Below, piece by piece: positions 1-64,000 of a stretch of DNA of 64,000 bases (its first letter is position 1; each line of letters begins with the position of its first letter). The stretch is from an uncultured Fibrobacter sp. (GTDB taxonomy: Bacteria > Fibrobacterota > Fibrobacteria > Fibrobacterales > Fibrobacteraceae), in contig CAMUYW010000004.1 of the NCBI GenBank assembly GCA_947165045.1, positions 16,395 to 80,394 of the forward strand, read 5' to 3'. The notes below the pieces were generated by a model. It was not told the origin of the DNA and did not search any database. It worked only from the letters and a program-made list of their open reading frames with translations. The translations under genes were made by a program, and so were the position numbers.

Positions 1-478
1 GTTGGTGGTGATCCATGACCATAACCGCCATGCCAAGTTCCTTGGCATGTGCAATTTCCAAGTTTGCCGTAATGCCCGTATCGACCGTAATCAGGTTACG
101 AGCTCCGGCCTCGTACATTTCATCGACGGCAGAAACCGAGAGTCCATAGCCATCGCCAAAGCGGTTCGGGAGTCGCCATTCCGATTCGATACCGACAGTC
201 TTTAGGCAACGTGTCAAAAGCGTCACCGAGGTCATTCCGTCCAGATCGTAGTCGCCAAAAATGAACACGCGTTCGCCACGTTCACGAACGGCCAAAATCC
301 ATTCTACAGCCTTATCCATCCCCATCATCAGGAAGGGGTCATGCACATTGCTTTCGTTGCAACACAGCATGTGGTACGCATCGGACACAGTCCTTATGCC
401 GCGCGAAACGAGAAACCTCGCCACGGCATGTGGTATCTTTAGCGTAGAGGACAAGGTGGAGGCAACAAGATCTTCCAT
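1..478 (-). CDS. recJ: Single-stranded-DNA exonuclease RecJ, N-terminal part (cut by window edge)
   Basis: Not in the ORF track as a minus-strand line, but translating the complement from the ATG at 476-478 gives an open frame to the window edge (about 159 codons). It contains FGDYDLDGMTS and, near the edge, VMDHHQ. These are the DYDxDG and DHH metal-binding motifs of the DHH phosphoesterase domain, here preceded by the usual RecJ N-terminal segment. RecJ degrades single-stranded DNA 5'-3' in recombination and mismatch repair in the cytoplasm. Its ATG overlaps the holB stop codon (TAATG), so it is probably translationally coupled as the last visible gene of an ftsX-envC-holB-recJ chain. The C-terminal DHHA1 and OB domains lie outside the window. 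Confidence 0.9.
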   Translation of the reverse strand, partial: MEDLVASTLSSTLKIPHAVARFLVSRGIRTVSDAYHMLCCNESNVHDPFLMMGMDKAVEWILAVRERGERVFIFGDYDLDGMTSVTLLTRCLKTVGIESEWRLPNRFGDGYGLSVSAVDEMYEAGARNLITVDTGITANLEIAHAKELGMAVMVMDHHQ

Positions 479-1617
479 TACTTGTAGCCTTCAAAAAGTT
501 TCATCGAGAGGTTCTGGAGGCACATCACGGCCGCCATACGTCTTGATGCAATTCGTGACATCGTTTCTTGCACGCTCACGAGCGCAAGTTCCAAGGCCGA
601 AGCCCCCACCTGCGGGTAGCGTTCGAGATTCACTTGGCCAGTCGCTTCAGGAATGCGGAGCGGAGCCCCGGACTCACGGCGCAACAAATCCGAAATCAAG
701 AACGAGAGAACTTCCAAGAATCGGTTTACAATCGCCGGGTCTTCAAGTTCGGCTTCTTCCAGTTCAAAGAACAAGTCCGTGTAATCTTGTGAAAGCGACT
801 TTTCAATAAAATCGACAGCAAGCGGGCACCAAGTCTTAGCATGTTCCGCGTAGTAAAGCGCCATGCCCGGAGAACCTACTGCAAGTCCAATCGCATCTTC
901 CGTCAGAGACGATTCGTCAAAGTCTTCGCCACCTACGCGGATGGCTTCCGCGCGAACTTCTTCATCGGTCAAAGGCGGCAAGTGGAGCGCTAAGCAGCGC
1001 GAACGGATCGTCTGCAAAAGCTTTTCGCGAGAGGACGTCGTTAAAATGAAATACGTGTTCGGCGGAACTTCTTCGAGCGTCTTGAGGAACGCGTTTGCCG
1101 CAGAATCGTTCATGCGGTCGGCCTCGGCGATAATCACCACGCGAACGCGGTCGCCCTTCATTGCAAAGGAGGCGGTCATCGTACGGATGAGTTCGACCGA
1201 AATGAGTGCACCCGCACTGAAAATATCGACGCGGTACGGGTTCTTCGTAATTTCTTCGATGTAGGCTTGCTTAAAATCCTGGATGGTCTTTGCAGAACTC
1301 CCGGCAGAGACGTCGGCCGCATTACGGGCGCTTGCCTCTTTTGCTTCCATGGGAACAACCCAGTTGTCCGTCACACCGGTATCGGTAGCCATCTTGCAGC
1401 CAAAGCAATTACCACACGGGCGTATGCTCGGGTTCGTGCACTGCAAAGCCTGGGCAATTTCCATCGCCAAAGCCTTTTTGCCAATACCCACAGGACCGTC
1501 AATCAGAATCGACTGCGGGAAGCGGTTCTCACGCAATGCCGCCATAAGACGAATGCGGATTCGTTCCTGGGAGGCGGGGCCATTTAAGCGATATTCAATC
1601 ATTTCTGTTTCAACCAT
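478..1617 (-). CDS. holB: DNA polymerase III delta-prime subunit
   Basis: This 379-residue clamp-loader protein has a Walker A region GPVGIGKKALA (about residues 41-51), a four-cysteine zinc module (C..C..C..C, about residues 59-73), and the box EADRMNDSAANAFLKTLEEVP followed by TTSSREKLLQTIRSRC, the sensor-1/SRC region of the DnaX/HolB AAA+ fold. The delta-prime subunit works in the clamp loader that places the beta clamp on DNA. An insert rich in acidic residues and Ala lies between the zinc module and sensor region. The ORF start overlaps the 3' end of the envC-like gene by 19 nt; an internal Met (MIEYRLNG, residue 6) would still overlap slightly. Very secure call. Confidence 0.93.
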   Translation of the reverse strand: MVETEMIEYRLNGPASQERIRIRLMAALRENRFPQSILIDGPVGIGKKALAMEIAQALQCTNPSIRPCGNCFGCKMATDTGVTDNWVVPMEAKEASARNAADVSAGSSAKTIQDFKQAYIEEITKNPYRVDIFSAGALISVELIRTMTASFAMKGDRVRVVIIAEADRMNDSAANAFLKTLEEVPPNTYFILTTSSREKLLQTIRSRCLALHLPPLTDEEVRAEAIRVGGEDFDESSLTEDAIGLAVGSPGMALYYAEHAKTWCPLAVDFIEKSLSQDYTDLFFELEEAELEDPAIVNRFLEVLSFLISDLLRRESGAPLRIPEATGQVNLERYPQVGASALELALVSVQETMSRIASRRMAAVMCLQNLSMKLFEGYK

Positions 1618-2912
1618 TGCAACGGGTCCACGGTCTGTGTCCCTTCGCTTACTTGAAAGTACAATTTAATTCCATTTAACGAAGCAATATCGCCCACTTC
1701 TCCAATTTCTTCGCATTTCTTGACACTTTTGCCCTCTTGGACGTGGATTGCTTTCATGTGACCGTACACCGTGTACGTTCCGTCTTCGTGTTCAATGATG
1801 ACCGAAGGGCCGCGGCCATCAATTTCGGCGACCATCGCTACTGTTCCGGCGGCAGCAGCACGAATGCGACCACCACGCTTACCGCGAATTTCAACGCCCA
1901 AGTTACGCGTCATGATGTGGAGTACAGGGTGCTCCTGCAGGCCGTATTCGCTGATAATCGGGCCATCGAGCGGCATGCATTTGGGACCTTTGAACGGAGT
2001 GACCTGAATCGTCTTTTTCGCCACTTCGGTCTGTTGCGCCTTTTCGACATCACGTTTCTTATCTGCTGCTTGTCGCTTTTTCTCGGCTTCGCGTTCCTTT
2101 TTCTTGAGCGCGGCAAGGCGGGCTGCTTCGGCTCGTTTTGCTTCTTCGATTTCGCGCTTGCGGCGCTGTTCGAGCTTTTTGAGGAGCGCAAGCATTGTCT
2201 TCTGGTTGCGTTCGAATTCCTTGAGTGCCATGCGCTGCACGGCCTTGTCGTGCTTGAGCGCGTGCAGCATGCGTTCCTGGCCATTCATTTGCGCGACGAG
2301 TCCGCGTTCTTCGACTGCCTTGCGAGAGCGGAGCCTCGACAGTTCAGCCAAGTGCTTTTCCTGAGCCTGTTGCTTTTGCGTACGTTCGGCAACGAGCTTT
2401 CGAAGCGTTTCCACATCCTCGCGGTCACGGTTCAGCAAGTGATGCACCCAGTAAACTTCACGTTCCGGGTTACCGTTCTTGGTCAACAGTTCAAATAAAA
2501 TTTCAGCATCGTTGCTACGGCCATATACATACAAATTCCTAATTCGTTTTTTCATGGCTCGTTTGCGTGCTTTTATTTTCGTATCCAAGGAATCAATATC
2601 CATCACAAGCTGCTTTACCGCCCCTTGCAATAAATCCTCGTTGCGTGAAAGTTCCGACAAGTAAGAACGCGTACGGTTCAGGTTCTGGTCCAAGAGAGAA
2701 ATCGTATTGAGCACGCCTTTTTCTTCAGTTTCTAGGACCGCCAGTTCCTCGCGCTTTTTTGCCAAATCAACTTCTAGCTTTTTCAGCGCGCTCTTTTGTT
2801 CGTCAATTTGTGCATCCGTTTTTTTAGGCGCCGCAAAAGTCGCGACCGGCGATATAGCCATAAAAGCAAAGGCGAAAATCAACAGCGAAAACAACCGAGA
2901 AATACGGCGCAT
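1599..2912 (-). CDS. envC: EnvC-like murein hydrolase activator (coiled coil + M23/LytM domain)
   Basis: The 437-residue protein starts with a signal peptide (hydrophobic core LLIFAFAFMAISPVATFAA). A very long Lys/Glu-rich coiled coil follows (about residues 35-300). The C-terminal LytM/M23-like domain begins near MPLDGPIISEYGLQEHP and ends with GHMKAIHVQEGKSVKKCEEIGEVG. The canonical metal ligands of active M23 enzymes (HxxxD and HxH) are not evident: the equivalent region reads EHPVLHIMTRN and YGHMKAI. It is therefore more likely an amidase activator, as EnvC is, than an enzyme. Its start overlaps the ftsX stop by 1 nt (TAATG). FtsX binding by EnvC is established in Enterobacteria, so the adjacency supports a cell-division role in the periplasm. 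Confidence 0.85.
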   Translation of the reverse strand: MRRISRLFSLLIFAFAFMAISPVATFAAPKKTDAQIDEQKSALKKLEVDLAKKREELAVLETEEKGVLNTISLLDQNLNRTRSYLSELSRNEDLLQGAVKQLVMDIDSLDTKIKARKRAMKKRIRNLYVYGRSNDAEILFELLTKNGNPEREVYWVHHLLNRDREDVETLRKLVAERTQKQQAQEKHLAELSRLRSRKAVEERGLVAQMNGQERMLHALKHDKAVQRMALKEFERNQKTMLALLKKLEQRRKREIEEAKRAEAARLAALKKKEREAEKKRQAADKKRDVEKAQQTEVAKKTIQVTPFKGPKCMPLDGPIISEYGLQEHPVLHIMTRNLGVEIRGKRGGRIRAAAAGTVAMVAEIDGRGPSVIIEHEDGTYTVYGHMKAIHVQEGKSVKKCEEIGEVGDIASLNGIKLYFQVSEGTQTVDPLQWLKQK

Positions 2913-3799
2913 TATTCCTGCTCACCTTTCTTTTCGAACAAGAAACTGCGCACCGTGCGGAAACTAAAGTAGCCCGCCAAAGCCGTTTCCAACAGCACCG
3001 TGAATAGCGCCACAATCCAGAAATACGAGACGCCGACTGCCACGATTGGGAACATTTTCACCACGGACTTAATAACAAGCCCGAGCAGCAACACGGCAAC
3101 ACCGCTCCCGATAAAGCCTTGCATAGCGCCTTCCATCACAAACGGGAATTCGATGAACAGGTAACTGCCACCTGCGTATTTCATATTCTCGACCAAAAGT
3201 TTGCGGGACATAAGCGAAAGTCGCACCGAATTGCAAATAATAAGCGAGAGAGTAATGAGCAAAAGGATGCTGATGCAAATCGGCCAGAAAATCATCTTGA
3301 ACTTCCACGATGCAATTCGCGAAGCCCATTTCAACGGTGCTTGAACCTCTTCAAAATAAGATTCCTCGGCAATCGCATGGCGCACTTCGGAAAGGTCCAA
3401 CGGGTTGCGAGCTTCTTCACTGAGCGACACTCGGAAAAACGCAGGGATGGGGTTTCCTTCGACAAGTTCCAGCATGTCTGGCGAGAAATGCTTGCTGAAA
3501 TCGGCAAGCGCAGAATCTGCACTGACGAAAGAGACCGACTCCACATGGCGGGTATGTTCCAGCCGCATCTGGATTGCGGGAATTGAATCTTCAGGGACAT
3601 TCTCGTTCAGGAACGCCTCGATGACATATAGTGATTTTTCTGCAGAAAGGAGCCTAAATGAAACGCCCAACGCCGTAAAAGACGAAGCCAAAAGAAGCGA
3701 GCACAGGAAAATCGTCAAAAGAGACGGGAGAATCACCGTGCGGTGTTGCTTCCATCCTCGAAAAGATTCCGATATTAAGTAACCTAATTGTCCGAACAC
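2912..3799 (-). CDS. ftsX: Cell division protein FtsX (permease-like)
   Basis: The 295-residue protein has an N-terminal cytoplasmic stretch, TM1 (about residues 22-45), a periplasmic loop of roughly 110 residues, and three C-terminal TM segments (about residues 170-190, 220-245 and 250-275). This is the FtsX topology, with the usual long extracytoplasmic domain between TM1 and TM2. FtsX works with the ATPase FtsE to switch on peptidoglycan hydrolases through EnvC-type partners. Here ftsE is not adjacent, but an envC-like gene follows immediately and overlaps. The start codon is GTG (complement of 3797-3799), with no strong Shine-Dalgarno sequence. The gene is divergent from the YbbR-like gene with very little space, so both promoters must be compact. 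Confidence 0.85.
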   Translation of the reverse strand: MFGQLGYLISESFRGWKQHRTVILPSLLTIFLCSLLLASSFTALGVSFRLLSAEKSLYVIEAFLNENVPEDSIPAIQMRLEHTRHVESVSFVSADSALADFSKHFSPDMLELVEGNPIPAFFRVSLSEEARNPLDLSEVRHAIAEESYFEEVQAPLKWASRIASWKFKMIFWPICISILLLITLSLIICNSVRLSLMSRKLLVENMKYAGGSYLFIEFPFVMEGAMQGFIGSGVAVLLLGLVIKSVVKMFPIVAVGVSYFWIVALFTVLLETALAGYFSFRTVRSFLFEKKGEQE

Positions 3800-3844
3800 G
3801 CTTGGAATATAATTAAATTTATAGAGGTTCTTTATGGGGCTTTT

Positions 3845-4825
3845 ATGGGAAACATCATATTAAAGATTACCGCATTGGTGTGCGCGATGGCCCTTTGGTT
3901 CTACGTCATCTCGCTCAAGGACTTCCAACTGACAATGGAAGTTCCGCTTACGTTCGTGAAGTTGCCCGAAGCGCTCGCGATTGCATCCAAACCGCCAAGC
4001 ACAGTTTCCGTGACCGTCGAAGGAAAACCTCTCGACTTGATTCGCCTTCAGTCACAAAAGCAGTCAGCAATGGTCATCGACATGCACAATGCAGAACTTG
4101 GCTCCAAGCGCATTCACCTAGACTCAAAGAATTTTGTGGCCCCGAACTTTTCATCGGTTCATTATGTCGAGCCCGACAACCAGTACCTCTTTGTCGATGT
4201 CGCTGTCGATACGCGAATTGAACGCAGCATTCCCATCAAGAACAACGTGACTTTCGGAGCGGCCCCAGGCTATGTCATTGTCCAGCCCCCCAAGCTCATG
4301 CAAGAAGACCTCATGGTTTCTGGCGCGCGTAACGCACTGACTCGCATCATCGACATTCCAACAGATTCCTTATTCTTGGATAGCATCAAGGCTAGCCAGA
4401 CTTTCTCTGTTCCGCTAGCTACCGATCAGCTTCCGCCGTTTGTCACTCCGAGTGATTCTGTGGCAAAGATTTTTGTCGACGTTCAAAAGATCAAGTCCAA
4501 GGAATTCAAGAACATTCCAATCAATCTTATCGGTTTCTACGATCGCGCCTTGAATACGCTTTCGCCGCAACAGGCAACCGTTGAGGTTACTGGTGGTGAT
4601 AAAGTTATCGAAGCTATCAAGAGCAGCGATATTGAACTTTTTATCGAATACAACCGCTTTGCCATCGAAGATGCAGACAGCCTTAATCCAACCGTTAAGC
4701 TCAACTTGCCGTCTGATATCGACCGCAGCATGTCTATCAAGGCCATTCTTACCAAGCCCGATAAAATCAAGCTAATCAAGACACGCGTCGAAGGCGAAGA
4801 CAAAGACGAGGAATACGGAATATGA
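3845..4825 (+). CDS. YbbR/CdaR-like domain membrane-anchored protein
   Basis: I chose the ATG at 3845 (326 residues). The track start at 3788 would overlap the divergent ftsX start, and at 3845 the protein opens with a classic anchor MGNIILKITALVCAMALWFYVIS. The rest is extracytoplasmic and holds several repeated YbbR-type beta units, for example VPLTFVKLPEALAIASKPPSTVSVTVEGKP and a later IPINLIGFYDRALNTLSPQQATVEVTGG. In Firmicutes, CdaR of this family regulates the diadenylate cyclase CdaA; no cyclase gene is visible here, so that role is only an inference. The last codons overlap tsaD by 4 nt (ATGA), suggesting one operon. Confidence 0.72.
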   Translation: MGNIILKITALVCAMALWFYVISLKDFQLTMEVPLTFVKLPEALAIASKPPSTVSVTVEGKPLDLIRLQSQKQSAMVIDMHNAELGSKRIHLDSKNFVAPNFSSVHYVEPDNQYLFVDVAVDTRIERSIPIKNNVTFGAAPGYVIVQPPKLMQEDLMVSGARNALTRIIDIPTDSLFLDSIKASQTFSVPLATDQLPPFVTPSDSVAKIFVDVQKIKSKEFKNIPINLIGFYDRALNTLSPQQATVEVTGGDKVIEAIKSSDIELFIEYNRFAIEDADSLNPTVKLNLPSDIDRSMSIKAILTKPDKIKLIKTRVEGEDKDEEYGI

Positions 4826-5829
4826 TTTGGCTTGGAATTGAATCCAGCTGTGACGAAACCGCATGCGCTGTTTTACAGGACGAACCGCTCAAAGTTCTTT
4901 CGAACCCGCTCTATAGCCAAATTGACGAACATGCCCTTTACGGAGGCGTAGTCCCCGAAATTGCGGCACGTGCACACTTGCAAAAGATTGCGCCTATCGC
5001 CGAAGCTGCCGTCAAGGAAGCGGGCATCGAACTCAAGGACGTTGATGCGATAGCTTACACCACAGGCCCGGGCCTCATGGGTCCGCTTCTCGTTGGGGCT
5101 AGTTTTGCAAAAGGTCTTGCTCGCGACTTGAACATTCCTGCTTATGGCATGAACCACCTCGAAGGGCACCTTGCCGCCGCTTGGCTCAGTAACCCGGACA
5201 TCGAACCGCCGTTTTTAACGCTCACCGTATCGGGCGGCCACACGGAACTCGTGATGGAAGAACCGGGTTTCAAGTATACAAGCATCGGCCGTACGCGCGA
5301 TGATGCCGCCGGCGAAGCGTTCGACAAATGCGGAAAACTCCTTGGGCTCAAGTACCCGGCCGGCGCCACCATCAGCCGCTTGGGCAAAGACAAGAACCGC
5401 AAATTCGTTGAATTCCCGCGTGCACTCCATACGCACGACAACTGCGAATTTTCGTTCAGCGGTCTAAAGACTGCCGTGCTCCGTTACACGGAAACGCACG
5501 ACCCCGAATTTATCCAGCAGAACCTTGGCGACATCTGCGCTTCGCTCGAAGACGCCATCGTCGATAGCCTTGTCTCAAAGACCATCAACGCGCTCAAGAA
5601 AACCAAGATGAAAACGCTCGTGATGGGCGGTGGCGTGAGTGCCAACAGCTGGTTGCGCACGCGCCTGCAAGACTACTGCGACAAAAAGGGAATCCGTTTT
5701 TGCGTACCGGATCGTAGCCTGAGTACTGATAACGGAGCGATGATTGCAGCCGCGGCTATCCGCCGCAAATTGCAGGGCAAGCTCGAATCTATCGATGTCG
5801 TAAAACCCTGGATGCCTCTCGCAATTTAG
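4822..5829 (+). CDS. tsaD: tRNA N6-adenosine threonylcarbamoyltransferase TsaD
   Basis: The 335-residue protein is full length for the Kae1/TsaD family and transfers threonylcarbamoyl from TC-AMP to A37 of ANN-decoding tRNAs. Visible landmarks are the N-terminal GIESSCDETACAV, the metal-binding HLEGH motif (MNHLEGHLAA, about residues 110-119), SGGHTEL, the GEAFDKCGKLLGL segment and the C-terminal MGGGVSANSWLR and STDNGAMIA boxes of the ASKHA ATPase fold. The start ATG overlaps the stop of the upstream YbbR-like gene (ATGA). A hairpin with a T-rich tail follows about 75 nt downstream. Confidence 0.96.
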   Translation: MIWLGIESSCDETACAVLQDEPLKVLSNPLYSQIDEHALYGGVVPEIAARAHLQKIAPIAEAAVKEAGIELKDVDAIAYTTGPGLMGPLLVGASFAKGLARDLNIPAYGMNHLEGHLAAAWLSNPDIEPPFLTLTVSGGHTELVMEEPGFKYTSIGRTRDDAAGEAFDKCGKLLGLKYPAGATISRLGKDKNRKFVEFPRALHTHDNCEFSFSGLKTAVLRYTETHDPEFIQQNLGDICASLEDAIVDSLVSKTINALKKTKMKTLVMGGGVSANSWLRTRLQDYCDKKGIRFCVPDRSLSTDNGAMIAAAAIRRKLQGKLESIDVVKPWMPLAI

Positions 5830-5850
5830 TAGAAAGGACTTTGCGACTTG

Positions 5851-5895
5851 TCATCCTCGCGAAGGCGAGGATCTAGTATTAGTTCTATATAATAC
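5851..5895. repeat. Palindromic intergenic repeat, copy 1
   Basis: The sequence TCATCCTCGCGAAGGCGAGGATC forms a perfect 8-bp hairpin (ATCCTCGC/GCGAGGAT). A second hairpin GTATTA...TAATAC follows directly. The same design (TCATCCTC-type hairpin, then a short AT-rich palindrome) recurs at 14147 and 14881, so it is a dispersed element and not a local terminator. Confidence 0.7.
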
Positions 5896-5902
5896 AACTT
5901 AC

Positions 5903-5932
5903 AAGGTCCGCGCAAGCGGACTTCTTTGTTTT
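5903..5932 (+). terminator. Probable intrinsic terminator after tsaD
   Basis: GTCCGC-GCAA-GCGGAC forms a 6-bp GC-rich stem with a stable tetraloop, followed by TTCTTTGTTTT. It lies 75 nt after the tsaD stop, beyond the palindromic repeat. Confidence 0.6.
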
Positions 5933-6012
5933 ACCTTAAACACGACCTTCTTTTCGAGTTCGCGACCTTATATAAGTTTGTTTTTTTTAACAATTCAATT
6001 TATATTATAGAT

Positions 6013-6465
6013 ATGGTATTCAAAGTAACGCAAAAGATTTGTGCAGCCATTGGTTCCCGAATGGCATTTTTGATTATTTGTCTTGTCGCAGCGTCGTGGG
6101 CGCAGGACTTGAACAAGCCCATAAGCGATGTTGATGTTTTCCGCCCCGAAAAGCGCGAAACAAAAGTTGAACTCGTCGATTCAGCGCAAAATAATTCCGT
6201 AAAGTTGAATGTCGATATTTTTGCAGACGGTTTTATCGGATCGTACTACATTCTTTGGGATAACGTAGATTTATCCGAAGATATCAAAAAGACCATCCAA
6301 AGCCGCAACTTCGCCACAGACGAATTCTTTATGCAAAATATCGACCGCGAACAGTTCGAACAAGAGCGCATGTTGCAACTCTTTGAAGACCGGAAACAAG
6401 AATTCTTTAAGATATTCCCCGACGAAGCTCTCAAGGAACTTCAAGAAATGAAGGCCGACGAGTAA
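6013..6465 (+). CDS. Small secreted protein of unknown function
   Basis: I chose the ATG at 6013 (150 residues) because the residues before it in the 5926 ORF are low-complexity and AT-rich, while the protein from here opens with a signal peptide (Lys near the start, then MAFLIICLVAASWAQD). Cleavage is likely after SWA. The mature part is acidic and mostly helical at the C-terminus, with Phe/Glu-rich repeats such as REQFEQERMLQLFEDRKQEFF. No enzymatic motif is visible and I do not recognise the family. It stands alone between a terminator and a palindromic repeat, and is probably periplasmic or exported. Confidence 0.6.
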   Translation: MVFKVTQKICAAIGSRMAFLIICLVAASWAQDLNKPISDVDVFRPEKRETKVELVDSAQNNSVKLNVDIFADGFIGSYYILWDNVDLSEDIKKTIQSRNFATDEFFMQNIDREQFEQERMLQLFEDRKQEFFKIFPDEALKELQEMKADE

Positions 6466-6487
6466 GTAAACGAGAAAACGCCCCAAG

Positions 6488-6517
6488 CTGTCATTCCGGC
6501 CTCCGAGCCGGAATCTC
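6488..6517. repeat. Short palindromic repeat (TCATTCCGGC type)
   Basis: The sequence TGTCATTCCGGCCTCCGAGCCGGAATCTCC has a 7-bp stem (TTCCGGC/GCCGGAA). A related degenerate copy is seen at 21671-21700. It lies between the small secreted protein and birA. Confidence 0.6.
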
Positions 6518-6544
6518 CTTTTAACAAACACCGACCAACAACAC

Positions 6545-7444
6545 ATGTTTACTCTAGAACGTAATTTTAAAGAGTGGAAGCTTAAAGGATTTGGCGGTGC
6601 AAAGGCCGAACTTTTCGAAACCATCGGAAGCACTCATGCCTATATGAAAGAACTGGCTTGTGCAGGGCTTATCGCGCCGGGAACGCTCTTTGTTGCAGAT
6701 TCACAGCGCACTGGCCGCGGACGTCACGAACGCACTTGGGATTCTCCCGCCGGGAAAAATCTTTATTTTAACATTTTGATTCCGCTTGATGGGATTCCTG
6801 CAAATCGTTACGCACAAATTACGCAGGTGTCGGCACTAACGTTTGCTGAAGTGTTCAACGAAATTCAAGAAGCTGCGAATCTCGAGACTGCGGACCACAA
6901 ATGCGCGGTTCCAGCGAACTGCGCATTCCCGGCAAGCGGAAACATCGCGCCTCCCAAAATTACGGTCAAATGGCCTAACGACATTCTCTATGGCAAAAGT
7001 AAGTTCTGCGGGATTCTTGCGGAAGTTGTTTTTTCGCCCACTCCAGCGCTTAACATGGGTGTCGGCATTAACGTCAACAGCGCTCCCGAAGATTATGCGC
7101 ATTTAAACCGCGCCGTTACAACGCTCAAAGCAATTGTCGGCCGTACAATCAACCGCGAAAAACTTTTGCAAATGCTCGTCGGGAACCTTGAACGCGCCGT
7201 CGGACAATTCAAAGCATTCGGCATCAGCCCTTGGATTGCAGCTTGGAAACGCATGGACAAGTTCATCGGCGCCCGCGGCACCATCGTCGTAAACAACCGT
7301 TGCACCGATCAAAACCGCGACAGCGGCGAAGGGTCCGTCAAAAAAACGGGCACCATTCTCGACATGCAATCCGACGGAAGTTTGCTCTTTAAATGTGACG
7401 ACGGCTCTATCGAAACCGTCATCTCTGCAGATTTAGAAATCTAA
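6545..7444 (+). CDS. birA: Biotin--[acetyl-CoA-carboxylase] ligase BirA (catalytic type)
   Basis: The 299-residue protein matches the BPL/LplA fold: TIGSTHAYMKEL at the start, the biotinyl-AMP loop GRGRHERTW (about residues 57-65), KNLYFNILIP, then KWPNDILYGKSKFCGILAE with the catalytic-site lysines, and GVGINVNSAP. A small SH3-like C-terminal domain follows. There is no N-terminal helix-turn-helix, so it is a group I ligase without repressor function. It attaches biotin to carrier domains such as acetyl-CoA carboxylase. An insert of about 30 residues rich in Ala, Pro and Cys interrupts the sequence just before the KWPND motif, longer than usual for the family. Confidence 0.93.
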   Translation: MFTLERNFKEWKLKGFGGAKAELFETIGSTHAYMKELACAGLIAPGTLFVADSQRTGRGRHERTWDSPAGKNLYFNILIPLDGIPANRYAQITQVSALTFAEVFNEIQEAANLETADHKCAVPANCAFPASGNIAPPKITVKWPNDILYGKSKFCGILAEVVFSPTPALNMGVGINVNSAPEDYAHLNRAVTTLKAIVGRTINREKLLQMLVGNLERAVGQFKAFGISPWIAAWKRMDKFIGARGTIVVNNRCTDQNRDSGEGSVKKTGTILDMQSDGSLLFKCDDGSIETVISADLEI

Positions 7445-7461
7445 CCTGTTTTAAGGTTTGC

Positions 7462-7653
7462 TTATCTTTTAAAATACATGCTGCCGATAAGCGAAACGGC
7501 AAGCATCACAATCATTGCGGTAAGGCCCATGTCCGCCAATTCGCGATGTTCGCCCGCGGCACCCGATTCAATAAGAATCACGCAGACAAGCGCAATAACG
7601 GCAGCTACGCCGCCCATCAGGTGGAACATTTTTACTTTTTCTTCGTTCGTCAT
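7462..7653 (-). CDS. Small two-TM membrane protein of unknown function
   Basis: The 63-residue protein has two hydrophobic segments (about residues 13-29 and 41-59) joined by a charged loop GEHRELADM, and ends in FKR. It starts inside the stop of the UbiA-type gene (4-nt ATGA overlap), so it is translated with it. I do not recognise the family. It could be an accessory subunit or simply a small membrane protein of the same operon. The start follows from the overlap. Confidence 0.55.
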   Translation of the reverse strand: MTNEEKVKMFHLMGGVAAVIALVCVILIESGAAGEHRELADMGLTAMIVMLAVSLIGSMYFKR

Positions 7654-8528
7654 GCATCACCTCCAAGGCAAATCCACACAATGAGTCCCACCATCACGAG
7701 AGCGCTAATTGCAACGTTTGCTAGGAAAAAGTCGCGGTTCATGGCATCCAAATCGTTAGACTTTCTGAACAAGTGAATGTAGACTATCGCAGTTGTCATA
7801 AGGCCAGTGACTGTCCACCAAACCCAGCCCATGTTCCAGAAAAATCCGAACACCACACAAAGCACAAGCATCGCCAAATGGCTTGCGAGCGCAATGCGCA
7901 AAGACTTCTCAATCCCAAATCGCGCGGGCACGGAGTGCAATCCTTGCTTGCGGTCGATTTCAATGTCCTGCGTGGCGTAGATAATGTCGAAACCGCCCAT
8001 CCAGAGCATCAGAATAAACAGGAGAAAAATCGGGAACACGGCAAATTCGCCACGCACTGCAATCCAGGCGCCGAGCGGGCTCATTCCGATGGCAAAGCCG
8101 AGGAACCAGTGGCAAAGCCACGAGAAGCGCTTCCAGTAAGAATATGAAAGGAGCAGAAGCCAAACTGGAAGTGCGAGCGCGCCCGCGAGGGGCTGGAGCA
8201 TCCAGGCAAACGCCACAAACAAAACGCCGTTCAAAGCGAGGAACGCAATCACCGATTTACGACTCAAGCGCCCTGCCGGCAAATGACGTTTTGCCGTACG
8301 CGGATTTTCGGCATCGAACTTGGCGTCGGCAATGCGGTTAAAGCTCATGGCGCTATTGCGGGCGGTCACCATGCAAAGAACGATCAAGACGATAATGCGT
8401 GCGGTTTCGTAAGCGCTCATGTCGCGGAAACCGTTTGCTGCAACCCACATGGAACCAAGCGCAAAAGGCATCGCAAACAGCGAATGGCTCAACCGAACAA
8501 GATGTGTAAATTCTAAAAGCTTATTCAT
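7650..8528 (-). CDS. UbiA-family 4-hydroxybenzoate-type polyprenyltransferase
   Basis: The 292-residue protein has seven to nine TM helices and the two Asp-rich motifs of the UbiA family: NRIADAKFDAENPRTAKRHLPAG (about residues 64-86) and YATQDIEIDRKQGLHSVP (about residues 184-201). These bind Mg-diphosphate of the prenyl donor. The motif wording is closest to UbiA/MqnP-type enzymes, which attach an isoprenoid tail to an aromatic acid in quinone synthesis. In an anaerobe of this kind the product would be a menaquinone precursor, but no other mqn or men biosynthesis gene is nearby, so the pathway is inferred. The ATG is preceded by GGAAAGAAA. Confidence 0.82.
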   Translation of the reverse strand: MNKLLEFTHLVRLSHSLFAMPFALGSMWVAANGFRDMSAYETARIIVLIVLCMVTARNSAMSFNRIADAKFDAENPRTAKRHLPAGRLSRKSVIAFLALNGVLFVAFAWMLQPLAGALALPVWLLLLSYSYWKRFSWLCHWFLGFAIGMSPLGAWIAVRGEFAVFPIFLLFILMLWMGGFDIIYATQDIEIDRKQGLHSVPARFGIEKSLRIALASHLAMLVLCVVFGFFWNMGWVWWTVTGLMTTAIVYIHLFRKSNDLDAMNRDFFLANVAISALVMVGLIVWICLGGDA

Positions 8529-8544
8529 TTTCTTTCCTGCAATA

Positions 8545-8580
8545 TAAAAACTCCGAAAGTCGTGTTCAACTTTCGGGGTT
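8545..8580 (-). terminator. Intrinsic terminator of the 8609-9034 gene
   Basis: On the minus strand a 12-bp stem with one G-T pair (AACCCCGAAAGT / ACTTTCGGAGTT, 8-nt loop) is followed directly by TTTTTATATT. It lies just after the stop codon of the small hypothetical gene and before ubiA. Confidence 0.7.
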
Positions 8581-8608
8581 CACCTCGCTGTTCGATGGTG
8601 ACAAACAA

Positions 8609-9034
8609 CTATTTTCTCAGGATTTCGACGAGCTGTTTTGCGTTCTTTTCGATGAGAATGAACGCTTCGAACATACGTGCTTCGCGCCACTTGGTCAGAT
8701 ACTTCGTCTGCCAGTCCACGGCAATCACGTCCGGGTCCTTCGGACCATTCTCGTTCTGGTACCAGACTTCCTTCGTGATTTCGCGAATCATGGCGCCCAT
8801 TTCGGCTGCCGGCTGGAGCGAACCCTTGCAGAGGAGCAATGCACGGAGGTTGTCGAGCAAAATTTCGTCTGTTGGCTGTTCAGCATCTTCGCGAGCGCAT
8901 TCCCAGATTTCGTCGCGATGGCGTTCAGTCCAGTCGATCAAATACTTTTTGGTCTTTTCAAGTTCGCCCTTGGCGAGCTTTTCATCGACCGCTTCGCGCG
9001 GATAATATATGCTGTTAGGATAGAATTCAATCAT
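8609..9034 (-). CDS. Conserved-looking small acidic protein of unknown function
   Basis: I shortened the 168-residue track ORF to the ATG at 9034 (141 residues). The longer version runs into the tRNA-Leu gene, whereas [14 protein letters not shown] is preceded by an excellent ribosome site (AAGGAGGTGGATC). The protein is soluble, helical and rich in Glu, Lys and Trp (for example [20 protein letters not shown] and [19 protein letters not shown]). No catalytic motif or membrane segment is visible. It lies just downstream of tRNA-Leu(TAA) on the same strand and ends at its own terminator. Function unknown. Confidence 0.65.
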
Positions 9035-9074
9035 GATCCACCTCCTTGTGCGAAGTTGAAGCACAAAAAGACAA

Positions 9075-9157
<83 letters not shown>

Positions 9158-9374
9158 AGGTTGTGCGTGCAGAATATAGCAAATTTGAGTAGGTTTATTT
9201 ACATGATTACACGATTTAACATAGTTTTTATCACATTTCTTCAAGAAAAAACATTTTCTGTTTACAAATATTTACTTTCAAAGTTCCTTTTATATATATT
9301 ATAACTTGGACCAAGGCGATAAAAGGGCTCCTTTTATTGTTAATTTTGGTGCGGATTGTCTTGGAGATTTCGAT

Positions 9375-9923
9375 ATGTTGAATCACGTTTCAAAAAAGAG
9401 CGGCTTTACCCTAGTAGAAGTCCTTGTCGTTGTGTCGATTATGGGAATTCTGTCTACGGTGGGTGTTGCAAGCTTGAGAGGTGCTGTGATCAATAGTCGA
9501 ATGAGGGATTGCGCTCTGAATACGGCGGCATTCCTGGAACGTATTGCGAATGATGCCAACAGAATGTCCAAGACCCTTTGCGTTAAAAAAGATAATGACC
9601 ATAGATTGACCGCTTATGTGACGGATAATTGCTCGAATCTTTCGGGCGCCGAAGAATTTGAAACTTTCGCGATCGAAGCTCCAGCAAAGTTTGGGTGCAG
9701 TGGACCTACCGCAATTAGCGACTTGGAAGATTATAGCGGTGACGATTGGTCTACAGGTGGTGCGTTATTTGAGCCTCGTATTGGTCTTGCGGCCACTCCC
9801 TCTGAAGGCTATCTCTGCATGCAGTACGGTAGCAGTGACGTTTATGGAATGGCGTTCAAGAAAAAAAACAACAATATGATAATCCCCATGTGGAAATCGG
9901 GTAGTTACTGGAACGAGTTATAG
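9375..9923 (+). CDS. Type IV prepilin-like / pseudopilin protein
   Basis: I chose the ATG at 9375 (182 residues), with GGAG 9 nt upstream. The peptide then has a short basic leader ending KKSG followed by FTLVEVLVVVSIMGILSTVGVASL, the class III prepilin signature with Glu at +5 and the hydrophobic N-terminal helix. PilD-type peptidase would cleave after the Gly. The C-terminal globular part has four or more cysteines, which could form disulfides. It is followed 7 nt later by a second prepilin-like gene. The two are probably minor pilins or pseudopilins of a type IV pilus or type II secretion apparatus in the envelope. Confidence 0.82.
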   Translation: MLNHVSKKSGFTLVEVLVVVSIMGILSTVGVASLRGAVINSRMRDCALNTAAFLERIANDANRMSKTLCVKKDNDHRLTAYVTDNCSNLSGAEEFETFAIEAPAKFGCSGPTAISDLEDYSGDDWSTGGALFEPRIGLAATPSEGYLCMQYGSSDVYGMAFKKKNNNMIIPMWKSGSYWNEL

Positions 9924-9930
9924 GTGTATT

Positions 9931-10392
9931 ATGGAAAAACTTTTGAAAAATAAGAAAGGCTTTGGTATCGTAGAAATCTTGGTCGCTGCGGCGGTCCTCG
10001 GTTTTATGTACATGGCTATTTTGAATCTTCAGGGTGGAAACCATGATGCCTTATTGCGTATTCGTGGACGTGACGGCGCTGTTCAAGTGGCGCAACAAGT
10101 TCTAGATTCTCTCAAGTCCGTGGGGATAGCATCCATCCCGTCTAAAGAAGCTGACGATACAACGTTTACAGTTCAAAATATCGATCGCAAGTGGGCGCGC
10201 GGTCTTGGGGACTCTGCAACGGTGACGTATTCTGCGCAAGTGACAGTTTCTGCAACGTCAAATTACACATCGCAGACATCATCGCAATTCGAGACGGTTT
10301 CGCACGTTTACGCAAAGCAAGTGAACGTCAAGGTCTCTTGGAATTTTAAAGGCTCAACGCAGTCCATCGAAGTTTCAAGCGTAATTAGGTGA
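9931..10392 (+). CDS. Type IV prepilin-like protein (PilV/GspI-like minor pilin)
   Basis: The 153-residue protein begins MEKLLKNKKG followed by FGIVEILVAAAVLGFMYMAIL, a prepilin cleavage site with +5 Glu and a hydrophobic helix. The globular region is Thr/Ser-rich and contains YAQ and VSWNFKG-type beta strands. The sequence EILVAAAVLGFMYMAI resembles minor pilins of the PilV/GspI type. It follows the other prepilin gene after 7 nt and is probably co-transcribed. Which pilus or secretion machine it serves cannot be read from this window, as no PilB, PilC or PilQ gene is present. Confidence 0.78.
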   Translation: MEKLLKNKKGFGIVEILVAAAVLGFMYMAILNLQGGNHDALLRIRGRDGAVQVAQQVLDSLKSVGIASIPSKEADDTTFTVQNIDRKWARGLGDSATVTYSAQVTVSATSNYTSQTSSQFETVSHVYAKQVNVKVSWNFKGSTQSIEVSSVIR

Positions 10393-10398
10393 TAGGGG

Positions 10399-11775
10399 TT
10401 AGGGCTTCGTCAACAAATGCATTATCACCGGGCGGTTTTTACCGTGCTCGGTTTTGTGTATCGTGAGTTTTCCCGTGCTGTCGTAGCTGAACTGTTCGCC
10501 CACGCGTTCGCCGTTCACATAAGTCAGGCTATCTCGCAAAATTCCGCTTGGATACCAGTTGCGCCAGATACCATGACGCTTGGCGCCGTCTCGATCTCTT
10601 TGCCAAAAGCCTTCGCTTGCCATCTTGCCACCCATGCTGTCGGGGTAAAAACTGCGGCTTACGCGAATAGCTGGATCGCCGTAGCTTGACGGCGGATCAT
10701 CGTATGCCCAAAATTCTTCGTACAAAAGAACGTGCCCTGCCTTGATGTAGCGGAGCGTTGCGGGGTACTTTCCGATATTTTTCTTATAGGCATCCTTGAA
10801 ACTTAACGTGCAACTGTCGAGCGTTCCGCTTGGGAGCCCTGAACGGACAAATGAAGTTTCGGCGCAGAATAGTGTAGATGAATTGGCGCAAGTTCCGTAG
10901 GTGATGCCCGTACTTTCAACGGGGCCGTCCGTTTCTTCGGTAATGAAATTGCTTTCACGAACAACGTTGTTGTTCTCGTCGAACCATTGTATTTTTTCAC
11001 GGCCCTTGAAATAATTCGACTTGATTTTTTTGATGAACGTACCGTCGGCTCTGTAAGTCGTATGCGGGTAGAAAAGGATGTCGCTTTCCGCAAAACCTTC
11101 TTCCTTGATTTGGGCCTTGTTGCAACTTTCGCCAGTGGAATCGGGTTCTCCGTATGATTCGTAATAGCGCTTGTAAACGCCCGATTTCTGTTCGCCTTCG
11201 CATTCGTAGTATTCCAGAATTCTGCAGTCACGGCCGTAGCGCTTGATATATCCGGGTGTAGGGTCGTCCATATATTCCTGATGGCAATTATTTTCTTCGG
11301 CGAGCACGCCGTTGTCATGCCATTTTTTCCAAACGCCCGTTGCAATTCCATCTTCGTTGTAATGTTCCTCGAACGCTTTTTTCTGGTTATGATGCCAGCC
11401 TTCCCAATCGCCAACAGGGTGGTCGTCCTTGTAATACTGGACTGCCTCGACTTTCTTGTTCTGGTAGTAGATGGTCCACTTGCCGTCTTTCAGCCCTTTG
11501 TTGTAGTTGCCAATCATCGCCACATCGCCAAAACCTGTCCAGCGCTTGAATTCGCCGTGCGGGAGGCCGTCTTTGTAAGGAATTTCAAGTTCCTTGATGC
11601 CATCGTTGTACCATTCGTTGCGCTTGAGGACGGTTCCGTCCGGGTAAACCCAGATGGAGGTCTTTTTGACTCCGTTAGCGTGCCTTGCGAGGATTTGTTC
11701 TTCGGCTCGCTCGACTGTACAGCCGGCGAAATAGCATAAAAGTGCAGAAAAAGCGATGAATTGATGGAGTTTCAT
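10399..11775 (-). CDS. Lipoprotein with YwqK/MORN-like repeats
   Basis: I chose the ATG at 11775 (458 residues) because it gives a lipoprotein signal MKLHQFIAFSALLCYFAGC, while the track ORF adds 44 residues without a start signal. The mature part contains repeated units such as YKDGLPHGEFKRW, NKGLKDGKWTIYYQNKK, DDHPVGDWEGWHHNQKK and DGIATGVWKKWHDNGV. This is the G-x-W-x-x-[YW]-x-x-[ND]-G pattern of MORN/YwqK-type beta repeats. The C-terminal third has another run (GIWRNWYPSGILRDSLTYVNGERVG) and several cysteines. YwqK proteins are often labelled antitoxins, but there is no toxin beside it. A surface scaffold role is more likely. Divergent from the next gene. Confidence 0.78.
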   Translation of the reverse strand: MKLHQFIAFSALLCYFAGCTVERAEEQILARHANGVKKTSIWVYPDGTVLKRNEWYNDGIKELEIPYKDGLPHGEFKRWTGFGDVAMIGNYNKGLKDGKWTIYYQNKKVEAVQYYKDDHPVGDWEGWHHNQKKAFEEHYNEDGIATGVWKKWHDNGVLAEENNCHQEYMDDPTPGYIKRYGRDCRILEYYECEGEQKSGVYKRYYESYGEPDSTGESCNKAQIKEEGFAESDILFYPHTTYRADGTFIKKIKSNYFKGREKIQWFDENNNVVRESNFITEETDGPVESTGITYGTCANSSTLFCAETSFVRSGLPSGTLDSCTLSFKDAYKKNIGKYPATLRYIKAGHVLLYEEFWAYDDPPSSYGDPAIRVSRSFYPDSMGGKMASEGFWQRDRDGAKRHGIWRNWYPSGILRDSLTYVNGERVGEQFSYDSTGKLTIHKTEHGKNRPVIMHLLTKP

Positions 11776-11809
11776 TGTTCGTAAAGTAGAAAAAAAGTAA
11801 TTTCTAGAT

Positions 11810-12598
11810 GTGAACGAGCAAACAAAAAAAATAATTGCAGAAACTTTGCGCATGAAAATCCAGACTCCCTGGATTTGGCTTGTCGTTGTGCTTACGATTT
11901 GCCTCACGGCGTTGTTCTATGTTTCGCAGAAACCGCAGGTTGCCGTTTATTCTCAGTATGTCAAGTCACTTTGCGATTACCAGTTTGCCGATGCAAGCCT
12001 GATGCGCTCGATGGAACATGTCCGAAGCGGCTACGGGGTGGATTCGGCGGTGGTCATTTCGCAGATGATGACGCTTCGCGAAGTGGCGCTCTCGTTCGAG
12101 GGGGGCGTGCAAAAACTGGAGCAGACTGGCTTTTCGGCTCCGTCGAAAGCTTCGGTGGATAATTTCAAGTCAAGCGTTTTGGCGAAAGTTTCTTGCTTGC
12201 AGCGTTACCTTTCGGAACGTTCCGCCTGGCTCGATGATCTTGAACGCGTCTACCGCTTGATGGAACTGAATCCGGCGGGGGTGGACCTTGCGCTTATGCG
12301 TAAGCTCGATTCTGCAAAGGCGGGTTATGCGGTGTTGCCCGATAGCCAGTTGGATTTGCCCGAGTCATTTAACAAGCGTGTGGAATTGCTGTTCCAGAAA
12401 AACTTGGAATTGTACAATGCCTGGAACCAGTTTGATAATGACAAGACGCTTAGTGCGAGTGACGAACTGCTCCACTTTTTCCAGATGGAAAACGTGAAAG
12501 AAATTTCGTTGTCGGCAAAGATTCCGCTTGCGTTTTACTTTTTGTCGCTGGTCCTTTTGCTCGCTACGTTCTTCTTCATATTCAAGTCTAAACAGTAA
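11810..12598 (+). CDS. Bitopic membrane protein of unknown function
   Basis: The 262-residue ORF has a GTG start at 11810; an ATG at 11852 (MKIQTPWIW) is possible, and neither has a strong ribosome site. A TM segment (WIWLVVVLTICLTALFYVS) lies near the N-terminus and a second at the C-terminus (FYFLSLVLLLATFFFIF), so a helical domain of about 190 residues faces one side of the membrane. I do not recognise a family. It is followed 9 nt later by another protein with the same end-anchored topology, and the two probably work together. Confidence 0.6.
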   Translation: MNEQTKKIIAETLRMKIQTPWIWLVVVLTICLTALFYVSQKPQVAVYSQYVKSLCDYQFADASLMRSMEHVRSGYGVDSAVVISQMMTLREVALSFEGGVQKLEQTGFSAPSKASVDNFKSSVLAKVSCLQRYLSERSAWLDDLERVYRLMELNPAGVDLALMRKLDSAKAGYAVLPDSQLDLPESFNKRVELLFQKNLELYNAWNQFDNDKTLSASDELLHFFQMENVKEISLSAKIPLAFYFLSLVLLLATFFFIFKSKQ

Positions 12599-12607
12599 GG
12601 ATTTGTG

Positions 12608-13228
12608 ATGTCTATTTTTCGCGTTCGTAAAGTTGCTTTTATCAATTTTGGGTTGTTGTTCATTTTTCTCGCAAGCTGGATCTCGTGGTACATTTACCCG
12701 CTGGCAAGAAGCATCACAAAAGAGTTTACCGCATACGAGATGACGGATGGTTCTTTCGAATATGGATTCTCCGAGGAATTGGGGTTCCTTTCGGAACATG
12801 TCTTTTTTGGCAAGGTGAGCTATGCCGCTATTCCGAAATTGTTTGGCGGAACAAACATCCCGTTTTTTGACAAAGTCTATTTCCAGTTGAACGGCGATTC
12901 AAAGAGCACTTTCGTTCTTTACGTGAACGATGAAATTTTGGACGAAATGGCCGAATGGTACGATTTTGGCGCGATGAATGCTAGCGATGTTCCTATGGAA
13001 GTCCGTGCTGTAAAAGTGGGTGACAAGTATATCGTCAAGTCCATGAAATCGACAGACGGAGAGCTAGGCTGGGAATTTTTGATGGACGGCTATCATTTTT
13101 ATTGGTGCTTTGTCGGCATAGGCCTAGTTAGCATAATGTTTGTGTTCGGCCTGGTGCTGGTCGTTGTTGGAATCATGCATAAGCCGCGCCGCGTTGTGGA
13201 ACAGGAAGCGCCCAGCGACGTGGAATGA
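12608..13228 (+). CDS. Membrane protein of unknown function, two end-located TM segments
   Basis: I chose the ATG at 12608, which follows AAGGATTTGTG; the track uses the GTG just before it. The 206-residue protein has TM segments near residues 13-32 and 160-185, with a beta-rich middle of about 120 residues (for example DKVYFQLNGDSKSTFVLYVNDEILDEM). The architecture mirrors the preceding gene. No motif is recognised. Both may form an envelope complex with the secreted hydrolase that follows 9 nt downstream, but this is only inferred from spacing. Confidence 0.6.
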   Translation: MSIFRVRKVAFINFGLLFIFLASWISWYIYPLARSITKEFTAYEMTDGSFEYGFSEELGFLSEHVFFGKVSYAAIPKLFGGTNIPFFDKVYFQLNGDSKSTFVLYVNDEILDEMAEWYDFGAMNASDVPMEVRAVKVGDKYIVKSMKSTDGELGWEFLMDGYHFYWCFVGIGLVSIMFVFGLVLVVVGIMHKPRRVVEQEAPSDVE

Positions 13229-13237
13229 TGTAGAATC

Positions 13238-13987
13238 ATGTGTTTGCGTGCTGTTATTGCTTTGTTGTTGGCATGCGTGTATGCGTTTGCTGCGCCGGAT
13301 TCGCTCTCGGTTCCGGTTGGAACGTCGGGCGTGCAAAGCCTGACGGGAATCTGGTGGCCGAAATCCGCGACTGCGAAAAAGTTGTCGAAGGTGAAAAAAT
13401 CGGAAAAAGTGAAGCGCGAGAGTGCGCCGGTAGTCCTTTGGTTCCATGGTGGCATGGGGAGCGGCAACTGCGCGAAAGGGCTTGTTGCTGGGGCCGATTT
13501 TGCTGAACTTTATCCAGAAAAAATTGTGGTGAGTGTGTCGGCTTGTCGTGAAAATCATTGGATCACGAAAGGGATGATGGATGCCGTTGATGCGGCGCTC
13601 GATTCTGTGGCGGCAAGGCGCAAGACTCCAGTGGGACGTGTTTCGCTGGTGGGCGTTTCGGATGGTGCGCTGGGCGTGTTAGTCTATTCGCTGGAAGGCC
13701 GTCGGGCCGTGGAGGACCGCTTGCTCATGAGCTCGTTCGGCAAGTTACTGGGAGATGCGCGCGCGATTGCCGGGGCAAATGAAACTCGGATGCGCATGGG
13801 ACGTTGGCGTTTTTTGCAGGGCGGTAAGGATAGACTTTATCCGTCGGGTGAGACTGTTCCGTGGATAACGGAATTCTGCAAGGCAGTTCAGGTGGACTGC
13901 GAACTCCGGTTCGATCCGGAGGGCGAGCATGACTGGTCGTATTGGAAAGACAAGCGCATGGACTGGATTCGCGAAGCGACCCCTTGA
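13238..13987 (+). CDS. Secreted alpha/beta hydrolase, esterase-like
   Basis: The 249-residue protein has a signal peptide (VIALLLACVYAFAAPD) and an alpha/beta-hydrolase core: oxyanion motif WFHGGMGSG (about residues 67-75), nucleophile elbow GVSDGALG (G-x-S-x-G, Ser about residue 147), and a C-terminal GEHDW that supplies the catalytic His. Lengths and motifs resemble small feruloyl/acetyl esterase-like or dienelactone-hydrolase-like enzymes. In a fibre-degrading bacterium a plant-polymer deacylase is plausible, but substrate cannot be read. The stop codon overlaps the -35 box of the following tRNA promoter. Confidence 0.72.
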   Translation: MCLRAVIALLLACVYAFAAPDSLSVPVGTSGVQSLTGIWWPKSATAKKLSKVKKSEKVKRESAPVVLWFHGGMGSGNCAKGLVAGADFAELYPEKIVVSVSACRENHWITKGMMDAVDAALDSVAARRKTPVGRVSLVGVSDGALGVLVYSLEGRRAVEDRLLMSSFGKLLGDARAIAGANETRMRMGRWRFLQGGKDRLYPSGETVPWITEFCKAVQVDCELRFDPEGEHDWSYWKDKRMDWIREATP

Positions 13988-14012
13988 CAAAAGGTTGATT
14001 TTTTTCAAAATT
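13984..14012 (+). promoter_or_regulatory. Probable sigma70-type promoter of tRNA-Leu(CAG)
   Basis: TTGACA at 13984-13989 is followed after 17 nt by AAAATT, 11 nt before the tRNA 5' end. The -35 box overlaps the esterase stop codon. Confidence 0.5.
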
Positions 14013-14023
14013 TGGTGCACCAC

Positions 14024-14107
14024 GCGGATGTGGTGGAATTGGTAGACACGCTAGATTCAGGTTCTAGTGCTCGCGAGGGCATGAAGGTTCAAGTCCTTTC
14101 ATCCGCA
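14024..14107 (+). tRNA. tRNA-Leu(CAG)
   Basis: Acceptor stem GCGGATG/CATCCGC with discriminator A, D-arm GGAATTGGTAGACACG, anticodon stem CTAGA/TCTAG with loop TTCAGGT (anticodon CAG), a long variable arm TGCTCGCGAGGGCA and T-arm AGGTTCAAGTCCT. It is followed directly by a terminator. Confidence 0.94.
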
Positions 14108-14111
14108 CTGA

Positions 14112-14139
14112 AAAACCCGGTAGTTCGCTGCCGGGTTTT
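14112..14139 (+). terminator. Intrinsic terminator after tRNA-Leu(CAG)
   Basis: AAAACCCGGTAG-TTCG-CTGCCGGGTTTT is a 12-bp stem with one G-T pair and a UUCG loop, closing with a T run. Confidence 0.85.
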
Positions 14140-14146
14140 CTGTATC

Positions 14147-14200
14147 GTCATCCTCCCTTCGGGAGGATCCATACGTGTTTCGCCAATAGTATTGTATGGG
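14147..14200. repeat. Palindromic intergenic repeat, copy 2
   Basis: TCATCCTCCCTTCGGGAGGATC (8-bp stem) is followed by CCATAC...GTATGG, the same two-hairpin plan as at 5851. The stretch to the GNAT gene start contains nothing else I can support. Confidence 0.7.
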
Positions 14201-14268
14201 TTGGCTCCGCCCTGCTCTTTGCCTCAACGAATGACTGTCTACTTTAAAATTTCTAGGATTATAGCATT

Positions 14269-14868
14269 GTGGGTGAAACGTCTGAAAATGAATTTAATTT
14301 CGAAATAGAACCTTGCGAATTCTCTTTGCAAGCGGTGGACGGCGACCATGTGGTATTGCGGCCGCTTGTCGAAGCGGACGCGCAGTCGCTGTTCGAACTC
14401 ATTGACGAATCTCGCGAGTTCTTGCAGGTGCATTTGCCATGGCCGGATGAATGCACTTCGGTCGAAGACGTTTCTGCGAGAATTGATTCATGGAATATGC
14501 AGGCTGAAATGGCGAATGGCGCTTGCTGGGGTATTTTCGAAAAAGAAAAAATCGCGGGCTGCATTATGCTTGGCTGGGTGCAGTGGAAGCACCGCTCGGC
14601 GACAGTCAGCTACTGGCTGGGAAAGCATTTTTGCGGTCGCGGCTTGGCGACCGAAGCGTTGCTGTTGGCTGCAAGCGAAGCTTTTGCGATGGGCTTGAAC
14701 CGCCTTGAACTTACGGCATCAGTCCGCAATCCAAAAAGTATTGCGGTCGCTCGTCGTGCCGGATTTGTCGAGGAAGGCTTGTGCCGTGAATACGAACGTC
14801 TCCATGGAAAGTTCGAAGACCATGTGCGCTTCTCGCTTCTTGCGCGCGATTTACTCGGTGCCGAGTGA
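14269..14868 (+). CDS. GNAT-family acetyltransferase, RimJ/RimL type
   Basis: The 199-residue protein (GTG start) shows the RimJ/RimL-type layout: VVLRPLVEADAQSLFELI at the N-terminus, YWLGKHFCGRGLATEALLLAASEAF with the acetyl-CoA-binding R/Q-x-x-G-x-A loop (G-RGLAT, about residues 123-130), and NRLELTASVRNPKSIAVARRAGFVEEGLCREYERLHGKFEDHVRFSLLARD at the C-terminus. It probably N-acetylates a protein alpha-amine or small molecule in the cytoplasm. It stands alone between two copies of the palindromic repeat. Confidence 0.85.
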   Translation: MGETSENEFNFEIEPCEFSLQAVDGDHVVLRPLVEADAQSLFELIDESREFLQVHLPWPDECTSVEDVSARIDSWNMQAEMANGACWGIFEKEKIAGCIMLGWVQWKHRSATVSYWLGKHFCGRGLATEALLLAASEAFAMGLNRLELTASVRNPKSIAVARRAGFVEEGLCREYERLHGKFEDHVRFSLLARDLLGAE

Positions 14869-14880
14869 TTGTTCCGCTTG

Positions 14881-14949
14881 CGTCATCCTCCGCAAGGAGG
14901 AACCATACATTGCTTAATTACAGTGTATGGATCCTCTTCGAGGATGACG
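14881..14949. repeat. Palindromic intergenic repeat, copy 3 (complete double palindrome)
   Basis: The ends CGTCATCCTC and GAGGATGACG are inverted repeats. Inside are CCATACA/TGTATGG and two smaller hairpins (TCCTCCGCAAGGAGGA and ATCCTCTTCGAGGAT). This appears to be the complete form of the element seen in part at 5851 and 14147. The whole unit of about 69 nt can fold into one cruciform-like structure. Confidence 0.75.
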
Positions 14950-15066
14950 TGTAACCATCGTTCTGCCAACATCTTACAGCAACCTGTAAGCAAATTGGTT
15001 ACTTAGGTAAACGATAAAGCGTTTTAAATTTTTAATATTGCCCCGAAACTCTTCTATTTTTAGAAT

Positions 15067-15912
15067 ATGGAAACAGGAGAAAATCATATTGTTGAACCTG
15101 ATGTCTTGAAGTACACCAACTACCGCGTGTACTTGCGGGACTACTATGAGTTCAAGAAAAAGACGGTGCCGGCGTTCAGCCTCCGTTTCTTTGCCGAGAA
15201 GGCGGGACTTTCGAGTCACGCCCATTTGAAGCTTACTATCGATGGCAAGCGAAACATTACGAAGAATACCGTCGTGAAGCTCATTCATGGTCTCGGACTA
15301 GAGAACCAGCGTGCCGCCTATTTTGAAAGTCTCGTGTTCTTTAATCAGGCTCAGACCGATGCCGACAAGCAAGTTTATTACGCTCAACTTTTAAAAGCAA
15401 GCCCGCGCTCCAAACTGCACAAGATGGACAAGGCCCAGTTCCGCATCTTCCGCGAATGGCACCATTCCGCGATTCTCGAGATGGTGGCCCTCAAGGATTT
15501 TCGACCGATTCCCGACTGGATTTCGAAACGATTGCACGGAGCAGTCACACCCGCCCAGGTCACGGAATCGCTCAAGCTGCTTGTGGAACTAGGCCTCTTG
15601 GTCAAAACGGCGAATGGATACCGCCAGCGCGATCCGCTGATTACCACCGATGACGAAGTCCAGGATTTGATGGTCAAGATGTACCATTTGCAGATGCTGA
15701 AGCTCTCGGCGAACATGCTTTCGGACCTTCCGGCCGCAGAAAGGGACGTTTCGGCACTTACATTCTGCATTAGACGCGAAGATTTCCACAATTTGAAAAA
15801 ACATTTGCAACTTATGCGCAAAGAACTACTAGATTTTTCTGCAAAAGCGGGAGAAGCTGAGGATGTTGTGCAAGTCAATATCCAGCTGTACCCTCTGACA
15901 CGAGGAGTTTGA
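15067..15912 (+). CDS. TIGR02147-family protein (putative regulator)
   Basis: The 281-residue protein opens with YTNYRVYLRDYYEFKKKTVPAFSLRFFAEKAGLSSHAHLKLTIDGKRNITKNTVVKLIHGLGL, which is the hallmark of TIGR02147: a DYRxYLxDYYxxKK start and an HTH-like FAxKAGxSSxxxLKLxIxGKRN segment. The rest is helical with a winged-helix-like middle (PAQVTESLKLLVELGLLVKTANGYRQ). I know this family as a large paralogous set in Fibrobacter succinogenes with unknown function. The HTH-like character suggests DNA binding. Its stop overlaps the start of a lipoprotein gene (TGATG), a pairing likely to be functional. Confidence 0.85.
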   Translation: METGENHIVEPDVLKYTNYRVYLRDYYEFKKKTVPAFSLRFFAEKAGLSSHAHLKLTIDGKRNITKNTVVKLIHGLGLENQRAAYFESLVFFNQAQTDADKQVYYAQLLKASPRSKLHKMDKAQFRIFREWHHSAILEMVALKDFRPIPDWISKRLHGAVTPAQVTESLKLLVELGLLVKTANGYRQRDPLITTDDEVQDLMVKMYHLQMLKLSANMLSDLPAAERDVSALTFCIRREDFHNLKKHLQLMRKELLDFSAKAGEAEDVVQVNIQLYPLTRGV

Positions 15913-17174
15913 TGCGTTCTTTGACTTCAATAATCGGTTGTGTGCTTATGGCACTTTGGTTAGCTGGGTGTTCTGAATCCGACACTACGGCCGGTATTGA
16001 AATTGGGAATCCGGAAATTCGCAATCTGGCCTTTACGGCAGATTTCTCGATTGATTATTCCGAAACGAAGCAGGCAACGCTCTCGAAATCCGCTTCGGAT
16101 GAAGAAAATTTTGTTGTCGATACGTTCCGTCTTATGTTGACGGAAGTCCGCTCTTATTGCAGTTTCTATGCGGGCATGTCCGTAGATCTGGAATCGGGGC
16201 TTATCCTTTGGCCGTACGAAGAAGATCCGTCGGCGGTACTCCCCATATCGTTTACGGACGGTGAACTTGTTGAAGATGCCTTCGAAGACATTAACCTGCG
16301 CACGGAAGGGCGCCTGAAGGAAATCGGAGTTGCGTTCCAGGTGGGAATGAACGAAAAGCCCAATTCCATTTATGGACGTATCCGCAAAGATGGTAAGGAA
16401 ATACCGTTCGTTTACGAAATGAACAACATTCAATTGTTCGAACTGAGGTACCATTATTCGCAAATTGATATCCAAGATTCTACAGTAAATTTGTCTGTAA
16501 TTTTCCGCGTGCACCGCTTCGTAGATGGGCTCGATTTGTCCAAGGCCGAAGTTGGCGAAGACGGCGTAATCCGCTTTAGCAAGACAGCCAATGCAGAACT
16601 TTGGAAGTCGCTGAATGAACGCTTCTTGTCGAGTTTCCAGGCTCTGCGCTATAAATACACGGATGCCGAAGGCAAGGACGGCAGCGCTTATGTCGATGAT
16701 GTTTGGGAAAAACTCAGTGGTGCGTTGAGTACAAATTTGGTAAGCAACGGCGATTTCAAGCACGATGACAAAGATTGGATTTTGCACACGCAGCTGAACG
16801 GCGCTGCAGAAAAATCAATAGTCAGAGAAGAACGTTCGAACCTGATGCGCGTCCACGTGACAAAGGGTGGCGGGTATTCGTACAGCGTTCAGCTTTTGCA
16901 CGAAAACATTTCTGTTGTGGCCGGCGCTCGATACAAGATTATTTTCACGATGTGGTCGGATGTCGAAGGCGCTATTACGGCACGTTTGGGAACATACATT
17001 CGCTATGAAACCAACGGCTTCCAGGAACACCCTGTTATCGAAACTGTTGGCAAGTCTTTTGAATACGAATTTACTCCCGAAGTGACGGACCCGTTTGCCC
17101 GCCTTGATTTGAACTTGGGCAAAGCCGAAAGAACGTTCTGGATCAAGGACGTGCAGATTGTGAGGATTAAGTAG
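15912..17174 (+). CDS. Lipoprotein with C-terminal carbohydrate-binding-like domain
   Basis: The ATG at 15912 overlaps the stop of the TIGR02147 gene. The 420-residue protein has a lipobox (ALWLAGC), then an N-terminal region of about 250 residues containing GIEIGNPEI and FRLMLTEVRSYCSFYAG, and a C-terminal jelly-roll-like domain from LVSNGDFKHDDKDWILHTQ to the end (TFWIKDVQIVRIK). NGDF...W at the start and FW[IL]xDV at the end are typical of CBM4/9-type (CenC-like) modules. It is probably an outer-membrane lipoprotein binding a glycan. Its last 43 nt are nearly repeated 2 kb downstream. Confidence 0.75.
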   Translation: MRSLTSIIGCVLMALWLAGCSESDTTAGIEIGNPEIRNLAFTADFSIDYSETKQATLSKSASDEENFVVDTFRLMLTEVRSYCSFYAGMSVDLESGLILWPYEEDPSAVLPISFTDGELVEDAFEDINLRTEGRLKEIGVAFQVGMNEKPNSIYGRIRKDGKEIPFVYEMNNIQLFELRYHYSQIDIQDSTVNLSVIFRVHRFVDGLDLSKAEVGEDGVIRFSKTANAELWKSLNERFLSSFQALRYKYTDAEGKDGSAYVDDVWEKLSGALSTNLVSNGDFKHDDKDWILHTQLNGAAEKSIVREERSNLMRVHVTKGGGYSYSVQLLHENISVVAGARYKIIFTMWSDVEGAITARLGTYIRYETNGFQEHPVIETVGKSFEYEFTPEVTDPFARLDLNLGKAERTFWIKDVQIVRIK

Positions 17175-17175
17175 G
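17133..17175 (+). repeat. Direct repeat DR-L: 3' end of the lipoprotein gene
   Basis: A 43-nt stretch encoding the lipoprotein C-terminus (TFWIKDVQIVRIK, stop) matches 19144-19186 with a single silent difference (ATT versus ATC). The two copies bracket the ATPase/PD-(D/E)XK-like pair. Weaker codon-level similarity extends about 33 nt further upstream of both copies. Confidence 0.85.
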
Positions 17176-17183
17176 GCTCTTGC

Positions 17184-17212
17184 CGCCCTCGATTTTATAG
17201 AGGGTGTTTCTT
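17184..17212 (+). terminator. Possible terminator between convergent genes
   Basis: CCCTC-GATTTTATA-GAGGG with flanking GC pairs is followed by TGTTTCTTG. The stem is short, but it lies directly after the lipoprotein stop and faces a convergent gene. Confidence 0.45.
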
Positions 17213-17216
17213 GTTA

Positions 17217-17738
17217 TCAGAAGAAATCCTTAGAAAAAGACGGAAGCGTTTTTGCAATAAAATGCAGATTTAAAGCTTTGACTAAAGCATCATCCTGAAA
17301 TTCTTCGTCGAGACGTGATAGCACGCTTATGCCTTCTTGTAGACGGTCTTCATTGAACAAGACAAACCCCTTGTTATGAAAAGATGCGATAAGGGCGTGG
17401 AGGTTGCTATATGTGCCTTTGAACTTTTTTAGAATGCTTTTTAATTGTTGACGAACAGAACCGTCCACATTGAACTTCATTTCTCCAAGCAGCGCTTTAC
17501 CATTGTCCAAGACGAATGCGAAATCCATCGAACAAGGCTGTTGCCTGGGGAAACATGCTATTGCCAAAGCATCCCCATTTACGACAGGTGCGTCTTGTGG
17601 TGTAAAGGCGAAATCAGCATCTCCAAGATTTTTATCAGGATTGTTTTCTTTTTCAGCCAACGAATAGAAATCTGTACGGGCTTGCGGGGCGCATCGCATT
17701 ACAAGATTTGTTGAATTGGTTTTATCGTATTTAGGCAT
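17217..17738 (-). CDS. Putative PD-(D/E)XK-like nuclease partner of an ATPase
   Basis: I chose MPKYDKTN at 17738 (173 residues), which keeps an 8-nt overlap with the upstream ATPase gene. The central part reads CSMDFAFVLDNGKALLGEMKF. The Asp (about residue 72), a hydrophobic strand and E-x-K (about 86-88) fit the D...(D/E)xK core of PD-(D/E)XK nucleases, with normal spacing. An upstream Glu/Asp-rich region and a C-terminal helical part complete a small single domain. The protein family itself is not recognised. The overlap with a SMC/OLD-like ATPase suggests an ATPase-effector pair as in many anti-phage systems. The nuclease call rests on a motif and not on overall similarity. Confidence 0.5.
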   Translation of the reverse strand: MPKYDKTNSTNLVMRCAPQARTDFYSLAEKENNPDKNLGDADFAFTPQDAPVVNGDALAIACFPRQQPCSMDFAFVLDNGKALLGEMKFNVDGSVRQQLKSILKKFKGTYSNLHALIASFHNKGFVLFNEDRLQEGISVLSRLDEEFQDDALVKALNLHFIAKTLPSFSKDFF

Positions 17739-19065
17739 CCCCGTCCTCATCATCTATTCCGGAATAGATGTCTATCTTTTCAAGCGATTTGTTGAACATT
17801 TTGAATATTGGGGAAATGTTCAAATCATATTTTTTGAATCGATATAGATAAGAATCAGGCGTACTGCTTTCTGCAAGATAAAAACAGACTTTGTCTTGAA
17901 CGTCCTCTCCAAACTCGTATTCGGATACGTGCTTGATAGCCCGGATGAAGTCTGGACTATGGCTTGCTATGAGAAATTTGACTCCAATGATTTTATGAAG
18001 TCTAATTACAAGTCTCGCGTATTCAACCACCCATTGAGGATGGAGGTGGGCTTCGGGTTCGTCGAGAATCAACAAACTTTTTCCGTCCAGTACACCTGCT
18101 GTATAGAGCATTTGCAATATGGAAAAAGATTTTAATCCGGTTGCGCACTCTAGCAGGTTAAATGATTTGCCATCTGGACGGTGGTAGACGAACTGTTCGT
18201 AATTGTCCTTCTTTTCCCAGCTGGAATTTCCACTGAGCAAGCCCAAGTTTGCCCCGCCAGTAAAGTCGAAGCCGGAAATAGATTTTTTTCTTTTTAGGGA
18301 ATTATTCAAAAAATTCCAATGAGCTCGGTATGATTGATTTTCGCCGAGAGCCATTGGAGAATCTATGTAGAATATGTTTTTGACTGTATTCGGAATAGCG
18401 ACGTTGTCGTCTTCGGTATTTAAAATAGGGACGGAATCTTCGTAGACGTTAAACAGTTCTGGATTAATCCCGTTACCTTCGCCAAAGGAATTTTTCCAGA
18501 ATTCCTGAAATAAACCGGCTTTGCGGTCTGCTTTTGCTCGAATTGCATCGCGTTCTATTTGATTCAAATAGTTTTCTATTTCTATTGCAATTTGAGGTAA
18601 TTCCAAAGAATTTGCATTATTCCCAATGATAGACTCGAATATTTTGCGGAATCTTGTGATTTTATTTTGTTCTTTTGCAGGAGGGCTTATATAACCGATG
18701 GATTCAAGGACTTGCTTGAGAATTTTTATAGCTGTGTGGAGTCTTTCTAGGTCGGAGCTTTCTGTGCCAATGAAATAAGGGTATAGCTCTTTAGTCAATT
18801 TTGTCAATGTAGATCTGTCAATTAACCCAGTCAGGTTGTTGCTTGCGATAAACAGAGCTTGTGCCAAAGGATAAATATACTTGGTCCAGGTATTATTGTT
18901 GACAATATCTTCGTAACGGATGGCTGAAGAAAGGAGATTATATGTTTGATTGGCAATGGTGCTTTTGCCGGAACCGTTTATGCCGGATAATACCGAAATC
19001 CCGTCTAGTTTTATTTCAGCTGATTCTACTGCGCGAAAATGATTGATTTTTACCAAAAGACTCAT
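17731..19065 (-). CDS. AAA ATPase of the OLD/RecF-like class (putative defence ATPase)
   Basis: The 444-residue protein starts MSLLVKINHFRAVESAEIKLDGISVLSGINGSGKSTIANQ, with Walker A GINGSGKST (about residues 29-37). A long helical insert follows, then ATGLKSFSILQMLYTAG, Walker B LLILDEPEAHLHPQW (about residues 338-352) and the H-loop IASHSPDFIRA. This layout is that of AAA_15/AAA_21-type ATPases. There is no C-terminal TOPRIM domain, so any nuclease activity must come from a partner. The next gene on the same strand overlaps it by 8 nt and has a D...ExK signature. A strong AAGGT ribosome site precedes the ATG. Both are bounded by the 43-nt direct repeats. Confidence 0.78.
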   Translation of the reverse strand: MSLLVKINHFRAVESAEIKLDGISVLSGINGSGKSTIANQTYNLLSSAIRYEDIVNNNTWTKYIYPLAQALFIASNNLTGLIDRSTLTKLTKELYPYFIGTESSDLERLHTAIKILKQVLESIGYISPPAKEQNKITRFRKIFESIIGNNANSLELPQIAIEIENYLNQIERDAIRAKADRKAGLFQEFWKNSFGEGNGINPELFNVYEDSVPILNTEDDNVAIPNTVKNIFYIDSPMALGENQSYRAHWNFLNNSLKRKKSISGFDFTGGANLGLLSGNSSWEKKDNYEQFVYHRPDGKSFNLLECATGLKSFSILQMLYTAGVLDGKSLLILDEPEAHLHPQWVVEYARLVIRLHKIIGVKFLIASHSPDFIRAIKHVSEYEFGEDVQDKVCFYLAESSTPDSYLYRFKKYDLNISPIFKMFNKSLEKIDIYSGIDDEDGDA

Positions 19066-19143
19066 ATTGACCTTATCTTTTAGTTAAATATATAAATTTA
19101 TTAATCTGGTAGATGTTTTTTGAATTTGTGCAAGAACAATGCT

Positions 19144-19186
19144 ACGTTCTGGATCAAGGACGTGCAGATCGTGAGGATTAAGTAGG
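19144..19186 (+). repeat. Direct repeat DR-R: second copy of the lipoprotein 3' end
   Basis: The sequence matches 17133-17175 at 42 of 43 positions and still reads TFWIKDVQIVRIK-stop. The codons before it (N-L-C-K-N-N-A) resemble N-L-G-K-A-E-R of the intact gene, so it may be the remnant of a paralogue rather than a clean attachment site. The rest of 19066-19333 shows no supported gene. Confidence 0.8.
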
Positions 19187-19333
19187 TGACGCTTTACAGT
19201 AAGACCTGTCTTACGTCTTGCATCAAAGAATCCATCTCTGGATAATTCGAAAAGTGGTTTTCAAAAACACTTAGCACTTTTTTCTCAAAAGACAGACGAT
19301 ATGCTTTGCAAAAATTTCATAATTGATGGACAT

Positions 19334-20323
19334 TTATTTTTCCGCGTGGTCGTTCGTTATATCTTCCATGAAAACAACATTCTCGCCCCATCCTTTTCCA
19401 AACATCGAAGGCGAATGTGTTGCTATAATGAGCTGGCAATTTGGATTCATTTGACAAATGACATCTATTAATATTTGCTGCCAACTGATATGCAGAGATA
19501 TTTCAGGTTCGTCCATCAGGACAATCCATTTTTTCTTTTCTTGCAAAAATACCTGAAGTAAAATATAAAGTAACTGTTTTTCTCCAGATGATAGTTGGTC
19601 TATATCTATTTCACCACCATATTCTGTTTTGAAAAAAAGCCGTGCAGGATTAGAAGATACATCTATTTTTTTCTTTGTTTCTTGGAAAAATTTATTGACG
19701 CATTCGAAGAAATCATCAATATTCTTAAGAATAGATTCTGCGTTTTTTTTGTCGTCCAATGCTCTTAATCTGTAGTTGAAAAAAGAAGGGGCTTTGGAAT
19801 TTTGGTTTATGACAAATTCCAATTGTTTTGACAGAAAACTTTCGTTTTTCTTTTGATTTTCTCCGTTAATGAGATCGCACAAACGATTCAGGAATGTTGT
19901 TTTTCCAGATCCGTTGTTGCCAACTAAAATATTGACTGTCTTTAAATTATTCCAAGAAATTTTTTTACCGTTCCACAAATCGCACGATACGATGGATGAA
20001 ATGAATTCCTTGGGTCTCAAATCGGAATCATCTATTTTCCAATATTCTCTAAAGTAAGCTTCGGAATAATCTTTGTACTTGATTTTGCCCTCTTTTGCAT
20101 CATCAAATTTTTTCCGGACTTTTTCAATAGCTTTTTGGGGCCACTTCAATTCTATGAGGTATTTTGACATATCTTCGTCAAAAACCTCTCCAAAAGAATA
20201 CAAGGCCTTTACAGCTTCTTTAACTCGATTTTCGTCAAGAGGATGTGCGAAACCAGTCTCTGGGAAAGACGTCTGCGTAAGCCAGTCAAAAGCCTTCATT
20301 GTTACTTTAGAAATGTTATTCAT
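19334..20323 (-). CDS. AAA ATPase with ABC-type signature, role unknown
   Basis: The 329-residue protein has an unusual N-terminal helical region of about 130 residues. The ATPase core follows: VNILVGNNGSGKTTFLNRL (Walker A, about residues 130-139), the ABC signature IDQLSSGEKQLLYILLQVF, Walker B KWIVLMDEPEISLHISWQQ and the H-loop IIATHSPSMFG. It is a stand-alone member of the AAA_21 type seen in defence and retron-associated modules. There is no overlapping partner: the next gene on the same strand is the other ATPase, 268 nt downstream past the direct repeat. Composition is AT-rich compared with the core genes. Confidence 0.72.
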   Translation of the reverse strand: MNNISKVTMKAFDWLTQTSFPETGFAHPLDENRVKEAVKALYSFGEVFDEDMSKYLIELKWPQKAIEKVRKKFDDAKEGKIKYKDYSEAYFREYWKIDDSDLRPKEFISSIVSCDLWNGKKISWNNLKTVNILVGNNGSGKTTFLNRLCDLINGENQKKNESFLSKQLEFVINQNSKAPSFFNYRLRALDDKKNAESILKNIDDFFECVNKFFQETKKKIDVSSNPARLFFKTEYGGEIDIDQLSSGEKQLLYILLQVFLQEKKKWIVLMDEPEISLHISWQQILIDVICQMNPNCQLIIATHSPSMFGKGWGENVVFMEDITNDHAEK

Positions 20324-20451
20324 CGTAATAATCCAATTTAGCTAAAAAATACTATTTCTTTTTGTCAAAAAGGGTGAAAAAGATTTTTTTTAGTGGCAAA
20401 CTAACATTTGCACCCTCGCAAACAACGCACAATCTTCAGTAAGGAAATATC

Positions 20452-20729
20452 ATGAGTGATTTTTTTTGAAGAAATCCACAAATGGACTCAAAAAACAGGG
20501 CAAACTTCGTTCAATAAGAGTTCAAATTGGACGCGAAGAAAATTAGCTTTGGTAAGCGACTGCACACGCATCTGGTGCGGCACACTTTCGCCACATCGTG
20601 CATATGCTCGGAATTCCGATCGAGGCTGTTTCGAAACTGTTGGGAAATTCCGTTATCCAGACCACGATGATTTACGCAAATTACGCGGATTCGACCATTG
20701 ACCGGTGCATGGCTAAGTTCCAGATATAG
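20452..20729 (+). pseudogene. Remnant of a tyrosine recombinase gene
   Basis: An SD (AAGG) and ATGAGTGATTTTTTT are followed by EEIHKW-like codons after a frameshift, matching the MSDFYKEV start of the intact recombinase at 60773. After a large internal deletion the 3' end reads GKRLHTHLVRHTFATSCI, then in a shifted frame MLGIPIEAVSKLLGNSVIQTTMIYANYADSTIDRCMAKFQI-stop. This corresponds to the HxxR and LLGH...Y regions of the integrase fold (the His of LLGH is Asn here). It is an internally deleted, frameshifted paralogue of the 60773 gene. Confidence 0.85.
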
Positions 20730-20871
20730 CCTGCATTCAGACATATATAGCATAGAAATTTATTTGCAAAATTTTACGCAAATCATTCCGGCCAAAGCCA
20801 TCAAAAAAGCGTGTTAAGAATATAGGGGGCAAAGTTACCCCCGACAAAACCTACAGAAGGATTTAACTACA

Positions 20872-21592
20872 ATGTATGATAAAAAAGAATCTATGAATGA
20901 GGAACTCGACATTGTCAAGGAGTTCAACACCATTCTTGAATCCGTTGCGGACGATAGCAATTTCAATCATGACCGCTACTTACGCTTTGCGTTCGCAGAC
21001 CCAAAGAGGATGGCTGAATTGCTAAAACTGTATGCAAGGCATAAGCCCTCATTAAGGGAATTTCTTGACACACGAGTGGGACCCACTATCAAAGCCGCAT
21101 TTCGAGAACTACCCCAAATACTACCACAAAATTGGCTATCCTTTCATGTTAGAGTTTTTGGATGTAGGATACGGCATTAATGACGATGATTTGAAAAACG
21201 TTTCACCGGTGACCCTTGTCGCGCTCACTTCGTTGAAGTATATTTTCGACGAAAAGAAGTTCACTATATCGTTCCGCGAGGCTGCGGCCCATTTACTCAA
21301 ACTGGACCATTCTCCCGAAGGAAAAGAATTTATCAGACAGTCGCTTTCATATTTCTTGTGGAGGTGGCCAAACAGGCAAGAGGATATCAAGATGGATAGA
21401 CCGGAAATCGTTGCAAGAAGAGGTTACGAGACTTTTGCGGAACATTATGTGAATGTTGGTGTTAAACGGGAACGTGACGAAAATCGAGCTGACACTGAAA
21501 CCGTCTTACGCGAAGAAGGCCTATCCGAAGAAATGATTGAAAAAATACAATCAAAGCTCGAAGCCCTTCAGCAGAGTCGTCTTTCCAAGTAA
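20872..21592 (+). pseudogene. Rpn-type PD-(D/E)XK transposase/nuclease, internally deleted and frameshifted
   Basis: Two overlapping ORFs make one broken gene. The first (from 20872, ribosome site AGAAGG) encodes the family N-terminus: DRYLRFAFADPKRMAELLKLYARHKPSLREFLDT. The second, in another frame, resumes at HEWDPLSKPHFENYPKYYHKIGYPFMLEFLDVGYGINDDDL and runs to the usual tail TETVLREEGLSEEMIEKIQSKLEALQQ. About 100 residues between these parts, including the nuclease core, are missing. The family (PF04754-like, Rpn/transposase_31) is abundant in some genomes, and this copy should be inactive. Confidence 0.75.
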
Positions 21593-21619
21593 TTTCTAAT
21601 CCCATACATTTTCCCAAAG

Positions 21620-21646
21620 TCCAGTCCAAAGGGCTGGATTCTTTTT
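21620..21646 (+). terminator. Intrinsic terminator after the broken Rpn gene
   Basis: TCCAGTCC-AAA-GGGCTGGA (8-bp stem, one G-T pair) is followed by TTCTTTTTG, 27 nt after the stop. Confidence 0.75.
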
Positions 21647-21670
21647 GTGAGGTGACAAGTTCATTCTGCC

Positions 21671-21700
21671 TGTCATTCCCGGCTTGACCGAGAATCTCCA
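21671..21700. repeat. Degenerate palindromic repeat (TCATTCCCGGC type)
   Basis: TGTCATTCCCGGCTTGACCGAGAATCTCC resembles the repeat at 6488 in its TGTCATTCC start and GAATCTCC end, but its stem has mismatches. Confidence 0.45.
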
Positions 21701-21715
21701 TAAACCGCAATACCA

Positions 21716-21876
21716 ATGAATCACAATTACTACGTTTACATTTTCACAAACAAGTACAAAACAGTCTTTTATACAGGCGTAACAAACGACTTTACGAGTA
21801 TTTTTCGAATATTATTGATACAATTAAGAGGGAAGAACGTTTAAAACGTTGGAATCGCAAATGGAAGAAAGAATAG
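21716..21876 (+). pseudogene. GIY-YIG endonuclease remnant (UPF0213 type)
   Basis: Translation from 21716 gives MNHNYYVYIFTNKYKTVFYTGVTNDF, the start of small GIY-YIG proteins (YYVYI...FYTGVTND). The middle is deleted, and in another frame the usual C-terminus appears: IIDTIKREERLKRWNRKWKKE-stop. The catalytic core between is gone. It abuts the next truncated gene. Confidence 0.8.
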
Positions 21877-21906
21877 ATTGAAAAGCTAAAGGCCCCCTTT
21901 CCACCT

Positions 21907-22329
21907 GTGCACCCCAATAGATATATTATAGTGGACCTTCCGAATTTCAAGAAGTTGCGAAAGAACATCAGTTCACGCGAGGACTACTGGCTGAAACTTT
22001 TGTCGCAGGGACCTCTTGAAGTTCCCGAATCGAAGGACCCGATTTTCAGGGATGCCCTCAATCGTTTACGTATTAGTCGCATAAGCCCAGAACTGCTTAA
22101 AGCCTTGGAGGAACATATGTTCGATAAACACGCTGATGAAGCTATCGAAGCCGAAATTTGGCTTAAAGCGGAAGCCAAGGGGCTTGAAAAAGGGCGAGAA
22201 CAGGAACGTGCAGAAAATAAGGTCGATACAGAAACCGTCTTGCGGGCTAAAGGCCTTTCCGAATCAATGATTGCTGATATACAATCTGAGCTTGATGCTC
22301 TTCGACAAAATCGCCACGTAGAAAAATAA
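21907..22329 (+). pseudogene. Rpn-type transposase/nuclease, C-terminal fragment
   Basis: The 140-codon ORF (GTG start, probably not a true one) covers only the helical C-terminal part of the same family as the 20872 gene: YWLKLLSQGPLEVPESKDPIFRDALNRLRISRISPELLKALEEHMF, then KVDTETVLRAKGLSESMIADIQSELDALRQ, which parallels the tail of the other copy. The N-terminal nuclease half is missing, and the gene begins right after the GIY-YIG remnant. Its terminator (CCCCGC-TTCG-GCGGGG) follows at 22345. Confidence 0.72.
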
Positions 22330-22344
22330 AAATTCCTTTTTACC

Positions 22345-22367
22345 CCCCGCTTCGGCGGGGCTGTTTT
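22345..22367 (+). terminator. Intrinsic terminator
   Basis: CCCCGC-TTCG-GCGGGG followed by CTGTTTT, 16 nt after the stop of the Rpn C-terminal fragment. Confidence 0.8.
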
Positions 22368-22424
22368 GCAACTCAGAATTAAGCTGTAAACCTGTGGAAG
22401 ATTTTTGGAAAGGCGGTAAGTAAT

Positions 22425-22499
22425 ATGTTCGAAAAACACGTTGATGAGGCTGTCGAAGCTGAAATTTGGCTTAAAGCGGACGCCAAAGTCCTTGAACTG
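22425..22499 (+). pseudogene. Short duplicated fragment of the Rpn-type gene
   Basis: MFEKHVDEAVEAEIWLKADAKVLEL repeats MFDKHADEAIEAEIWLKAEAKGLEK of the preceding fragment, mostly with synonymous changes, then loses similarity. It is a third piece of the same family. The following stretch to 22866 holds a probable promoter and an inverted repeat (listed separately) and no gene I can support. Confidence 0.65.
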
Positions 22500-22641
22500 C
22501 AGAAAAAACGAGGGTGTTTTTTTTTTAAAAGCGTTTGTATTTGGAGGGGGCGGGCGAAAATTTGTAGGGGACGTGGGGGGCTAGTCGGGGCTGATGCGGC
22601 TCTTTGGGCTAGATTTTTTTTCTATACCTCTAAAAAATTAC

Positions 22642-22669
22642 TTGTAAACGCGTTCTATTTTGTTATATT
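22642..22669 (+). promoter_or_regulatory. Possible sigma70-type promoter of the plus-strand polysaccharide set
   Basis: TTGTAA is followed after 16 nt by TATATT in an AT-rich stretch. This would give a leader of roughly 190 nt containing the 28-nt palindromic sequence. No JUMPstart or ops-like element was seen. Confidence 0.45.
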
Positions 22670-22752
22670 TTTCGTACGATTTGTGTTTTAGATTCTAACG
22701 GATTGGTGTTTTTTGTCGATTTGTTGCGAAATTCCTGGTTTTGATAGAGTGA

Positions 22753-22780
22753 CCTCAGTTTTCCCAAAACTGAGGGGAGG
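22753..22780. repeat. 28-nt palindrome-containing repeat, left copy
   Basis: CCTCAGTTTTCCCAAAACTGAGG is a 10-bp palindrome with a CCC loop, continued by GGAGG. The identical 28 nt occur in inverted orientation at 60684-60711, so the two copies bracket the whole polysaccharide region. Confidence 0.9.
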
Positions 22781-22866
22781 AGTAGTCACTCAAAGCCTCA
22801 CTGAAATGGGTAAACAGATGTTGGAATTGAAATGCTCAAGTAAAAAAATCTGCAATGGATGATATG

Positions 22867-23997
22867 ATGATTCATTTTAACGTTCCTCCTTTTATTGGCA
22901 CTGAATTTGATTTTATGCGCCAGGCAGTCGAAAACCACAAGATTTGTGGTGATGGCCCGTTTACGAAGCTTTGTAACAAGTGGATTGAAGACCGATTCCA
23001 TGCGAACAAGTGCCTGTTGACGACTAGCGGGACATCCGCTCTTGAAATGGCGGCGGTTCTGTGCGACTTTAAGGACGGCGAAGAAGTCATTTTGCCAAGC
23101 TATACCTTCAGTTCTACGGCAACGGCCTTCGTGCTAGCGGGAGCAAAGCTTGTGTTTGTCGATATCGAACCCAAGACGATGAATATCGACATCGAATGCA
23201 TTAAAAAAGCAATCACGCCGAAAACAAAATGCATCTGTGTCGTACACTATGCCGGTATATCACCTGATATGGATGCTGTTATGGCTCTAGCCAAGGAACA
23301 TAACTTGTTGGTTGTGGAAGATGCTGCACAAGGTGTCATGAGCACTTATAAAGGGCGGGCTCTTGGTACAATCGGCGATTTTGGGTGCTATTCGTTCCAT
23401 GAAACAAAAAACTATTCCATGGGCGAAGGCGGTGCAATTGTCGTCAATAATCCTAAATACAGCGATCGTGCGGAAATCATCCGCGAAAAAGGGACTAATA
23501 GAGCCCAATTTTTCAGGGGGCAGGTTGCCAAATACAATTGGGTCGATTTTGGTAGTAGCTGGTTGCCGAGCGATTTAAATGCTGCTTATTTGTGGGGGCA
23601 GTTACAATGTGCCGACCAAATTAACGAAAACCGTCTTGAAACTTGGAATGCTTATTATAAAGCTTTCAAACCGCTTGAAGAACGTGGTTTGGTCGAGTTA
23701 CCGACTGTTCCCGAAGAATGCAGACATAATGCTCACATGTTCTACTTGAAGTTGAAAAATCTTGATGTTCGACAAGATTTTATTCGCTTCATGAAAGAAA
23801 ATGATATTCTTTGCGTGTTCCATTATGTGCCGTTGCATTCTGCTCCGGCTGGACAAAAATTTGGGCGCTTTAACGGCGAAGATCGTTACACAACTAGCGA
23901 AAGTGATCGACTTGTAAGGCTTCCGCTTTATTACGGAATATCCAAGGAAGATCTCGACAAAGTAATTCGCTGTGCTTTGGAATATTTTAGCAGGTAA
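22867..23997 (+). CDS. rffA: dTDP-4-amino-4,6-dideoxygalactose transaminase
   Basis: I chose the start MIHFNVPPFIGTEFDFM (22867, 376 residues) because the RffA/WecE family begins there; the track start adds four residues. The protein is collinear with enterobacterial RffA throughout: CGDGPFTKLC, SGTSALEMAA, PSYTFSSTATAFVLAGAK, VVEDAAQGVMSTYKGRALGTIGDFGCYSFHETKNYSMGEGGA (PLP-binding Lys about residue 181) and FHYVPLHSAPAGQKFGRF. It makes dTDP-4-amino-4,6-dideoxygalactose (TDP-Fuc4N) from the 4-keto sugar, so this glycan probably carries Fuc4N or a derivative. It is the first gene of the plus-strand set. Confidence 0.9.
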   Translation: MIHFNVPPFIGTEFDFMRQAVENHKICGDGPFTKLCNKWIEDRFHANKCLLTTSGTSALEMAAVLCDFKDGEEVILPSYTFSSTATAFVLAGAKLVFVDIEPKTMNIDIECIKKAITPKTKCICVVHYAGISPDMDAVMALAKEHNLLVVEDAAQGVMSTYKGRALGTIGDFGCYSFHETKNYSMGEGGAIVVNNPKYSDRAEIIREKGTNRAQFFRGQVAKYNWVDFGSSWLPSDLNAAYLWGQLQCADQINENRLETWNAYYKAFKPLEERGLVELPTVPEECRHNAHMFYLKLKNLDVRQDFIRFMKENDILCVFHYVPLHSAPAGQKFGRFNGEDRYTTSESDRLVRLPLYYGISKEDLDKVIRCALEYFSR

Positions 23998-24000
23998 ATC

Positions 24001-25110
24001 ATGATAAAGGTTGCTGTTGTAGGTGGCCCCATTTTGTCGGGCGGAAAGAAAAATTTGATCATGGAGTATTTTCGCCATATCGACAAGAACCAAGTGCAAA
24101 TGGACATCATCTGCAATGACGATTCAAACGCTATCCCCAAAGAAGAAATAGAATCCTTGGGTGGTAGAGTTTTTATTGTACCATCTTTTGAAAAGCTTCC
24201 TTCGCATACATGGTCTTTGTACAAGCTTTTTAAGCGTGAAAAATACGATGTAGTGCATGCTTACAACAGCACAATGAATCTTTTCCCGATGTTTGCTGCA
24301 AAAATGGCGGGATCGAAAGTCCGCATTAGCGAGAGTCTTTCGATGGCGGCAAAAGGCGAAAGCAAAACCTACATCAAGCTGTTTTTAAGAAAGTTTAGCC
24401 ATTTTTTTTGTAATTACTATATGGCTTGCGGTAAAGACTGCGGTGCGTGGCAGTTTGGAGAAAAGGCATTGAATCGAGGCAAAATTGCAATCTTTAAGAC
24501 TGCTATTAATACCGAGGCGAATGCCTATAATCCAGAATTACGTAACGAAACCCGTAAAAAATTCGGATGGCAGGATAAAGTCGTCTATGGATTCATCGGG
24601 CGATTCGAAATGCAGAAAAATCCGCTTTTCTTAATAGACATCATGGCTGAAATTCGCAAACGTCAAGACAATGCTCAGTTTGTGATTATTGGGGCTGGCG
24701 ATTTGGAAAAACAGATGTTGCAAAGAATTGATCAGTCTGGAATCAAGGATTCTGTAGCTTGGCTAGGCCGTCGTGAAGATATTCAGCAGTTCTATAACGC
24801 ATTCGATGCGTTCCTCTTGCCTAGTTTATACGAAGGATTGCCAGTCGTTGGTCTTGAAAGCCAAAGTGCGGGACTCCCTATATTCTTTTCGACTGCTGTT
24901 ACACCAGAAGCTTCTGCCTGTGAACTTGGGGTGTATACTCCACTTTCGGCTGGTGCAATTAATTGGGCGAAAAAGATTATTGAAGTGACGATGCAGAACA
25001 TGCCTATTCGCAGAAGCCATGCTAAGGATGTTGCTGATGCCGGCTTTGATTCCAAGGTGGAAGCCGATAGAATGCTGAAGTTTTACATGGATGCGATAAT
25101 GAAATGCTGA
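24001..25110 (+). CDS. Glycosyltransferase, GT4 family
   Basis: The 369-residue protein has a GT-B fold: N-terminal VAVVGGPILSGGKKNLIMEYF, the inter-domain strand VVYGFIGRFEMQKNPLFLID, IIGAGDLEKQM, and the C-terminal donor-binding E-x7-E motif within LPSLYEGLPVVGLESQSAGLP (about residues 277-297). It is similar in style to EpsF/CapM-type retaining transferases. It starts 3 nt after rffA and probably acts at the inner membrane on an undecaprenyl-linked intermediate. Donor sugar is not readable. Confidence 0.85.
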   Translation: MIKVAVVGGPILSGGKKNLIMEYFRHIDKNQVQMDIICNDDSNAIPKEEIESLGGRVFIVPSFEKLPSHTWSLYKLFKREKYDVVHAYNSTMNLFPMFAAKMAGSKVRISESLSMAAKGESKTYIKLFLRKFSHFFCNYYMACGKDCGAWQFGEKALNRGKIAIFKTAINTEANAYNPELRNETRKKFGWQDKVVYGFIGRFEMQKNPLFLIDIMAEIRKRQDNAQFVIIGAGDLEKQMLQRIDQSGIKDSVAWLGRREDIQQFYNAFDAFLLPSLYEGLPVVGLESQSAGLPIFFSTAVTPEASACELGVYTPLSAGAINWAKKIIEVTMQNMPIRRSHAKDVADAGFDSKVEADRMLKFYMDAIMKC

Positions 25111-25162
25111 ACAATATGTTGTCTCGCATTCTCAAAATTATTAATTGTATTTGTTAGATTAG

Positions 25163-26443
25163 ATGGAAAACAAAAAAATCAATATAATTCTCGGAAACGC
25201 CGTTATGGAAAATAACGGAAATTTGGGATGTATTGCACTCACGATTTCTTCTTTATATTTACTAGATAGCCTTTTAAAAGCGAAAAATGTAGACTATTCA
25301 ATCTACCTTTGTGATTCCAGTATTCCTGGTGTTGGAAAACGTGTTCTAAACTGTACTGAAAAACAGATTGTGTATGGTTTTTGCGATAATATATATTTCC
25401 CAAAAACAATAACAAAAGTAAAGCACTTGGTAAAAAAGTTGATTGGAAAAAAAGAACCTCTTTTTATTCAGGTTCTTTTTGATTCCAAGGATAACATGCG
25501 GAAAAGCTTTGATTTATTCAAGAATGCAGATGCTGTTCTTGATATTGGTCAAGGTGACAGTTTCGCTGATATTTATGGCATAGGACGCTTTGAAACCATT
25601 GATTCCGTGCATGTTCTGGCAAGGAAATTTAAGAAGCCTTACTGTTTATTGCCTCAAACAATAGGCCCTTTCGGTAACAAGTCGGTCATGAATAAAGCTA
25701 AAAAAAGCTTGGAATGTGCTGACTTTGTAATGGTTCGAGACAAACAGAGTCTTGACTATGTAAAGCAAATTGCTCCAAATCAAAAGAATGTAGGCGAGTA
25801 TGTGGACGTTGCATTCTATTTGCCTTATAAGCGAATGGAGTTTGATAAAACTTTTACCCATGTAGGTCTGAATATTAGCGGTTTATTATGGCACGGTGGC
25901 TATACTGGAAAAAATGAATTGGGCTTGACTGTTGATTATCAACGACTGATAAGAAAAATTATTGAAAAGTTCCTCGAAATTCCAGATGTAAAAATCCACA
26001 TTATACCTCATGTCCGTGCAATGGAACCTGCAAACGATAATGATTATTTGATATCCAAGGATTTGGTTAAAGAATACAACAATCCAAGAATTGTGCTTGC
26101 AGAATTTTTCAAAGGTCCTATCGAAGCAAAAAATTACATTTCTGGGATGGACTTTTTTATGGGGGCAAGAATGCACTCTACTATTGCGGCATTTTCAAGT
26201 AATACGCCGGTAGTGCCCATGGCCTATAGCAGAAAATTCAACGGGCTTTTCCTTGATACTCTGCATTACCCTTACATGGTTGATTTAAAAAATGATTCAG
26301 AGGACAAAATACTTGATGTAATCATGAACTGTTTTGCTGAACGCGAAACCCTCAAGGCTCTCGAAGTAGAACAGATGGGATCGACTGTCGCTGAAGCTAA
26401 AACGAAAATAGAAAAAGACATTGCTTCATTTTTTAGAATATAG
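25163..26443 (+). CDS. Polysaccharide pyruvyl transferase-family protein (solitary)
   Basis: The 426-residue protein shows the family core: DIGQGDSFADIYG, PYCLLPQTIGPFGNKS, CADFVMVRDKQSLDYVKQI, then PHV and FMGARMHSTIAAFSSNTPVVPMAYSRKFNGLFLDTLHY (the GxRxHxxIxA and YxxKxxGL parts). This is closest to the CsaB/AmsJ/WcaK type that transfers pyruvate from phosphoenolpyruvate to a sugar as a ketal. Unlike the four other family members in this window it has no FrhB-type neighbour, and its sequence is of a different subfamily. Confidence 0.82.
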   Translation: MENKKINIILGNAVMENNGNLGCIALTISSLYLLDSLLKAKNVDYSIYLCDSSIPGVGKRVLNCTEKQIVYGFCDNIYFPKTITKVKHLVKKLIGKKEPLFIQVLFDSKDNMRKSFDLFKNADAVLDIGQGDSFADIYGIGRFETIDSVHVLARKFKKPYCLLPQTIGPFGNKSVMNKAKKSLECADFVMVRDKQSLDYVKQIAPNQKNVGEYVDVAFYLPYKRMEFDKTFTHVGLNISGLLWHGGYTGKNELGLTVDYQRLIRKIIEKFLEIPDVKIHIIPHVRAMEPANDNDYLISKDLVKEYNNPRIVLAEFFKGPIEAKNYISGMDFFMGARMHSTIAAFSSNTPVVPMAYSRKFNGLFLDTLHYPYMVDLKNDSEDKILDVIMNCFAERETLKALEVEQMGSTVAEAKTKIEKDIASFFRI

Positions 26444-26457
26444 GAATTGTTAAGAGT

Positions 26458-27303
26458 ATGATAGATAAGTTGAAAAAAGCGATTAGAGCTATTCGCTTAG
26501 CAAAAAAATTTTATAGAACTGGTGGATGTGTTGTTGCGAACATTGCGTATCCTCAGTATGGATATGTTCTCAAAGGCAAAAGAGTATGCATTACCGGAGG
26601 CTCTTCTGGTATTGGATTGGCTATCGCTAAAAAATATGCTCAATGTGGAGCTGAAGTCGTCATAACGGGACGCAAAGAAAGTAAGCTGAAGGCTGCTGTT
26701 AGTGAAATTGGCCATGACGCGAGTTATGTTTTATGGGATGTGAGCGATATTCATGTTTGCCAAGACAAAATAGATGAAATGGGGCAGAAACTTGGTGGCT
26801 GTATTGATATACTGATTAATAATGCCGGTATTGCTCCCTCAAAGTTTTGGGGAAATGTTGATGAATCGGAATGGGATAATATCTACAACATTAACCTTAA
26901 GGGAATGTTTTTTTTAACGCAACAATTGGTCAAGGAGTGGAAAAAACAGCCGATACAAGGATATAGGAAAGTTATTAACATATCTTCTCAGGGCGGCTTT
27001 GTCGGTGCTACTTATCCATACCGAATGGTAAAATGGGATATAAGAGGTTTGACTGAAGGTCTTGGAAAATCTTTGATAGGTGAAAATATCATTGTTAATG
27101 CGATTGCTCCTGGAGTTGTCAAAACATCAATGCAACAATTTTCATTGGAACAGGGCGATAACTTGTTTACTAATCAAAATCCGATACAGCGTGTTTGTTT
27201 GCCTGAAGAAATTGCTGAACTCGCTCTATTCTTGGCAAGTGATGCTAGCAACTATATAATTGGTCAGACCATTGTTTGCGATGGTGGTTACACCTTAAAA
27301 TAA
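26458..27303 (+). CDS. Short-chain dehydrogenase/reductase
   Basis: The 281-residue SDR has an N-terminal extension of about 40 residues before the NAD(P) motif TGGSSGIGLAIAKKYA (G-x-x-x-G-x-G, about residues 46-61). NNAGIAPSKFWG, the catalytic Ser region NISSQGGF and Y-x-x-x-K within YPYRMVKW follow, then APGVVKTSM and the C-terminal SNYIIGQTIVCDGGYTL. It is complete. It lies 10 nt before a ThDP-dependent enzyme gene. The combination of C-C ligase or decarboxylase plus ketoreductase is known from branched-chain sugar synthesis. The substrate is unknown. Confidence 0.85.
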   Translation: MIDKLKKAIRAIRLAKKFYRTGGCVVANIAYPQYGYVLKGKRVCITGGSSGIGLAIAKKYAQCGAEVVITGRKESKLKAAVSEIGHDASYVLWDVSDIHVCQDKIDEMGQKLGGCIDILINNAGIAPSKFWGNVDESEWDNIYNINLKGMFFLTQQLVKEWKKQPIQGYRKVINISSQGGFVGATYPYRMVKWDIRGLTEGLGKSLIGENIIVNAIAPGVVKTSMQQFSLEQGDNLFTNQNPIQRVCLPEEIAELALFLASDASNYIIGQTIVCDGGYTLK

Positions 27304-27313
27304 GGCGGTCAGC

Positions 27314-29002
27314 ATGTATTCTAAAGCAAAAAATGTTCAAATCGTAACCGCTCTTCTCAAGGAGCATGGTATAAACCAAATGGTCGTCAGTCCTGGTGGG
27401 ACGAATGCACCTTTTGTAAAAGGTATCCAGGATGATCCTTTTTTTACGCTTTATTCCGTTGTTGACGAACGTAGTGCTTTGTATTTTGCCATCGGCGTAT
27501 ATCTTGCAACTGGCAAGCCTGTCGCCATGTGCTGTACCAGTGCTCAGGCCACTCGCAATTACGTTCCGGGATTGACAGAAGCTTTCTACAAACATGTTCC
27601 AATTCTCGCCATAACTTTTTCCAAGCATCCGCAATATACTGGTCAGGATTATATGCAAGCTCCGAACCAAACCTCTTTGCCTGTGGACGCTGTTCGAAAA
27701 TCGTTTTCGTTACCTTATGTATCAAACGAGCATGACCGACTTCATTGCGAACGTTTAGTAAACGAAGCTATTCTAGAACTGACACATATTATTCCAGCTC
27801 CAGTACAGTTGAATGTTCCGATGCTTGATTCAGAACTAGGCTCATATACTGATGATTCTTTACCTCGAGTGAAGGTTATTAAGAGATTTTCGAAGAATGA
27901 CTTATTTAATGTAAATCTTGAAAAGAAAAAGATTTTGATTGTTGTTGGCGAAAATAGGGGCTATAATGATGATGCCATAATTAGATTTACCCAAAGCCAT
28001 AATGCAGTAATTTATGTCAATCAGTTATCTAATATGCGCAATGATTATACGGTTGAGGGCAATATGATGCTTTCTCGTATGAATCAGGAGTATTTTGATA
28101 AGGAACTTTGTCCTGACATATTGATTACAATTGGTGGACAAACTGGAGATTATCCGCTGTATCATAAATTGGCTGAATCAGCTTGTGAATACGAGCATTG
28201 GCGAATATCTGCTGGTGGAGAAATTGTAGATACGTACGATCATTTGACAAAGGTGTTTGAATGTGAAAATGACGAATTCTTTGATAGTGTAAAGTCCTCT
28301 ATATCTGAAAAAAATTACAAAGATAAATGGAAATCTTTTACAGATAGATATAATACCTCTATGGATTTGCCGATTTCAAATGCTTTTGCGGCTCAGCAAC
28401 TTTGTTCTAAAATTCCAAGGAATTCCTACGTCAACTTCGCTATTTTGAATTCACTTCGTGTTTGGAATCTATTCCATTTGAAAAATAAGGTAAAGTGTTT
28501 CTGTAACGTCGGAGCTTTTGGTATTGATGGTGGTATGTCCACTTTCTTTGGACAAAGTGTTGTAACCGAAGAAATATGCTATATGATTATTGGGGATTTA
28601 GCCTTCCTTTATGACATAAATTCCCTATCAATTAGGCATATTAAGAATAATGTACGAATCATACTTGTCAATAATGATGGCGGTATGGAATTTAAATATG
28701 GAGTTAATGATCTAAAGAAGAAATCGCTTGACCGATACATTGCAGCTGCGGGACATTTTATTAATGCTAATGGTTGGGCGACAACAAATGGATTTGAGTA
28801 TATCCCTATAAAGACAAAAGAAGATTTTATGAAGAATGTTGATCGGTTAAATCGGCCTACTGAAAAACCGATTTTGATGGAAATCTTCACAAATGAGGAT
28901 AATGAAAATAAAGCGTATTGTTCTTTGATGAATGCAAATGATCATCGAACATTTTCTGATAAAGTTGTTGGTCGCTTAAAAAATAAATTGAAATTGCACT
29001 AG
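27314..29002 (+). CDS. Thiamine-diphosphate-dependent enzyme, MenD-like
   Basis: The 562-residue protein follows the three-domain pyruvate-oxidase/MenD plan: N-terminal MVVSPGGTNAPFVKGI with the catalytic Glu in VVDERSALYFAIG (about residue 56), CCTSAQATRNYVPGLTEAF, a central domain with ILIVVGENRG and LITIGGQTGD, and the C-terminal ThDP motif GDLAFLYDINSLSIRHIKNNVRIILVNNDGGMEF (G-D...NN). The phrase SPGGTNAPF parallels the SPGSRSAPL of MenD, but the whole is divergent, and there is no menaquinone gene nearby. In this locus a role in making an unusual sugar or its substituent is more likely. Ribosome site AAGG precedes it. Confidence 0.78.
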   Translation: MYSKAKNVQIVTALLKEHGINQMVVSPGGTNAPFVKGIQDDPFFTLYSVVDERSALYFAIGVYLATGKPVAMCCTSAQATRNYVPGLTEAFYKHVPILAITFSKHPQYTGQDYMQAPNQTSLPVDAVRKSFSLPYVSNEHDRLHCERLVNEAILELTHIIPAPVQLNVPMLDSELGSYTDDSLPRVKVIKRFSKNDLFNVNLEKKKILIVVGENRGYNDDAIIRFTQSHNAVIYVNQLSNMRNDYTVEGNMMLSRMNQEYFDKELCPDILITIGGQTGDYPLYHKLAESACEYEHWRISAGGEIVDTYDHLTKVFECENDEFFDSVKSSISEKNYKDKWKSFTDRYNTSMDLPISNAFAAQQLCSKIPRNSYVNFAILNSLRVWNLFHLKNKVKCFCNVGAFGIDGGMSTFFGQSVVTEEICYMIIGDLAFLYDINSLSIRHIKNNVRIILVNNDGGMEFKYGVNDLKKKSLDRYIAAAGHFINANGWATTNGFEYIPIKTKEDFMKNVDRLNRPTEKPILMEIFTNEDNENKAYCSLMNANDHRTFSDKVVGRLKNKLKLH

Positions 29003-29061
29003 TTCGCGATTGCGAAAAAATTACTTAAAAAACAGATTAGAGCTGATATGGATAAATAATT

Positions 29062-30555
29062 ATGGGTAGTGCAAAGAAAATAGCGAGTGGCGTTATCTGG
29101 AGCATTCTGCTCAATGTCGTGAACGGAGTTTACGGCTTCATAGCTGTTCCTATACTAATTCGTTATTTTGGCAAAGCCGAGTATGGACTTATTGGTATTG
29201 CAATGTCCATAAATGTCTATATGAGACTTATGGATTTGGGATTTAACAGCACTAACCTTCGTTTTTTTGCGACATGGCTTGCAAAGGGCGATAAAGAAAA
29301 GGTCAAGAAACTTTTTCAAACCAGTCTTGCTTTCTATGGAAGTGTGGGACTTTTGAATGCTGCGATACTCTTTGTTTTTTCGTTATTCTCACAAGAACTT
29401 TTTCACCTTACCATCGTGCAGGACCAAACCTTAAAGATTCTGATGTATATATTAGCGGTAAGTGCCCTTATAAGCTGGTTCTCGTCCTGTTTTGATCAAC
29501 TGATTAGTGCGACTGAAAATGTGGCATGGATAAAAAAGCGGACTCTTTTACCAAAACTTTTGCAAATTTCAGTTTTGTTTATAACTGTATTTGCTAAGTT
29601 ATCCATTGGCTGGTATTATTTCTTGACATGCTTTGCAGCCTTTGTAATCGTACCTCTTTCTGTAAAAAAGATACGGGAAGAAACTCCTTTTGTATCCTTT
29701 ATACCAAAATTTGATTGGGCGACTCTCAAAGAGATGCTCCCTTACGCATTGAATATTTTTTCGTTCTCCTTTTTTCAATTCTCATTTTACAATTTACGAC
29801 CAGTGCTGTTAGGTATGCAAGGAACTGTAGAAAGTGTTGCGGATTACAACGTGCTCAATGGAATTATTGGAGCCGCAACAATGTTTTCAAGCGTATTTAT
29901 GGGAGCACTTTTGCCTTCGTCAACGAAAGCTGTTGCCCAACAGAATAAAGAAGCCTATTACCGCGTAGCTTATGACGCGACAAAGTACATTTCAATCGTG
30001 CTATGCTTTTGCATTTTTGCGATAATGACCGTGAACAGGGAATTGTTGACTATATATGTGGGAGAAAGTTTCTTATACTTAATTCCTTGGCTTAATGTGT
30101 GGCTTGTTTGTATGATTGGTGTTCACAATCAGGCCATTTCAAGCTTGATTTTAGCCGGATCAGATATTCGAGCGATATCATATTCATCCATTTTTGCATC
30201 TTCGGTTGGTCTTATTTTGGCGTGGTTCTTGATTCCAAAGTTCTTGATTGGAGGCGTTGTTATTGCGTTTGTGGTTTACCAAACAATACAGTTATCCTTT
30301 TATTACTTTTACTACTGGCCAAAGAAAATGCAAATAAATTCGTGGCGAGTATTCTATTACTCCTTTGCTCCGTATTTTGTTTTAGGCTTTGCCTTGTGCT
30401 TGCTTGTGAAGCGAGTAATTGATATGAACCTTTCTAATGTCGCATTACTCGTTTTTAAGGGGTGTGCTTTTGCCATTTTTTATGCTCTTATTGTGCTGTT
30501 GCTGATGAATAAGAATGATAAACTTTTTTTTAAATCGTTGTTGGAGATATCATGA
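29062..30555 (+). CDS. wzx: Wzx-type flippase (MATE/oligosaccharide flippase family)
   Basis: The 497-residue integral membrane protein has about 12-14 TM helices. It starts GSAKKIASGVIWSILLNVVNGVYGFIAVPILIRYFGKAEYGLIGIAMSINVYMRLMDLG, the typical RfbX/Wzx opening with Y-G-L. It would flip undecaprenyl-linked repeat units across the inner membrane. The gene at 45909 is a paralogue with the same opening (KAEYGLIGIAMSINVYMRLMDLGFN vs KVENYGVLTLATSVNAYMHLLDLGMH), showing two complete export systems in the region. Its stop overlaps the next gene (ATGA). Confidence 0.82.
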   Translation: MGSAKKIASGVIWSILLNVVNGVYGFIAVPILIRYFGKAEYGLIGIAMSINVYMRLMDLGFNSTNLRFFATWLAKGDKEKVKKLFQTSLAFYGSVGLLNAAILFVFSLFSQELFHLTIVQDQTLKILMYILAVSALISWFSSCFDQLISATENVAWIKKRTLLPKLLQISVLFITVFAKLSIGWYYFLTCFAAFVIVPLSVKKIREETPFVSFIPKFDWATLKEMLPYALNIFSFSFFQFSFYNLRPVLLGMQGTVESVADYNVLNGIIGAATMFSSVFMGALLPSSTKAVAQQNKEAYYRVAYDATKYISIVLCFCIFAIMTVNRELLTIYVGESFLYLIPWLNVWLVCMIGVHNQAISSLILAGSDIRAISYSSIFASSVGLILAWFLIPKFLIGGVVIAFVVYQTIQLSFYYFYYWPKKMQINSWRVFYYSFAPYFVLGFALCLLVKRVIDMNLSNVALLVFKGCAFAIFYALIVLLLMNKNDKLFFKSLLEIS

Positions 30556-31682
30556 ATATGAATAATTCCCCTCCCCGTAATATAAAATCACTAACAAGTT
30601 TACGCTTTGTATTTATGTTGATGATTTTTTTGTGTCATTTAGAATTTTTGTCAAATTTGACAGACTCTTATATGCAATATTTCCATAATGGGTATATTGC
30701 TGTGCCATTTTTTTTCATGATGTCGGGCTTTGGTCTTACGTTTTCTTTCTCTTATAGAAAAAAAATTGCTATGGATGGACGATGGAATCCTGTTAAGGGA
30801 TACATGTATGGGTTTAAAAAATTGAAAAAATTATATACGGCGTATTTGATTTCCATGGCTATGGTTGTTCCTTTATTACTATTTGAACTTATTGATGATG
30901 GACGAACATGGACATATTCAATCGGTTCGCTTTCTATAAAATATTTGTTTTCTATGACTATGTTACAAAGCATATTGGGAATAAAAAAATATAGTCATAT
31001 GTTCAATGGGGTTGGCTGGTTTTTGTCAACATTACTTATTTTATATGTGTTTTACCCGTTGTTGGAAATTTTAAATGCGAAATTTTTTTTAACACATGAT
31101 AAAAAAAGATCTTTTTTTGCATTGATTGTATTATTTGCTTGTCGTATACCGATGTTTTATTTTTTTGAGTTTCTTATGCAAAAGTTTCCTTTTTTTACAG
31201 ATTTAACTTATGGATTTCCTGGATTCAGAATAACTGAGTTTGCTATTGGAATATTGATTTGCAACATATTCTTGAATTCCACAAAAATGGGCGAAAAAAA
31301 TAAAAAACTAGGCAGTTTAATGGAATCTGTTGCATTTGTGCTTGTTTTTGCTTGGTGGTTGTTAAGAAACTCGATGAATATGGACTTTCTACCCATAGTT
31401 ACGAAAATTGAGATGGATGTTTTTGTTGCAATGTTTACTCTTTATGTCTTCTGTTTTCAAGGAGGTGTTTTTTCTAGAGTATTATCGATAGATGGCTTTG
31501 TTTTACTTGGTAAAAGCACCATGTTCATCTATTTGTTTCACTATCCTGTAAGATTAATTGTGGATGAGGTTACACGTAATTGTTGTGAATCAATATCTGT
31601 TGCTGTAGCAATAAATATTTTTGTGATAGTCGTAATGACTGGTGTTTTTACGGTAGTGGGAATGAAAATCAAGGAAAAATAA
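30552..31682 (+). CDS. Acyltransferase 3-family membrane protein (O-acetyltransferase)
   Basis: The 376-residue protein has about 10 TM helices and the family start IKSLTSLRFVFMLMIFLCHLEFL (R-F and conserved His), then GYIAVPFFFMMSGFGLTFS (F-F-x-M-S-G). It probably O-acetylates a glycan using cytoplasmic acetyl-CoA. The gene is very AT-rich compared with core genes. It overlaps wzx by 4 nt and the next acyltransferase by 1 nt, so all three are coupled. A paralogue of the same type lies at 49684. Confidence 0.85.
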   Translation: MNMNNSPPRNIKSLTSLRFVFMLMIFLCHLEFLSNLTDSYMQYFHNGYIAVPFFFMMSGFGLTFSFSYRKKIAMDGRWNPVKGYMYGFKKLKKLYTAYLISMAMVVPLLLFELIDDGRTWTYSIGSLSIKYLFSMTMLQSILGIKKYSHMFNGVGWFLSTLLILYVFYPLLEILNAKFFLTHDKKRSFFALIVLFACRIPMFYFFEFLMQKFPFFTDLTYGFPGFRITEFAIGILICNIFLNSTKMGEKNKKLGSLMESVAFVLVFAWWLLRNSMNMDFLPIVTKIEMDVFVAMFTLYVFCFQGGVFSRVLSIDGFVLLGKSTMFIYLFHYPVRLIVDEVTRNCCESISVAVAINIFVIVVMTGVFTVVGMKIKEK

Positions 31683-32362
31683 TGAGTGAAATTTTTCATA
31701 AAATTTGTCGTGACTCTTGGGTTTTCTGGAATTTACCGAAAATTATTTGGTTTAACTTTCGTTATTTGCCGTTCAAACAAGCGTATAGACTTCCTATATG
31801 GTTGCGTAAAACACACCTTTTAAAATGTGACGGGAAAATTATTATTGATGCCCCAAAAGTCTTTCCAGGAATGATTCGATTGGGAACCAATAATGTCAGC
31901 ATATATCCAGATAATGGAGTTTGTTTTAAAAATAGAGGAACTTTAATATTTAAGGGGCGCTCACACATTTCTAATTCTTCTGGCATAAGTATTGCTGGGG
32001 GGGGTAAAATGGTAATTGGAAATCATGTTGCAATAAATGCGAGTAAATTAGTGTGCTATGAAGAAATTTGCATAGAAGATTCGGTAATGATTGGATGGGA
32101 AAGTAAAATATTTGATTGCGACATTCATTATGTGGTTGATGAAAACTCAGGAACTCTATATCCTAACAAAGGCCCTATAACAATCGGGCATCATACATGG
32201 CTATGCAATAATGTGACTGTTACAAAGAATGTATCAATTCCGCCGAATACAATTGTTGCGTCACATTCGGTTGTGAATAAGTGCTTAGATGTTCCCGAAT
32301 ATAGTCTCGTTGCGGGAATTCCTGCAACATTGAAGAAACATGGAATAAGTTGGAAATATTAA
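31682..32362 (+). CDS. Left-handed beta-helix (hexapeptide) acyltransferase
   Basis: The 226-residue protein has hexapeptide repeats in two stretches: ISNSSGISIAGGGKMVIGNHVAINASKLVCYEEICIEDSVMIGWESKIFDCDIH and a C-terminal GPITIGHHTWLCNNVTVTKNVSIPPNTIVASHSVVNKCL with the catalytic His region (DIH and IGHHTWL). It fits WbbJ/LacA-type maltose- or sugar-O-acetyltransferases. It begins at a TAATG overlap. The codons for IAGGGK contain an uninterrupted run of eight G (31997-32004), unusual for a gene of this AT-rich composition. Confidence 0.85.
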   Translation: MSEIFHKICRDSWVFWNLPKIIWFNFRYLPFKQAYRLPIWLRKTHLLKCDGKIIIDAPKVFPGMIRLGTNNVSIYPDNGVCFKNRGTLIFKGRSHISNSSGISIAGGGKMVIGNHVAINASKLVCYEEICIEDSVMIGWESKIFDCDIHYVVDENSGTLYPNKGPITIGHHTWLCNNVTVTKNVSIPPNTIVASHSVVNKCLDVPEYSLVAGIPATLKKHGISWKY

Positions 32363-32372
32363 GAAATTTCTT

Positions 32373-32822
32373 ATGCACCAAGTCTCAATCATAATCGTCA
32401 ATTATAACACTTGCAAAATGACTGCGGAGTGCATCGATTCCATCTTCGAGAAGACGGAAGGTGTTGATTTCGAAGTCATTTTGGTGGATAACGCGTCTAA
32501 AGATGGAAGCAAAGAACATTTCGAAAAAGATACACGCATTCGTTATGTTTATAACATCGAAAACATGGGCTTCGGCAGGGCGAATAATGTAGGAATGAAA
32601 CTAGCCAAAGGGAAATACCTGTTTCTGCTAAACAGCGACACTCTCCTTATAAATAATGCAGTCAAACAATTCCACGATTATGCAGAAAGCTACGAAAAAA
32701 AAGCATTTTACGGATGTTGGTTGAAAAACGAAGAAGGTAAACGAATTCATTCATGTGCAAGGATTCCTAGCATTAAAGATATTCTATACAACTCTATTTA
32801 TACCTTTAGAAAAAATTTTTGA
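32373..32822 (+). pseudogene. Truncated GT2 glycosyltransferase (partial duplicate of 34066 gene)
   Basis: The 149-codon ORF is nearly the same as the first half of the intact GT2 at 34066 (MHQVSIIIVNYNTCKMTAECIDSIF..., LLNSDTLL). It then goes out of frame: the run TTTAGAAAAAATTTTTGA carries one extra A relative to TTTAGGAAAATTTTTGAT of the full copy. Homology stops a few nucleotides later, at GATAA. It lacks the acceptor-site half and is very unlikely to be active. The two copies lie about 1.7 kb apart with the Wzy gene between them. Confidence 0.85.
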
Positions 32823-32856
32823 TAAGAATGATTCCTAGTTTTTTTTGGAGATTCGA

Positions 32857-34059
32857 ATGCGTTTTTTTATTACATATCTGTTGTTTTTTGCAACTGTAGC
32901 TTTTTTTAATTACAAGGGTTTGGTTCCTGAACAACTAAATCGTCATATATTATTGTTGATTGAAATTATTGCAATTGGTTATGCGTTTTTATTTATAAAA
33001 AAGAATAATTTGGCTAAGGACAATTTTAATCGGATCTATATATGGATGATATTTTTCATCTACGTCTCTATTGTTCCTGCGTCTATGTTTCAAGATCAAA
33101 GTCTTTTAGATTCGATTGTAATAATCATCCCTAATTTACTTGCATGGTCTACTTTTTTTGTTTTTTTACAATTTAATTTTAGATATAATGAATGTATGAA
33201 AATTATTATTGTTTTGGCGATTTTGGGAATTGTGACTTTTTTAATTAATCACATTATGGCTCCTAACATTATTTTTTCAGGTGACTTCGCGGATGATGTT
33301 TCTAGAGGTTTTCTTAGGTTAAAACTATGTTTTTATCCATATGTTGTTTTAATTTATTTGTTATGTGTTTCCAAAATTAAATCGATCGATGACAAATTAT
33401 GGATGTTTTTATCAATGGGTTTGTTTATGATAATTTTAATGATGATGGTTCGACAAATTATATTGTTTTCTTCTATTTTAGCAGGTATGCTTTTACTTAG
33501 AAAAAAAACGATTACAAAAAAAATTGTTTTTTTTATCTGTATTTTATTTTTTTTATTAGCAGTACTTCCGCAAATTGGAATGTTTAAAGGATTAATGGAG
33601 TATTCAGAAAAACAGCAGGAGTTTTCTGAAGATGTTGATGCTCAGATGAGATCGCGTGCATGGAATTTTTTTATTTTTAATCAAACAAATGAAATTACTC
33701 CGTTTATAGGAAATGGTTTTCCTTGGAAGGATAAGTCAGCCTATGGAAAAACTTTTATACAACAGGTGAACCACAATGGCATTTACGATGTAGATGCCGC
33801 TTGGGCTTCTTTTTTTTGGTATTATGGAGTGTTTGCTTCAATGAGCCTTTTGTTTCTATTTATACAGTCCATGAACATAATTAAATCGGAACGATTTATT
33901 TACATAAAATATTGGCTTTTTTATATGATAATGGTAAATTGTTTGTCTGGTGCGATTGTTAATAATTGTCAAATTTCCCATTTGACATTTGTATTCGCTA
34001 TGATTCATAATAATCAATTTGAAATGTCTGGAAAACTTTTAACCAAAAGCGAAGTATAA
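32857..34059 (+). CDS. wzy: Wzy-type O-antigen/polysaccharide polymerase
   Basis: I chose the ATG at 32857 (400 residues), with GGAG 8 nt before it; the track start is a TTG. The protein is strongly hydrophobic, with around ten TM helices and a large extracytoplasmic loop near residues 245-315 (EFSEDVDAQMRSRAWNFFIFNQTNEITPFIGNGF), the region where polymerases of this family carry their conserved Arg and G-x-G/F. The sequence is among the most AT-rich of the window and has little conservation, as usual for Wzy. It sits between a truncated and a complete copy of the same GT2 gene. Confidence 0.7.
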   Translation: MRFFITYLLFFATVAFFNYKGLVPEQLNRHILLLIEIIAIGYAFLFIKKNNLAKDNFNRIYIWMIFFIYVSIVPASMFQDQSLLDSIVIIIPNLLAWSTFFVFLQFNFRYNECMKIIIVLAILGIVTFLINHIMAPNIIFSGDFADDVSRGFLRLKLCFYPYVVLIYLLCVSKIKSIDDKLWMFLSMGLFMIILMMMVRQIILFSSILAGMLLLRKKTITKKIVFFICILFFLLAVLPQIGMFKGLMEYSEKQQEFSEDVDAQMRSRAWNFFIFNQTNEITPFIGNGFPWKDKSAYGKTFIQQVNHNGIYDVDAAWASFFWYYGVFASMSLLFLFIQSMNIIKSERFIYIKYWLFYMIMVNCLSGAIVNNCQISHLTFVFAMIHNNQFEMSGKLLTKSEV

Positions 34060-34065
34060 TTTATT

Positions 34066-34935
34066 ATGCACCAAGTCTCAATCATAATCATTAATTATAA
34101 CACTTGCAAAATGACTGCGGAGTGCATCGATTCCATCTTTGATAAGACGGATGGTGTTGATTTTGAAGTCATTTTGGTGGATAATGCCTCTAAAGATGGA
34201 AGCAAGGAGTATTTCGAAAAAGATTCCCGCATTCGTTATGTCTATAACAACGAAAATATGGGCTTCGGTAGGGCAAATAATGTGGGTATGAAACTTGCTA
34301 AGGGTGAATATCTGTTTTTGCTAAATAGCGATACGCTCCTTGAAAATAACGCCGTCAAACAATTTTACGATTATGCGCAAAAACAAGGGAAGAATGCTTT
34401 TTATGGTTGCTGGTTAAAAAATGGTGAAGGAAAAAGAGTTCATTCATGTGCAAGGATCCCAAGTATTAAAGATATTCTATACAACTCTACTTATACCTTT
34501 AGGAAAATTTTTGATAAAACAGCAACCTATTTTTGTGAAAATACTCCTTATACGGATGAAAAATGCATAAAAGTTGGGTATGTTACTGGAGCCGATATGT
34601 TCTTACATCGAAGCATTTTCGAAAAAACATCTGGTTTTGATGAAAATATTTTCATGTATTATGAAGATGCAGAATGGCAGCGACGTGCAAAATGTTTGGG
34701 AATAGAATCCTTCTGTATTAACGGACCTGAAATTGTGCACCTTGTAGGAGGAAGTCAATCCGAAAAAAAATGGACATCGGCAAAGTTTAAGCGTGGTTTG
34801 AAAAGCCGATTCTATTATGTGTGTAAGGGAAATTCTTTTGCTAAATACCTTTTGTTTAGAATAGCCTTTTTTGTGTTAGAATTTCCTAAGACATTTGTTA
34901 GAAATCCAAAACTGACATTAGAACTTTTAAAATAA
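34066..34935 (+). CDS. Glycosyltransferase, GT2 family (rhamnosyltransferase-like)
   Basis: The 289-residue protein has a GT-A core: VSIIIINYNTCKMTAECIDSIF, VILVDNASKDGS, GFGRANNVGMKLAKGEYLFLLNSDTLL (the D-x-D-like NSD), then TGADMFLHRSIFEKTSGFDENIFMYYEDAEWQRRAKCLG (catalytic ED) and a C-terminal basic/hydrophobic tail. It is similar to WbbL/RfbF-type rhamnosyltransferases. A 5' duplicate lies at 32373. It begins 7 nt after the wzy stop. Confidence 0.87.
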   Translation: MHQVSIIIINYNTCKMTAECIDSIFDKTDGVDFEVILVDNASKDGSKEYFEKDSRIRYVYNNENMGFGRANNVGMKLAKGEYLFLLNSDTLLENNAVKQFYDYAQKQGKNAFYGCWLKNGEGKRVHSCARIPSIKDILYNSTYTFRKIFDKTATYFCENTPYTDEKCIKVGYVTGADMFLHRSIFEKTSGFDENIFMYYEDAEWQRRAKCLGIESFCINGPEIVHLVGGSQSEKKWTSAKFKRGLKSRFYYVCKGNSFAKYLLFRIAFFVLEFPKTFVRNPKLTLELLK

Positions 34936-34969
34936 AATAAGGTATAACACCTTTGTCAAAGGTCTACTC

Positions 34970-35974
34970 ATGAAATATTGTTTTGTAATTGCTCGCCAAT
35001 GTGTTGCTCCGAAAGGAGGTATAAAGGTTCAAGCTGAGATGTGGAAAACCGGTTTGGAAAAACTTGGTCATACCGTTATGATGGCTGGTTCTTGGGATAC
35101 CCCGGATTGGTCTTCTTTTGATGCAATAATAATCTTTGACTATGCTCCTGGTATTGCTCATCTTGCAGAATCTTTAGCTAAAGAAAACCCGCATTTGGTG
35201 ATTGCTCCGATTATAGATCCTTCGTGGTCTGCTTGTATCTACAAATTCTTTGTTAAGTACTGGGGGGCGAAGAAATTCCTTGGACTTTCGTCTCGGTTTC
35301 ATGACTTGTGGCTAGCAAGAAAATTTCCGTGCCTTTGGCTTGTGAGAAGTGAGGAGGAACGCCACATGGTAAACTATGCTCTGGAAATTCCGCAAGATAA
35401 AATTGTGAAAATTCCACTCCATTATAGAATTCCGCCTTTGGAAGGTTTTCCAGAAAAAGAAGACTTCTGCTTTCATGCGAGTCGTTTAAAGTCTGCAAAC
35501 AAGAATGTTCCAAGATTGATTGAAGCTGCCCGAAAATATGGATTTAACCTGAAACTTGCGGGCCATCTTATGGGGGATTCGGAACGGGTTTGGCTAAACG
35601 GGCTCATTGGAAATGCTAAAAATATTGAATATGTGGGCGAAGTATCCGAGGCTGAACTACTTGATTACTATAAACGGGCTAAGGTTCTTGCTTTGCCATC
35701 ATTGTTTGAAGGTGTAGGTATGGTAGCCTTAGAGGGGGCGGCGTATGGTTGCGAAATTGTACTCACGAATTTTGGTGCTCCTAAGGAATACTATGACGGG
35801 CGAGCAATCCTTGTGGATCCAAAATCAGTGGATGAAATAGGTCAAGGAATAACCAAAGCTATAAAAGAAGGATTTTCTCAGCCAGAGCTTAAGACCTATA
35901 TAGAAAACCATTACAGCGAAAGAGCTTTAATGCACGAATTAAACGAAAAAATATCTGCATCGATCGGAATATAA
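34970..35974 (+). CDS. Glycosyltransferase, GT4-like
   Basis: The 334-residue GT-B protein begins YCFVIARQCVAPKGGIKVQAEMWKTGLEKLGH and ends with ALPSLFEGVGMVALEGAAYGCEIVLTNFGAPKEYY (the E-x7-E region, about residues 241-275). It is a clear paralogue of the gene at 55526 in the opposite set (both have GGIKxQAxxW, APIID/SPIID, and LPSxxEGVGxVALExAxYGC). Membership in both glycan sets suggests they use a common linkage or had a common origin. Confidence 0.82.
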   Translation: MKYCFVIARQCVAPKGGIKVQAEMWKTGLEKLGHTVMMAGSWDTPDWSSFDAIIIFDYAPGIAHLAESLAKENPHLVIAPIIDPSWSACIYKFFVKYWGAKKFLGLSSRFHDLWLARKFPCLWLVRSEEERHMVNYALEIPQDKIVKIPLHYRIPPLEGFPEKEDFCFHASRLKSANKNVPRLIEAARKYGFNLKLAGHLMGDSERVWLNGLIGNAKNIEYVGEVSEAELLDYYKRAKVLALPSLFEGVGMVALEGAAYGCEIVLTNFGAPKEYYDGRAILVDPKSVDEIGQGITKAIKEGFSQPELKTYIENHYSERALMHELNEKISASIGI

Positions 35975-35983
35975 GGTGTGTGA

Positions 35984-36940
35984 ATGCTTTCCAAAAATGA
36001 AAATTCAATAGTTTGTAAAATGTATCAATACACCTATAGCATAACAATCACTCATTATAATGCTCCTACTCTTTTGGCGAGGATGCTTTCGTCAATTCCT
36101 GAAAGAGAAGATATTCAGGTAATTGTTGTAGATGATTGCAGTTCTGCCGATAACAAAGATGCTCTAGCATCGCTTAAACACAAGAATTTGGAAATCATTT
36201 ATTCTCCAAAGAATTATGGGGCTGGATACGAACGTAATGTCGGCTTTGAATATGTTAAAGGAAAATGGTTAATCGCATGCGATTGCGATGATCTTTTTGC
36301 GAAAAACGCTTTTGACATTTTGGACAAGTATAAAGATTCTGATTTTGATTACATCTGTTATTGTGTCAAGTATTTGGATTCGGAACTGAAGCCGACTGGC
36401 ATTCAACTCCGCTCAGATGCTTCTGTTCGCAGATTTTTAAAAGAAAAAACAAAGGACGCTGTAAAGTATTTCAAGTTTTGGAATACTGAACCTTGGAATA
36501 AATTGATTTCTGTTGATTTTTTAAGAAAAAATGATATTCGATGGGAGCCATGTAGGGTAAATGTTGATGTACTGTTTTCTTATCAAGTTGCATTAAAAGC
36601 CGAAAAATACACTGCAATTGCGGACGAATTATATTTCTTTGTTGGTGATGGTAATAGTATCACTCGAAAAAAGCGTAGTGTTGAGCGAGAATTTGAATTT
36701 TATTTGGCTGCGCAAAAGAGGAATGGTTTTTTTAAGGTGTTGGGATACGGCTCCCCGTTTGGTCGCCCGGACTTTATGTACCTGCCTTTTTTACTAAAAA
36801 AAAGAGGAATTAAAGAAACTATCCAATTTTACAAGTTACGCAAAAATCGTTGGACGGAAGTCCTTGATGCTCGAAAGCTTTTTGTTCCTTATCTTAATGG
36901 GGTTGACTTGAATCACGTTCTCGATATCTCGGAGATTTAG
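35984..36940 (+). CDS. Glycosyltransferase, GT2 family
   Basis: The 318-residue protein has the GT-A landmarks YSITITHYNAPTLLARMLSSI, VIVVDDCSS, NYGAGYERNVGFEYVKGKWLIACDCDDLF (D-x-D) and WEPCRVNVDVLFSYQVALKAEKY. MYQYTYSITITHYN (residue 13) is an alternative start. The protein follows the GT4 gene after 9 nt. It could transfer a sugar or, as with other DCDD-type members, a non-sugar decoration; the donor is unknown. Confidence 0.82.
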   Translation: MLSKNENSIVCKMYQYTYSITITHYNAPTLLARMLSSIPEREDIQVIVVDDCSSADNKDALASLKHKNLEIIYSPKNYGAGYERNVGFEYVKGKWLIACDCDDLFAKNAFDILDKYKDSDFDYICYCVKYLDSELKPTGIQLRSDASVRRFLKEKTKDAVKYFKFWNTEPWNKLISVDFLRKNDIRWEPCRVNVDVLFSYQVALKAEKYTAIADELYFFVGDGNSITRKKRSVEREFEFYLAAQKRNGFFKVLGYGSPFGRPDFMYLPFLLKKRGIKETIQFYKLRKNRWTEVLDARKLFVPYLNGVDLNHVLDISEI

Positions 36941-36944
36941 CAGA

Positions 36945-38150
36945 GTGATTTCTATAAAAAACAAAGAAGATTGTTGCGGATGCTCGGCATGTGTTCAAGC
37001 TTGTCCGAAGAAGTGTATAGAAATGATTGAGGATAATGAAGGCTTTCTTTATCCCCAAGTAGGTGCTTCGCTTTGCATAGATTGTGGAGTGTGCGAAAAG
37101 GTCTGCCCTATAAAAAATCAAAAAATTGAACAATCGTTTAAACAAACTGCGTATGTTGTTCAAAACAAAGATTTGTCTGTCTTGAGAGAAAGTACTTCTG
37201 GAGGTGCGTTCTCTGCAATAGCATGTTGGGTTCTTAAACAGGGTGGCGTAGTTTTTGGAGCAGGCTATGATGACAATTTAAATGTTTTGCACCAGTATGT
37301 TGAGGATGAGCGATCACTATTCAAATTTAGAAATAGCAAATATGTTCAAAGTAAAATAGGAACAAGTTTTCTTCAAACCAAAGAATTTTTGCAAAAAGGA
37401 CGAATGGTCCTTTTCAGCGGAACGTCTTGCCAAATTGAGGGGCTACTTTCTTATTTGCGGAAGCCCTATGAAAATCTTTGGACTGTAGATGTCGTGTGCC
37501 ATGCATGTCCTTCTCCGTTGATGTTTCGAAAGTATAAAGAATGGCTAAACTTAAAATGTGCAGATGAAATTAGAAATATCGCCTTCCGTGATAAACATTA
37601 TGGGTACAAGTATTCGACAATGTCGGTCTTTAGAAAAGAGAAGGATTATCATGAGGGGATAGATACAGATCCTTATTTGAGAGCTTTTTTTCGGCATCTT
37701 AGTATAAGGCCGAGTTGTTTTAATTGTGCATTTAAGAAAATTTATCGCCCGACGGATTTTACAATATGGGATTGCTTTGATGTTGAAAATTTCTGTAAGG
37801 AAATGGATAATGATCGTGGTGTGACAAAAGTTCTTTGTCATTCGTCTCGCGCACAATCGCTGATTTTAAATTTACGGGACTACTTGTCTATTTGTGAAGT
37901 TTCTCCTGAAAAAATTATAGAGGGAGAAAAAGAACTTGTGAAACCTGTTGCTCCCTGCGACGAAAGAACACAGTTCTTTAAAGACTTAAATGAAATGCCC
38001 GTTGAAGAGTGCTTTGAAAAATATTTCCCTTTAACAATGCGTCATAGAATTGAAAAACAAGTTCGCATTTGGACAAATCGGCTTGGTATTTACAAATTCG
38101 CAAAGAATGTCTTCAAAAAAATCAATGGTAATAGAGAGGTTAAACGATAA
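36945..38150 (+). CDS. FrhB-type protein: 4Fe-4S ferredoxin domain + coenzyme F420 hydrogenase/dehydrogenase beta domain
   Basis: The 401-residue protein (GTG start) has two 4Fe-4S motifs at the N-terminus, CCGCSACVQACP and CIDCGVCEKVCP (about residues 10-21 and 46-57). The FrhB/FdhB region follows: STSGGAFSAIACWVLKQGGVVFGAGY, FRNSKYVQSKIGTSF, VLFSGTSCQIEGLLSYL, VVCHACPSPLMF and a late CFNCAFKKIYRPTDFTIWDCF. Family members bind FAD and transfer electrons. Here it precedes a polysaccharide pyruvyl transferase-family gene that starts at its stop codon (1-nt overlap). Three more such pairs exist in this window. Confidence 0.85.
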   Translation: MISIKNKEDCCGCSACVQACPKKCIEMIEDNEGFLYPQVGASLCIDCGVCEKVCPIKNQKIEQSFKQTAYVVQNKDLSVLRESTSGGAFSAIACWVLKQGGVVFGAGYDDNLNVLHQYVEDERSLFKFRNSKYVQSKIGTSFLQTKEFLQKGRMVLFSGTSCQIEGLLSYLRKPYENLWTVDVVCHACPSPLMFRKYKEWLNLKCADEIRNIAFRDKHYGYKYSTMSVFRKEKDYHEGIDTDPYLRAFFRHLSIRPSCFNCAFKKIYRPTDFTIWDCFDVENFCKEMDNDRGVTKVLCHSSRAQSLILNLRDYLSICEVSPEKIIEGEKELVKPVAPCDERTQFFKDLNEMPVEECFEKYFPLTMRHRIEKQVRIWTNRLGIYKFAKNVFKKINGNREVKR

Positions 38151-39307
38151 TGAAAAAAGTAGCTTTGGCCATTAATTACGATTACCATGATTATGGTGGA
38201 ATGCTTCAGGCATTCGCCACGCAGAGAGCGTTGTTGAAGTCCGGCGTTGATAGCGAAGCTATCGATTTTGACAATTTAAAAAATGATATTACAAAACGCA
38301 AATGGAAATACTTCCTTAGCAATCTGCTGGACATTTCGATTGTTAGGGAAAAGGCGAAGGTAATCGAAAAAAAGATAAAGCAAAAGCTAAACAAAGCTCT
38401 CCGAAATAATTTGGAGAAACGCGATGCTGCATTCGACCGTTTTTGTTCTGCCAACTTTAAGGTCTCCAGAAAATTTGAATCTTGGAAAGAATTGACGGAA
38501 TCCTGTAAAGCATATGATTCTGTTATTGTCGGTAGCGATCAGTTGTGGCTCCCTTCGAATGTTTGTGCGGATTATTACACGTTAAGTTTTGTTCCAGATA
38601 ATGTGAATAAAGTGGCGTATGCAACAAGCTTTGGTATTGGCAGAATCCCTACAAAATATGAGGGTGCTTATGTCAAGTTTCTTTCTCGTATAAATCATTT
38701 ATCTGCTCGAGAATTTTCTGGCAAGGAAATTATTAAGAAGTTGATAGGTCGTGATGTTCCGCAAGTTTGCGATCCAGCCTTGCTTTTGGATTCTTCTGAC
38801 TGGGACGAAGTTGCCTCGCTGCGTATAATCCCTGAAAAATACATTTTCTGCTATTTTATGGGCGATAATCCTGACCAACGAGACTTTGTAAAAAAACTTG
38901 CAGCAAAGACTGGTTGTAAGATTGTCGCTTTGTTGCATTTGGATCAGTATATTTCAAGTGATGAGTCCTATGCCGACTATACACCTTATGATGCGTCTCC
39001 GGCTGATTTTGTTTCTTTGGTTAAACATGCTGATTTTGTGTGTACGGATTCATTCCATGGAACGGTCTTTTCCATCATCTACGACAGAAACTTTTTTACC
39101 TTCATGCGTTTTAAGAAAAAGGCGTCTCTATCCACAAATACGAGAATAGAATCGTTGTTGAATACATTTGGATTGACGAATAGACTTTTTGAAGGGGATG
39201 CTTCGATAAATGGTGATTTGTCTATTGATAATTGGACAGAAATACAACAACGAGTATCTGCAATGAGAGATATTTCGTTAAAATATTTGCTGGACTCTAT
39301 TAAGTAA
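38150..39307 (+). CDS. Polysaccharide pyruvyl transferase-family protein (paired with FrhB-type protein)
   Basis: The 385-residue protein carries INYDYHDYGGMLQAFATQRALLKSG, YDSVIVGSDQLWLPS, YATSFGI, LSAREFSGKEIIKKLIGRDVPQVCDPALLLDSSDW, then HADFVCTDSFHGTVFSIIYDRNFFTFMR (S-F-H-x-x-x-F). This is the subfamily seen beside FrhB-type proteins, with a GSDQ-W motif that the solitary member at 25163 lacks. It probably modifies a sugar of the repeat unit with pyruvate or a related acid. It is the second gene of pair 1. Confidence 0.83.
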   Translation: MKKVALAINYDYHDYGGMLQAFATQRALLKSGVDSEAIDFDNLKNDITKRKWKYFLSNLLDISIVREKAKVIEKKIKQKLNKALRNNLEKRDAAFDRFCSANFKVSRKFESWKELTESCKAYDSVIVGSDQLWLPSNVCADYYTLSFVPDNVNKVAYATSFGIGRIPTKYEGAYVKFLSRINHLSAREFSGKEIIKKLIGRDVPQVCDPALLLDSSDWDEVASLRIIPEKYIFCYFMGDNPDQRDFVKKLAAKTGCKIVALLHLDQYISSDESYADYTPYDASPADFVSLVKHADFVCTDSFHGTVFSIIYDRNFFTFMRFKKKASLSTNTRIESLLNTFGLTNRLFEGDASINGDLSIDNWTEIQQRVSAMRDISLKYLLDSIK

Positions 39308-39327
39308 TAAAAAAGGAAGAAGAAAAA

Positions 39328-40418
39328 ATGAACCAAACAATTTCTCAGATAATCAGTTTCATAAGGTTCCCTCTGGCGTTCCTTATAGTTTATTCACATT
39401 TCTACACTCCCGACATCTCTGCAGATACAATTCTTGCTGGGGGGGGACGGGTCTCTACGCGTTTATAGGAGAGTTCACTAACCACATGCCCATGGTGGCG
39501 GCAGTTCCGTTGTTTTTCTTTATGTCCGGTTATCTTTACTTTGTTGGTTCTGCAGATAAGGGATTCACATTCCAAGCTTGGAAAAAGAAGTCGTGGAATC
39601 GCGTCAAGTCTCTTGTGGTTCCTTATATTGCGTGGAATCTGCTGATTCTAGCTCTTTTTGCGGGCGTACAGTACTTGACGGGTAATTCCCCTACGATGTA
39701 AAAAGATGGCTACAAATTAATTGCGGATTTCCAGTTTATAGATTATCTAAAGGCACTCTGGGCTTTTGACCATAGTGGTGTACCGATGGATGGCCCTTTG
39801 TGGTTTGTCCGTAATTTGATTGTGATTTCTATTGTGTTTTCTTTTCCGCTGTACTATTGTTTGAAATATGCTGGCATACCGACTTTGATCGCTTTGTTTG
39901 TTGGAGCTCTCTTTGGATTGTGTTTCGCGGACATCTCTGTAGGGTCCGTGTTCTTTTTTGCATGGGGTGCCTTCTGTGCCATCAAAAAATTTGATTTGTT
40001 CACCAATGTTTCTGAACGAACATCGAGGTTGTTCGGACTCGCCATTTTGAGTACGCTGCTATTGAAGATAACATTCTGCGTTTTGAAATCCCCGATAGAA
40101 CATTACTTCAATTCACTTTATATTTACACGACCGTGGCCTTGATTTTCGGTTTTCTGGCTCCATACATAAAGAAGGGCGTGCTGAAGCCTATGCCATTCT
40201 TGGCAAGTGCGAGCTTTTTCATCTACGCGATGCACAAGCCGTTGCAAGTCATATTCCGCAGGTATTCCTTCGCCATTTTGCACCCACAATCAGAATTGCT
40301 TCTGTGCACGCTCAATATTTTGATTCCTGCCATTGTCATTGCACTTTGCCTTTTGGCGTTCTACATAGTAAAGCGGTACTTGCCGTGGCTTAATTTCCTG
40401 AACGGATTCAGGATGTAA
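39328..40418 (+). pseudogene. Acyltransferase 3-family gene broken by a poly-G frameshift and a nonsense codon
   Basis: Translation from the ATG at 39328 (ribosome site AAGGAAGAAG) gives MNQTISQIISFIRFPLAFLIVYSHFYTPDISADTILAGGGR. It leaves frame at a run of eight G (39439-39446). With nine (or six) G it would continue LYAFIGEFTNHMPMVAAVPLFFFMSGYLYF, the family core. A second defect is TAA at 39699-39701 within SPTM-stop-KDGYKLIADF. The rest (39786 on) is intact, with LWFVRNLIVISIVF and FLASASFFIYAMHKPLQVIF. The gene is therefore inactive in this sequence unless the nonsense codon is an error. Confidence 0.85.
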
Positions 40419-40520
40419 AATTCTTTTGGGGTTAGACTTTTGCAAAAATAGTTTGTTCCAACATCAGATTTAGGCTACATTCTTTCGACGCGATGTATCT
40501 CAGTCTAGCGCAAACCAACA

Positions 40521-40697
40521 TCAAGGCTGATTCTCCGTCAGGGAAAAATCCGCAAGGCTAGTGATGCGAAAACACGCTTGCGTGTTTTCATATCCGAGCC
40601 GAGGATGTTTCTGTAACCAGCCCACTACGCGAGTTCTCCGGCGTATTTCGCGGTTGAGCCGTTCGAGGAAGGACTTTTGTCGATAGGCAAAAGTCTG
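40521..40697 (-). pseudogene. IS256-type (mutator) transposase remnant
   Basis: The complement reads QTFAYRQKSFLERLNREIRRRTRVVGWLQKHP..., which contains the conserved NxxERLNxEIRRRTRVVG segment of IS256-family transposases. The reading frame is open for only about 58 codons and no DDE residues are visible. Immediately surrounding sequence (40419-40733) shows nothing else I can assign; a hairpin AAAACACGCTTGCGTGTTTT lies inside. Confidence 0.65.
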
Positions 40698-40733
40698 TCA
40701 AATGGTCAAAAGCCGTAATATACCGCTCAGAAA

Positions 40734-41501
40734 TCACTCCATACAAATTGAACAAAATTTTTTTCCAAATTCTGTTATAGCGTAAATACTCTTTTTTTCA
40801 ACAATAGATTGCCCAGCGCTCAATTTTATTTTTGGATAATTTGGATGTTTTTTCAAATTTTCATAGATTGAATCGTTCGTAAAGGCACGATCTTTTTCAA
40901 TATCAACCAGTCCTAACCTTTGCAAATTATCAAGATATTCAGGAAATTTTTCAGGATATGCACAATTTACTTTGTAACATAAATCACCAAAATAAGGAAC
41001 AACATCATATTCCCCATCATTGTCTATTTTTAATCTTGGTTTTATTATTGGAAGCAATTTTTCGGCAAAAAGTTCTCTTAACATTTTACATTCGTCAGAG
41101 CTCAATTGTTTTATGATTTCAACAAACGCAGGATGCTCATCTACAACATCAGAATTCATCGAAGCTCCTAAAAGATTCGTGAACATGTCTCTCAATTCAG
41201 TTTTATGAGAATTGTATGTCAGCGCTACGACTGTCGGCACCGCAATGCTTGGGTCAGGACTTTTTATTTTCTCGGAAGGAACTTTCTTTCTTGCAAAATA
41301 TTCAGGAATAGCGACATCTAGATACGATGCTATTTTATCAAAGCCCCAAACCATAGCAGATATCGGAGACAACGCCATTCTCGTCGCACCCTGCAATGCT
41401 TTACCCACCTCAGACAATGCGGGATGCGCTACATCCTCATAAATTGCTTTAACGGGAACTTGTTTTCCAATTTCACCACCCAAAGATTCTTTTACATCCA
41501 T
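40734..41501 (-). CDS. DUF4393 (Abi-alpha-like) protein
   Basis: The 255-residue protein has an N-terminal segment ESLGGEIGKQVPVKAIYEDVAHPALSEVGKALQGATRMALSPISAMVWGFDKIASYLD and a middle part KIKSPDPSIAVPTVVALTYNSHKTELRDMFTNLLGASMNSDVVDEHPAFVEIIKQLSSDE, matching DUF4393 as I know it. The family is now sometimes called Abi-alpha. The C-terminal third looks like a winged-helix unit (LQRLGLVDIEKDRAFTND). A good ribosome site (AAGGAG) precedes the ATG. It stands alone among gene remnants; a defence role is inferred. Confidence 0.72.
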   Translation of the reverse strand: MDVKESLGGEIGKQVPVKAIYEDVAHPALSEVGKALQGATRMALSPISAMVWGFDKIASYLDVAIPEYFARKKVPSEKIKSPDPSIAVPTVVALTYNSHKTELRDMFTNLLGASMNSDVVDEHPAFVEIIKQLSSDECKMLRELFAEKLLPIIKPRLKIDNDGEYDVVPYFGDLCYKVNCAYPEKFPEYLDNLQRLGLVDIEKDRAFTNDSIYENLKKHPNYPKIKLSAGQSIVEKKSIYAITEFGKKFCSICME

Positions 41502-41691
41502 AAATTTTTCTCCTTTTTTATTTACAATTTTTAGAATTTTTCAAAAAAGTTTCCCCTATCAATTATTATCATTTTATGTACGAAACATTCAGATGTTTTT
41601 CAAAAACAATAATCCAAAAAAGAATAGTCTTGCAAGGTATAATGCGTAATTGTAAGCATCCCCATGATTAGGATTGTTCATAACTAGGTGA

Positions 41692-41817
41692 AAAGGGGTA
41701 CCCTTCTTTCAGAATGCTACTTTGGGTAATAAAAAGCTGTGGAATATTAGGCCAGTCTACAACAACGGTTGGCAAAGACTGGGTGATTTTGTATACTTTA
41801 AACAACTCTTAAAATAG
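41692..41817 (+). pseudogene. Possible 3' remnant of an unidentified gene
   Basis: An open stretch of 41 codons reads VPFFQNATLGNKKLWNIRPVYNNGWQRLGDFVYFKQLLK-stop, which looks like a real protein end (balanced composition, no low complexity), but has no start codon. The rest of 41502-41933 is AT-rich and holds the upstream region of the DUF4393 gene and no other feature I can support. Confidence 0.3.
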
Positions 41818-41933
41818 GAATCCATACAATTATGGGGAAACTTAAAACTGTGCAAAAAACACCTATGGTATTCCATTCGAAATTTAAAAGACTACATAAA
41901 ACAAACTGTAAAAATAATTATCTGGAGAAAAAC

Positions 41934-42536
41934 ATGAACCCAATAAAAACTATCGTTGCATTCGCACTCGTTTTATTATTTACCGGGTGCACAGAATCTA
42001 ATGTTTACACAAATGAGGCCCAATGCAAGCAATCCTTGTGTACTAAGGAACATTGCTATGTTTGGAGTGCAGAACTCAACCGTTGCGGCACATCAGAGGC
42101 TTTGAAGAAAGAAGAATTGCGTTTGAAGAAAATTGCGAAGCAGACCGAACAGATGGATTCCGTCAAGGCTGTTTTGCCGAAGCCTGTCCGTGACTCCATC
42201 GCCAAAATTGAGAAGAAGGAAAAGGCCATAAGGTCCGAAATCAATGATCTGAAGAAGATTGTTGACTCCTTGCGCGTGGCAGATTCCCTCGCAGGCACGA
42301 ACCTTACGGCTGCAGCATATCTGAAGAGCAAGCTGAATGCGGACAAGCGTGCCTTGGAATTAAAATACAAGTCGCTGATGGACAGTGTTGAAGTTCTGAA
42401 CTTGGTTAACCACAAGCCTATTACAGCAGTTCAGTGGATTGACTACAACAAACGCAAGAAAAAAGCCAAACTGGAACAGTTAGAAAGGAAAAAAGAAAAA
42501 GCGATGCAGTCAGAAAAGACGACCGCGAAGAAGTAG
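41934..42536 (+). CDS. Lipoprotein with coiled-coil, unknown function
   Basis: I chose the ATG at 41934 (200 residues), preceded by GGAGAAAAAC. It gives a lipoprotein signal MNPIKTIVAFALVLLFTGC; the track ORF adds 34 residues of unlikely sequence. The mature protein has five further cysteines near its start (EAQCKQSLCTKEHCYVWSAELNRCG) and a long charged coiled coil (KEELRLKKIAKQTEQMDS...), ending in a Lys-rich tail. G+C and codon use are closer to core genes than to its AT-rich neighbours. Function unknown; probably an envelope protein. Confidence 0.62.
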   Translation: MNPIKTIVAFALVLLFTGCTESNVYTNEAQCKQSLCTKEHCYVWSAELNRCGTSEALKKEELRLKKIAKQTEQMDSVKAVLPKPVRDSIAKIEKKEKAIRSEINDLKKIVDSLRVADSLAGTNLTAAAYLKSKLNADKRALELKYKSLMDSVEVLNLVNHKPITAVQWIDYNKRKKKAKLEQLERKKEKAMQSEKTTAKK

Positions 42537-42583
42537 ACAATAGACAGCGCATGGGTAGAGCCGTATGTGCTCATTTTTTCTTC

Positions 42584-42610
42584 CTGGCACCATACATAAA
42601 GAAGGGCGTG
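42584..42610 (+). repeat. 27-nt copy of acyltransferase pseudogene sequence
   Basis: CTGGCACCATACATAAAGAAGGGCGTG matches 40155-40181 (CTGGCTCC...) at 26 of 27 positions and reads LAPYIKKGV in both, so it is a duplicated fragment of the acyltransferase gene. The flanking bases do not continue the match. Confidence 0.7.
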
Positions 42611-42725
42611 TTCGGCCTACACTGCCGCAGAAATCCTGTTCGACCGTTTGACGGGTGGCTCTGCTTGATCGGAAAGGAGGCTCTCTAACGCCAGACTGGT
42701 GGCTCAATGTACCCCAGAATAATCA

Positions 42726-42908
42726 GTGGGCTTGTTTTGGCTGGAAATCGAAGATTTTTCAGAAAAATCTTCTGACATCAATAACCCGTTCGGTTTGCTG
42801 AAAGCACTTATGGAAAAGAAACTGAAGGACTACTGGTTTGAAACGGGAACACCGACGTTTTTGGTGGAGCAGATTCGCAACTACGACTATATAGGAGTAA
42901 CAACATAA
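42726..42908 (+). pseudogene. Fragment of AAA-ATPase-like/PD-(D/E)XK_9-type protein
   Basis: The 60-codon ORF contains NNPFGLLKALMEKKLKDYWFETGTPTFLVEQIRNYDY. This is the YNPFSLL...YWFxTGTPTFL segment of the AAA-ATPase_like (PF09820) plus PDDEXK_9 proteins common in Bacteroidetes-like genomes. Both the ATPase domain before it and the nuclease domain after it are missing. It overlaps the end of the 42887 gene on the other strand. Confidence 0.65.
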
Positions 42909-43660
42909 GTAAAGTCTTGTGCTGAACCAAATAAATGATCGAAGCCACTAGAAAGCAGAACTTCTACATCTCCTGTAGGAGAATTTATTTTCATATAACG
43001 ATCATGATAATCGTTTGTAGCGTCTACCTGTTGAAAAGCGCAATGAACTTTGGGATAATTTTTTGAATTAGACTTCCACCACGCACCGATATCTGCATGT
43101 TGTTTGGCATACAAATCTGGAGCCAATGGCAGAAGAATTGTCAATTCAACATTTTCTGCGCTTTTTAATAAATCAAAAAAATTTGATATTATTCCAGAGG
43201 AAAAATTCTTACTATCACATAAATACTTGTCATAGACAATAACATGATTAGCGCTTGAACACATCGCTTTTAAATGTTCAACACATTTAGATCTAGGCTT
43301 ATTCTTAAATGTTCCTGAAAAAGTCAATTTTAAGGAATCGCAACCATCAATATTGACATACGGATAAGCGTATGTCGATTTAGCATCCGTCAAAATCAAT
43401 TTAAGTTTTGTCTTCTTTGCGAGATCTCGTTCATTAAGCCCATTGAATCCAGCCGCCTGCAATTGAGCCTCCATTGCAGTATCCATTTGTGCATTAATTC
43501 TATCGTATTGGTCTTTATTTGTTTGATGAGGCTTGTAATGAGACAAAAGTTGTTCTAACTTCTTTTTCTCATTCAGATTAAGTCTATTTCCATTTTTAAA
43601 ATCTAAATACAATTTTAACAGGCTATCGCAGAGTACAATTTCACTCAATGCCATTTTCAC
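42887..43660 (-). CDS. HDRY/PLD-like protein, third gene of a putative defence operon
   Basis: The 257-residue protein is not recognised as a whole. Its C-terminal half has a strand-helix pattern (ANHVIVYDKYLCD, NVELTILLP) and then NDYHDRYMKINSPTGDVEVLLSSGFDHLF. The HDRY box (about residues 219-222) followed by a hydrophobic strand and SSGFD resembles divergent phospholipase D-like domains in which HxK is replaced by HDR (as in the MIT C-terminal PLD-like family). The N-terminal half is helical. Its start overlaps the ATPase gene by 4 nt. It could be the effector or sensor of the three-gene unit. Confidence 0.55.
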   Translation of the reverse strand: MKMALSEIVLCDSLLKLYLDFKNGNRLNLNEKKKLEQLLSHYKPHQTNKDQYDRINAQMDTAMEAQLQAAGFNGLNERDLAKKTKLKLILTDAKSTYAYPYVNIDGCDSLKLTFSGTFKNKPRSKCVEHLKAMCSSANHVIVYDKYLCDSKNFSSGIISNFFDLLKSAENVELTILLPLAPDLYAKQHADIGAWWKSNSKNYPKVHCAFQQVDATNDYHDRYMKINSPTGDVEVLLSSGFDHLFGSAQDFTYVVTPI

Positions 43661-44661
43661 CCCATATCAATTAATTGTCTTAGCGTGGCATCAAAAAATC
43701 CTGTGGGAAAATCGCATCTTTTTCCGTTTTTTTCATAGTGACCATCTTCTGATATATTCATTTTTTCAAATGGTGTTCTGCAATCACTTTTGTAGAATAA
43801 TTTCACATCGCTTGATTCGATATTTCCTGAATACACTTCGTATCGAATACGATTAATCAAATGTTCGCAATGAGTTTCTATGATTACCTGTATGCCAGCG
43901 GAAGCCACAAAAGAAAGAAATTCGCCCATCTTAGATTGAGCCGCCGGATGCAAATGAATCTCAGGATTTTCTATGATAACAACTTGTCCAGGTTCGGCTC
44001 GCAAGCACGTTATTATAATTTCTGCAGCGTAACTTAAGCCCGCGCCGAGTTGTGTAGGCAAAACATCTTCCAACACATCATAGTTAAACGTAACACCCAG
44101 AATCTTTGGATCAGAAGATTTTTCTACCTTTAATTCAACATTCTTCCCGAAAAAGTATTGAAGCCAATAATCAACATTTTGGGATAAAGTTTTGGATTCT
44201 GACCTTACGAGTTTTTCTGCGATAGTATCAGATTTATGTTTGTATAGATAACTCAATACGAAATCAGCCCTATCTCCAATATCATCAAGATCAGAATGTT
44301 TTGCACTATCTTCAGGGCCAATTCTTGTTTCGCTTAAATAAAAGAGATTCTCGCCTTTTTTTATTGAACTTGGTGGAACATCCGTGCCGAAAGAAAACAT
44401 TTTCGGTTCGAACTTACAAACAACTCCATTAATACTAATAAACAATTCTTTTGCATTCAGATATCTATTTTTTATAACATCAAAAGAATAATATGTTAAG
44501 GGAACATTTCCGCTATTTGCTGCGGCTATATACAACAAAATTGCTTGTATTACAGATGATTTTCCTGCGGAATTTACACCTGTAATAATATTCAGATTTC
44601 CGAAATCAAAGGATTCTTCGTCAATACACTTGAAATTTTTTAATACCAAACTATTTATCAT
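43657..44661 (-). CDS. AAA ATPase with DUF3696-like C-terminus (defence-associated)
   Basis: The 334-residue protein starts MINSLVLKNFKCIDEESFDFGNLNIITGVNSAGKSSVIQAILL with Walker A GVNSAGKSS (about residues 28-36). Walker B and D-loop are VVIIENPEIHLHPAAQSKMGEFL, and the H-loop is VIIETHCEHLINRIR. The tail KMNISEDGHYEKNGKRCDFPTGFFDATLRQL corresponds to DUF3696 (W/F-P-x-GFFD). Family members occur beside DUF262 and nuclease genes in defence islands. It overlaps both neighbours by 4 nt, so stoichiometric expression is likely. Confidence 0.8.
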   Translation of the reverse strand: MINSLVLKNFKCIDEESFDFGNLNIITGVNSAGKSSVIQAILLYIAAANSGNVPLTYYSFDVIKNRYLNAKELFISINGVVCKFEPKMFSFGTDVPPSSIKKGENLFYLSETRIGPEDSAKHSDLDDIGDRADFVLSYLYKHKSDTIAEKLVRSESKTLSQNVDYWLQYFFGKNVELKVEKSSDPKILGVTFNYDVLEDVLPTQLGAGLSYAAEIIITCLRAEPGQVVIIENPEIHLHPAAQSKMGEFLSFVASAGIQVIIETHCEHLINRIRYEVYSGNIESSDVKLFYKSDCRTPFEKMNISEDGHYEKNGKRCDFPTGFFDATLRQLIDMG

Positions 44662-45758
44662 ATATTCAAAGCCTTCTGCAAATCAATAATCTGTTCAAAA
44701 CGACTTTTCACCTTTGTTGAACTATCAACTTGCTTTGAAAAATCAGAATTTAGAAAAACATCTTTTTGTTCGTTCAATCGCTTTGATATTTCCTCTTTCT
44801 TTTGTTCTATCGCTTCGGAATCCTTAGCAAAAAAATACATCAACACTTCAAATAAAGCCATGTTTATAGGAAGCCTTTTTTCATCAGTACCTTTGGAAAA
44901 CCTGAACGCATCAGCACCTAAAGTCATATAGCAATTCTTCATACTACAACAGAAAATTTCTTTCAATTTTTGTACAGTGCCATCATCAAGTTCGTTAATG
45001 ACATCCATTGATTTCGCTAAAAAATCATCTATATCGCTTCGATACTCGTAGTCTTCGAAACCTGCCCATTTATGGAAATACATATAAAATGACAAAGAAC
45101 GAAGAATTATATAACGGTCCTTCATTCTTTTCTGCTTAATAGATCCACCGGTGGCGGTCTGAAATTCCGTCGATTCAGCAAGTTCTTTTAGTAACAAGGT
45201 TGATTTGCCTTGATGAAGAGCATTTCTCATTTCTTGATGGTTCAGCACAGTTCCGCTTCTATTCACTCTATCAAAAATGTCGAATTTTATTTTTTCAAGG
45301 GTGGGAGGCTGAATCATATACACGTATGTTTGATAATCTTCAATTTTCCCTTGCAAAATAGGAGATAAATCTGAAAATTTTTTTCCATTTTCAGAAGATA
45401 ATATTTTTAGGTCCTTCAAAGCAAATTCATTATTCATGAACCGAAAAACCGAAGTCAATCTTTGTCGTCCATCAACAACCTGCTGTTTTCCGTCATTTTG
45501 TTCGAAAAAATAAAACGGTGGTAAGGGAATTCCCATTAAAATAGATTCAATCAGTTCGCATTGTTGTTTTAATGGCCAAACAAATTCGCGCTGAAATTCT
45601 GGGTCCAAAATGATATCCCTTCTGATCGGATCATCCGCTTTACGTTTCAATTGAAAGAGCGTAAACTGATCCCTGCTAATTTTCACCTTTGCATTGGGAT
45701 AAACGGAAGGAGAACCTTCACCTTCATCAACTTCGAGCGTTTCGTCGTTTTGCGTCAT
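44658..45758 (-). CDS. DUF262 (ParB/GmrS-like) protein without HNH domain
   Basis: The 366-residue protein has the DUF262 hallmark LDPEFQREFVWPLKQQCELIESILMGIPLPPFYFFE, then the NTP-binding/hydrolysing motif VVDGRQRLTSVFRF (DGRQR about residues 96-100) and FDRVNRSGTVLNHQEMRNALHQG. In GmrSD-type IV restriction enzymes this domain is followed by a DUF1524 HNH nuclease; here the C-terminal 150 residues are helical and lack H-N-H. The DNA-cleaving or killing activity must then come from another gene of the operon. It is the first gene of the triad, and its upstream 150 nt (45759-45908) separate it from wzx. Confidence 0.82.
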   Translation of the reverse strand: MTQNDETLEVDEGEGSPSVYPNAKVKISRDQFTLFQLKRKADDPIRRDIILDPEFQREFVWPLKQQCELIESILMGIPLPPFYFFEQNDGKQQVVDGRQRLTSVFRFMNNEFALKDLKILSSENGKKFSDLSPILQGKIEDYQTYVYMIQPPTLEKIKFDIFDRVNRSGTVLNHQEMRNALHQGKSTLLLKELAESTEFQTATGGSIKQKRMKDRYIILRSLSFYMYFHKWAGFEDYEYRSDIDDFLAKSMDVINELDDGTVQKLKEIFCCSMKNCYMTLGADAFRFSKGTDEKRLPINMALFEVLMYFFAKDSEAIEQKKEEISKRLNEQKDVFLNSDFSKQVDSSTKVKSRFEQIIDLQKALNI

Positions 45759-45908
45759 AAGCCATAATCTAGCAAAAAAGAGAAGCTTAGGTAACGTATG
45801 ACTATCAACTACCCATTTTTCAGGTCGTTCCTTAATCCGGCTTCGTCAATTTTGATGGCGGCAATCCCTTAGTGGAATTTGCGAAAGAAATCCTTCTCCA
45901 GTTATTTT

Positions 45909-47426
45909 TTAACAATCTTTCAATTTGATACGTTTCATTAAAGAAGGGGGGATTTGCTTGAAAACGAGCAATAACAACACATATAGCATGTACCATAAGC
46001 CTCCAATTAAAAAAATCCATGGCAAACATTCAAATCGGCTTTTGGTTGAATAATCAACAAACGTAAAAATATAGTAAAGCAATACTGTTGGGATAATGGC
46101 TAATAAAATTGGAACCACTATCGGACTAATGATGACGCCTTTGTTTAGTTGTAAAAGGGTAGGGTAGTAATATAGGTAATTAAAAATGATAATTCCCATA
46201 ACATACAGGAAATACGCCAAAATTGCCGACCCCATTCCTATGTGTGGTGCTAAAAAAGCATTGAGAAAAATTGATATTACGCAAAAGATTGCTGTTGCCC
46301 ATACTAAGGGTTTTGTCTTTCCAATCGCAAGTACCAGACTATTGCAAACACTTGTTGGTAAATTTAAACAAAAAGCAATAATTGCAAAGTCAAGCCAGAA
46401 AGACAATTCAATATATTCCGCACCAACAATGAATGCCAACAGTCCCTTTGCACATAATAAAATTGGCATACATAGGCACATGCATAAAATAGTTGATATT
46501 TTACTACCATTTTTTATGTATGCTGTCAACTCTGCAATATTGTCTTTTTTCGCAACAATGACAGAAGCCTTTGGCAATAACAGCGAAGACAAAATTCCGT
46601 TTATGGACAAAATGAATGATGGCAGCAACTGCACAATATTATAATGGGCTACAGCAATAGCTGCAGAACTAGCAAACATTCCCAATATAATTGGTCTGGA
46701 TGATGCAGCACACATTTGAAAAAAACTAAGAACAAAAATGGACAAACTGTAAATCAAAATTATTTTAAAGTTTGCCCAATCAAATTTTGGAAATAAAGAA
46801 GTTACCAAATGCATTTTTTTTGATAAATAGGCATAAGGAACAACAAGTACAGCTAAGAAAAAGGAGAAAAAGAAAAAATAAAATTCAATTGAAAACTTGC
46901 CATAAATCGTTAAATAAATCAAAGCTATTTTAAATGCTGCCACAAAACACATCATTTTATGAACAAAGGCTATTTTTTGAGCGGCTGTTAAAAGTTGGGA
47001 AAATACGGCGCCAATCCAATTGATAATCGCGAAAAAAGCGGATATCCACAAAAACTTTTGCAACAATTCGAATTGAGTGTCAGAAATGCTAAAAAAATTC
47101 CTACCCCATAAAGCAAGAATTATCAATATTCCCGCATTAATTATGCCGATTATGCCATAAAAGGAGACGCTCGTTCTAACAACGCTATCAAGCAAAGTAA
47201 CCTTTTTCTCATAAATCCATTGAGAAAAGAATTTCACGGCACCAACGTGCATTCCCAAGTCTAATAGATGCATGTAAGCGTTTACCGAAGTAGCAAGTGT
47301 CAGAACTCCATAATTTTCAACTTTAAAATAAGATAGTAACAGCGGAACGGAAATTACACCAAAAATAGAATTTAAAATTTTGGCGAGGACCCCCCACGAA
47401 AAAGAAGACGCATAATAATTAGCCAT
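45909..47426 (-). CDS. wzx: Wzx-type flippase of the minus-strand polysaccharide set
   Basis: The 505-residue protein has about 12-14 TM helices and the opening SWGVLAKILNSIFGVISVPLLLSYFKVENYGVLTLATSVNAYMHLLDLGMH, the same plan as the flippase at 29062. It is the last gene of the minus-strand set and overlaps the preceding FrhB-type gene by 8 nt. With its own polymerase at 54189, this set is a separate Wzx/Wzy system. The C-terminus ends in basic residues (PPSLMKRIKLKDC). Confidence 0.82.
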   Translation of the reverse strand: MANYYASSFSWGVLAKILNSIFGVISVPLLLSYFKVENYGVLTLATSVNAYMHLLDLGMHVGAVKFFSQWIYEKKVTLLDSVVRTSVSFYGIIGIINAGILIILALWGRNFFSISDTQFELLQKFLWISAFFAIINWIGAVFSQLLTAAQKIAFVHKMMCFVAAFKIALIYLTIYGKFSIEFYFFFFSFFLAVLVVPYAYLSKKMHLVTSLFPKFDWANFKIILIYSLSIFVLSFFQMCAASSRPIILGMFASSAAIAVAHYNIVQLLPSFILSINGILSSLLLPKASVIVAKKDNIAELTAYIKNGSKISTILCMCLCMPILLCAKGLLAFIVGAEYIELSFWLDFAIIAFCLNLPTSVCNSLVLAIGKTKPLVWATAIFCVISIFLNAFLAPHIGMGSAILAYFLYVMGIIIFNYLYYYPTLLQLNKGVIISPIVVPILLAIIPTVLLYYIFTFVDYSTKSRFECLPWIFLIGGLWYMLYVLLLLVFKQIPPSLMKRIKLKDC

Positions 47427-48576
47427 TATTTTTTCCTAATTTTTTCCATATTTTTTTAGGAACTCTCCACAATAGTGATATAGGACTTTCATGAAGTCTA
47501 ATTCGCCATTTTAAGCATTTGTTTATCGCATAGAGATAACCATTTTCTTTATACAAAGATCTGAACTTCCTATATAAAGGATGTTTTGGGTATGGTCTTT
47601 GTAACGATGGACTGTGCGACACCGCTGTCTCTATGGACTTTTTGATACACTCTACAGGATATTTTTGGACCACATCATTCCAAATATCCTTGGCTTTATT
47701 ATTGTTCAATAAAACAAGAGAAGTATTCTTTAATTCTATGCCAATAAAATCGCCTAGGGTAAAATCTCCAACTCTATTCAGTTCGGCATATTGGCAAGTA
47801 TAACAGTTATCTCGTAGCGTTATACCATTTAAAAAGCCTCTAAAATATGGATTTGTAATCCATGCTTTATCATAGAGCAAAGAGCCTTTGTTCCACAGTG
47901 TAAAATGAAAATTTTTCAATGGAATATTGCTTCTGAAAACGACATTGTCAATTTCTTCAAGATTTTTCTTTTTACGAATATCTTCTATTTCCTGCTTAAG
48001 ATAAGCATTTGGAGAAACGCCATGACAGATTAAATCTGCCGTAATTAGATTATCGTAATCCTTTTTCAAAAAAGCCTTAAGCCCAGCAATTTGGCACGGC
48101 GTGGAAATATAAAGGCAAGACAAGCCATTTTGCAAATCTTTTTTTATAGACTGATAAGAGTCGCCGACATAGCAATGTGTATATTTAGAACCTTTAAGGG
48201 AGTTTAAATCGTCTATTTTAGATATTCGTTTTGTGTGAACGTTGAATTGATTGTCGTAACATGCTCCGTAAACAACGCCGCCTTGTTCAATAACATATTT
48301 CGATAATATGGATGCAATTCCGCCGCTAGCACATTTTTCTCGAAATGCAATATCGGTCGTCCATGCAGCAAAGCATTCTTGAGGACTTTTTTTCTCTACG
48401 GGGACATTTACTGGACAACTTTTTTTGCATAGGTTGCAATTAATGCATTCTTGCTCGTTAATCTCTGGGTGTAACGCCCCCCAAAAATCCTCTTTTATTG
48501 AAATTGCATTTTTAGGGCATGCATTAAAACACGCACAGCAACCAGTACATTGGTCGTATTCACAAATTTTATTCAT
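47419..48576 (-). CDS. FrhB-type iron-sulfur/flavin protein (pair 4)
   Basis: The 385-residue protein has two 4Fe-4S motifs, CTGCCACFNACP and CINCNLCKKSCP, then CASGGIASILSKYVIEQGGVVYGACYD, LKGSKYTHCYVGDSYQ, CLYISTPCQIAGLKAFL, DLICHGVSPNAYL and CYTCQYAELNRVGDFTLGDFIGIELKNT. It follows its pyruvyl transferase-family partner (48577) with no gap, one base after the stop. Such proteins would transfer electrons via FAD and the two clusters. Confidence 0.83.
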   Translation of the reverse strand: MNKICEYDQCTGCCACFNACPKNAISIKEDFWGALHPEINEQECINCNLCKKSCPVNVPVEKKSPQECFAAWTTDIAFREKCASGGIASILSKYVIEQGGVVYGACYDNQFNVHTKRISKIDDLNSLKGSKYTHCYVGDSYQSIKKDLQNGLSCLYISTPCQIAGLKAFLKKDYDNLITADLICHGVSPNAYLKQEIEDIRKKKNLEEIDNVVFRSNIPLKNFHFTLWNKGSLLYDKAWITNPYFRGFLNGITLRDNCYTCQYAELNRVGDFTLGDFIGIELKNTSLVLLNNNKAKDIWNDVVQKYPVECIKKSIETAVSHSPSLQRPYPKHPLYRKFRSLYKENGYLYAINKCLKWRIRLHESPISLLWRVPKKIWKKLGKNNG

Positions 48577-49647
48577 TTAAGCCCCTATTGCTTTATATAA
48601 ATAGTCAATGGATTCTTGACGCCAAACATTTAATTTTTCTTGTACCGGTAGAAAATCTATTGTTTCGGACAACTCGTTATTGTCAAAAGTTTTTTTACTA
48701 AAAATACGACTTTCCAGCCCTAATCGATTCATAAAATCAAATATTCTTGAATTTTGAGATCCTATTTCATTACTATTGAATCTCATAAACATCAAAAAAT
48801 TTTTAGACAGGTTGACACTAATTGCCATTGCATGGAAAGAATCAGTACAAACAAGCCGTGCATTAGATATTAATGCGATAAAATCCTCGATGCCGGCATC
48901 ATAAATTTTTTCAAAAGGCCACTTTTTTTGTGCCTTGTTATAAACTAGCAAAACAACTTTTTTTATGCTATATTTCTTTTGAACTTGTTCAACAAGCTCT
49001 CCGTAGTCCAAACGACTTCCAACAAAATAGCATAAAATATAATCTTCATTGGAAATTTTCAGAGCTGATTCTTTGCCAATATTTTTCCACTCATCAGTTG
49101 TCAATAGAAATGTGGGATCAACAACCCAAGTTGAATGTAGGGAAAACTCCTCTTGAATTAAATCACAACCAGTTTTTTCTCGGCAAGACAATGCTGAAAA
49201 TTCAACAAAGGCATTCCGGTATCGCTCTTTTTGAGAATCTGGTAATGATGATACCCCAAAACTCGAGGCGTAAGCGATTTTTTTGATTGAGGATGGAAAT
49301 ACTTTTAATAAAGAAAAATCAGTAGAATGCTGAGGATGCCATATTTGGTCACTACCACAAATGATTGTGTCAAATTTCTTTTCGCTAAATATTGAAAAAG
49401 AAAATTTTTTTGCGATAAAGCAATTTATTGCATTTATTTTTTTTAGCGAATAAAATTCTCTAAAAGAACGATGAAGCCACACCTTTAGCTTATACAACCA
49501 CATTCGAAACGTTTTTTTCTTTTGCAAAATTTTTACAGAACCAACATTCTTTTCAAGAAATCTGTACAAGGCGAATGCTTGTAACGTTGTTCCGTAGTTT
49601 TTCCCACCCAGCCAAGATACAAGACCTATTTTTAAATTATGTTTCAT
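48577..49647 (-). CDS. Polysaccharide pyruvyl transferase-family protein (pair 4)
   Basis: The 356-residue protein contains GLVSWLGGKNYGTTLQAFALYRFLEK, FDTIICGSDQIWHPQH, IAYASSFGVSSLP, FSALSCREKTGCDLIQEEFSLHSTWVVDPTFLLTTDEW, and ISNARLVCTDSFHAMAISVNLSKNFLMFMR. The order and spacing agree with the pair-1 protein at 38150, including the GSDQ-W motif. The first codon is ATG at 49645-49647. Its FrhB partner begins directly at its end, so the two are probably co-translated. Confidence 0.82.
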   Translation of the reverse strand: MKHNLKIGLVSWLGGKNYGTTLQAFALYRFLEKNVGSVKILQKKKTFRMWLYKLKVWLHRSFREFYSLKKINAINCFIAKKFSFSIFSEKKFDTIICGSDQIWHPQHSTDFSLLKVFPSSIKKIAYASSFGVSSLPDSQKERYRNAFVEFSALSCREKTGCDLIQEEFSLHSTWVVDPTFLLTTDEWKNIGKESALKISNEDYILCYFVGSRLDYGELVEQVQKKYSIKKVVLLVYNKAQKKWPFEKIYDAGIEDFIALISNARLVCTDSFHAMAISVNLSKNFLMFMRFNSNEIGSQNSRIFDFMNRLGLESRIFSKKTFDNNELSETIDFLPVQEKLNVWRQESIDYLYKAIGA

Positions 49648-49683
49648 AAAGACAACTCAACTAATATGTTTTAATATTCGATT

Positions 49684-50790
49684 TCAGCAATTTTGCTTTT
49701 TATATAGAATATTCGATAATACAAATGTTACAACCAATGTAGTCGCAATAATCAACGGAATGCTTAAAGCTGTTTTGTGTAAACCAATGAGACGGAATAA
49801 TACTTTTAGATATGTTAACAAAGGGAGGTGAATCAAGAATATGTACATAGAGATATTCCCTAAATACACCAATTTTTTTTGTAGCAAGAATCGGGAGATA
49901 GGACCACATTGAAATGAAAATGTAAAGATTACTAAAGCAGCGACAATAATACTTACATAAGGCCACAGTATCTCAAAAACAGGAAAAAATGTCATTAAAC
50001 TATTTTTGAATAAAACCACCAATATCACCATAACAGAAACAAAAAGTTCAATAAAAGTAAAGTTAAGAATACGAAATGATTGGAAAGTAGCGTGAAATAA
50101 GCGAGATAATAACATACCAAATATCACGTAAAAAACTCTACAATAAGGAGATGCGTAAACAAGGTCATCAAAAAAAGAATTTTTTTCTATTTCAAAAAAG
50201 AGCGTTCGAACGAGAATGATTGATATAAAACAAAAAAACAACGCATAATAAATCGATTTTATGTTCTTGATTTTTCTAAATAAATTCAGCAGCATCGGAG
50301 CTATTAGATATATGCAGAACAAAGATGAAATGAACCAACATGGAGCATTTGCAATATGGCTAAAAGATTTAACTCCTGTTAATGATTGAAATAATGGGAT
50401 TGTTAATAAAAACTGAATCAATCGTAAAAAAGAAAAATCTTCAATCACAATATTTCCTTCAGAGACATTTGTTAAATAAAATGGCAATCCCATCAATATT
50501 GTTATTATATAAACGAAATAAATCTTTTTTATGTGTTTCAACGCATACTTTATACATGACATTGGAGAAATATCCATTTTATTTTCATTTTTCCCTATAA
50601 AAGAGTACATCATTCCAAAACCAGATAGAATGAAGAAAAAATCAACAGGTAAATACGCATTTCTGAAAAAAAGATCATATATGAAACCAAAATTTCCATT
50701 TCCATATTCAGTTATAAATGAACAATGGAATAATACGATAAGCATTATCATAGGGAATCGCAATGATGTTAAAGTATTAATTCGTTGCAT
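49684..50790 (-). CDS. Acyltransferase 3-family membrane protein
   Basis: The 368-residue protein has roughly ten TM helices, starting MQRINTLTSLRFPMIMLIVLFHCSFI (conserved Arg and His), then AYLPVDFFFILSGFGMMYSF (F-F-x-L-S-G) and a late FLLQKKLVYLGNISMYIFLIHLP. It is similar to the one at 30552. It would O-acetylate a sugar of the second glycan. The gene is strongly AT-rich. No frameshift is seen. Confidence 0.83.
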   Translation of the reverse strand: MQRINTLTSLRFPMIMLIVLFHCSFITEYGNGNFGFIYDLFFRNAYLPVDFFFILSGFGMMYSFIGKNENKMDISPMSCIKYALKHIKKIYFVYIITILMGLPFYLTNVSEGNIVIEDFSFLRLIQFLLTIPLFQSLTGVKSFSHIANAPCWFISSLFCIYLIAPMLLNLFRKIKNIKSIYYALFFCFISIILVRTLFFEIEKNSFFDDLVYASPYCRVFYVIFGMLLSRLFHATFQSFRILNFTFIELFVSVMVILVVLFKNSLMTFFPVFEILWPYVSIIVAALVIFTFSFQCGPISRFLLQKKLVYLGNISMYIFLIHLPLLTYLKVLFRLIGLHKTALSIPLIIATTLVVTFVLSNILYKKQNC

Positions 50791-50799
50791 TGGATATCC

Positions 50800-51759
50800 C
50801 TAAACCTTATGTTTGAAAAAGTAAATCATTTTTTTTGTCAAAGAAATTACACCAAAATTTCTAACTAGTTTTACAAAAAAAGATAAACCGTTCTTAATAT
50901 TCTTTCTTTTTAAGCATACGAACATTGCTTTTGTTTGACAATGAAGCGATACATTTTTTTGATATTTTTTTAATAATTCATCGTTCATAGGAATTTGGGT
51001 TAATGTCTTGTTTATATAAGACTCGAATTCCGCAAGCATGTTCAGCACATCATTCGTATTTTTTCTTTTATGTGAAATACTATCTTTACGAATGTAATAA
51101 TTCAAAAGAGGTTCATCAATATAAAGAGCTTTATACGAAAACAAAACAGGAAGTGTCGTTTGCCATAAATAGCCAAATCGACTTGCAATAAATTCTCTAT
51201 TAGGATGTGTTTTATCAAACGCGTCAACTCTAAACATCAAGCATCCAGAAGTGTTAACACCCCTGTTATTTAAAAATGTTTCAAATAAGTTTTCTTTTTT
51301 TAAGTGATTTGAATTTGGAATTAATAATCCAACAGCGTTTCCTGTTTCTTCGTCTACGTTTATTGCATTACAGATTAATAAGCCATAGTCAGAACCCAGT
51401 TTTTCAAATAATTCAACACGTCGTTCGATCGATTCCGGCGGAAAACTGTCATCATATTCTAAAGACACATAATATTTCCCGTTAATATAACTCAAGGCTT
51501 TCATTACAGCCTCGGAACATCCTTTATTTTCCTGTTGTACAAATTTAAATATCCATCCTTTTTCTTCAAATCTGGGAGCATACGCTTTAACTATGTCGCT
51601 AGTTCCATCTGTAGAACCGTCGTCTACATATATATACTCAATATTGCTATAAGTTTGTGCTAAAACTGAATCAAGACAACGCTTTACAAACGCCTTTCCA
51701 TTATAACCTGGCGTAATGATACTAACTAGTGGATGGATGTTTTTACATGAATTGTTCAT
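50800..51759 (-). CDS. Glycosyltransferase, GT2 family
   Basis: I chose the ATG at 51759 (319 residues), 11 nt after an AAAGG site; the longer track ORF would overlap the FrhB-type gene. The protein starts MNNSCKNIHPLVSIITPGYNGKAFVKRCLDSVLAQTYSNIEYIYVDDGSTDGTSDIV, then NKGCSEAVMKALSYINGKYYVSLEYDDSFPPESI (D-D in place of the usual D-x-D). CpsI/EpsJ-type inverting transferases have this plan. It precedes the acyltransferase gene. Confidence 0.84.
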   Translation of the reverse strand: MNNSCKNIHPLVSIITPGYNGKAFVKRCLDSVLAQTYSNIEYIYVDDGSTDGTSDIVKAYAPRFEEKGWIFKFVQQENKGCSEAVMKALSYINGKYYVSLEYDDSFPPESIERRVELFEKLGSDYGLLICNAINVDEETGNAVGLLIPNSNHLKKENLFETFLNNRGVNTSGCLMFRVDAFDKTHPNREFIASRFGYLWQTTLPVLFSYKALYIDEPLLNYYIRKDSISHKRKNTNDVLNMLAEFESYINKTLTQIPMNDELLKKYQKNVSLHCQTKAMFVCLKRKNIKNGLSFFVKLVRNFGVISLTKKMIYFFKHKV

Positions 51760-51775
51760 AAGTAAGCCTTTCTTT

Positions 51776-53017
51776 TTAATAATTTGACACGTGAGATCCA
51801 AATAAAGGAAACAATGTGTACCTAATGGTTTTTATTTTGTAATATATTCGCTTTATAAGTGGCAATTTATTTAAATGTTTGCGGACAATCTGTTCTAAAG
51901 TTATGTCTTTGTTTTTTAATTCATTAAATATCTTCTGTCTTTTTTCGTCATCAATGCGTTGAACTGGAGAATATATTCGTGGACTATATTTTTTGACCTT
52001 TTCAAAATCAACATGACGACAAATAATTTGGTTTGCATCTATAGAATTAAATAGAAGCTCTCCAACATCAGTATTTAGCAACACTAAACTAGCACCTTTA
52101 TCATCATCCATATCTTTGAAAAAAGAACGGATAGACCAAAAATCGGCAAGAGAAATATCTGCAATACGAGGTAGTTTGGCATATTTGCATTCAAAACATG
52201 AATTGTTTAAACATAAGTCAGAAAGAAAAATTCTCATATAGGGATTTTCTTTATGATGGCTAGATATTTTTTTCTGAAAACAGTTTCCATTACTGTATTC
52301 AATGACATTTGTCATTGAAAACAGTTTCCAACCAAATACCTTATCCCTAAATAAGGTTTGTACAACGGTTCCTTTTCTGTGCTCTATTTCCTTACAATAT
52401 TTATCATATAAAAGATGTGTTGGGACACCATGACAAACTACATCGACTGTAATTAAATTTTCATACTTTTTACGTCCGAGAACAGCATAAAGAGCTGCTA
52501 CTTGACATGGTGTTCCCGAAAAAAGGACTTTTTTATCTGCATTTAATAAAGAACGAACTTTGGAATATACATCACCTACATTTGCCTGAATGTATTTAGA
52601 TCCACGTAATTTACTCAAATCAGTAACGTTATCAATAACAATAAAACCAAATTGGGATGGATTTTGTTGAGCAACACCAACAACAAAACCCCCATCATCT
52701 AATATATTCTTAGCAAGAACAGTAAACATTCCTCCGCTAGACGATTCAAGACGAATAGCGTCATCTTTAGCAAAAGCTCCCAAGGATTTAGGGGAATGCA
52801 TGACTTCGGCAGGATTATTGACAATATTATTGCTGGGGCAAACTTTTTCACACAATCCACAATGCACACATTTTTCAGAGTCAAAAATAGGGGTGTAAAA
52901 GCCATCCGCATTTAGTTGCATAGAAATTGCACTTCGGCTACATACGTTTGCACAGGCGGCACAACCAGAACAATTTTTCGGAGGAATCGATTTCATTGTA
53001 GAAATGTTGTTGATCAT
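51776..53017 (-). CDS. FrhB-type iron-sulfur/flavin protein (pair 3)
   Basis: The 413-residue protein has 4Fe-4S motifs CSGCAACANVCS and CVHCGLCEKVCP, then SSSGGMFTVLAKNILDDGGFVVGVA, LRGSKYIQANVGDVYSKV, VLFSGTPCQVAALYAVL, DVVCHGVPTHLLY and CFECKYAKLPRIADISLADFWSIR. In the first motif the fourth position is followed by Ser rather than Pro. It overlaps the partner gene at 53014 by 4 nt (ATGA), the tightest linkage of the four pairs. MKSIPPKN (residue 8) is an alternative start. Confidence 0.83.
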   Translation of the reverse strand: MINNISTMKSIPPKNCSGCAACANVCSRSAISMQLNADGFYTPIFDSEKCVHCGLCEKVCPSNNIVNNPAEVMHSPKSLGAFAKDDAIRLESSSGGMFTVLAKNILDDGGFVVGVAQQNPSQFGFIVIDNVTDLSKLRGSKYIQANVGDVYSKVRSLLNADKKVLFSGTPCQVAALYAVLGRKKYENLITVDVVCHGVPTHLLYDKYCKEIEHRKGTVVQTLFRDKVFGWKLFSMTNVIEYSNGNCFQKKISSHHKENPYMRIFLSDLCLNNSCFECKYAKLPRIADISLADFWSIRSFFKDMDDDKGASLVLLNTDVGELLFNSIDANQIICRHVDFEKVKKYSPRIYSPVQRIDDEKRQKIFNELKNKDITLEQIVRKHLNKLPLIKRIYYKIKTIRYTLFPLFGSHVSNY

Positions 53018-54129
53018 AAAGCGACTCTTTTTAAGGCTTTTTTAAGCCATAGTTCTGACTCTGATCGCCAAGATTGCAAACTAGCATCAACTTTATTCCA
53101 ATTAACATCTTTTTTCAGAATTTCTTCTAGATTTCCATCTTTATATATGCGATCTTCACATCCTATTTTTTTCAACAACGTTGTTATTCGCGAGTTCATA
53201 CGTTCCTTACCTCCGCCCACAGGAATAACTATAAAAGGAACATGATAGATAACGGCAAAAACAGTACCATGAAAAGAATTAGTCACAAAAAATTGGGCCC
53301 CGCGAACAAGTGATATCCACTGAGGAATCGTAGGATAGTCCGAAGGAACACCAAAACAATTATTATCCATTCCTTGTGAGGGAACATAGCGGAGCTGAAA
53401 TTTATTTTCTTTTGCAAAAGAGATAATTTCTTTTTGGGGAATATCGGTTTTCCATCCAAGAAAATAAGCCATGATATATTTGCCCGACACATCATATTGA
53501 TTATCGGCAATGCTGTCATATTTTTCCTTAGTAAGCAAAATTGTTGGATCACAAACAGTTTTCAAATCATCTAAATGTACACCTGCTAATCTGCAAATAT
53601 CAAGGCCTTCATTTTCTCTACAACTAATAGCGTCAAATTTTTTTATTTTGGGAAAAATATATTTAAGAAACTTTGGACGCACGTTGATCGAACCAAAACT
53701 GACTGCGTACGCAATCCTTGCGAATTTTCTATTACGACCAAAATCAAGAAAATATGGGTCGCCAGAACCGTCAAAAGTGTTGTAATTCCAAACTTGGTCA
53801 GAACCCGCTATAAAAACATCTGCTTTAGGAAAATTTTTATTCAATTGTCTGGCACTATAAAAAATCTGTTCAGTAAAAGATGTATTTTTTTTTCTAAAAT
53901 CCTCAAAACCTCTTTGTTCATATTCTGGAATATTGTACTGCACACAATCTTTTTTCCCTAAAATTTTCTTAATAAGTCTTTTAATCTCAAGCGTTACAGA
54001 CCTGTGTTTATAACGAACCAAAAAAGGCTCATGTCCCTGAGCAGAAAGATATTTCTGTAGAGCGAAATTCTGTAAAACTCCACCATAATTAGTTTGAGTA
54101 TTCCAAAGAGTAAAAATGCCTATTCTCAT
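53014..54129 (-). CDS. Polysaccharide pyruvyl transferase-family protein (pair 3)
   Basis: The 371-residue protein has IFTLWNTQTNYGGVLQNFALQKYLSAQGH, KADVFIAGSDQVWNYN, IAYAVSFGSINV, FDAISCRENEGLDICRLAGVHLDDLKTVCDPTILLTKEKY, and GAQFFVTNSFHGTVFAVIYHVPFIVIPVG. Motif order is the same as in pairs 1, 2 and 4. It ends in a 4-nt overlap with its FrhB-type partner. The substrate sugar is unknown. Confidence 0.83.
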   Translation of the reverse strand: MRIGIFTLWNTQTNYGGVLQNFALQKYLSAQGHEPFLVRYKHRSVTLEIKRLIKKILGKKDCVQYNIPEYEQRGFEDFRKKNTSFTEQIFYSARQLNKNFPKADVFIAGSDQVWNYNTFDGSGDPYFLDFGRNRKFARIAYAVSFGSINVRPKFLKYIFPKIKKFDAISCRENEGLDICRLAGVHLDDLKTVCDPTILLTKEKYDSIADNQYDVSGKYIMAYFLGWKTDIPQKEIISFAKENKFQLRYVPSQGMDNNCFGVPSDYPTIPQWISLVRGAQFFVTNSFHGTVFAVIYHVPFIVIPVGGGKERMNSRITTLLKKIGCEDRIYKDGNLEEILKKDVNWNKVDASLQSWRSESELWLKKALKRVAL

Positions 54130-54188
54130 AATTGATTATCCAAGCAAGATGATTTTAGCTCAAAACCTTCGTTCATCGCGAAATACAT

Positions 54189-55529
54189 CTATCGTCTCCG
54201 AATGATTTTATTTGCTCCAAATTCTGGCAAAGCGTTCATTGTAGCCAATCCAACCCACATGGGTAAATAAGCATAACTTCCTTGTTGAAAAGGCATTGCT
54301 AGCAATATAGAAGCCCAAAATACAAATACAGGAGTGGTTATAGATGAAATTTTTTCTGTAGCAGCACTTATATAAAAACGTAAATAGAGAAATGCTCCAA
54401 ATAAACCGAATTCAGAAAATAATTTGGCATATATTGTGGTGTTAGCACTAGTTCCTGTAGAAATATAATACCACACTTCATTATAGTTTAATGCCTCAGG
54501 AAAATTTTTTAATAAATAATCTTTCATCATATAAGCGAATGACCCTGCTCCGGTGCCAAACAAAGGATGATCAAAGAATATCTGTAACGCAATTAAAGGG
54601 AATCCTGTTCTTATAAAAACAGAGCCGTCTAAAAAAAGCATATCTCGCCAAGAAAGTGAAGTCGAAAAATTTAAAATTCTAGCTGTAAAGTATGAACCTT
54701 CCATTTGTGATGCTACATACGCAATCAAAAGCCAAGCCAATCTAAAAATTACAACCAAAATGACAAGTTTACAAATAGCAACAGCCAGTTGTTTTTTATT
54801 AGCAGATTGCAGAATGTAATATACTATACCTGCAATAGCCAAGAGGATATATCCTTTTAGCGAAAAACAAAAACAAAATGATAAGACGGTCATGAAAAAT
54901 AAAGCTTTTCGTGCATATTCATTTTTATAAAAGCCTCGATAATAATAGATAGGCATTATAGAAAGAAGATGTAATGCCATCCATGATGTTTCAGACGAAG
55001 AACCGCATATACGACCGGATTGCCAGCCACCGAAAAGATTATTCAGTGCTATTTTAATAGATATTGGAAATGGGGTGTATATAGCAAATACTTCAATAAC
55101 ACATATAATAACAGGAATTGTGTAAGCTAATGCCAATATATCAGTTACAGTATCAATTATTGTATTTGAGGTTGTTGATCGATAGAGATATAAAGATACA
55201 CAAACATAAGCCAGAAGCCCCATTACAAAAGCCGCATAATGGTCTATAACATTTCCGAATGGATTATGAAAAAAAATTGATGTAATGATTCCTACAGGTA
55301 TGGAATAGAGGCAAAAACCGAACAACCGCCGCATATTTTTATCTACAACAAGTTTTGCATTGCAATCTCCTAAAATATACAAGAACAAAGATAATGCGAA
55401 AAAATATACAGAGATAGGGCGGTAATGAGTTGGCATCACGGGAAGAGCATCATATGGCAACAAGAACAAGCCCATCACGCAAAGCTTTTCAGCAAGAGAT
55501 TTCGTCTTTAAATAAGAACTAAACCTCAC
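54189..55529 (-). CDS. wzy: Wzy-type polymerase / O-antigen ligase-like membrane protein
   Basis: The 446-residue protein has about 11-12 TM helices and a large extracytoplasmic loop (VFIRTGFPLIALQIFFDHPLFGTGAGSFAYMMKDYLL), in which HPLFGTGAGSF is the typical O-antigen ligase/polymerase (PF04932) segment. It carries the conserved Glu/Arg-containing loop after TM8. It is the second polymerase of the window. It overlaps the GT4-like gene upstream by 4 nt. Confidence 0.78.
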   Translation of the reverse strand: MRFSSYLKTKSLAEKLCVMGLFLLPYDALPVMPTHYRPISVYFFALSLFLYILGDCNAKLVVDKNMRRLFGFCLYSIPVGIITSIFFHNPFGNVIDHYAAFVMGLLAYVCVSLYLYRSTTSNTIIDTVTDILALAYTIPVIICVIEVFAIYTPFPISIKIALNNLFGGWQSGRICGSSSETSWMALHLLSIMPIYYYRGFYKNEYARKALFFMTVLSFCFCFSLKGYILLAIAGIVYYILQSANKKQLAVAICKLVILVVIFRLAWLLIAYVASQMEGSYFTARILNFSTSLSWRDMLFLDGSVFIRTGFPLIALQIFFDHPLFGTGAGSFAYMMKDYLLKNFPEALNYNEVWYYISTGTSANTTIYAKLFSEFGLFGAFLYLRFYISAATEKISSITTPVFVFWASILLAMPFQQGSYAYLPMWVGLATMNALPEFGANKIIRRR

Positions 55530-56536
55530 GAAATGTCTCCTACTTTTTTATAGACTTCTAGCAATTGGCTCTTAACGACTTCTTCCGAAAATTTTTCTGC
55601 AATACATTCACGCAATGCCGGTTGGTATGTTTCACCATCTATAAATTTCTTTACAGCTTTACCAATATCGTCAACACTATATGGATTTACAGCAATTGCA
55701 TTTGGTAAAAAATATTCCTTTGGACCTCCGATGTTTGTAATGACTATGTCGCATCCATACGAAGCAGCTTCTAAGGCAACAAGCCCCACACCTTCTCGAA
55801 TAGAGGGCAATGCAAAAACTCGAGCACGTTTATATAAGTCAATTAATTTTTCGTCTGAAACACGCCCAAGAATTTGGATATTTTTTGACGTCCCAATTTT
55901 TGCTAAAAGCAACTGTTTAAAAGAATCCGAACACTTTCCTGCAAGAACTAATGGAAAATCATACTTCAAAGCGGCTTCTACCAAACGTAGGACATTTTTG
56001 CCCGAATCATCATTTCTAGAAACATGTAGGCAATAATTTTCTTTTTTTATCACATTCTGTTCAGGGAAGAGTCGGCCCGCTAAGGGTACTTTTTGAATCT
56101 TAGAAACATTTATAGAAAGACCTTTTTCCAAATATTTCTGCTCATAATCGCTACGAACCAAAAAACAATCGAACAAGTCCTTGTACTTTCGTAGAGTCGC
56201 AATTTCACACCATATTTTTAATTTCGGAACCATTAAATAAGAAAGCAATTTATATTGCCAAATTGGCATATAAGAATCAATAATCGGTGAACATACAAAT
56301 TTCAAATGGGGAAAACGCTTTTTCAAATTCTGATAAATGGTTACATACGAAAAGCCAAAATAAAAGAAGTGTACAATATCAATCGAATTCCAGTCATAAT
56401 CGCCCCATTCTGAAATTTCAACAATTTCATGACCATGGGCCCTCATTGAATCTCGCCATTGCATCGCCTGCATCTTAATTCCGCCAGACGATCCGCTAAT
56501 AATTGTAAAAGAAGGTAAAATATATCCGATTTTCAT
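55526..56536 (-). CDS. Glycosyltransferase, GT4-like (paralogue of 34970)
   Basis: The 336-residue GT-B protein begins KIGYILPSFTIISGSSGGIKMQAMQWRDSMRAHGHE and ends with FALPSIREGVGLVALEAASYGCDIVITNIGGPKEYF. Matching segments (GGIKxQAxxW, SPIID, YCLHVSR, LPSxxEGVGxVALE) show it is a paralogue of the 34970 gene in the plus-strand set. It overlaps its FrhB-type upstream neighbour and the polymerase gene by 4 nt each. Confidence 0.82.
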   Translation of the reverse strand: MKIGYILPSFTIISGSSGGIKMQAMQWRDSMRAHGHEIVEISEWGDYDWNSIDIVHFFYFGFSYVTIYQNLKKRFPHLKFVCSPIIDSYMPIWQYKLLSYLMVPKLKIWCEIATLRKYKDLFDCFLVRSDYEQKYLEKGLSINVSKIQKVPLAGRLFPEQNVIKKENYCLHVSRNDDSGKNVLRLVEAALKYDFPLVLAGKCSDSFKQLLLAKIGTSKNIQILGRVSDEKLIDLYKRARVFALPSIREGVGLVALEAASYGCDIVITNIGGPKEYFLPNAIAVNPYSVDDIGKAVKKFIDGETYQPALRECIAEKFSEEVVKSQLLEVYKKVGDIS

Positions 56537-57747
56537 CGAAACCTCTTTAATTTAAAGACCCATCTATTCATTTTTAAACGGACGCTTTTAGGCAGAAGTT
56601 CTTTCATCTTTGTAAAGAAAAATTGCTTTCCGTGTAAACACAATTTGTTGGAATACTGAGAATAAGGCAATTCGTCAATGCCCTTGTATATCTCACTTCT
56701 ACAAGCCGGACGCCGTGCTGGAACACGTAAATGTCCATTTTTATAAGAAAATTCAGCAAAGCTAGAGTTGATGTATTCAAAGTCTTTTTTTACAGCTTTA
56801 AACGCGTTTAAACCTTTCTTTGTGTTTAATAATATCCCGCTTACACCTCGTTTGTCGTAAAAATCAGGGTGAAATATTTCTATGCCCCAAAAATCCCCAA
56901 CAGTAATGTCTGCGATCCGCTCGGTTTTGGCAACACGACATTCGTAACAGCAAGGACGGCTTATCTTACACCGAAGAAAACTTGAAAAATAAGGATCCTT
57001 TGACTCTCGACATTCATAGACCTTTGTTGCTGTCACTGCTTGCATTCGATAATTTAGTCCCCAACCATGCGATTTGTCACGGAACCGAAATGAGACAATT
57101 TTTTCGCCCAATTGTTGTTCCAAAAACTCCACGTGTTTTGAAAACAATTTTTGACTCGGTGTACCATGACAAATTATTTCTATTGTCAGCAGGTTTGGAT
57201 AATCATTCCCTAAAAATTTACGCAATCCAGCAATCTGACATCCAGTACCCGTAAAAAGCACTTCTTTATTTTGTTTTAGATAATCTTTTACCTGACGAAA
57301 AGATGTATTCGGATCACTTGCTACGTACTTGGAACCTCTTAAACGTGCTAAATCGTTTTTCTTGCTTACACAAACTAGTCTCGCGACAAGATTTTCGTCC
57401 AATTCGCACCCAAAAACAACGCCATCTTTTTTTAACGTCTCCTCTGCAAATGCTGTGAACATGCCCCCACTAGAACTTTGTAGAAGAATCTCATCATTTT
57501 TCAATCTTGCTGCATAAACTAATGGTTCCTGCAATCGATGATTGTCCATAGAAGGCTCTTCAATCATTGGACAATGCGAAATGCAAAGTCCACAATGGAT
57601 GCATCTGGTTTCGTTTACAACAGGATACCGAAATCCTTCAAAATCTTCTTGCATAGAAATACATCCGCGAGGACATATTTGCTCGCAACTACGGCAACCG
57701 CAACAATCTTCTTTTCGAGCTAGCGTTATATGCGGTTTATCTTGCAT
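56533..57747 (-). CDS. FrhB-type iron-sulfur/flavin protein (pair 2)
   Basis: I chose MQDKPHITLARKED at 57747 (404 residues). The two 4Fe-4S motifs are CCGCRSCEQICP and CIHCGLCISHCP, then SSSGGMFTAFAEETLKKDGVVFGCEL, LRGSKYVASDPNTSFRQV, VLFTGTGCQIAGLRKFL, EIICHGTPSQKLF and CYECRVAKTERIADITVGDFWGIEI. It overlaps the 3' end of its partner gene (57726) by 22 nt. It has the C-terminal R/K-rich tail of the group. Confidence 0.84.
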   Translation of the reverse strand: MQDKPHITLARKEDCCGCRSCEQICPRGCISMQEDFEGFRYPVVNETRCIHCGLCISHCPMIEEPSMDNHRLQEPLVYAARLKNDEILLQSSSGGMFTAFAEETLKKDGVVFGCELDENLVARLVCVSKKNDLARLRGSKYVASDPNTSFRQVKDYLKQNKEVLFTGTGCQIAGLRKFLGNDYPNLLTIEIICHGTPSQKLFSKHVEFLEQQLGEKIVSFRFRDKSHGWGLNYRMQAVTATKVYECRESKDPYFSSFLRCKISRPCCYECRVAKTERIADITVGDFWGIEIFHPDFYDKRGVSGILLNTKKGLNAFKAVKKDFEYINSSFAEFSYKNGHLRVPARRPACRSEIYKGIDELPYSQYSNKLCLHGKQFFFTKMKELLPKSVRLKMNRWVFKLKRFR

Positions 57748-58844
57748 AAACATTTTTCCATATATTGAATGGATTTTTTTCGTTCCTCATTCAATTTCTG
57801 TTGAACAGACACGAAATCAATTTGTTGCTTATCTAAATCAAGAGGATCGTTTTCTCCAACAACGCGGCTTTGTAAACCAACCTGCTCGACAATGCTGGCC
57901 AATCGAGAACTAAAATGTTCCGGATAAACCACAAAAAGATTACGACTAAAGTTTATTGAAAACGCTGTTGCATGAAAAGAGTCTGTGACAACAGCCTCCG
58001 CATTAGCAAGGAGGGACAAGAAATCTTCTACGCTTGGACAAACAAATACCTTTCCCTTGCGTGAAAAAATTTCGTGAAAACAATAGCTAACGGTATAAAT
58101 GGGAATGTTTTTGGACTCGCTCAATTTTGCGGCGATCGAATCAATTTTAGGTGAACGATTCAAATTATAAACAAAAACATATTTTTTTCCGGCAAAGCGA
58201 TTGGACGCAATTTTTTCCCAATCATTTCCGTTCAACAATAGTGTTGGGTCTAGAACATGTTCCGCAGCAAACCCTAAGCCGGCAAGAATATCTACTCCGG
58301 CCTTTTCTCTACATGACAAAGCAATATATTTTTGAATTAAACGTTTGGTTTCTGGGATTTCCCAGTCATCCAATTTCTTTTTCCCAAAGCTTGCCGCATA
58401 AGCAAAGCAAGGCTTATTTTCTGGTATAAAGTCTAAAAAGAATGCTTTATCTATTTTTTCATTCCAGTCGGAATTCCAAACCTGATCACTGCCTGTACAA
58501 TAGCAATCTGCTACAGGAACTTCTTTTCGCAAATCTTCAATAGAATGGTATTGATTTGAACTCAAATGGATATGGCGTTTCAAAAAGCCCCAAAACATCT
58601 GAAAACGTTTTAAATAGGATGGCAACATTACAATTTGAGCAATGAAACCTACCAAAGGATTTTGCAACACCTTTTTTTTGTTTTTTATTCGCTTTAGCAT
58701 GCCCAATATGGTCATGCGCTCATCAAAATAATCAATCACCTCAACCTGGTGGCCGAGACTCTCTAAAGTTTTCTGTGTCGCATAAGTCTGCAATACAGAA
58801 CCATAGTTTACAATACGATGAAGCGTAATTAGGGCGATTTTCAT
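57726..58844 (-). CDS. Polysaccharide pyruvyl transferase-family protein (pair 2)
   Basis: The 372-residue protein contains ALITLHRIVNYGSVLQTYATQKTLESLGHQVEVIDYFDERM, VADCYCTGSDQVWNSDW, FAYAASFGKKKLDDW, IALSCREKAGVDILAGLGFAAEHVLDPTLLLNGNDW and NAEAVVTDSFHATAFSINFSRNLFVVY. It overlaps both the GT2 gene upstream (4 nt) and its FrhB partner downstream. Plan and motifs as in the other three paired members. Confidence 0.84.
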   Translation of the reverse strand: MKIALITLHRIVNYGSVLQTYATQKTLESLGHQVEVIDYFDERMTILGMLKRIKNKKKVLQNPLVGFIAQIVMLPSYLKRFQMFWGFLKRHIHLSSNQYHSIEDLRKEVPVADCYCTGSDQVWNSDWNEKIDKAFFLDFIPENKPCFAYAASFGKKKLDDWEIPETKRLIQKYIALSCREKAGVDILAGLGFAAEHVLDPTLLLNGNDWEKIASNRFAGKKYVFVYNLNRSPKIDSIAAKLSESKNIPIYTVSYCFHEIFSRKGKVFVCPSVEDFLSLLANAEAVVTDSFHATAFSINFSRNLFVVYPEHFSSRLASIVEQVGLQSRVVGENDPLDLDKQQIDFVSVQQKLNEERKKSIQYMEKCLCKINRI

Positions 58845-59680
58845 ACAGCACCTTTAGAGTAATCTGCCACTAATCTTTCAATTTTTCTCGCTGACCATAA
58901 ATAGCGATGTTTCCAGAATAAATACGCTAAGCCTTTAATATGTTCCCAATTATGTTTACTAAACAACTTCTTTCGAGATAGTCTTTGCCAACTATGCAAA
59001 ATTTTAGCATTTTGGTCTTTGACTACAGACAATCCTGATTTCCAGCAACTGATGCAATAGTCAACGTCTTCAGGGGCGTAAAAAATTTTTTCGTCTAAAT
59101 AACCGATTTTCGCGAGAAGGCAGGGGCGAAACATCCAACAAGCACTCATCAAATAACCAACAGGAATTGCTGAGTTGTCAGATGGATAATTGTAATATTC
59201 TAAAGATTCGCCCCATTTTCTAATTTTTTTGAAGGGAAGAATTTTGGAAAACTTGATTGTTAAAGTGGGTATTTTTCGCCCGCTATTCTGCAGCACGCCA
59301 TTTTCATCGCGCATTTCTGGACCAACAATTCCAATATTTGGATTATCCAAGGTCTTGACCATGGAATACATTGCTGAGTCATTTACTTCAGTATCTGAAT
59401 CAAGAATGCAAATATAATCTACGTTATTACCTATTTTTTTGAGAGCCAAATTTCTTGATATGGTTGTTCCTTTGTTATAAGGAAGCTTGACGACATATAA
59501 CTTATTGTATTCTTTCTTTAACGAGTCCAAAACATCTATGGTCTTGTCATAAGAACCATTATCTACAACATAAGCAGAAACGTTAAACGATGATAATGAA
59601 AAAACAGAACGCAAGCATCTTTCGATAACATTCTGAGAGTTCCATGTCAAAATGACAAAAGCTAACGAAGGCTTATTCAC
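58841..59680 (-). CDS. Glycosyltransferase, GT2 family (rhamnosyltransferase-like)
   Basis: I chose the GTG at 59680 (280 residues): it lies 1 nt after the stop of the upstream epimerase gene, whereas the longer track ORF overlaps that gene by 50 nt. The protein then begins VNKPSLAFVILTWNSQNVIERCLRSVF, with VDNGSYDKTIDVL, NKGTTISRNLALKKIGNNVDYICILDSDTEV (D-S-D), VGYLMSACWMFRPCLLAKIGYLDEKIFYAPEDVDYCISCWKSG (ED) and HSWQRLSRKKLFSKHNWEHIKGLAYLFWKH. This matches WbbL-like transferases. Confidence 0.82.
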   Translation of the reverse strand: MNKPSLAFVILTWNSQNVIERCLRSVFSLSSFNVSAYVVDNGSYDKTIDVLDSLKKEYNKLYVVKLPYNKGTTISRNLALKKIGNNVDYICILDSDTEVNDSAMYSMVKTLDNPNIGIVGPEMRDENGVLQNSGRKIPTLTIKFSKILPFKKIRKWGESLEYYNYPSDNSAIPVGYLMSACWMFRPCLLAKIGYLDEKIFYAPEDVDYCISCWKSGLSVVKDQNAKILHSWQRLSRKKLFSKHNWEHIKGLAYLFWKHRYLWSARKIERLVADYSKGAV

Positions 59681-59681
59681 T

Positions 59682-60677
59682 CTATTCCAGCCCCTTCTCC
59701 TCGCAATCCTTGTACCAGTCCCTGAAAGCATCTTCCAGCGAATAGCTGAGTGGGTAGTTTTGCGAGAGTTTGTATCCGTTGATGTTCGTGCTCACCATGA
59801 GCTTTTTCACGCGGGCCGGGCAGATGCCGAGACCGAGGCCGCCAAGGAGTCCGCAAACAGTCGCCGCGGCCATCATCGGTTTCTTCGGAATGTACGGGAT
59901 GTGCCGTTTAAGGCCTGTAGCCTTGAGCATCGTGTTTGCGATTTGTTCGATGGTGAACGACGGATAATAACAGCAGTTGTGAAGTTGGATGCGGTCGGCG
60001 TTTTCATTCTCGGCCATGGCAAGCATCACGTGGGCGAGATCCTTCACATAAATGCAGGCCTTGATTGTGTCCTTGCGGCCAGCGTAAGCGAATTTGTGAC
60101 TCTTGAGACCCTTGTACAAACGAGTCATATTGCCGTGTTCACCCGTACCAAATACAATTCCCGGGCGCACGATGGAAAGCCTGCGGTTTTCATTTTCCGC
60201 AGCCCATTCGCGATGGATTTTTTCGGCCACCAGTTTCGAAATGCCGTATGGCGTGTTGGGTGTCGGGAGGGTCTCCTCGGTTTTCAATTCTTCCGCAGCG
60301 CCATAGGGCGCGATACTGCTCGTAAAAACAATATTCTCTATGTTATGCTTACGTGCAAATTCGCAGACATTTTCTGCACCGCGAATGTTCGTCTCGAAAT
60401 AGGCATGGTCAGGGTGCCCCGGAGTGCGATGTATTGCCGCAAAATTGAAAATCAGGGTATCTTTGCCGAATTCCCCCTGCATTTCGATAGGTTGGCGGAC
60501 ATCGACGCGCTGGTAATGGATTGCTTCGTTGCCTTGCGGCTCCTCGCAATGACGTTGATCCGCAAGAAGGTCGGCAATGTAGATTTTCGCGTCAGGATAT
60601 TTTTCCCGAAGCAAGTTCGCCGTGTGCGTTCCGATAAAGCCACAGCCGCCAAAAATTATAAACGAATTAAAATTCAT
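59682..60677 (-). CDS. NAD-dependent epimerase/dehydratase with an in-frame palindromic-repeat insertion
   Basis: The 331-residue protein (start MNFNSFIIFGGCGFIG) has the extended-SDR signatures GGCGFIG (about residues 8-14), FNFAAIHRTPG, FTSSIAPYG and YGISK (Y-x-x-x-K, about residues 147-151), and ends in DAFRDWYKDCEEKGLE. It would act on a nucleotide-sugar, making it the entry enzyme of the minus-strand set. After IADLLAD comes QRHCEEPQGNEAIHYQRV. This segment is encoded by CATTGCGAGGAGCCGCAAGGCAACGAAGCAATCC-like sequence, a known type of dispersed repeat (see separate entry). Confidence 0.83.
   Translation of the reverse strand: MNFNSFIIFGGCGFIGTHTANLLREKYPDAKIYIADLLADQRHCEEPQGNEAIHYQRVDVRQPIEMQGEFGKDTLIFNFAAIHRTPGHPDHAYFETNIRGAENVCEFARKHNIENIVFTSSIAPYGAAEELKTEETLPTPNTPYGISKLVAEKIHREWAAENENRRLSIVRPGIVFGTGEHGNMTRLYKGLKSHKFAYAGRKDTIKACIYVKDLAHVMLAMAENENADRIQLHNCCYYPSFTIEQIANTMLKATGLKRHIPYIPKKPMMAAATVCGLLGGLGLGICPARVKKLMVSTNINGYKLSQNYPLSYSLEDAFRDWYKDCEEKGLE
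60517..60553 (-). repeat. Dispersed palindromic repeat inside the epimerase coding sequence
   Basis: On the minus strand GTCATTGCGAGGAGCCGCAAGGCAACGAAGCAATCCA is the widespread GTCATTGCGAGGAGC...GCAATCCA dispersed element. It is in frame within the epimerase and translates as RHCEEPQGNEAIH. It falls after the second beta strand of the Rossmann fold, where a surface loop is expected. Confidence 0.8.
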
Positions 60678-60683
60678 CACACC

Positions 60684-60711
60684 CCTCCCCTCAGTTTTGG
60701 GAAAACTGAGG
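60684..60711. repeat. 28-nt palindrome-containing repeat, right copy
   Basis: CCTCCCCTCAGTTTTGGGAAAACTGAGG is the exact reverse complement of 22753-22780, so the two sites are an inverted pair 38 kb apart. It lies between the epimerase start and the tyrosine recombinase. Confidence 0.9.
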
Positions 60712-60772
60712 GGTGCTGTGAAAATCGTTTGATTGTATCTTTGTCGCCCGTTTTTTTTATAGAGGAATAGAG

Positions 60773-61606
60773 ATGAGCGACTTTTATAAAGAAGTTATTG
60801 CTATCGTAGAACGGAAATCTACGGAGCTATCGCGTTTTACTTATAGTACGTATATGGGACACATCCGAAAATTGCGGATTTTCAGACCAAAGTTGGACTG
60901 TCAAGATATAGACCAAAATTTTGTAAGCGGGTATATCGAATTTATGCATTCACGTGGGAATAGCCCTGGCACCATTCATCGCTCGTTATCGATATTAAAA
61001 ATGTTTCTTGCGGAGCTTGTCAAAAACTGCAGAATACCCTTTAATCCCATGCAAAACCAGGTGTTGCGTAGGTATCGCTCACGTCGGGAATTTTTGGAAA
61101 TCTCCGAACTAGAAAGCCTTTACCAAAATTTTTGGCGGTATTTTGATGCGGTAACGGTAAGCGAACGTGAAGCGCTGCGGGCGTTTCTTTTTTCGTGTTT
61201 TACGGGATTGCGATATTCAGACCTTAAGGGGCTAAAAACTCGTGATATGCTAAATGGAAAAATTAGGCTTTGTACGCAAAAGACAAATACGCTTGTGTAT
61301 ATTCCTGTGCCGGCTCCGGCGTTGCGGCTTGTGAATGGTGCGAATGATTTGGCGTTGCATGTGGTGAACAACTCGACTTTTAACAAAAATTTGCGTTCGG
61401 GGGCGAAAAAGCTAGGTTGTCACCGTCACTTGCATGCGCATCTTGCGCGGCATACTTTTGCGACATCGTGTATTTCGTTTGGAATTCCGCTTGAGGTGGT
61501 TTCAAAACTGCTCGGCCATGCAAACTTGCAGACCACATTGATTTACGCGAGGTATTCTAATAGTGTTATAGACCGCGAAATGCAAAAATTTAAAATCAAC
61601 GCATGA
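60773..61606 (+). CDS. Tyrosine recombinase (XerC/D or invertase type)
   Basis: The 277-residue protein has an N-terminal SAM-like core-binding domain (YSTYMGHIRKLRIF, YIEFMHSRGNSPGTIHRSLSILKMFLAELV) and the catalytic domain with Arg in FTGLRYSDLKGL (about residue 146), HLHAHLARHTFATSCI (H-x-x-R, about 222-225), LLGHANLQTTLIYARYS (His about 248, Tyr about 258). All catalytic residues are present. It is shorter than XerC/XerD (about 300) and its start and end are the same as those of the remnant at 20452. Such enzymes catalyse DNA inversion or integration. Its location next to an inverted repeat is noted in the findings. Confidence 0.87.
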   Translation: MSDFYKEVIAIVERKSTELSRFTYSTYMGHIRKLRIFRPKLDCQDIDQNFVSGYIEFMHSRGNSPGTIHRSLSILKMFLAELVKNCRIPFNPMQNQVLRRYRSRREFLEISELESLYQNFWRYFDAVTVSEREALRAFLFSCFTGLRYSDLKGLKTRDMLNGKIRLCTQKTNTLVYIPVPAPALRLVNGANDLALHVVNNSTFNKNLRSGAKKLGCHRHLHAHLARHTFATSCISFGIPLEVVSKLLGHANLQTTLIYARYSNSVIDREMQKFKINA

Positions 61607-61636
61607 CGTATGGGACTATTCTGTTTTTTCAACGGG

Positions 61637-61664
61637 TTGACAAAATCTGTTATTTTGCTACCAT
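61637..61664 (+). promoter_or_regulatory. Possible sigma70-type promoter of the wzc-like gene
   Basis: TTGACA is followed after 16 nt by TACCAT. The ATG lies about 30 nt downstream of the -10-like box. The -35 box is perfect, the -10 weak. Confidence 0.4.
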
Positions 61665-61694
61665 TTGCTTACAACAAACTTTTTGTAAAAAATT

Positions 61695-63869
61695 ATGACT
61701 AATACTCCAGAAACAACAAGTCAAGTCCCTAATCAAGTTGCTGCATCGCAGGGTATTTTAAAACCGAGCGATGTCATCGACATCTTTGAATTGTTCGGCA
61801 TATTTAGGCGTCATTGGTTGATTTTCGCTGCACTTTCTTTCTTAGGATTGGTGGCGGGGCTAACTTATGCTCGCTATAGCCGTGACCAGTTCCAAAGTAC
61901 AACGATGTTGCAGCTAGATACCAAGTCTAAAACCGGTAAGGCGATTGCCGATATTGGTGAATTTTTTGAATCGCAGAGCCCGGCTAAGGCAGAAATCCAC
62001 TTGATCAAGAGCCTTAGCGTGCTCATGCCCGTGGTCGAGAATCTGCATTTGAACTACAGTGCCGAGCCTCAGGGGATTGTCGACCGTTTTATGCGCCGTG
62101 AAGGGCGCATGGAATTGGAATTGTTCGAACTGCCGGTTGCGCTCACAACCAAGGATGACAAGTGGATTGCCGAGGTCAAGTCCGAAGATTCTTACGAACT
62201 ATTCTCTCCGCTCGGTTCTAGCCTTGTAGTGGGGAAGGTGGGTGAAACGTACCGTGTACCCATCGGCCCTGATACGGTTGCCATTTGTGTCAAGTCTATT
62301 TATGCTTTGCCTGGGCAAACGTTCCGTTTAAGTAGGGCTTCTGTTCTGGATGTGGCTGAAGGTTTGCAAAAAGTGGTTGATGCGATTGAAAAGGATAAGA
62401 ATACGAATATTCTTCAGATTTCGTATATGGACCGCTATCCTGACCGTGCGGCGAACGTCTTGAACGCTATCGCCGAGATGTATGTGCGCCAGAATGTCGA
62501 GATGCGCAGTGCCGAGGCTGAAAAGTCTCTTGAATTCTTAGAAGAACAGCTGCCTACGATTAAGGCAAAGTTGGATTCTGCTCAGCAGCTTTTGACAAGC
62601 TACCGCAACAAGGTGGGTACGGTTGACTTGGGCGCCGAAGCTCGCGGAACTTTGGAGCGTCAGGTGCAACTTAAAACGCAGTTGCTTTCTCTTCAGCAGG
62701 AATATCAAGAAAAGAGCCGTTTGTTCAAACAAGATCACCCGGCCATGCTCGCGATTGTACAGCAGCAGGAGCGCTTACGCAAGGAAATTGGGCGGGAAGA
62801 AGGCAAGACGAAGGCTTTGCCGACGACTCAGCAAGATGTGCTAAAGCTCCAGCAAGATGTTGAAATTAACAACCAACTCTACACGTCCGTTTTGAATAAC
62901 ATCCAACAGCTCCGTGTGGTGCGTGCTAGCGAAATTGGTAACGTGCGTATTGTGGACCCTGCCTATATTCATGCAAAACCGGTTAAGCCCAATCGTAAGA
63001 TTATTGTGCTTGCTGGTTTGGGTGGCGGTTTTGGCTTTGCGTGGATTCTTGTTCTTGTGTTGCATCGCTTGCGCAATCGCGGTGTGGGCTCATCTTCTGA
63101 AATTGAACGTGAAACAGGCGTGAGTGTTTACGCAAAAGTTCCCAAGACTCATATCAGCCACAAACTCTCCGGAGTGAATGAAAGACGATTCATTTTGGCG
63201 AAGGCTGATTCTGAAGATGTCGCGGTCGAAAAACTCAGGGCCTTGCGGACGGCTTTGGAGTTCTCTTGCCTGGACGAAGGTGGCCGCGTGCTGATGGTAA
63301 CGGGTATTGCGCCGGGTGCAGGTAAGTCTTTCATTTCGTTGAATCTTATGCATCTCCTAGCTAAGCAAGGTAAGCGCGTGCTGTTCGTTGATGCGGACTT
63401 GCGCAAGTCTCGTCTTTCGCACAAACACGAAAAGGGCGTGTCCGATATTCTTGCCAATACAAGTAAACTAGATGATGTCGTTGTCGCTATGGATGATGGC
63501 GCGTATTTCTTGCCGAACGGTTCGCATGTGGCTAATCCGGGTGAAATGATTGCGTCCAAGGCCTTTGCCGAACTCATACAGGAATGCCGAAAAAAATTCG
63601 ATATTGTCATTGTCGATACGCCGCCGGTGGCGCTGGTGTCGGATGCTCTGTCCATTGCTAAACTTGTTGACTTTGGCTTGATTGTTATTGAGTTTAAAAA
63701 GCATTCTATGGAAAATATCCAGGATGTCATTGATCAGCTTAAAATGGCTAATCTTGAGAAGATGGCGATTGTGCTGAACCAGTGCGTTCATGACGGTAGT
63801 TCTTACGGTTATGGCTACGGATATGGCTATGGTTATGGATATCGATATAGATACGGTAAAAACAAGTAA
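61695..63869 (+). CDS. wzc: Wzc-type chain-length regulator and tyrosine autokinase
   Basis: The 724-residue protein has a Wzz-type N-terminus (VIDIFELFGIFRRHWLIFAALSFLGLVAGLTYARYS, TM1 at about residues 37-55), a periplasmic coiled coil (about 270-400), a GNVR-like segment near VKPNRKIIVLAGLGGGFGFAWILVLVL (TM2 about residues 433-455), and a cytoplasmic BY-kinase: Walker A GIAPGAGKSF (about 537-546), Walker A' VLFVDADLRKSRL and Walker B VIVDTPPVAL. The C-terminus is a Tyr-rich tail with at least seven YG repeats, where autophosphorylation occurs. It probably controls polymer length and export. It is followed by a terminator. Confidence 0.9.
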   Translation: MTNTPETTSQVPNQVAASQGILKPSDVIDIFELFGIFRRHWLIFAALSFLGLVAGLTYARYSRDQFQSTTMLQLDTKSKTGKAIADIGEFFESQSPAKAEIHLIKSLSVLMPVVENLHLNYSAEPQGIVDRFMRREGRMELELFELPVALTTKDDKWIAEVKSEDSYELFSPLGSSLVVGKVGETYRVPIGPDTVAICVKSIYALPGQTFRLSRASVLDVAEGLQKVVDAIEKDKNTNILQISYMDRYPDRAANVLNAIAEMYVRQNVEMRSAEAEKSLEFLEEQLPTIKAKLDSAQQLLTSYRNKVGTVDLGAEARGTLERQVQLKTQLLSLQQEYQEKSRLFKQDHPAMLAIVQQQERLRKEIGREEGKTKALPTTQQDVLKLQQDVEINNQLYTSVLNNIQQLRVVRASEIGNVRIVDPAYIHAKPVKPNRKIIVLAGLGGGFGFAWILVLVLHRLRNRGVGSSSEIERETGVSVYAKVPKTHISHKLSGVNERRFILAKADSEDVAVEKLRALRTALEFSCLDEGGRVLMVTGIAPGAGKSFISLNLMHLLAKQGKRVLFVDADLRKSRLSHKHEKGVSDILANTSKLDDVVVAMDDGAYFLPNGSHVANPGEMIASKAFAELIQECRKKFDIVIVDTPPVALVSDALSIAKLVDFGLIVIEFKKHSMENIQDVIDQLKMANLEKMAIVLNQCVHDGSSYGYGYGYGYGYGYRYRYGKNK

Positions 63870-63880
63870 AAGTTCAAACG

Positions 63881-63910
63881 AACCCTAGAGTTGTTGCTCT
63901 AGGGTTTTTG
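63881..63910 (+). terminator. Intrinsic terminator after wzc
   Basis: AACCCTAGAG-TTGTTG-CTCTAGGGTT (10-bp stem) followed by TTTG, 11 nt after the wzc stop. Confidence 0.82.
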
Positions 63911-63926
63911 TTATTTTTGAATCATT

Positions 63927-64000
63927 ATGGCAACTATTCCTACTTTAAAAGAAAATCTCGTTATTGAAAATATTCGCCCGAACATCGAGGGCGGCCGCTT
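63927..64000 (+). CDS. glgE: Probable alpha-1,4-glucan:maltose-1-phosphate maltosyltransferase GlgE, N-terminus (cut by window edge)
   Basis: The first 24 codons read MATIPTLKENLVIENIRPNIEGGR. VIENIRPNIEGGR matches the very conserved opening of GlgE (VIENVRPEIDGGRF-type, the N-terminal DUF3416 domain). GlgE extends alpha-glucan from maltose-1-phosphate. Only about 74 nt are available, so the call rests on this motif alone. Confidence 0.65.
   Translation, partial: MATIPTLKENLVIENIRPNIEGGR

Follow-up and report, generated by a model that had tools for sequence, protein, structure and literature searches.

We have analysed a pair of overlapping genes in a 64,000-nt stretch of DNA from an uncultured Fibrobacter sp. 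(the window), and conclude that it is a divergent, previously unrecognised member of a type of module already described, in which an ATPase is combined with a small protein of restriction-endonuclease (REase) fold, and not a new kind. The model for this type is WonAB, described in 2025 from the Vibrio cholerae WASA-1 prophage (PMC12137116). The window pair is probably a WonAB-like defence module, with the ATPase as sensor and a nuclease as effector. The small protein is termed divergent and unannotated because searches of Pfam, PADLOC, PHROG and the PDB all fail to recognise it. The features of the locus are collected in Table 1.

Table 1. Positions of the gene pair, its flanking elements and other candidate defence genes in the window
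Feature	Positions	Strand	Remarks
Direct repeat, copy 1	17133..17175	+	Last 42 nt of the lipoprotein/CBM gene 15909-17174, its native 3' end, and one further base
Hairpin CCCTC...GAGGG	17186..17205	.	Between converging gene ends; possible terminator, read from sequence
Small gene	17217..17738	-	173 aa; predicted PD-(D/E)XK nuclease effector (WonB-like)
ATPase gene	17731..19065	-	444 aa, intact; OLD/RecF-type ABC ATPase without TOPRIM; predicted sensor/activator (WonA-like)
Direct repeat, copy 2	19144..19186	+	Second, partial copy of that gene end; similar as far as 19119
Lone AriA-like ATPase	19334-20323	-	329 aa; PDLC04164, 3e-78; directly behind repeat copy 2
PDC-S47 candidate defence gene (PADLOC)	40734-41501	-	Single gene; 5e-52
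Menshen NsnC	42887-43660	-	3e-52
Menshen NsnB	43657-44661	-	2e-85
Menshen NsnA	44658-45758	-	2e-110

The ATPase contains a Walker A motif (G28INGSGKST, with the lysine at K34), a degenerate, signature-like motif (ATGLKSF at 308), a Walker B motif (LLILDEPE, with D335 and E336) and an H-loop (SHS, H369). The only Pfam families above cut-off were of the AAA/SMC type (AAA_15, 9e-12, matched from residue 5 to 374 of the 444; AAA_21, 4e-10; SMC_N, 3.5e-05), and no TOPRIM domain was found by Pfam. The protein is what an earlier reading of the sequence only had taken it for, an OLD/RecF-like ATPase without TOPRIM. Profile matches to the PDB placed PtuA, AriA and the OLD ATPases nearest among solved structures, and the PADLOC profile for AriA matched at 1e-11.

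The small gene overlaps the ATPase gene by 8 nt. Its ATG start, with GAGGACGGGG just before it, has a Shine-Dalgarno-like GAGG of its own, and the list of open reading frames also includes an alternative 178-aa protein from an in-frame upstream ATG. The stretch SMDFAFVLDNGKALLGEMKF holds the putative active-site residues in the arrangement S70-x-D72...E86-x-K88; coordinates, overlap, the length of 173 residues and D72/E86/K88 were all correct in the sequence-only reading. Searches with the small protein of Pfam, NCBIfam, PADLOC, PHROG and the PDB gave nothing meaningful (0 PADLOC families), and we attribute to chance a lectin match in NCBIfam, which scored 16.7 bits (E 0.005) where the cut-off is 150. 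Likewise, no match to it was obtained by tblastn in plasmids and phages or in the contig scan of genomes; the scan with the ATPase alignment found a second Fibrobacter copy only. Several partner nucleases from other hosts match PHROG 25533; a search with this family gave one weak match in the relatives and nothing in the window genome.

Structure prediction by AlphaFold2 was uninformative for the window protein (pLDDT 33, from a shallow alignment of four rows) and gave a weak model for a homologue, L060 (pLDDT 50.5, pTM 0.51). The elements of the latter model follow the order helix-strand-strand-helix-strand, with D64, E78 and K80 on or beside the central strands. Comparison of this model with a viral structure library gave no usable match, and the five top entries from a Foldseek comparison with the PDB, none of them significant (best E 0.043), were Avs3, EcoO109I, LmuA, HamA and Card1. 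All five are PD-(D/E)XK nucleases, and for a model of this quality such a list is suggestive only. A nuclease fold, and nuclease activity, are predicted for the small protein.

The second Fibrobacter has kept both genes, at 77% (ATPase) and 73% (nuclease) identity, at a site different from that in the window, beside nadC and a GDP-fucose gene cluster. Nucleotide differences between the two copies fall mainly at third codon positions, and the dN/dS values of ~0.09 for the ATPase and ~0.12 for the small protein, which are rough because dS exceeds 1, show purifying selection on both genes.

A search of relatives with the ATPase yielded a graded set of matches. In the eight further loci with the best matches, a gene for a protein of 171-231 aa comes after that of the ATPase, at a spacing of -11 to +24 nt; the genes of related pairs usually overlap by 1-11 nt. 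It had been suggested in the sequence-only reading that homologues of the small protein be looked for beside ATPases, and among the 19 full-length related ATPases examined, from Fibrobacterota, plasmids and phage contigs, we observed 18 that have directly downstream a partner of 171-231 aa with the motif [ST]xD...[ED]xK. One full-length ATPase, from a phage contig (L112, 2992-4317), lacks a downstream D...ExK partner of 80 aa or more, and a DnaB helicase gene follows it. The order from ATPase to small gene is the same in 18/18 pairs, and the motif in the form [ST]xD-x(8-16)-[ED]xK, starting at residues 58-80, is present in 18/18 partners as compared with 20/252 (8%) control segments of 190 aa. 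Partner type tracks the branch of the ATPase, since more distant ATPases, similar to that of the window around Walker B only, carry either HNH partners of the Septu type or PD-T4-4_B partners.

Among the partners, the window nuclease is an outlier by its pairwise scores: it exceeded 300/300 shuffles against the proteins of L005 (z 6.8) and L007 (z 5.5) and nearly all shuffles against those of L009 and L106, and did not do so against the remaining partners. When the two-row window alignment was compared, profile against profile, with the other nuclease subgroups, E-values were 0.04-0.9, nothing convincing, from alignments that are tiny and have no power. Its homology to the partners is suggested by motif, register, operon position and the pairwise scores.

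The distribution of the pairs bears on their function. Matches to the nuclease profile are patchy, being present in 13/168 Fibrobacterota genomes, and related pairs were also found on two plasmids, one of 5.9 kb from Klebsiella and one from Acinetobacter, on a gut mobile element whose record calls it a phage, and on phage or prophage contigs. Two related pairs (L100, L108) lie within Type I R-M operons, between HsdS and HsdR, another (L107) adjoins an RdrA-like gene, and four (L098, L099, L101, L106) lie among polysaccharide genes, by our own reading of the open reading frames and as a raw count without background. Patchy spread, differing sites and the R-M, plasmid, phage and Menshen contexts are typical of a mobile defence gene. 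A role in defence is supported by the Type I R-M, plasmid and phage or prophage locations of pairs, and by a Menshen system present in the same insertion as the window pair; these contexts, the pairing in 18/19 cases and the WonAB precedent uphold the original proposal of a two-gene module of ATPase and PD-(D/E)XK nuclease with the small protein as effector. Could the pair be, instead, a housekeeping one, a RecF/Rad50-like ATPase and a nuclease engaged in DNA repair or recombination and unrelated to defence? The RecF/SMC N-terminal signature on the ATPase is in keeping with such a role. We consider it most improbable, however, for genes that most relatives lack, that have no universal fixed locus in the genus, and that vary in genomic site, occur on plasmids and phages, and have R-M and Menshen genes as neighbours.

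Two further observations concern individual loci. The element deposited as 'Bacteriophage sp.' under MT835532.1 (L049) resembles, by our own reading, a mobilisable element, in that ParB-like and mobilisation-like genes adjoin the pair. Also, in two Fibrobacter genomes, pairs of different subtypes (L097, 7107-9864; L107, 7567-10164) adjoin the same lemA-like gene, which suggests a shared insertion hotspot.

In most of the relatives examined, glgB lies closely 3' of the lipoprotein gene, within ~90 nt; in two (L083, L091), the next genes are those of a GDP-fucose/GDP-mannose polysaccharide cluster and the pair is absent. In the window, glgB starts only at ~63922, and therefore ~46.7 kb (17175-63921) are inserted relative to about ten Fibrobacter relatives. 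Several defence genes share this insertion with a polysaccharide cluster, among them the PDC-S47 candidate of Table 1: the ATPase-nuclease pair comes first, followed by the lone AriA-like ATPase, for which no AriB-like neighbour was seen, and then by the polysaccharide cluster, within which there is a complete Menshen system (42887-45758, minus strand). A tyrosine-recombinase-like gene, read from its translation, is located near the right end of the insertion (60773-61606, plus strand) and could bear on mobility.

The pair had been described as the sole content between two 43-nt direct repeats, and the repeats were verified. They are identical at 42/43 positions and enclose no other gene, and the window holds no further copy within 13 mismatches (0 expected by chance). 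Similarity between the two runs upstream to ~67 nt (84%). Sequence like that of copy 1 closes the orthologous lipoprotein gene in 14 Fibrobacter relatives, and copy 2 resembles the 3' gene ends of relatives over up to 67 nt (76-88%). Since copy 1 is a gene end and the similarity extends over ~67 nt, the arrangement is a partial gene duplication and not an anonymous repeat. A terminator scan gave, overlapping the hairpin listed in Table 1, a terminator-like stem at 17173-17189; such sites are no commoner than in shuffled sequences. With regard to base composition, the pair has a GC content of 40.0%, compared with 47.4% for the upstream gene, 49.6% for window positions 1-15000 and 37% for the polysaccharide cluster at its other flank, so that the description of the pair as AT-rich holds relative to the upstream gene, although the difference is mild and the value is near that of the polysaccharide cluster.

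A flanking repeat of some kind was found for 4/10 Fibrobacterota pairs, as compared with ~1% of random 2-kb stretches. With regard to mobility, the repeats might mark a cassette for which an integrase or transposase uses the gene end as attachment site. The tight bracketing of the window pair would agree with this, as would the situation in another Fibrobacter (L103), where a 233-nt, 94%-identical partial copy of an adjacent gene brackets a related pair (7551-7783 and 10381-10613). Yet the repeats differ in length (43 and 233 nt) and in kind, those at two other loci being a low-complexity GC stretch (L101) and an unrelated repeat (L099), and the remaining 6/10 pairs have none; there is no constant attachment core across the repeats and no recombinase between them, and copy 2 has diverged outside the 43 nt. 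We therefore regard a mobile cassette of this sort as unlikely. The repeats look more like the by-product of import by homologous recombination, and such import, leaving behind a partial copy of a neighbouring gene, would best explain both the window and L103. Target duplication by a transposon was rejected on account of the unequal repeat lengths and because the copies consist of gene fragments that have diverged.

For the probable defence module, we propose a mechanism by analogy with WonAB, Septu and PARIS AriB. The ATPase would dimerise via its ABC motifs, sense an infection cue and, with ATP, hold and then license the small PD-(D/E)XK nuclease; the licensed nuclease would cut a nucleic acid essential to the cell, with tRNA or rRNA as the likeliest target, upon which translation would stop and phage production be aborted. 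Complex formation between the two proteins, the trigger, the RNA substrate and phage protection are all suppositions drawn from these analogous systems, and as to RNA as the substrate, we hold the chances to be about even. The nuclease of the same module might, in an ATP-dependent and restriction-like manner, cut DNA, degrading that of the phage or the host chromosome. In most cases a PD-(D/E)XK motif marks a DNase, the best, non-significant fold matches of the homologue named above are mostly to DNA-cutting enzymes, and the two pairs located between HsdS and HsdR genes are also in keeping with this alternative. In the WonAB system, however, where both genes are required, activation of WonB stops translation, the chromosome is not degraded and infection is aborted, and for this reason the authors suspect rRNA or tRNA as the target (PMC12137116). 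Moreover, of the related systems, Septu cleaves tRNA-Tyr (PMC13096335) and PARIS AriB cleaves tRNA (PMC12409363). DNA cleavage is, in our estimation, a possible but somewhat doubtful reading.

Two overlapping genes with a small, toxic-looking effector, found on plasmids as small as that of Klebsiella, also call to mind a toxin-antitoxin or addiction module without phage sensing, the ATPase serving merely to neutralise the nuclease. But over-expressed WonB is toxic only when WonA is present and active, so that simple sequestration is ruled out in WonAB (PMC12137116). Also, antitoxins are usually small and precede their toxins, whereas here the partner is an ATPase of 444 aa whose catalytic motifs are intact. 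A toxin-antitoxin function is, by these criteria, quite improbable.

Taken as a WonAB-like module, the window pair extends immunity by ATPase sensor and REase-fold effector to Fibrobacterota, and the related loci supply nucleases that are diverse, can be aligned, and escape the profiles now used to find defence systems. Polysaccharide loci may be defence hotspots in gut fibre degraders. The window pair could show whether the translation arrest seen with WonAB holds for the whole class. It is conceivable, though we would give it little weight, that the pair and its 77%/73% copy form a WonAB-like subtype of their own, with a nuclease family that no searched profile library contains and with a trigger or nucleic-acid target other than that of WonAB, and that such Fibrobacter pairs are exchanged together with surface-polysaccharide clusters. 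If this exchange were true, phage receptor and intracellular immunity would be swapped in one event.

Several known systems share features with the window pair. PD-T4-4 also consists of an ATPase and a downstream PD-(D/E)XK-type nuclease, and tblastn from a relative of the window ATPase reached PD-T4-4 plasmid loci of E. coli and Klebsiella. The window ATPase, however, matches PD-T4-4_A at 3e-14, compared with 6e-185 for a member, and the window nuclease has no match to the PD-T4-4_B models, which recognise true members at up to 6e-108 (positive control); we rejected membership on the latter ground. Septu (PtuAB) and the PtuAB effector of retron Ec78/Eco7 likewise have a related ABC ATPase with a small nuclease downstream. 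PtuB is an HNH nuclease, whereas the window partner is of the D...ExK type and matches no HNH or PtuB model of Pfam or PADLOC, so that the pair was not assigned to Septu, and the comparison with Septu made in the sequence-only reading is less apt than that with WonAB. PARIS (AriA/AriB) and OLD/Gabija share an OLD-clade ATPase with the window pair, but their effector is a TOPRIM nuclease, of which there is none here. Membership in PARIS was rejected as the partner has no AriB (DUF4435/TOPRIM)-like match in Pfam or PADLOC, and membership in Gabija/OLD as the window ATPase has no C-terminal TOPRIM.

Closest in design is WonAB, together with the 'OLD-ABC ATPase + Novel REase' class of Krishnan et al., which, as cited in PMC12137116 and PMC12409358, is a predicted operon of an OLD-ABC ATPase and a restriction-endonuclease-fold protein, present, according to the former, in 0.96% of bacterial genomes. 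WonAB and the window pair have in common the order of ATPase followed by small PD-(D/E)XK-type nuclease, and an OLD-type ABC ATPase without TOPRIM. The Walker A lysine is at position 34 in both ATPases, and in both, the Walker B glutamate and the H-loop histidine are 33 residues apart (E300/H333 in WonA, E336/H369 in the window). The nuclease lysine is early in both proteins (K71 in WonB, K88 in the window), WonB being of 16.1 kDa and the window nuclease of 173 aa, and prophage relatives exist for both pairs. They differ in host and site, a Fibrobacter polysaccharide locus as opposed to a Vibrio cholerae prophage. In its gene organisation, type of ATPase and active-site motif, the window pair fits WonAB and the Novel REase class, among which we would place it on the published description and not on sequence identity.

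Follow-up and report, generated by a model that had tools for sequence, protein, structure and literature searches.

A CGTC-tagged, REP-like palindromic element in frame within an epimerase gene of an uncultured Fibrobacter

In-frame insertions of palindromic elements into protein-coding genes are best known from Rickettsia, and the REP cases found elsewhere are scattered. The window analysed in our study, a stretch of 64,000 nucleotides from an uncultured Fibrobacter sp. (contig CAMUYW010000004.1), was found to contain an NAD-dependent epimerase/dehydratase gene in which a short palindrome is read as protein. The question raised by this locus is whether the palindrome is a dispersed repeat that entered the gene or a native part of the enzyme. 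We conclude that the epimerase gene very probably received a CGTC-tagged, REP-like element once the lineage had split from its sampled relatives. The source genome is a draft (87% complete, in 146 contigs) and the only assembly found for its species; it was analysed through searches and the sequence surrounding their matches. The features of the locus are listed in Table 1.

Table 1. Position of the element and of the neighbouring features in the window.
Feature	Position	Strand	Evidence or remark
CGTC-tagged palindromic element	60517..60554	(-)	Sequence, copy counts, strand fold
Parts of the element: CGTC head, ATTGC/GCAAT as outer arms, GCC-GCAA-GGC as inner hairpin, CCA tail			
NAD-dependent epimerase/dehydratase gene, 332 aa	59682..60680	(-)	ORF, PF01370, orthologue alignment
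Thirteen codons QRHCEEPQGNEAI, residues 42-54	60519..60557	(-)	Three residues there in orthologues (codon alignment)
Tyrosine recombinase gene (PF00589)	60773-61606		Divergent from epimerase, starts ~90 bases away
Wzz/Wzc-type tyrosine kinase gene	61695-63869		After tyrosine recombinase gene
GT2 glycosyltransferase gene	58841-59731		Downstream of epimerase

The epimerase ORF starts with GTG at 60680 or, more likely, with ATG at 60677, as in its orthologues. It matched the PF01370 Epimerase model at 1.3e-29, and its nearest solved structures were UDP-sugar epimerases and threonine dehydrogenases. The preliminary description had placed a 37-nt repeat in frame within this gene, and the placement was found to be exact (60517-60553, minus strand); once the C at the 5' end of the tag is counted, the element reaches 60554. 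The in-frame position was also confirmed, as the ORF is intact and the GGCGFIG and YGISK motifs are unaffected. The size given for the added peptide held only in part: the thirteen codons are present, but the net gain is 10 residues (30 nt) and not 12-13.

The window copy of the element, CGTCATTGCGAGGAGCCGCAAGGCAACGAAGCAATCCA, has the layout CGTC-ATTGCGAG-(GAGCCGCAAGGCAACGAA)-GCAATC-CA and gives the peptide QRHCEEPQGNEAI in the reading frame of the gene. The strand folded at -10.9 kcal/mol (z = -2.05) into a stem of nine pairs, interrupted as 5+1+3, with a loop of 4 nt, followed and preceded by the unpaired CCA tail and CGTC head, respectively. The three forward frames of the element contained no stop codons, and canonical copies usually contained none in two of the three reverse frames. 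No Rfam family matched at the epimerase locus, and in the open-access literature no published description of the element was found by its own sequence, the papers retrieved being unrelated. The genes between 58841 and 63869 form a surface-polysaccharide locus. A perfect palindrome, CCCCTCAGTTTTGGGAAAACTGAGGGG, was present at 60681-60711, immediately before the epimerase start, and again at 22753-22783 of the same window; the genome held no third copy.

The pattern ATTGCGAGN{6,30}GCAATC, which describes the family of the window element (family A), gave 15 matches in its own genome, where the reversed control gave 1. The GTC tag was present in 13 of them; the other two (L033 and L044) contained no GTC head and are likely chance matches instead of true copies. 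Across 37 genomes of the same genus, the family A arms gave 762 matches against 5 for the reversed control, both figures being hand sums. The dispersal claimed for the repeat thus stands for the family, whose copies with conserved arms and variable core are scattered, but not for the sequence itself, the exact 15-mer being found only twice in its own genome. Other genera of the phylum contained mostly no family A match or a stray one, with the exception of G056, a genome from another family of the phylum, which contained 52 copies, often as inverted pairs. These pairs lie about 27 nt apart (e.g. C3:81511-81588), as in the published dimers of CGTC REPs. In a plasmid search with the canonical element, Methylosinus plasmids matched it over 35 identical nucleotides, and plasmids of Methylocystis, Novosphingobium, and Legionella lytica matched it nearly; the element type is therefore not confined to Fibrobacterota.

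Among 106 copies read in context, the head was CGTC or TGTC in nearly all, and the tail was CCA, CTA, CTC, or similar, with CA or TA following most copies. The outer stem of these copies is ATTGC/GCAAT and so opens with AT pairs, arms that the search pattern itself demanded. The GTC tag was found in 98 of the 106, and these contained 86 distinct cores, with inner stems of 2.94 bp on average compared with 2.02 +/- 0.07 in shuffles. The inner hairpin varies from copy to copy but remains self-complementary. A second family, GTCATCCTGAG..GGATC, equals or exceeds that of the window in abundance: 41 copies were counted in the own genome and as many as 97 in other genomes, with none in the control. 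It was found to be of the same design, as its 62 long-core copies had inner stems of 3.89 bp compared with 2.17 +/- 0.09 bp in shuffles. At a few sites only (L152/L170 and L200), orthologous or duplicated, the flanks and arms were conserved and the cores were wholly different, which points to replacement of the core by conversion or template switching. The inner hairpin was also swapped for an unrelated self-complementary one at orthologous or duplicated sites in L148 and L166.

A search for further in-frame copies found them in several other Fibrobacter genes. Family A copies were present inside the domain matches of HemD (uroporphyrinogen-III synthase), LpxB, BioW, and MnmE, and between domain matches in HemC (porphobilinogen deaminase), an EF-G-like protein, and an FAD/succinate-dehydrogenase-like flavoprotein, the last including the copy in the own genome (L041/L278). 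A type I restriction specificity protein also contained an in-frame family A copy, within or between its Pfam-recognised domains. In serine-rich linkers of Fibrobacter proteins (L035, L036, L142, L150, L161, and L165), antisense copies are read as IASSSS..RND, so that the repeat blends into the linker.

The orthologues of HemC, MnmE, and the flavoprotein were gathered from the genus and aligned, and the same loops were found to be filled by different families. The counts are lower bounds from regular expressions, which missed degenerate or longer copies (L215, L246, L251, L273, and L274), and they tally species and not insertion events. The inter-domain loop of HemC contained one of three repeat families in 18 of 30 species, namely family A (ATTGCGAG) in 7, family B (CATCCTGAG) in 7, and family C (CATTCTGAG..GAATCC) in 4, with none recognised in 12. 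A clean pair is formed by the empty loop of L258 (ADNAQVAGILAR) and the filled loop of L254 and L257 (ADNAQVAKRHPEECSDEGSSPAENLSR), which is 15 aa longer; the insert belongs to the second family (GTCATCCTGAG..GGATC), lies in frame, and gives the peptide RHPEECSDEGSS. Family A was read in two frames in HemC, as RHCEGNSPKQS (L241-243) and as NVLASHEVATQS (L247), and these copies would most simply be independent insertions. Of 28 flavoprotein loci, 5 had family A in the linker and 15 had a repeat of a fourth type, D (CTTCGGC..GCTCAGGG); in MnmE, family A was present in 2 of 30 and family B in at least 3.

Repeated occupation of the same HemC and flavoprotein loops is what would be expected if the added peptides were selected for a function, for example as a binding tag or an enzyme regulator. 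A simple tolerance filter also yields such occupancy, however, and the families and frames differ by species, so that no common peptide is conserved. In the AlphaFold model of the epimerase, the insert (residues 42-54) is flanked by beta strands 2 (32-37) and 3 (54-58); the strands are confident, whereas residues 43-50 form a loop with pLDDT < 50. We consider a selected function improbable, and the peptide added by the inserted element probably has no function of its own.

The absence of the element from close homologues, which the preliminary description had anticipated, was observed in all ten epimerase orthologues from same-genus genomes (69-88% identity) and in the epimerases of named Fibrobacter relatives. 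The interval from ADLLA to QRVDV contained about 6 residues in most orthologues (e.g. EGSALS) and sixteen in the window (DQRHCEEPQGNEAIHY). In the orthologue L007 the loop contained eleven residues of unrelated sequence, a five-residue extension, and F. intestinalis (L104) contained a different long loop at the insert site; loop length therefore also changes by other routes. In distant homologues, the loop ranged from almost nothing to MPGEEGVVPGIVEK and was unrelated in sequence to the element. Homologues from Lachnospiraceae and Ruminococcus contained a similarly long loop of the MPGEEGVVPGIVEK type, as would be expected if the segment were an ordinary ancestral long loop of the epimerase family that resembles the repeat by chance. 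These loops share no sequence with the segment, however, which indicates a length-tolerant loop and not an ancestral segment; the loops of close Fibrobacter orthologues are shorter and element-free, and the DNA of the segment agrees in both arms, head, and tail with a family that numbers hundreds of copies. Distant homologues bearing the segment itself, which the preliminary description had named as refuting evidence, were not found among those compared. An ancestral origin is thus highly unlikely, and insertion of the element remains the preferred reading. The nearest orthologue is only 88% identical and nine target bases were replaced, not merely interrupted, so that another route of loop change is still conceivable.

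Transposases that could mobilise the element were searched for in 61 genomes with the PF01797 (Y1) and NF047646 (RAYT) models, and neither gave a match in the own genome. The RAYT model stayed below its cut-off in every Fibrobacter genome searched, and copy-rich genomes such as G024 (78 copies) gave no match to it. The Y1 model had no match in several copy-rich genomes, and where it had one, no obvious relation to element copy number was found. A RAYT or Y1 transposase as mobiliser is not supported by these searches. A RAYT-mobilised GTAG REP (REPIN type) would agree with the REP-like size, hairpin shape, and dispersal, but it is scarcely credible given the CGTC head and the outcome of both transposase searches. 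GTAG REPs and REPINs share with the Fibrobacter element the form of small dispersed hairpins, found as singletons and inverted pairs, and differ from it in the head tetranucleotide and in their RAYT, of which Fibrobacter had none above the cut-off.

The CGTC-tagged REP-like element is closest in description to the CGTC-tagged REPs, which were defined in five phyla, Fibrobacterota not among them, by Di Nocera, De Gregorio and Rocco (2013; PMC3733652). These REPs are without a dedicated transposase, and two of their families were equated with RPE-6 and RPE-4 of Rickettsia (PMC3733652). The Fibrobacter element shares with them the unpaired CGTC head, the AT pairs at the start of the stem, the CCA tail left unpaired, a copy number in the tens per genome, the lack of an associated transposase (of the RAYT and Y1 types searched for), and the presence of some copies within ORFs. 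The published stems are of 8-9 bp with loops of 4-5 nt, whereas the Fibrobacter element has a 5-bp outer stem, mismatches, and a copy-specific inner hairpin; the same authors noted that bulged members may have been overlooked (PMC3733652). Because the interrupted stem is not a clean fit to the published stem length, the element is best called CGTC-REP-like, a name based on the published description.

The manner of the Rickettsia palindromic elements, to which the element had been likened, was recovered here, in that a dispersed palindrome appears inserted in frame and stop-free in a gene whose homologues are without it, and has become protein sequence. The host phylum is different, and a further difference is that several families share the same loops across Fibrobacter species. 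The likeness drawn here to RPE-4 and RPE-6 is one of behaviour, the search set being of genomes other than Rickettsia. That this would be the first clear case outside Rickettsia is not supported, since CGTC- and GTAG-tagged REPs were already listed within ORFs of several other bacteria, where the intragenic copies were argued to be possibly neutral, being in linkers or loops (PMC3733652). Fibrobacterota as host phylum and the repeated colonisation of single loops by different families look new; neither Fibrobacter as host nor such repeated filling was found described in the open-access literature searched.

All the observations are accounted for by insertion together with purifying selection that preserves frame and loop. 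Following the split of the lineage, a copy of the dispersed CGTC-tagged element, mobile or copied, would have landed in the epimerase gene and made the beta2-beta3 loop ten residues longer. With a net insertion length divisible by three and a surface loop that tolerates it, the protein would have stayed functional, and the epimerase is probably still made and active. As the element is stop-free in most frames, survival would be decided by net length and place. Selection would purge all other insertions, so that the surviving intragenic copies would be those in loops and linkers. The same filter would act throughout the genus, in which the permissive loops of HemC, MnmE, and the succinate-dehydrogenase-like flavoprotein have been filled repeatedly by different palindromic families.

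For annotators, peptides such as RHCEE..EAI, CHPE..EGS, and those resembling LRQAQGP can be repeat-derived when found in conserved proteins. A wider idea, which we offer tentatively and hold to be rather doubtful, is that Fibrobacter species maintain an ongoing process, with no known transposase, by which palindromes are sown into genes and the regions between them. The arms of these palindromes would stay constant and their inner hairpins would continually give way to new self-complementary sequences, so that the loops of housekeeping enzymes are diversified by repeat peptides in one species after another. In this gut-bacterial genus, the loops of HemC, MnmE, and the flavoprotein are filled by several families and empty-site orthologues are at hand, so that the rate at which repeats become protein, the loops that tolerate them, and their spread without a known transposase can be measured.
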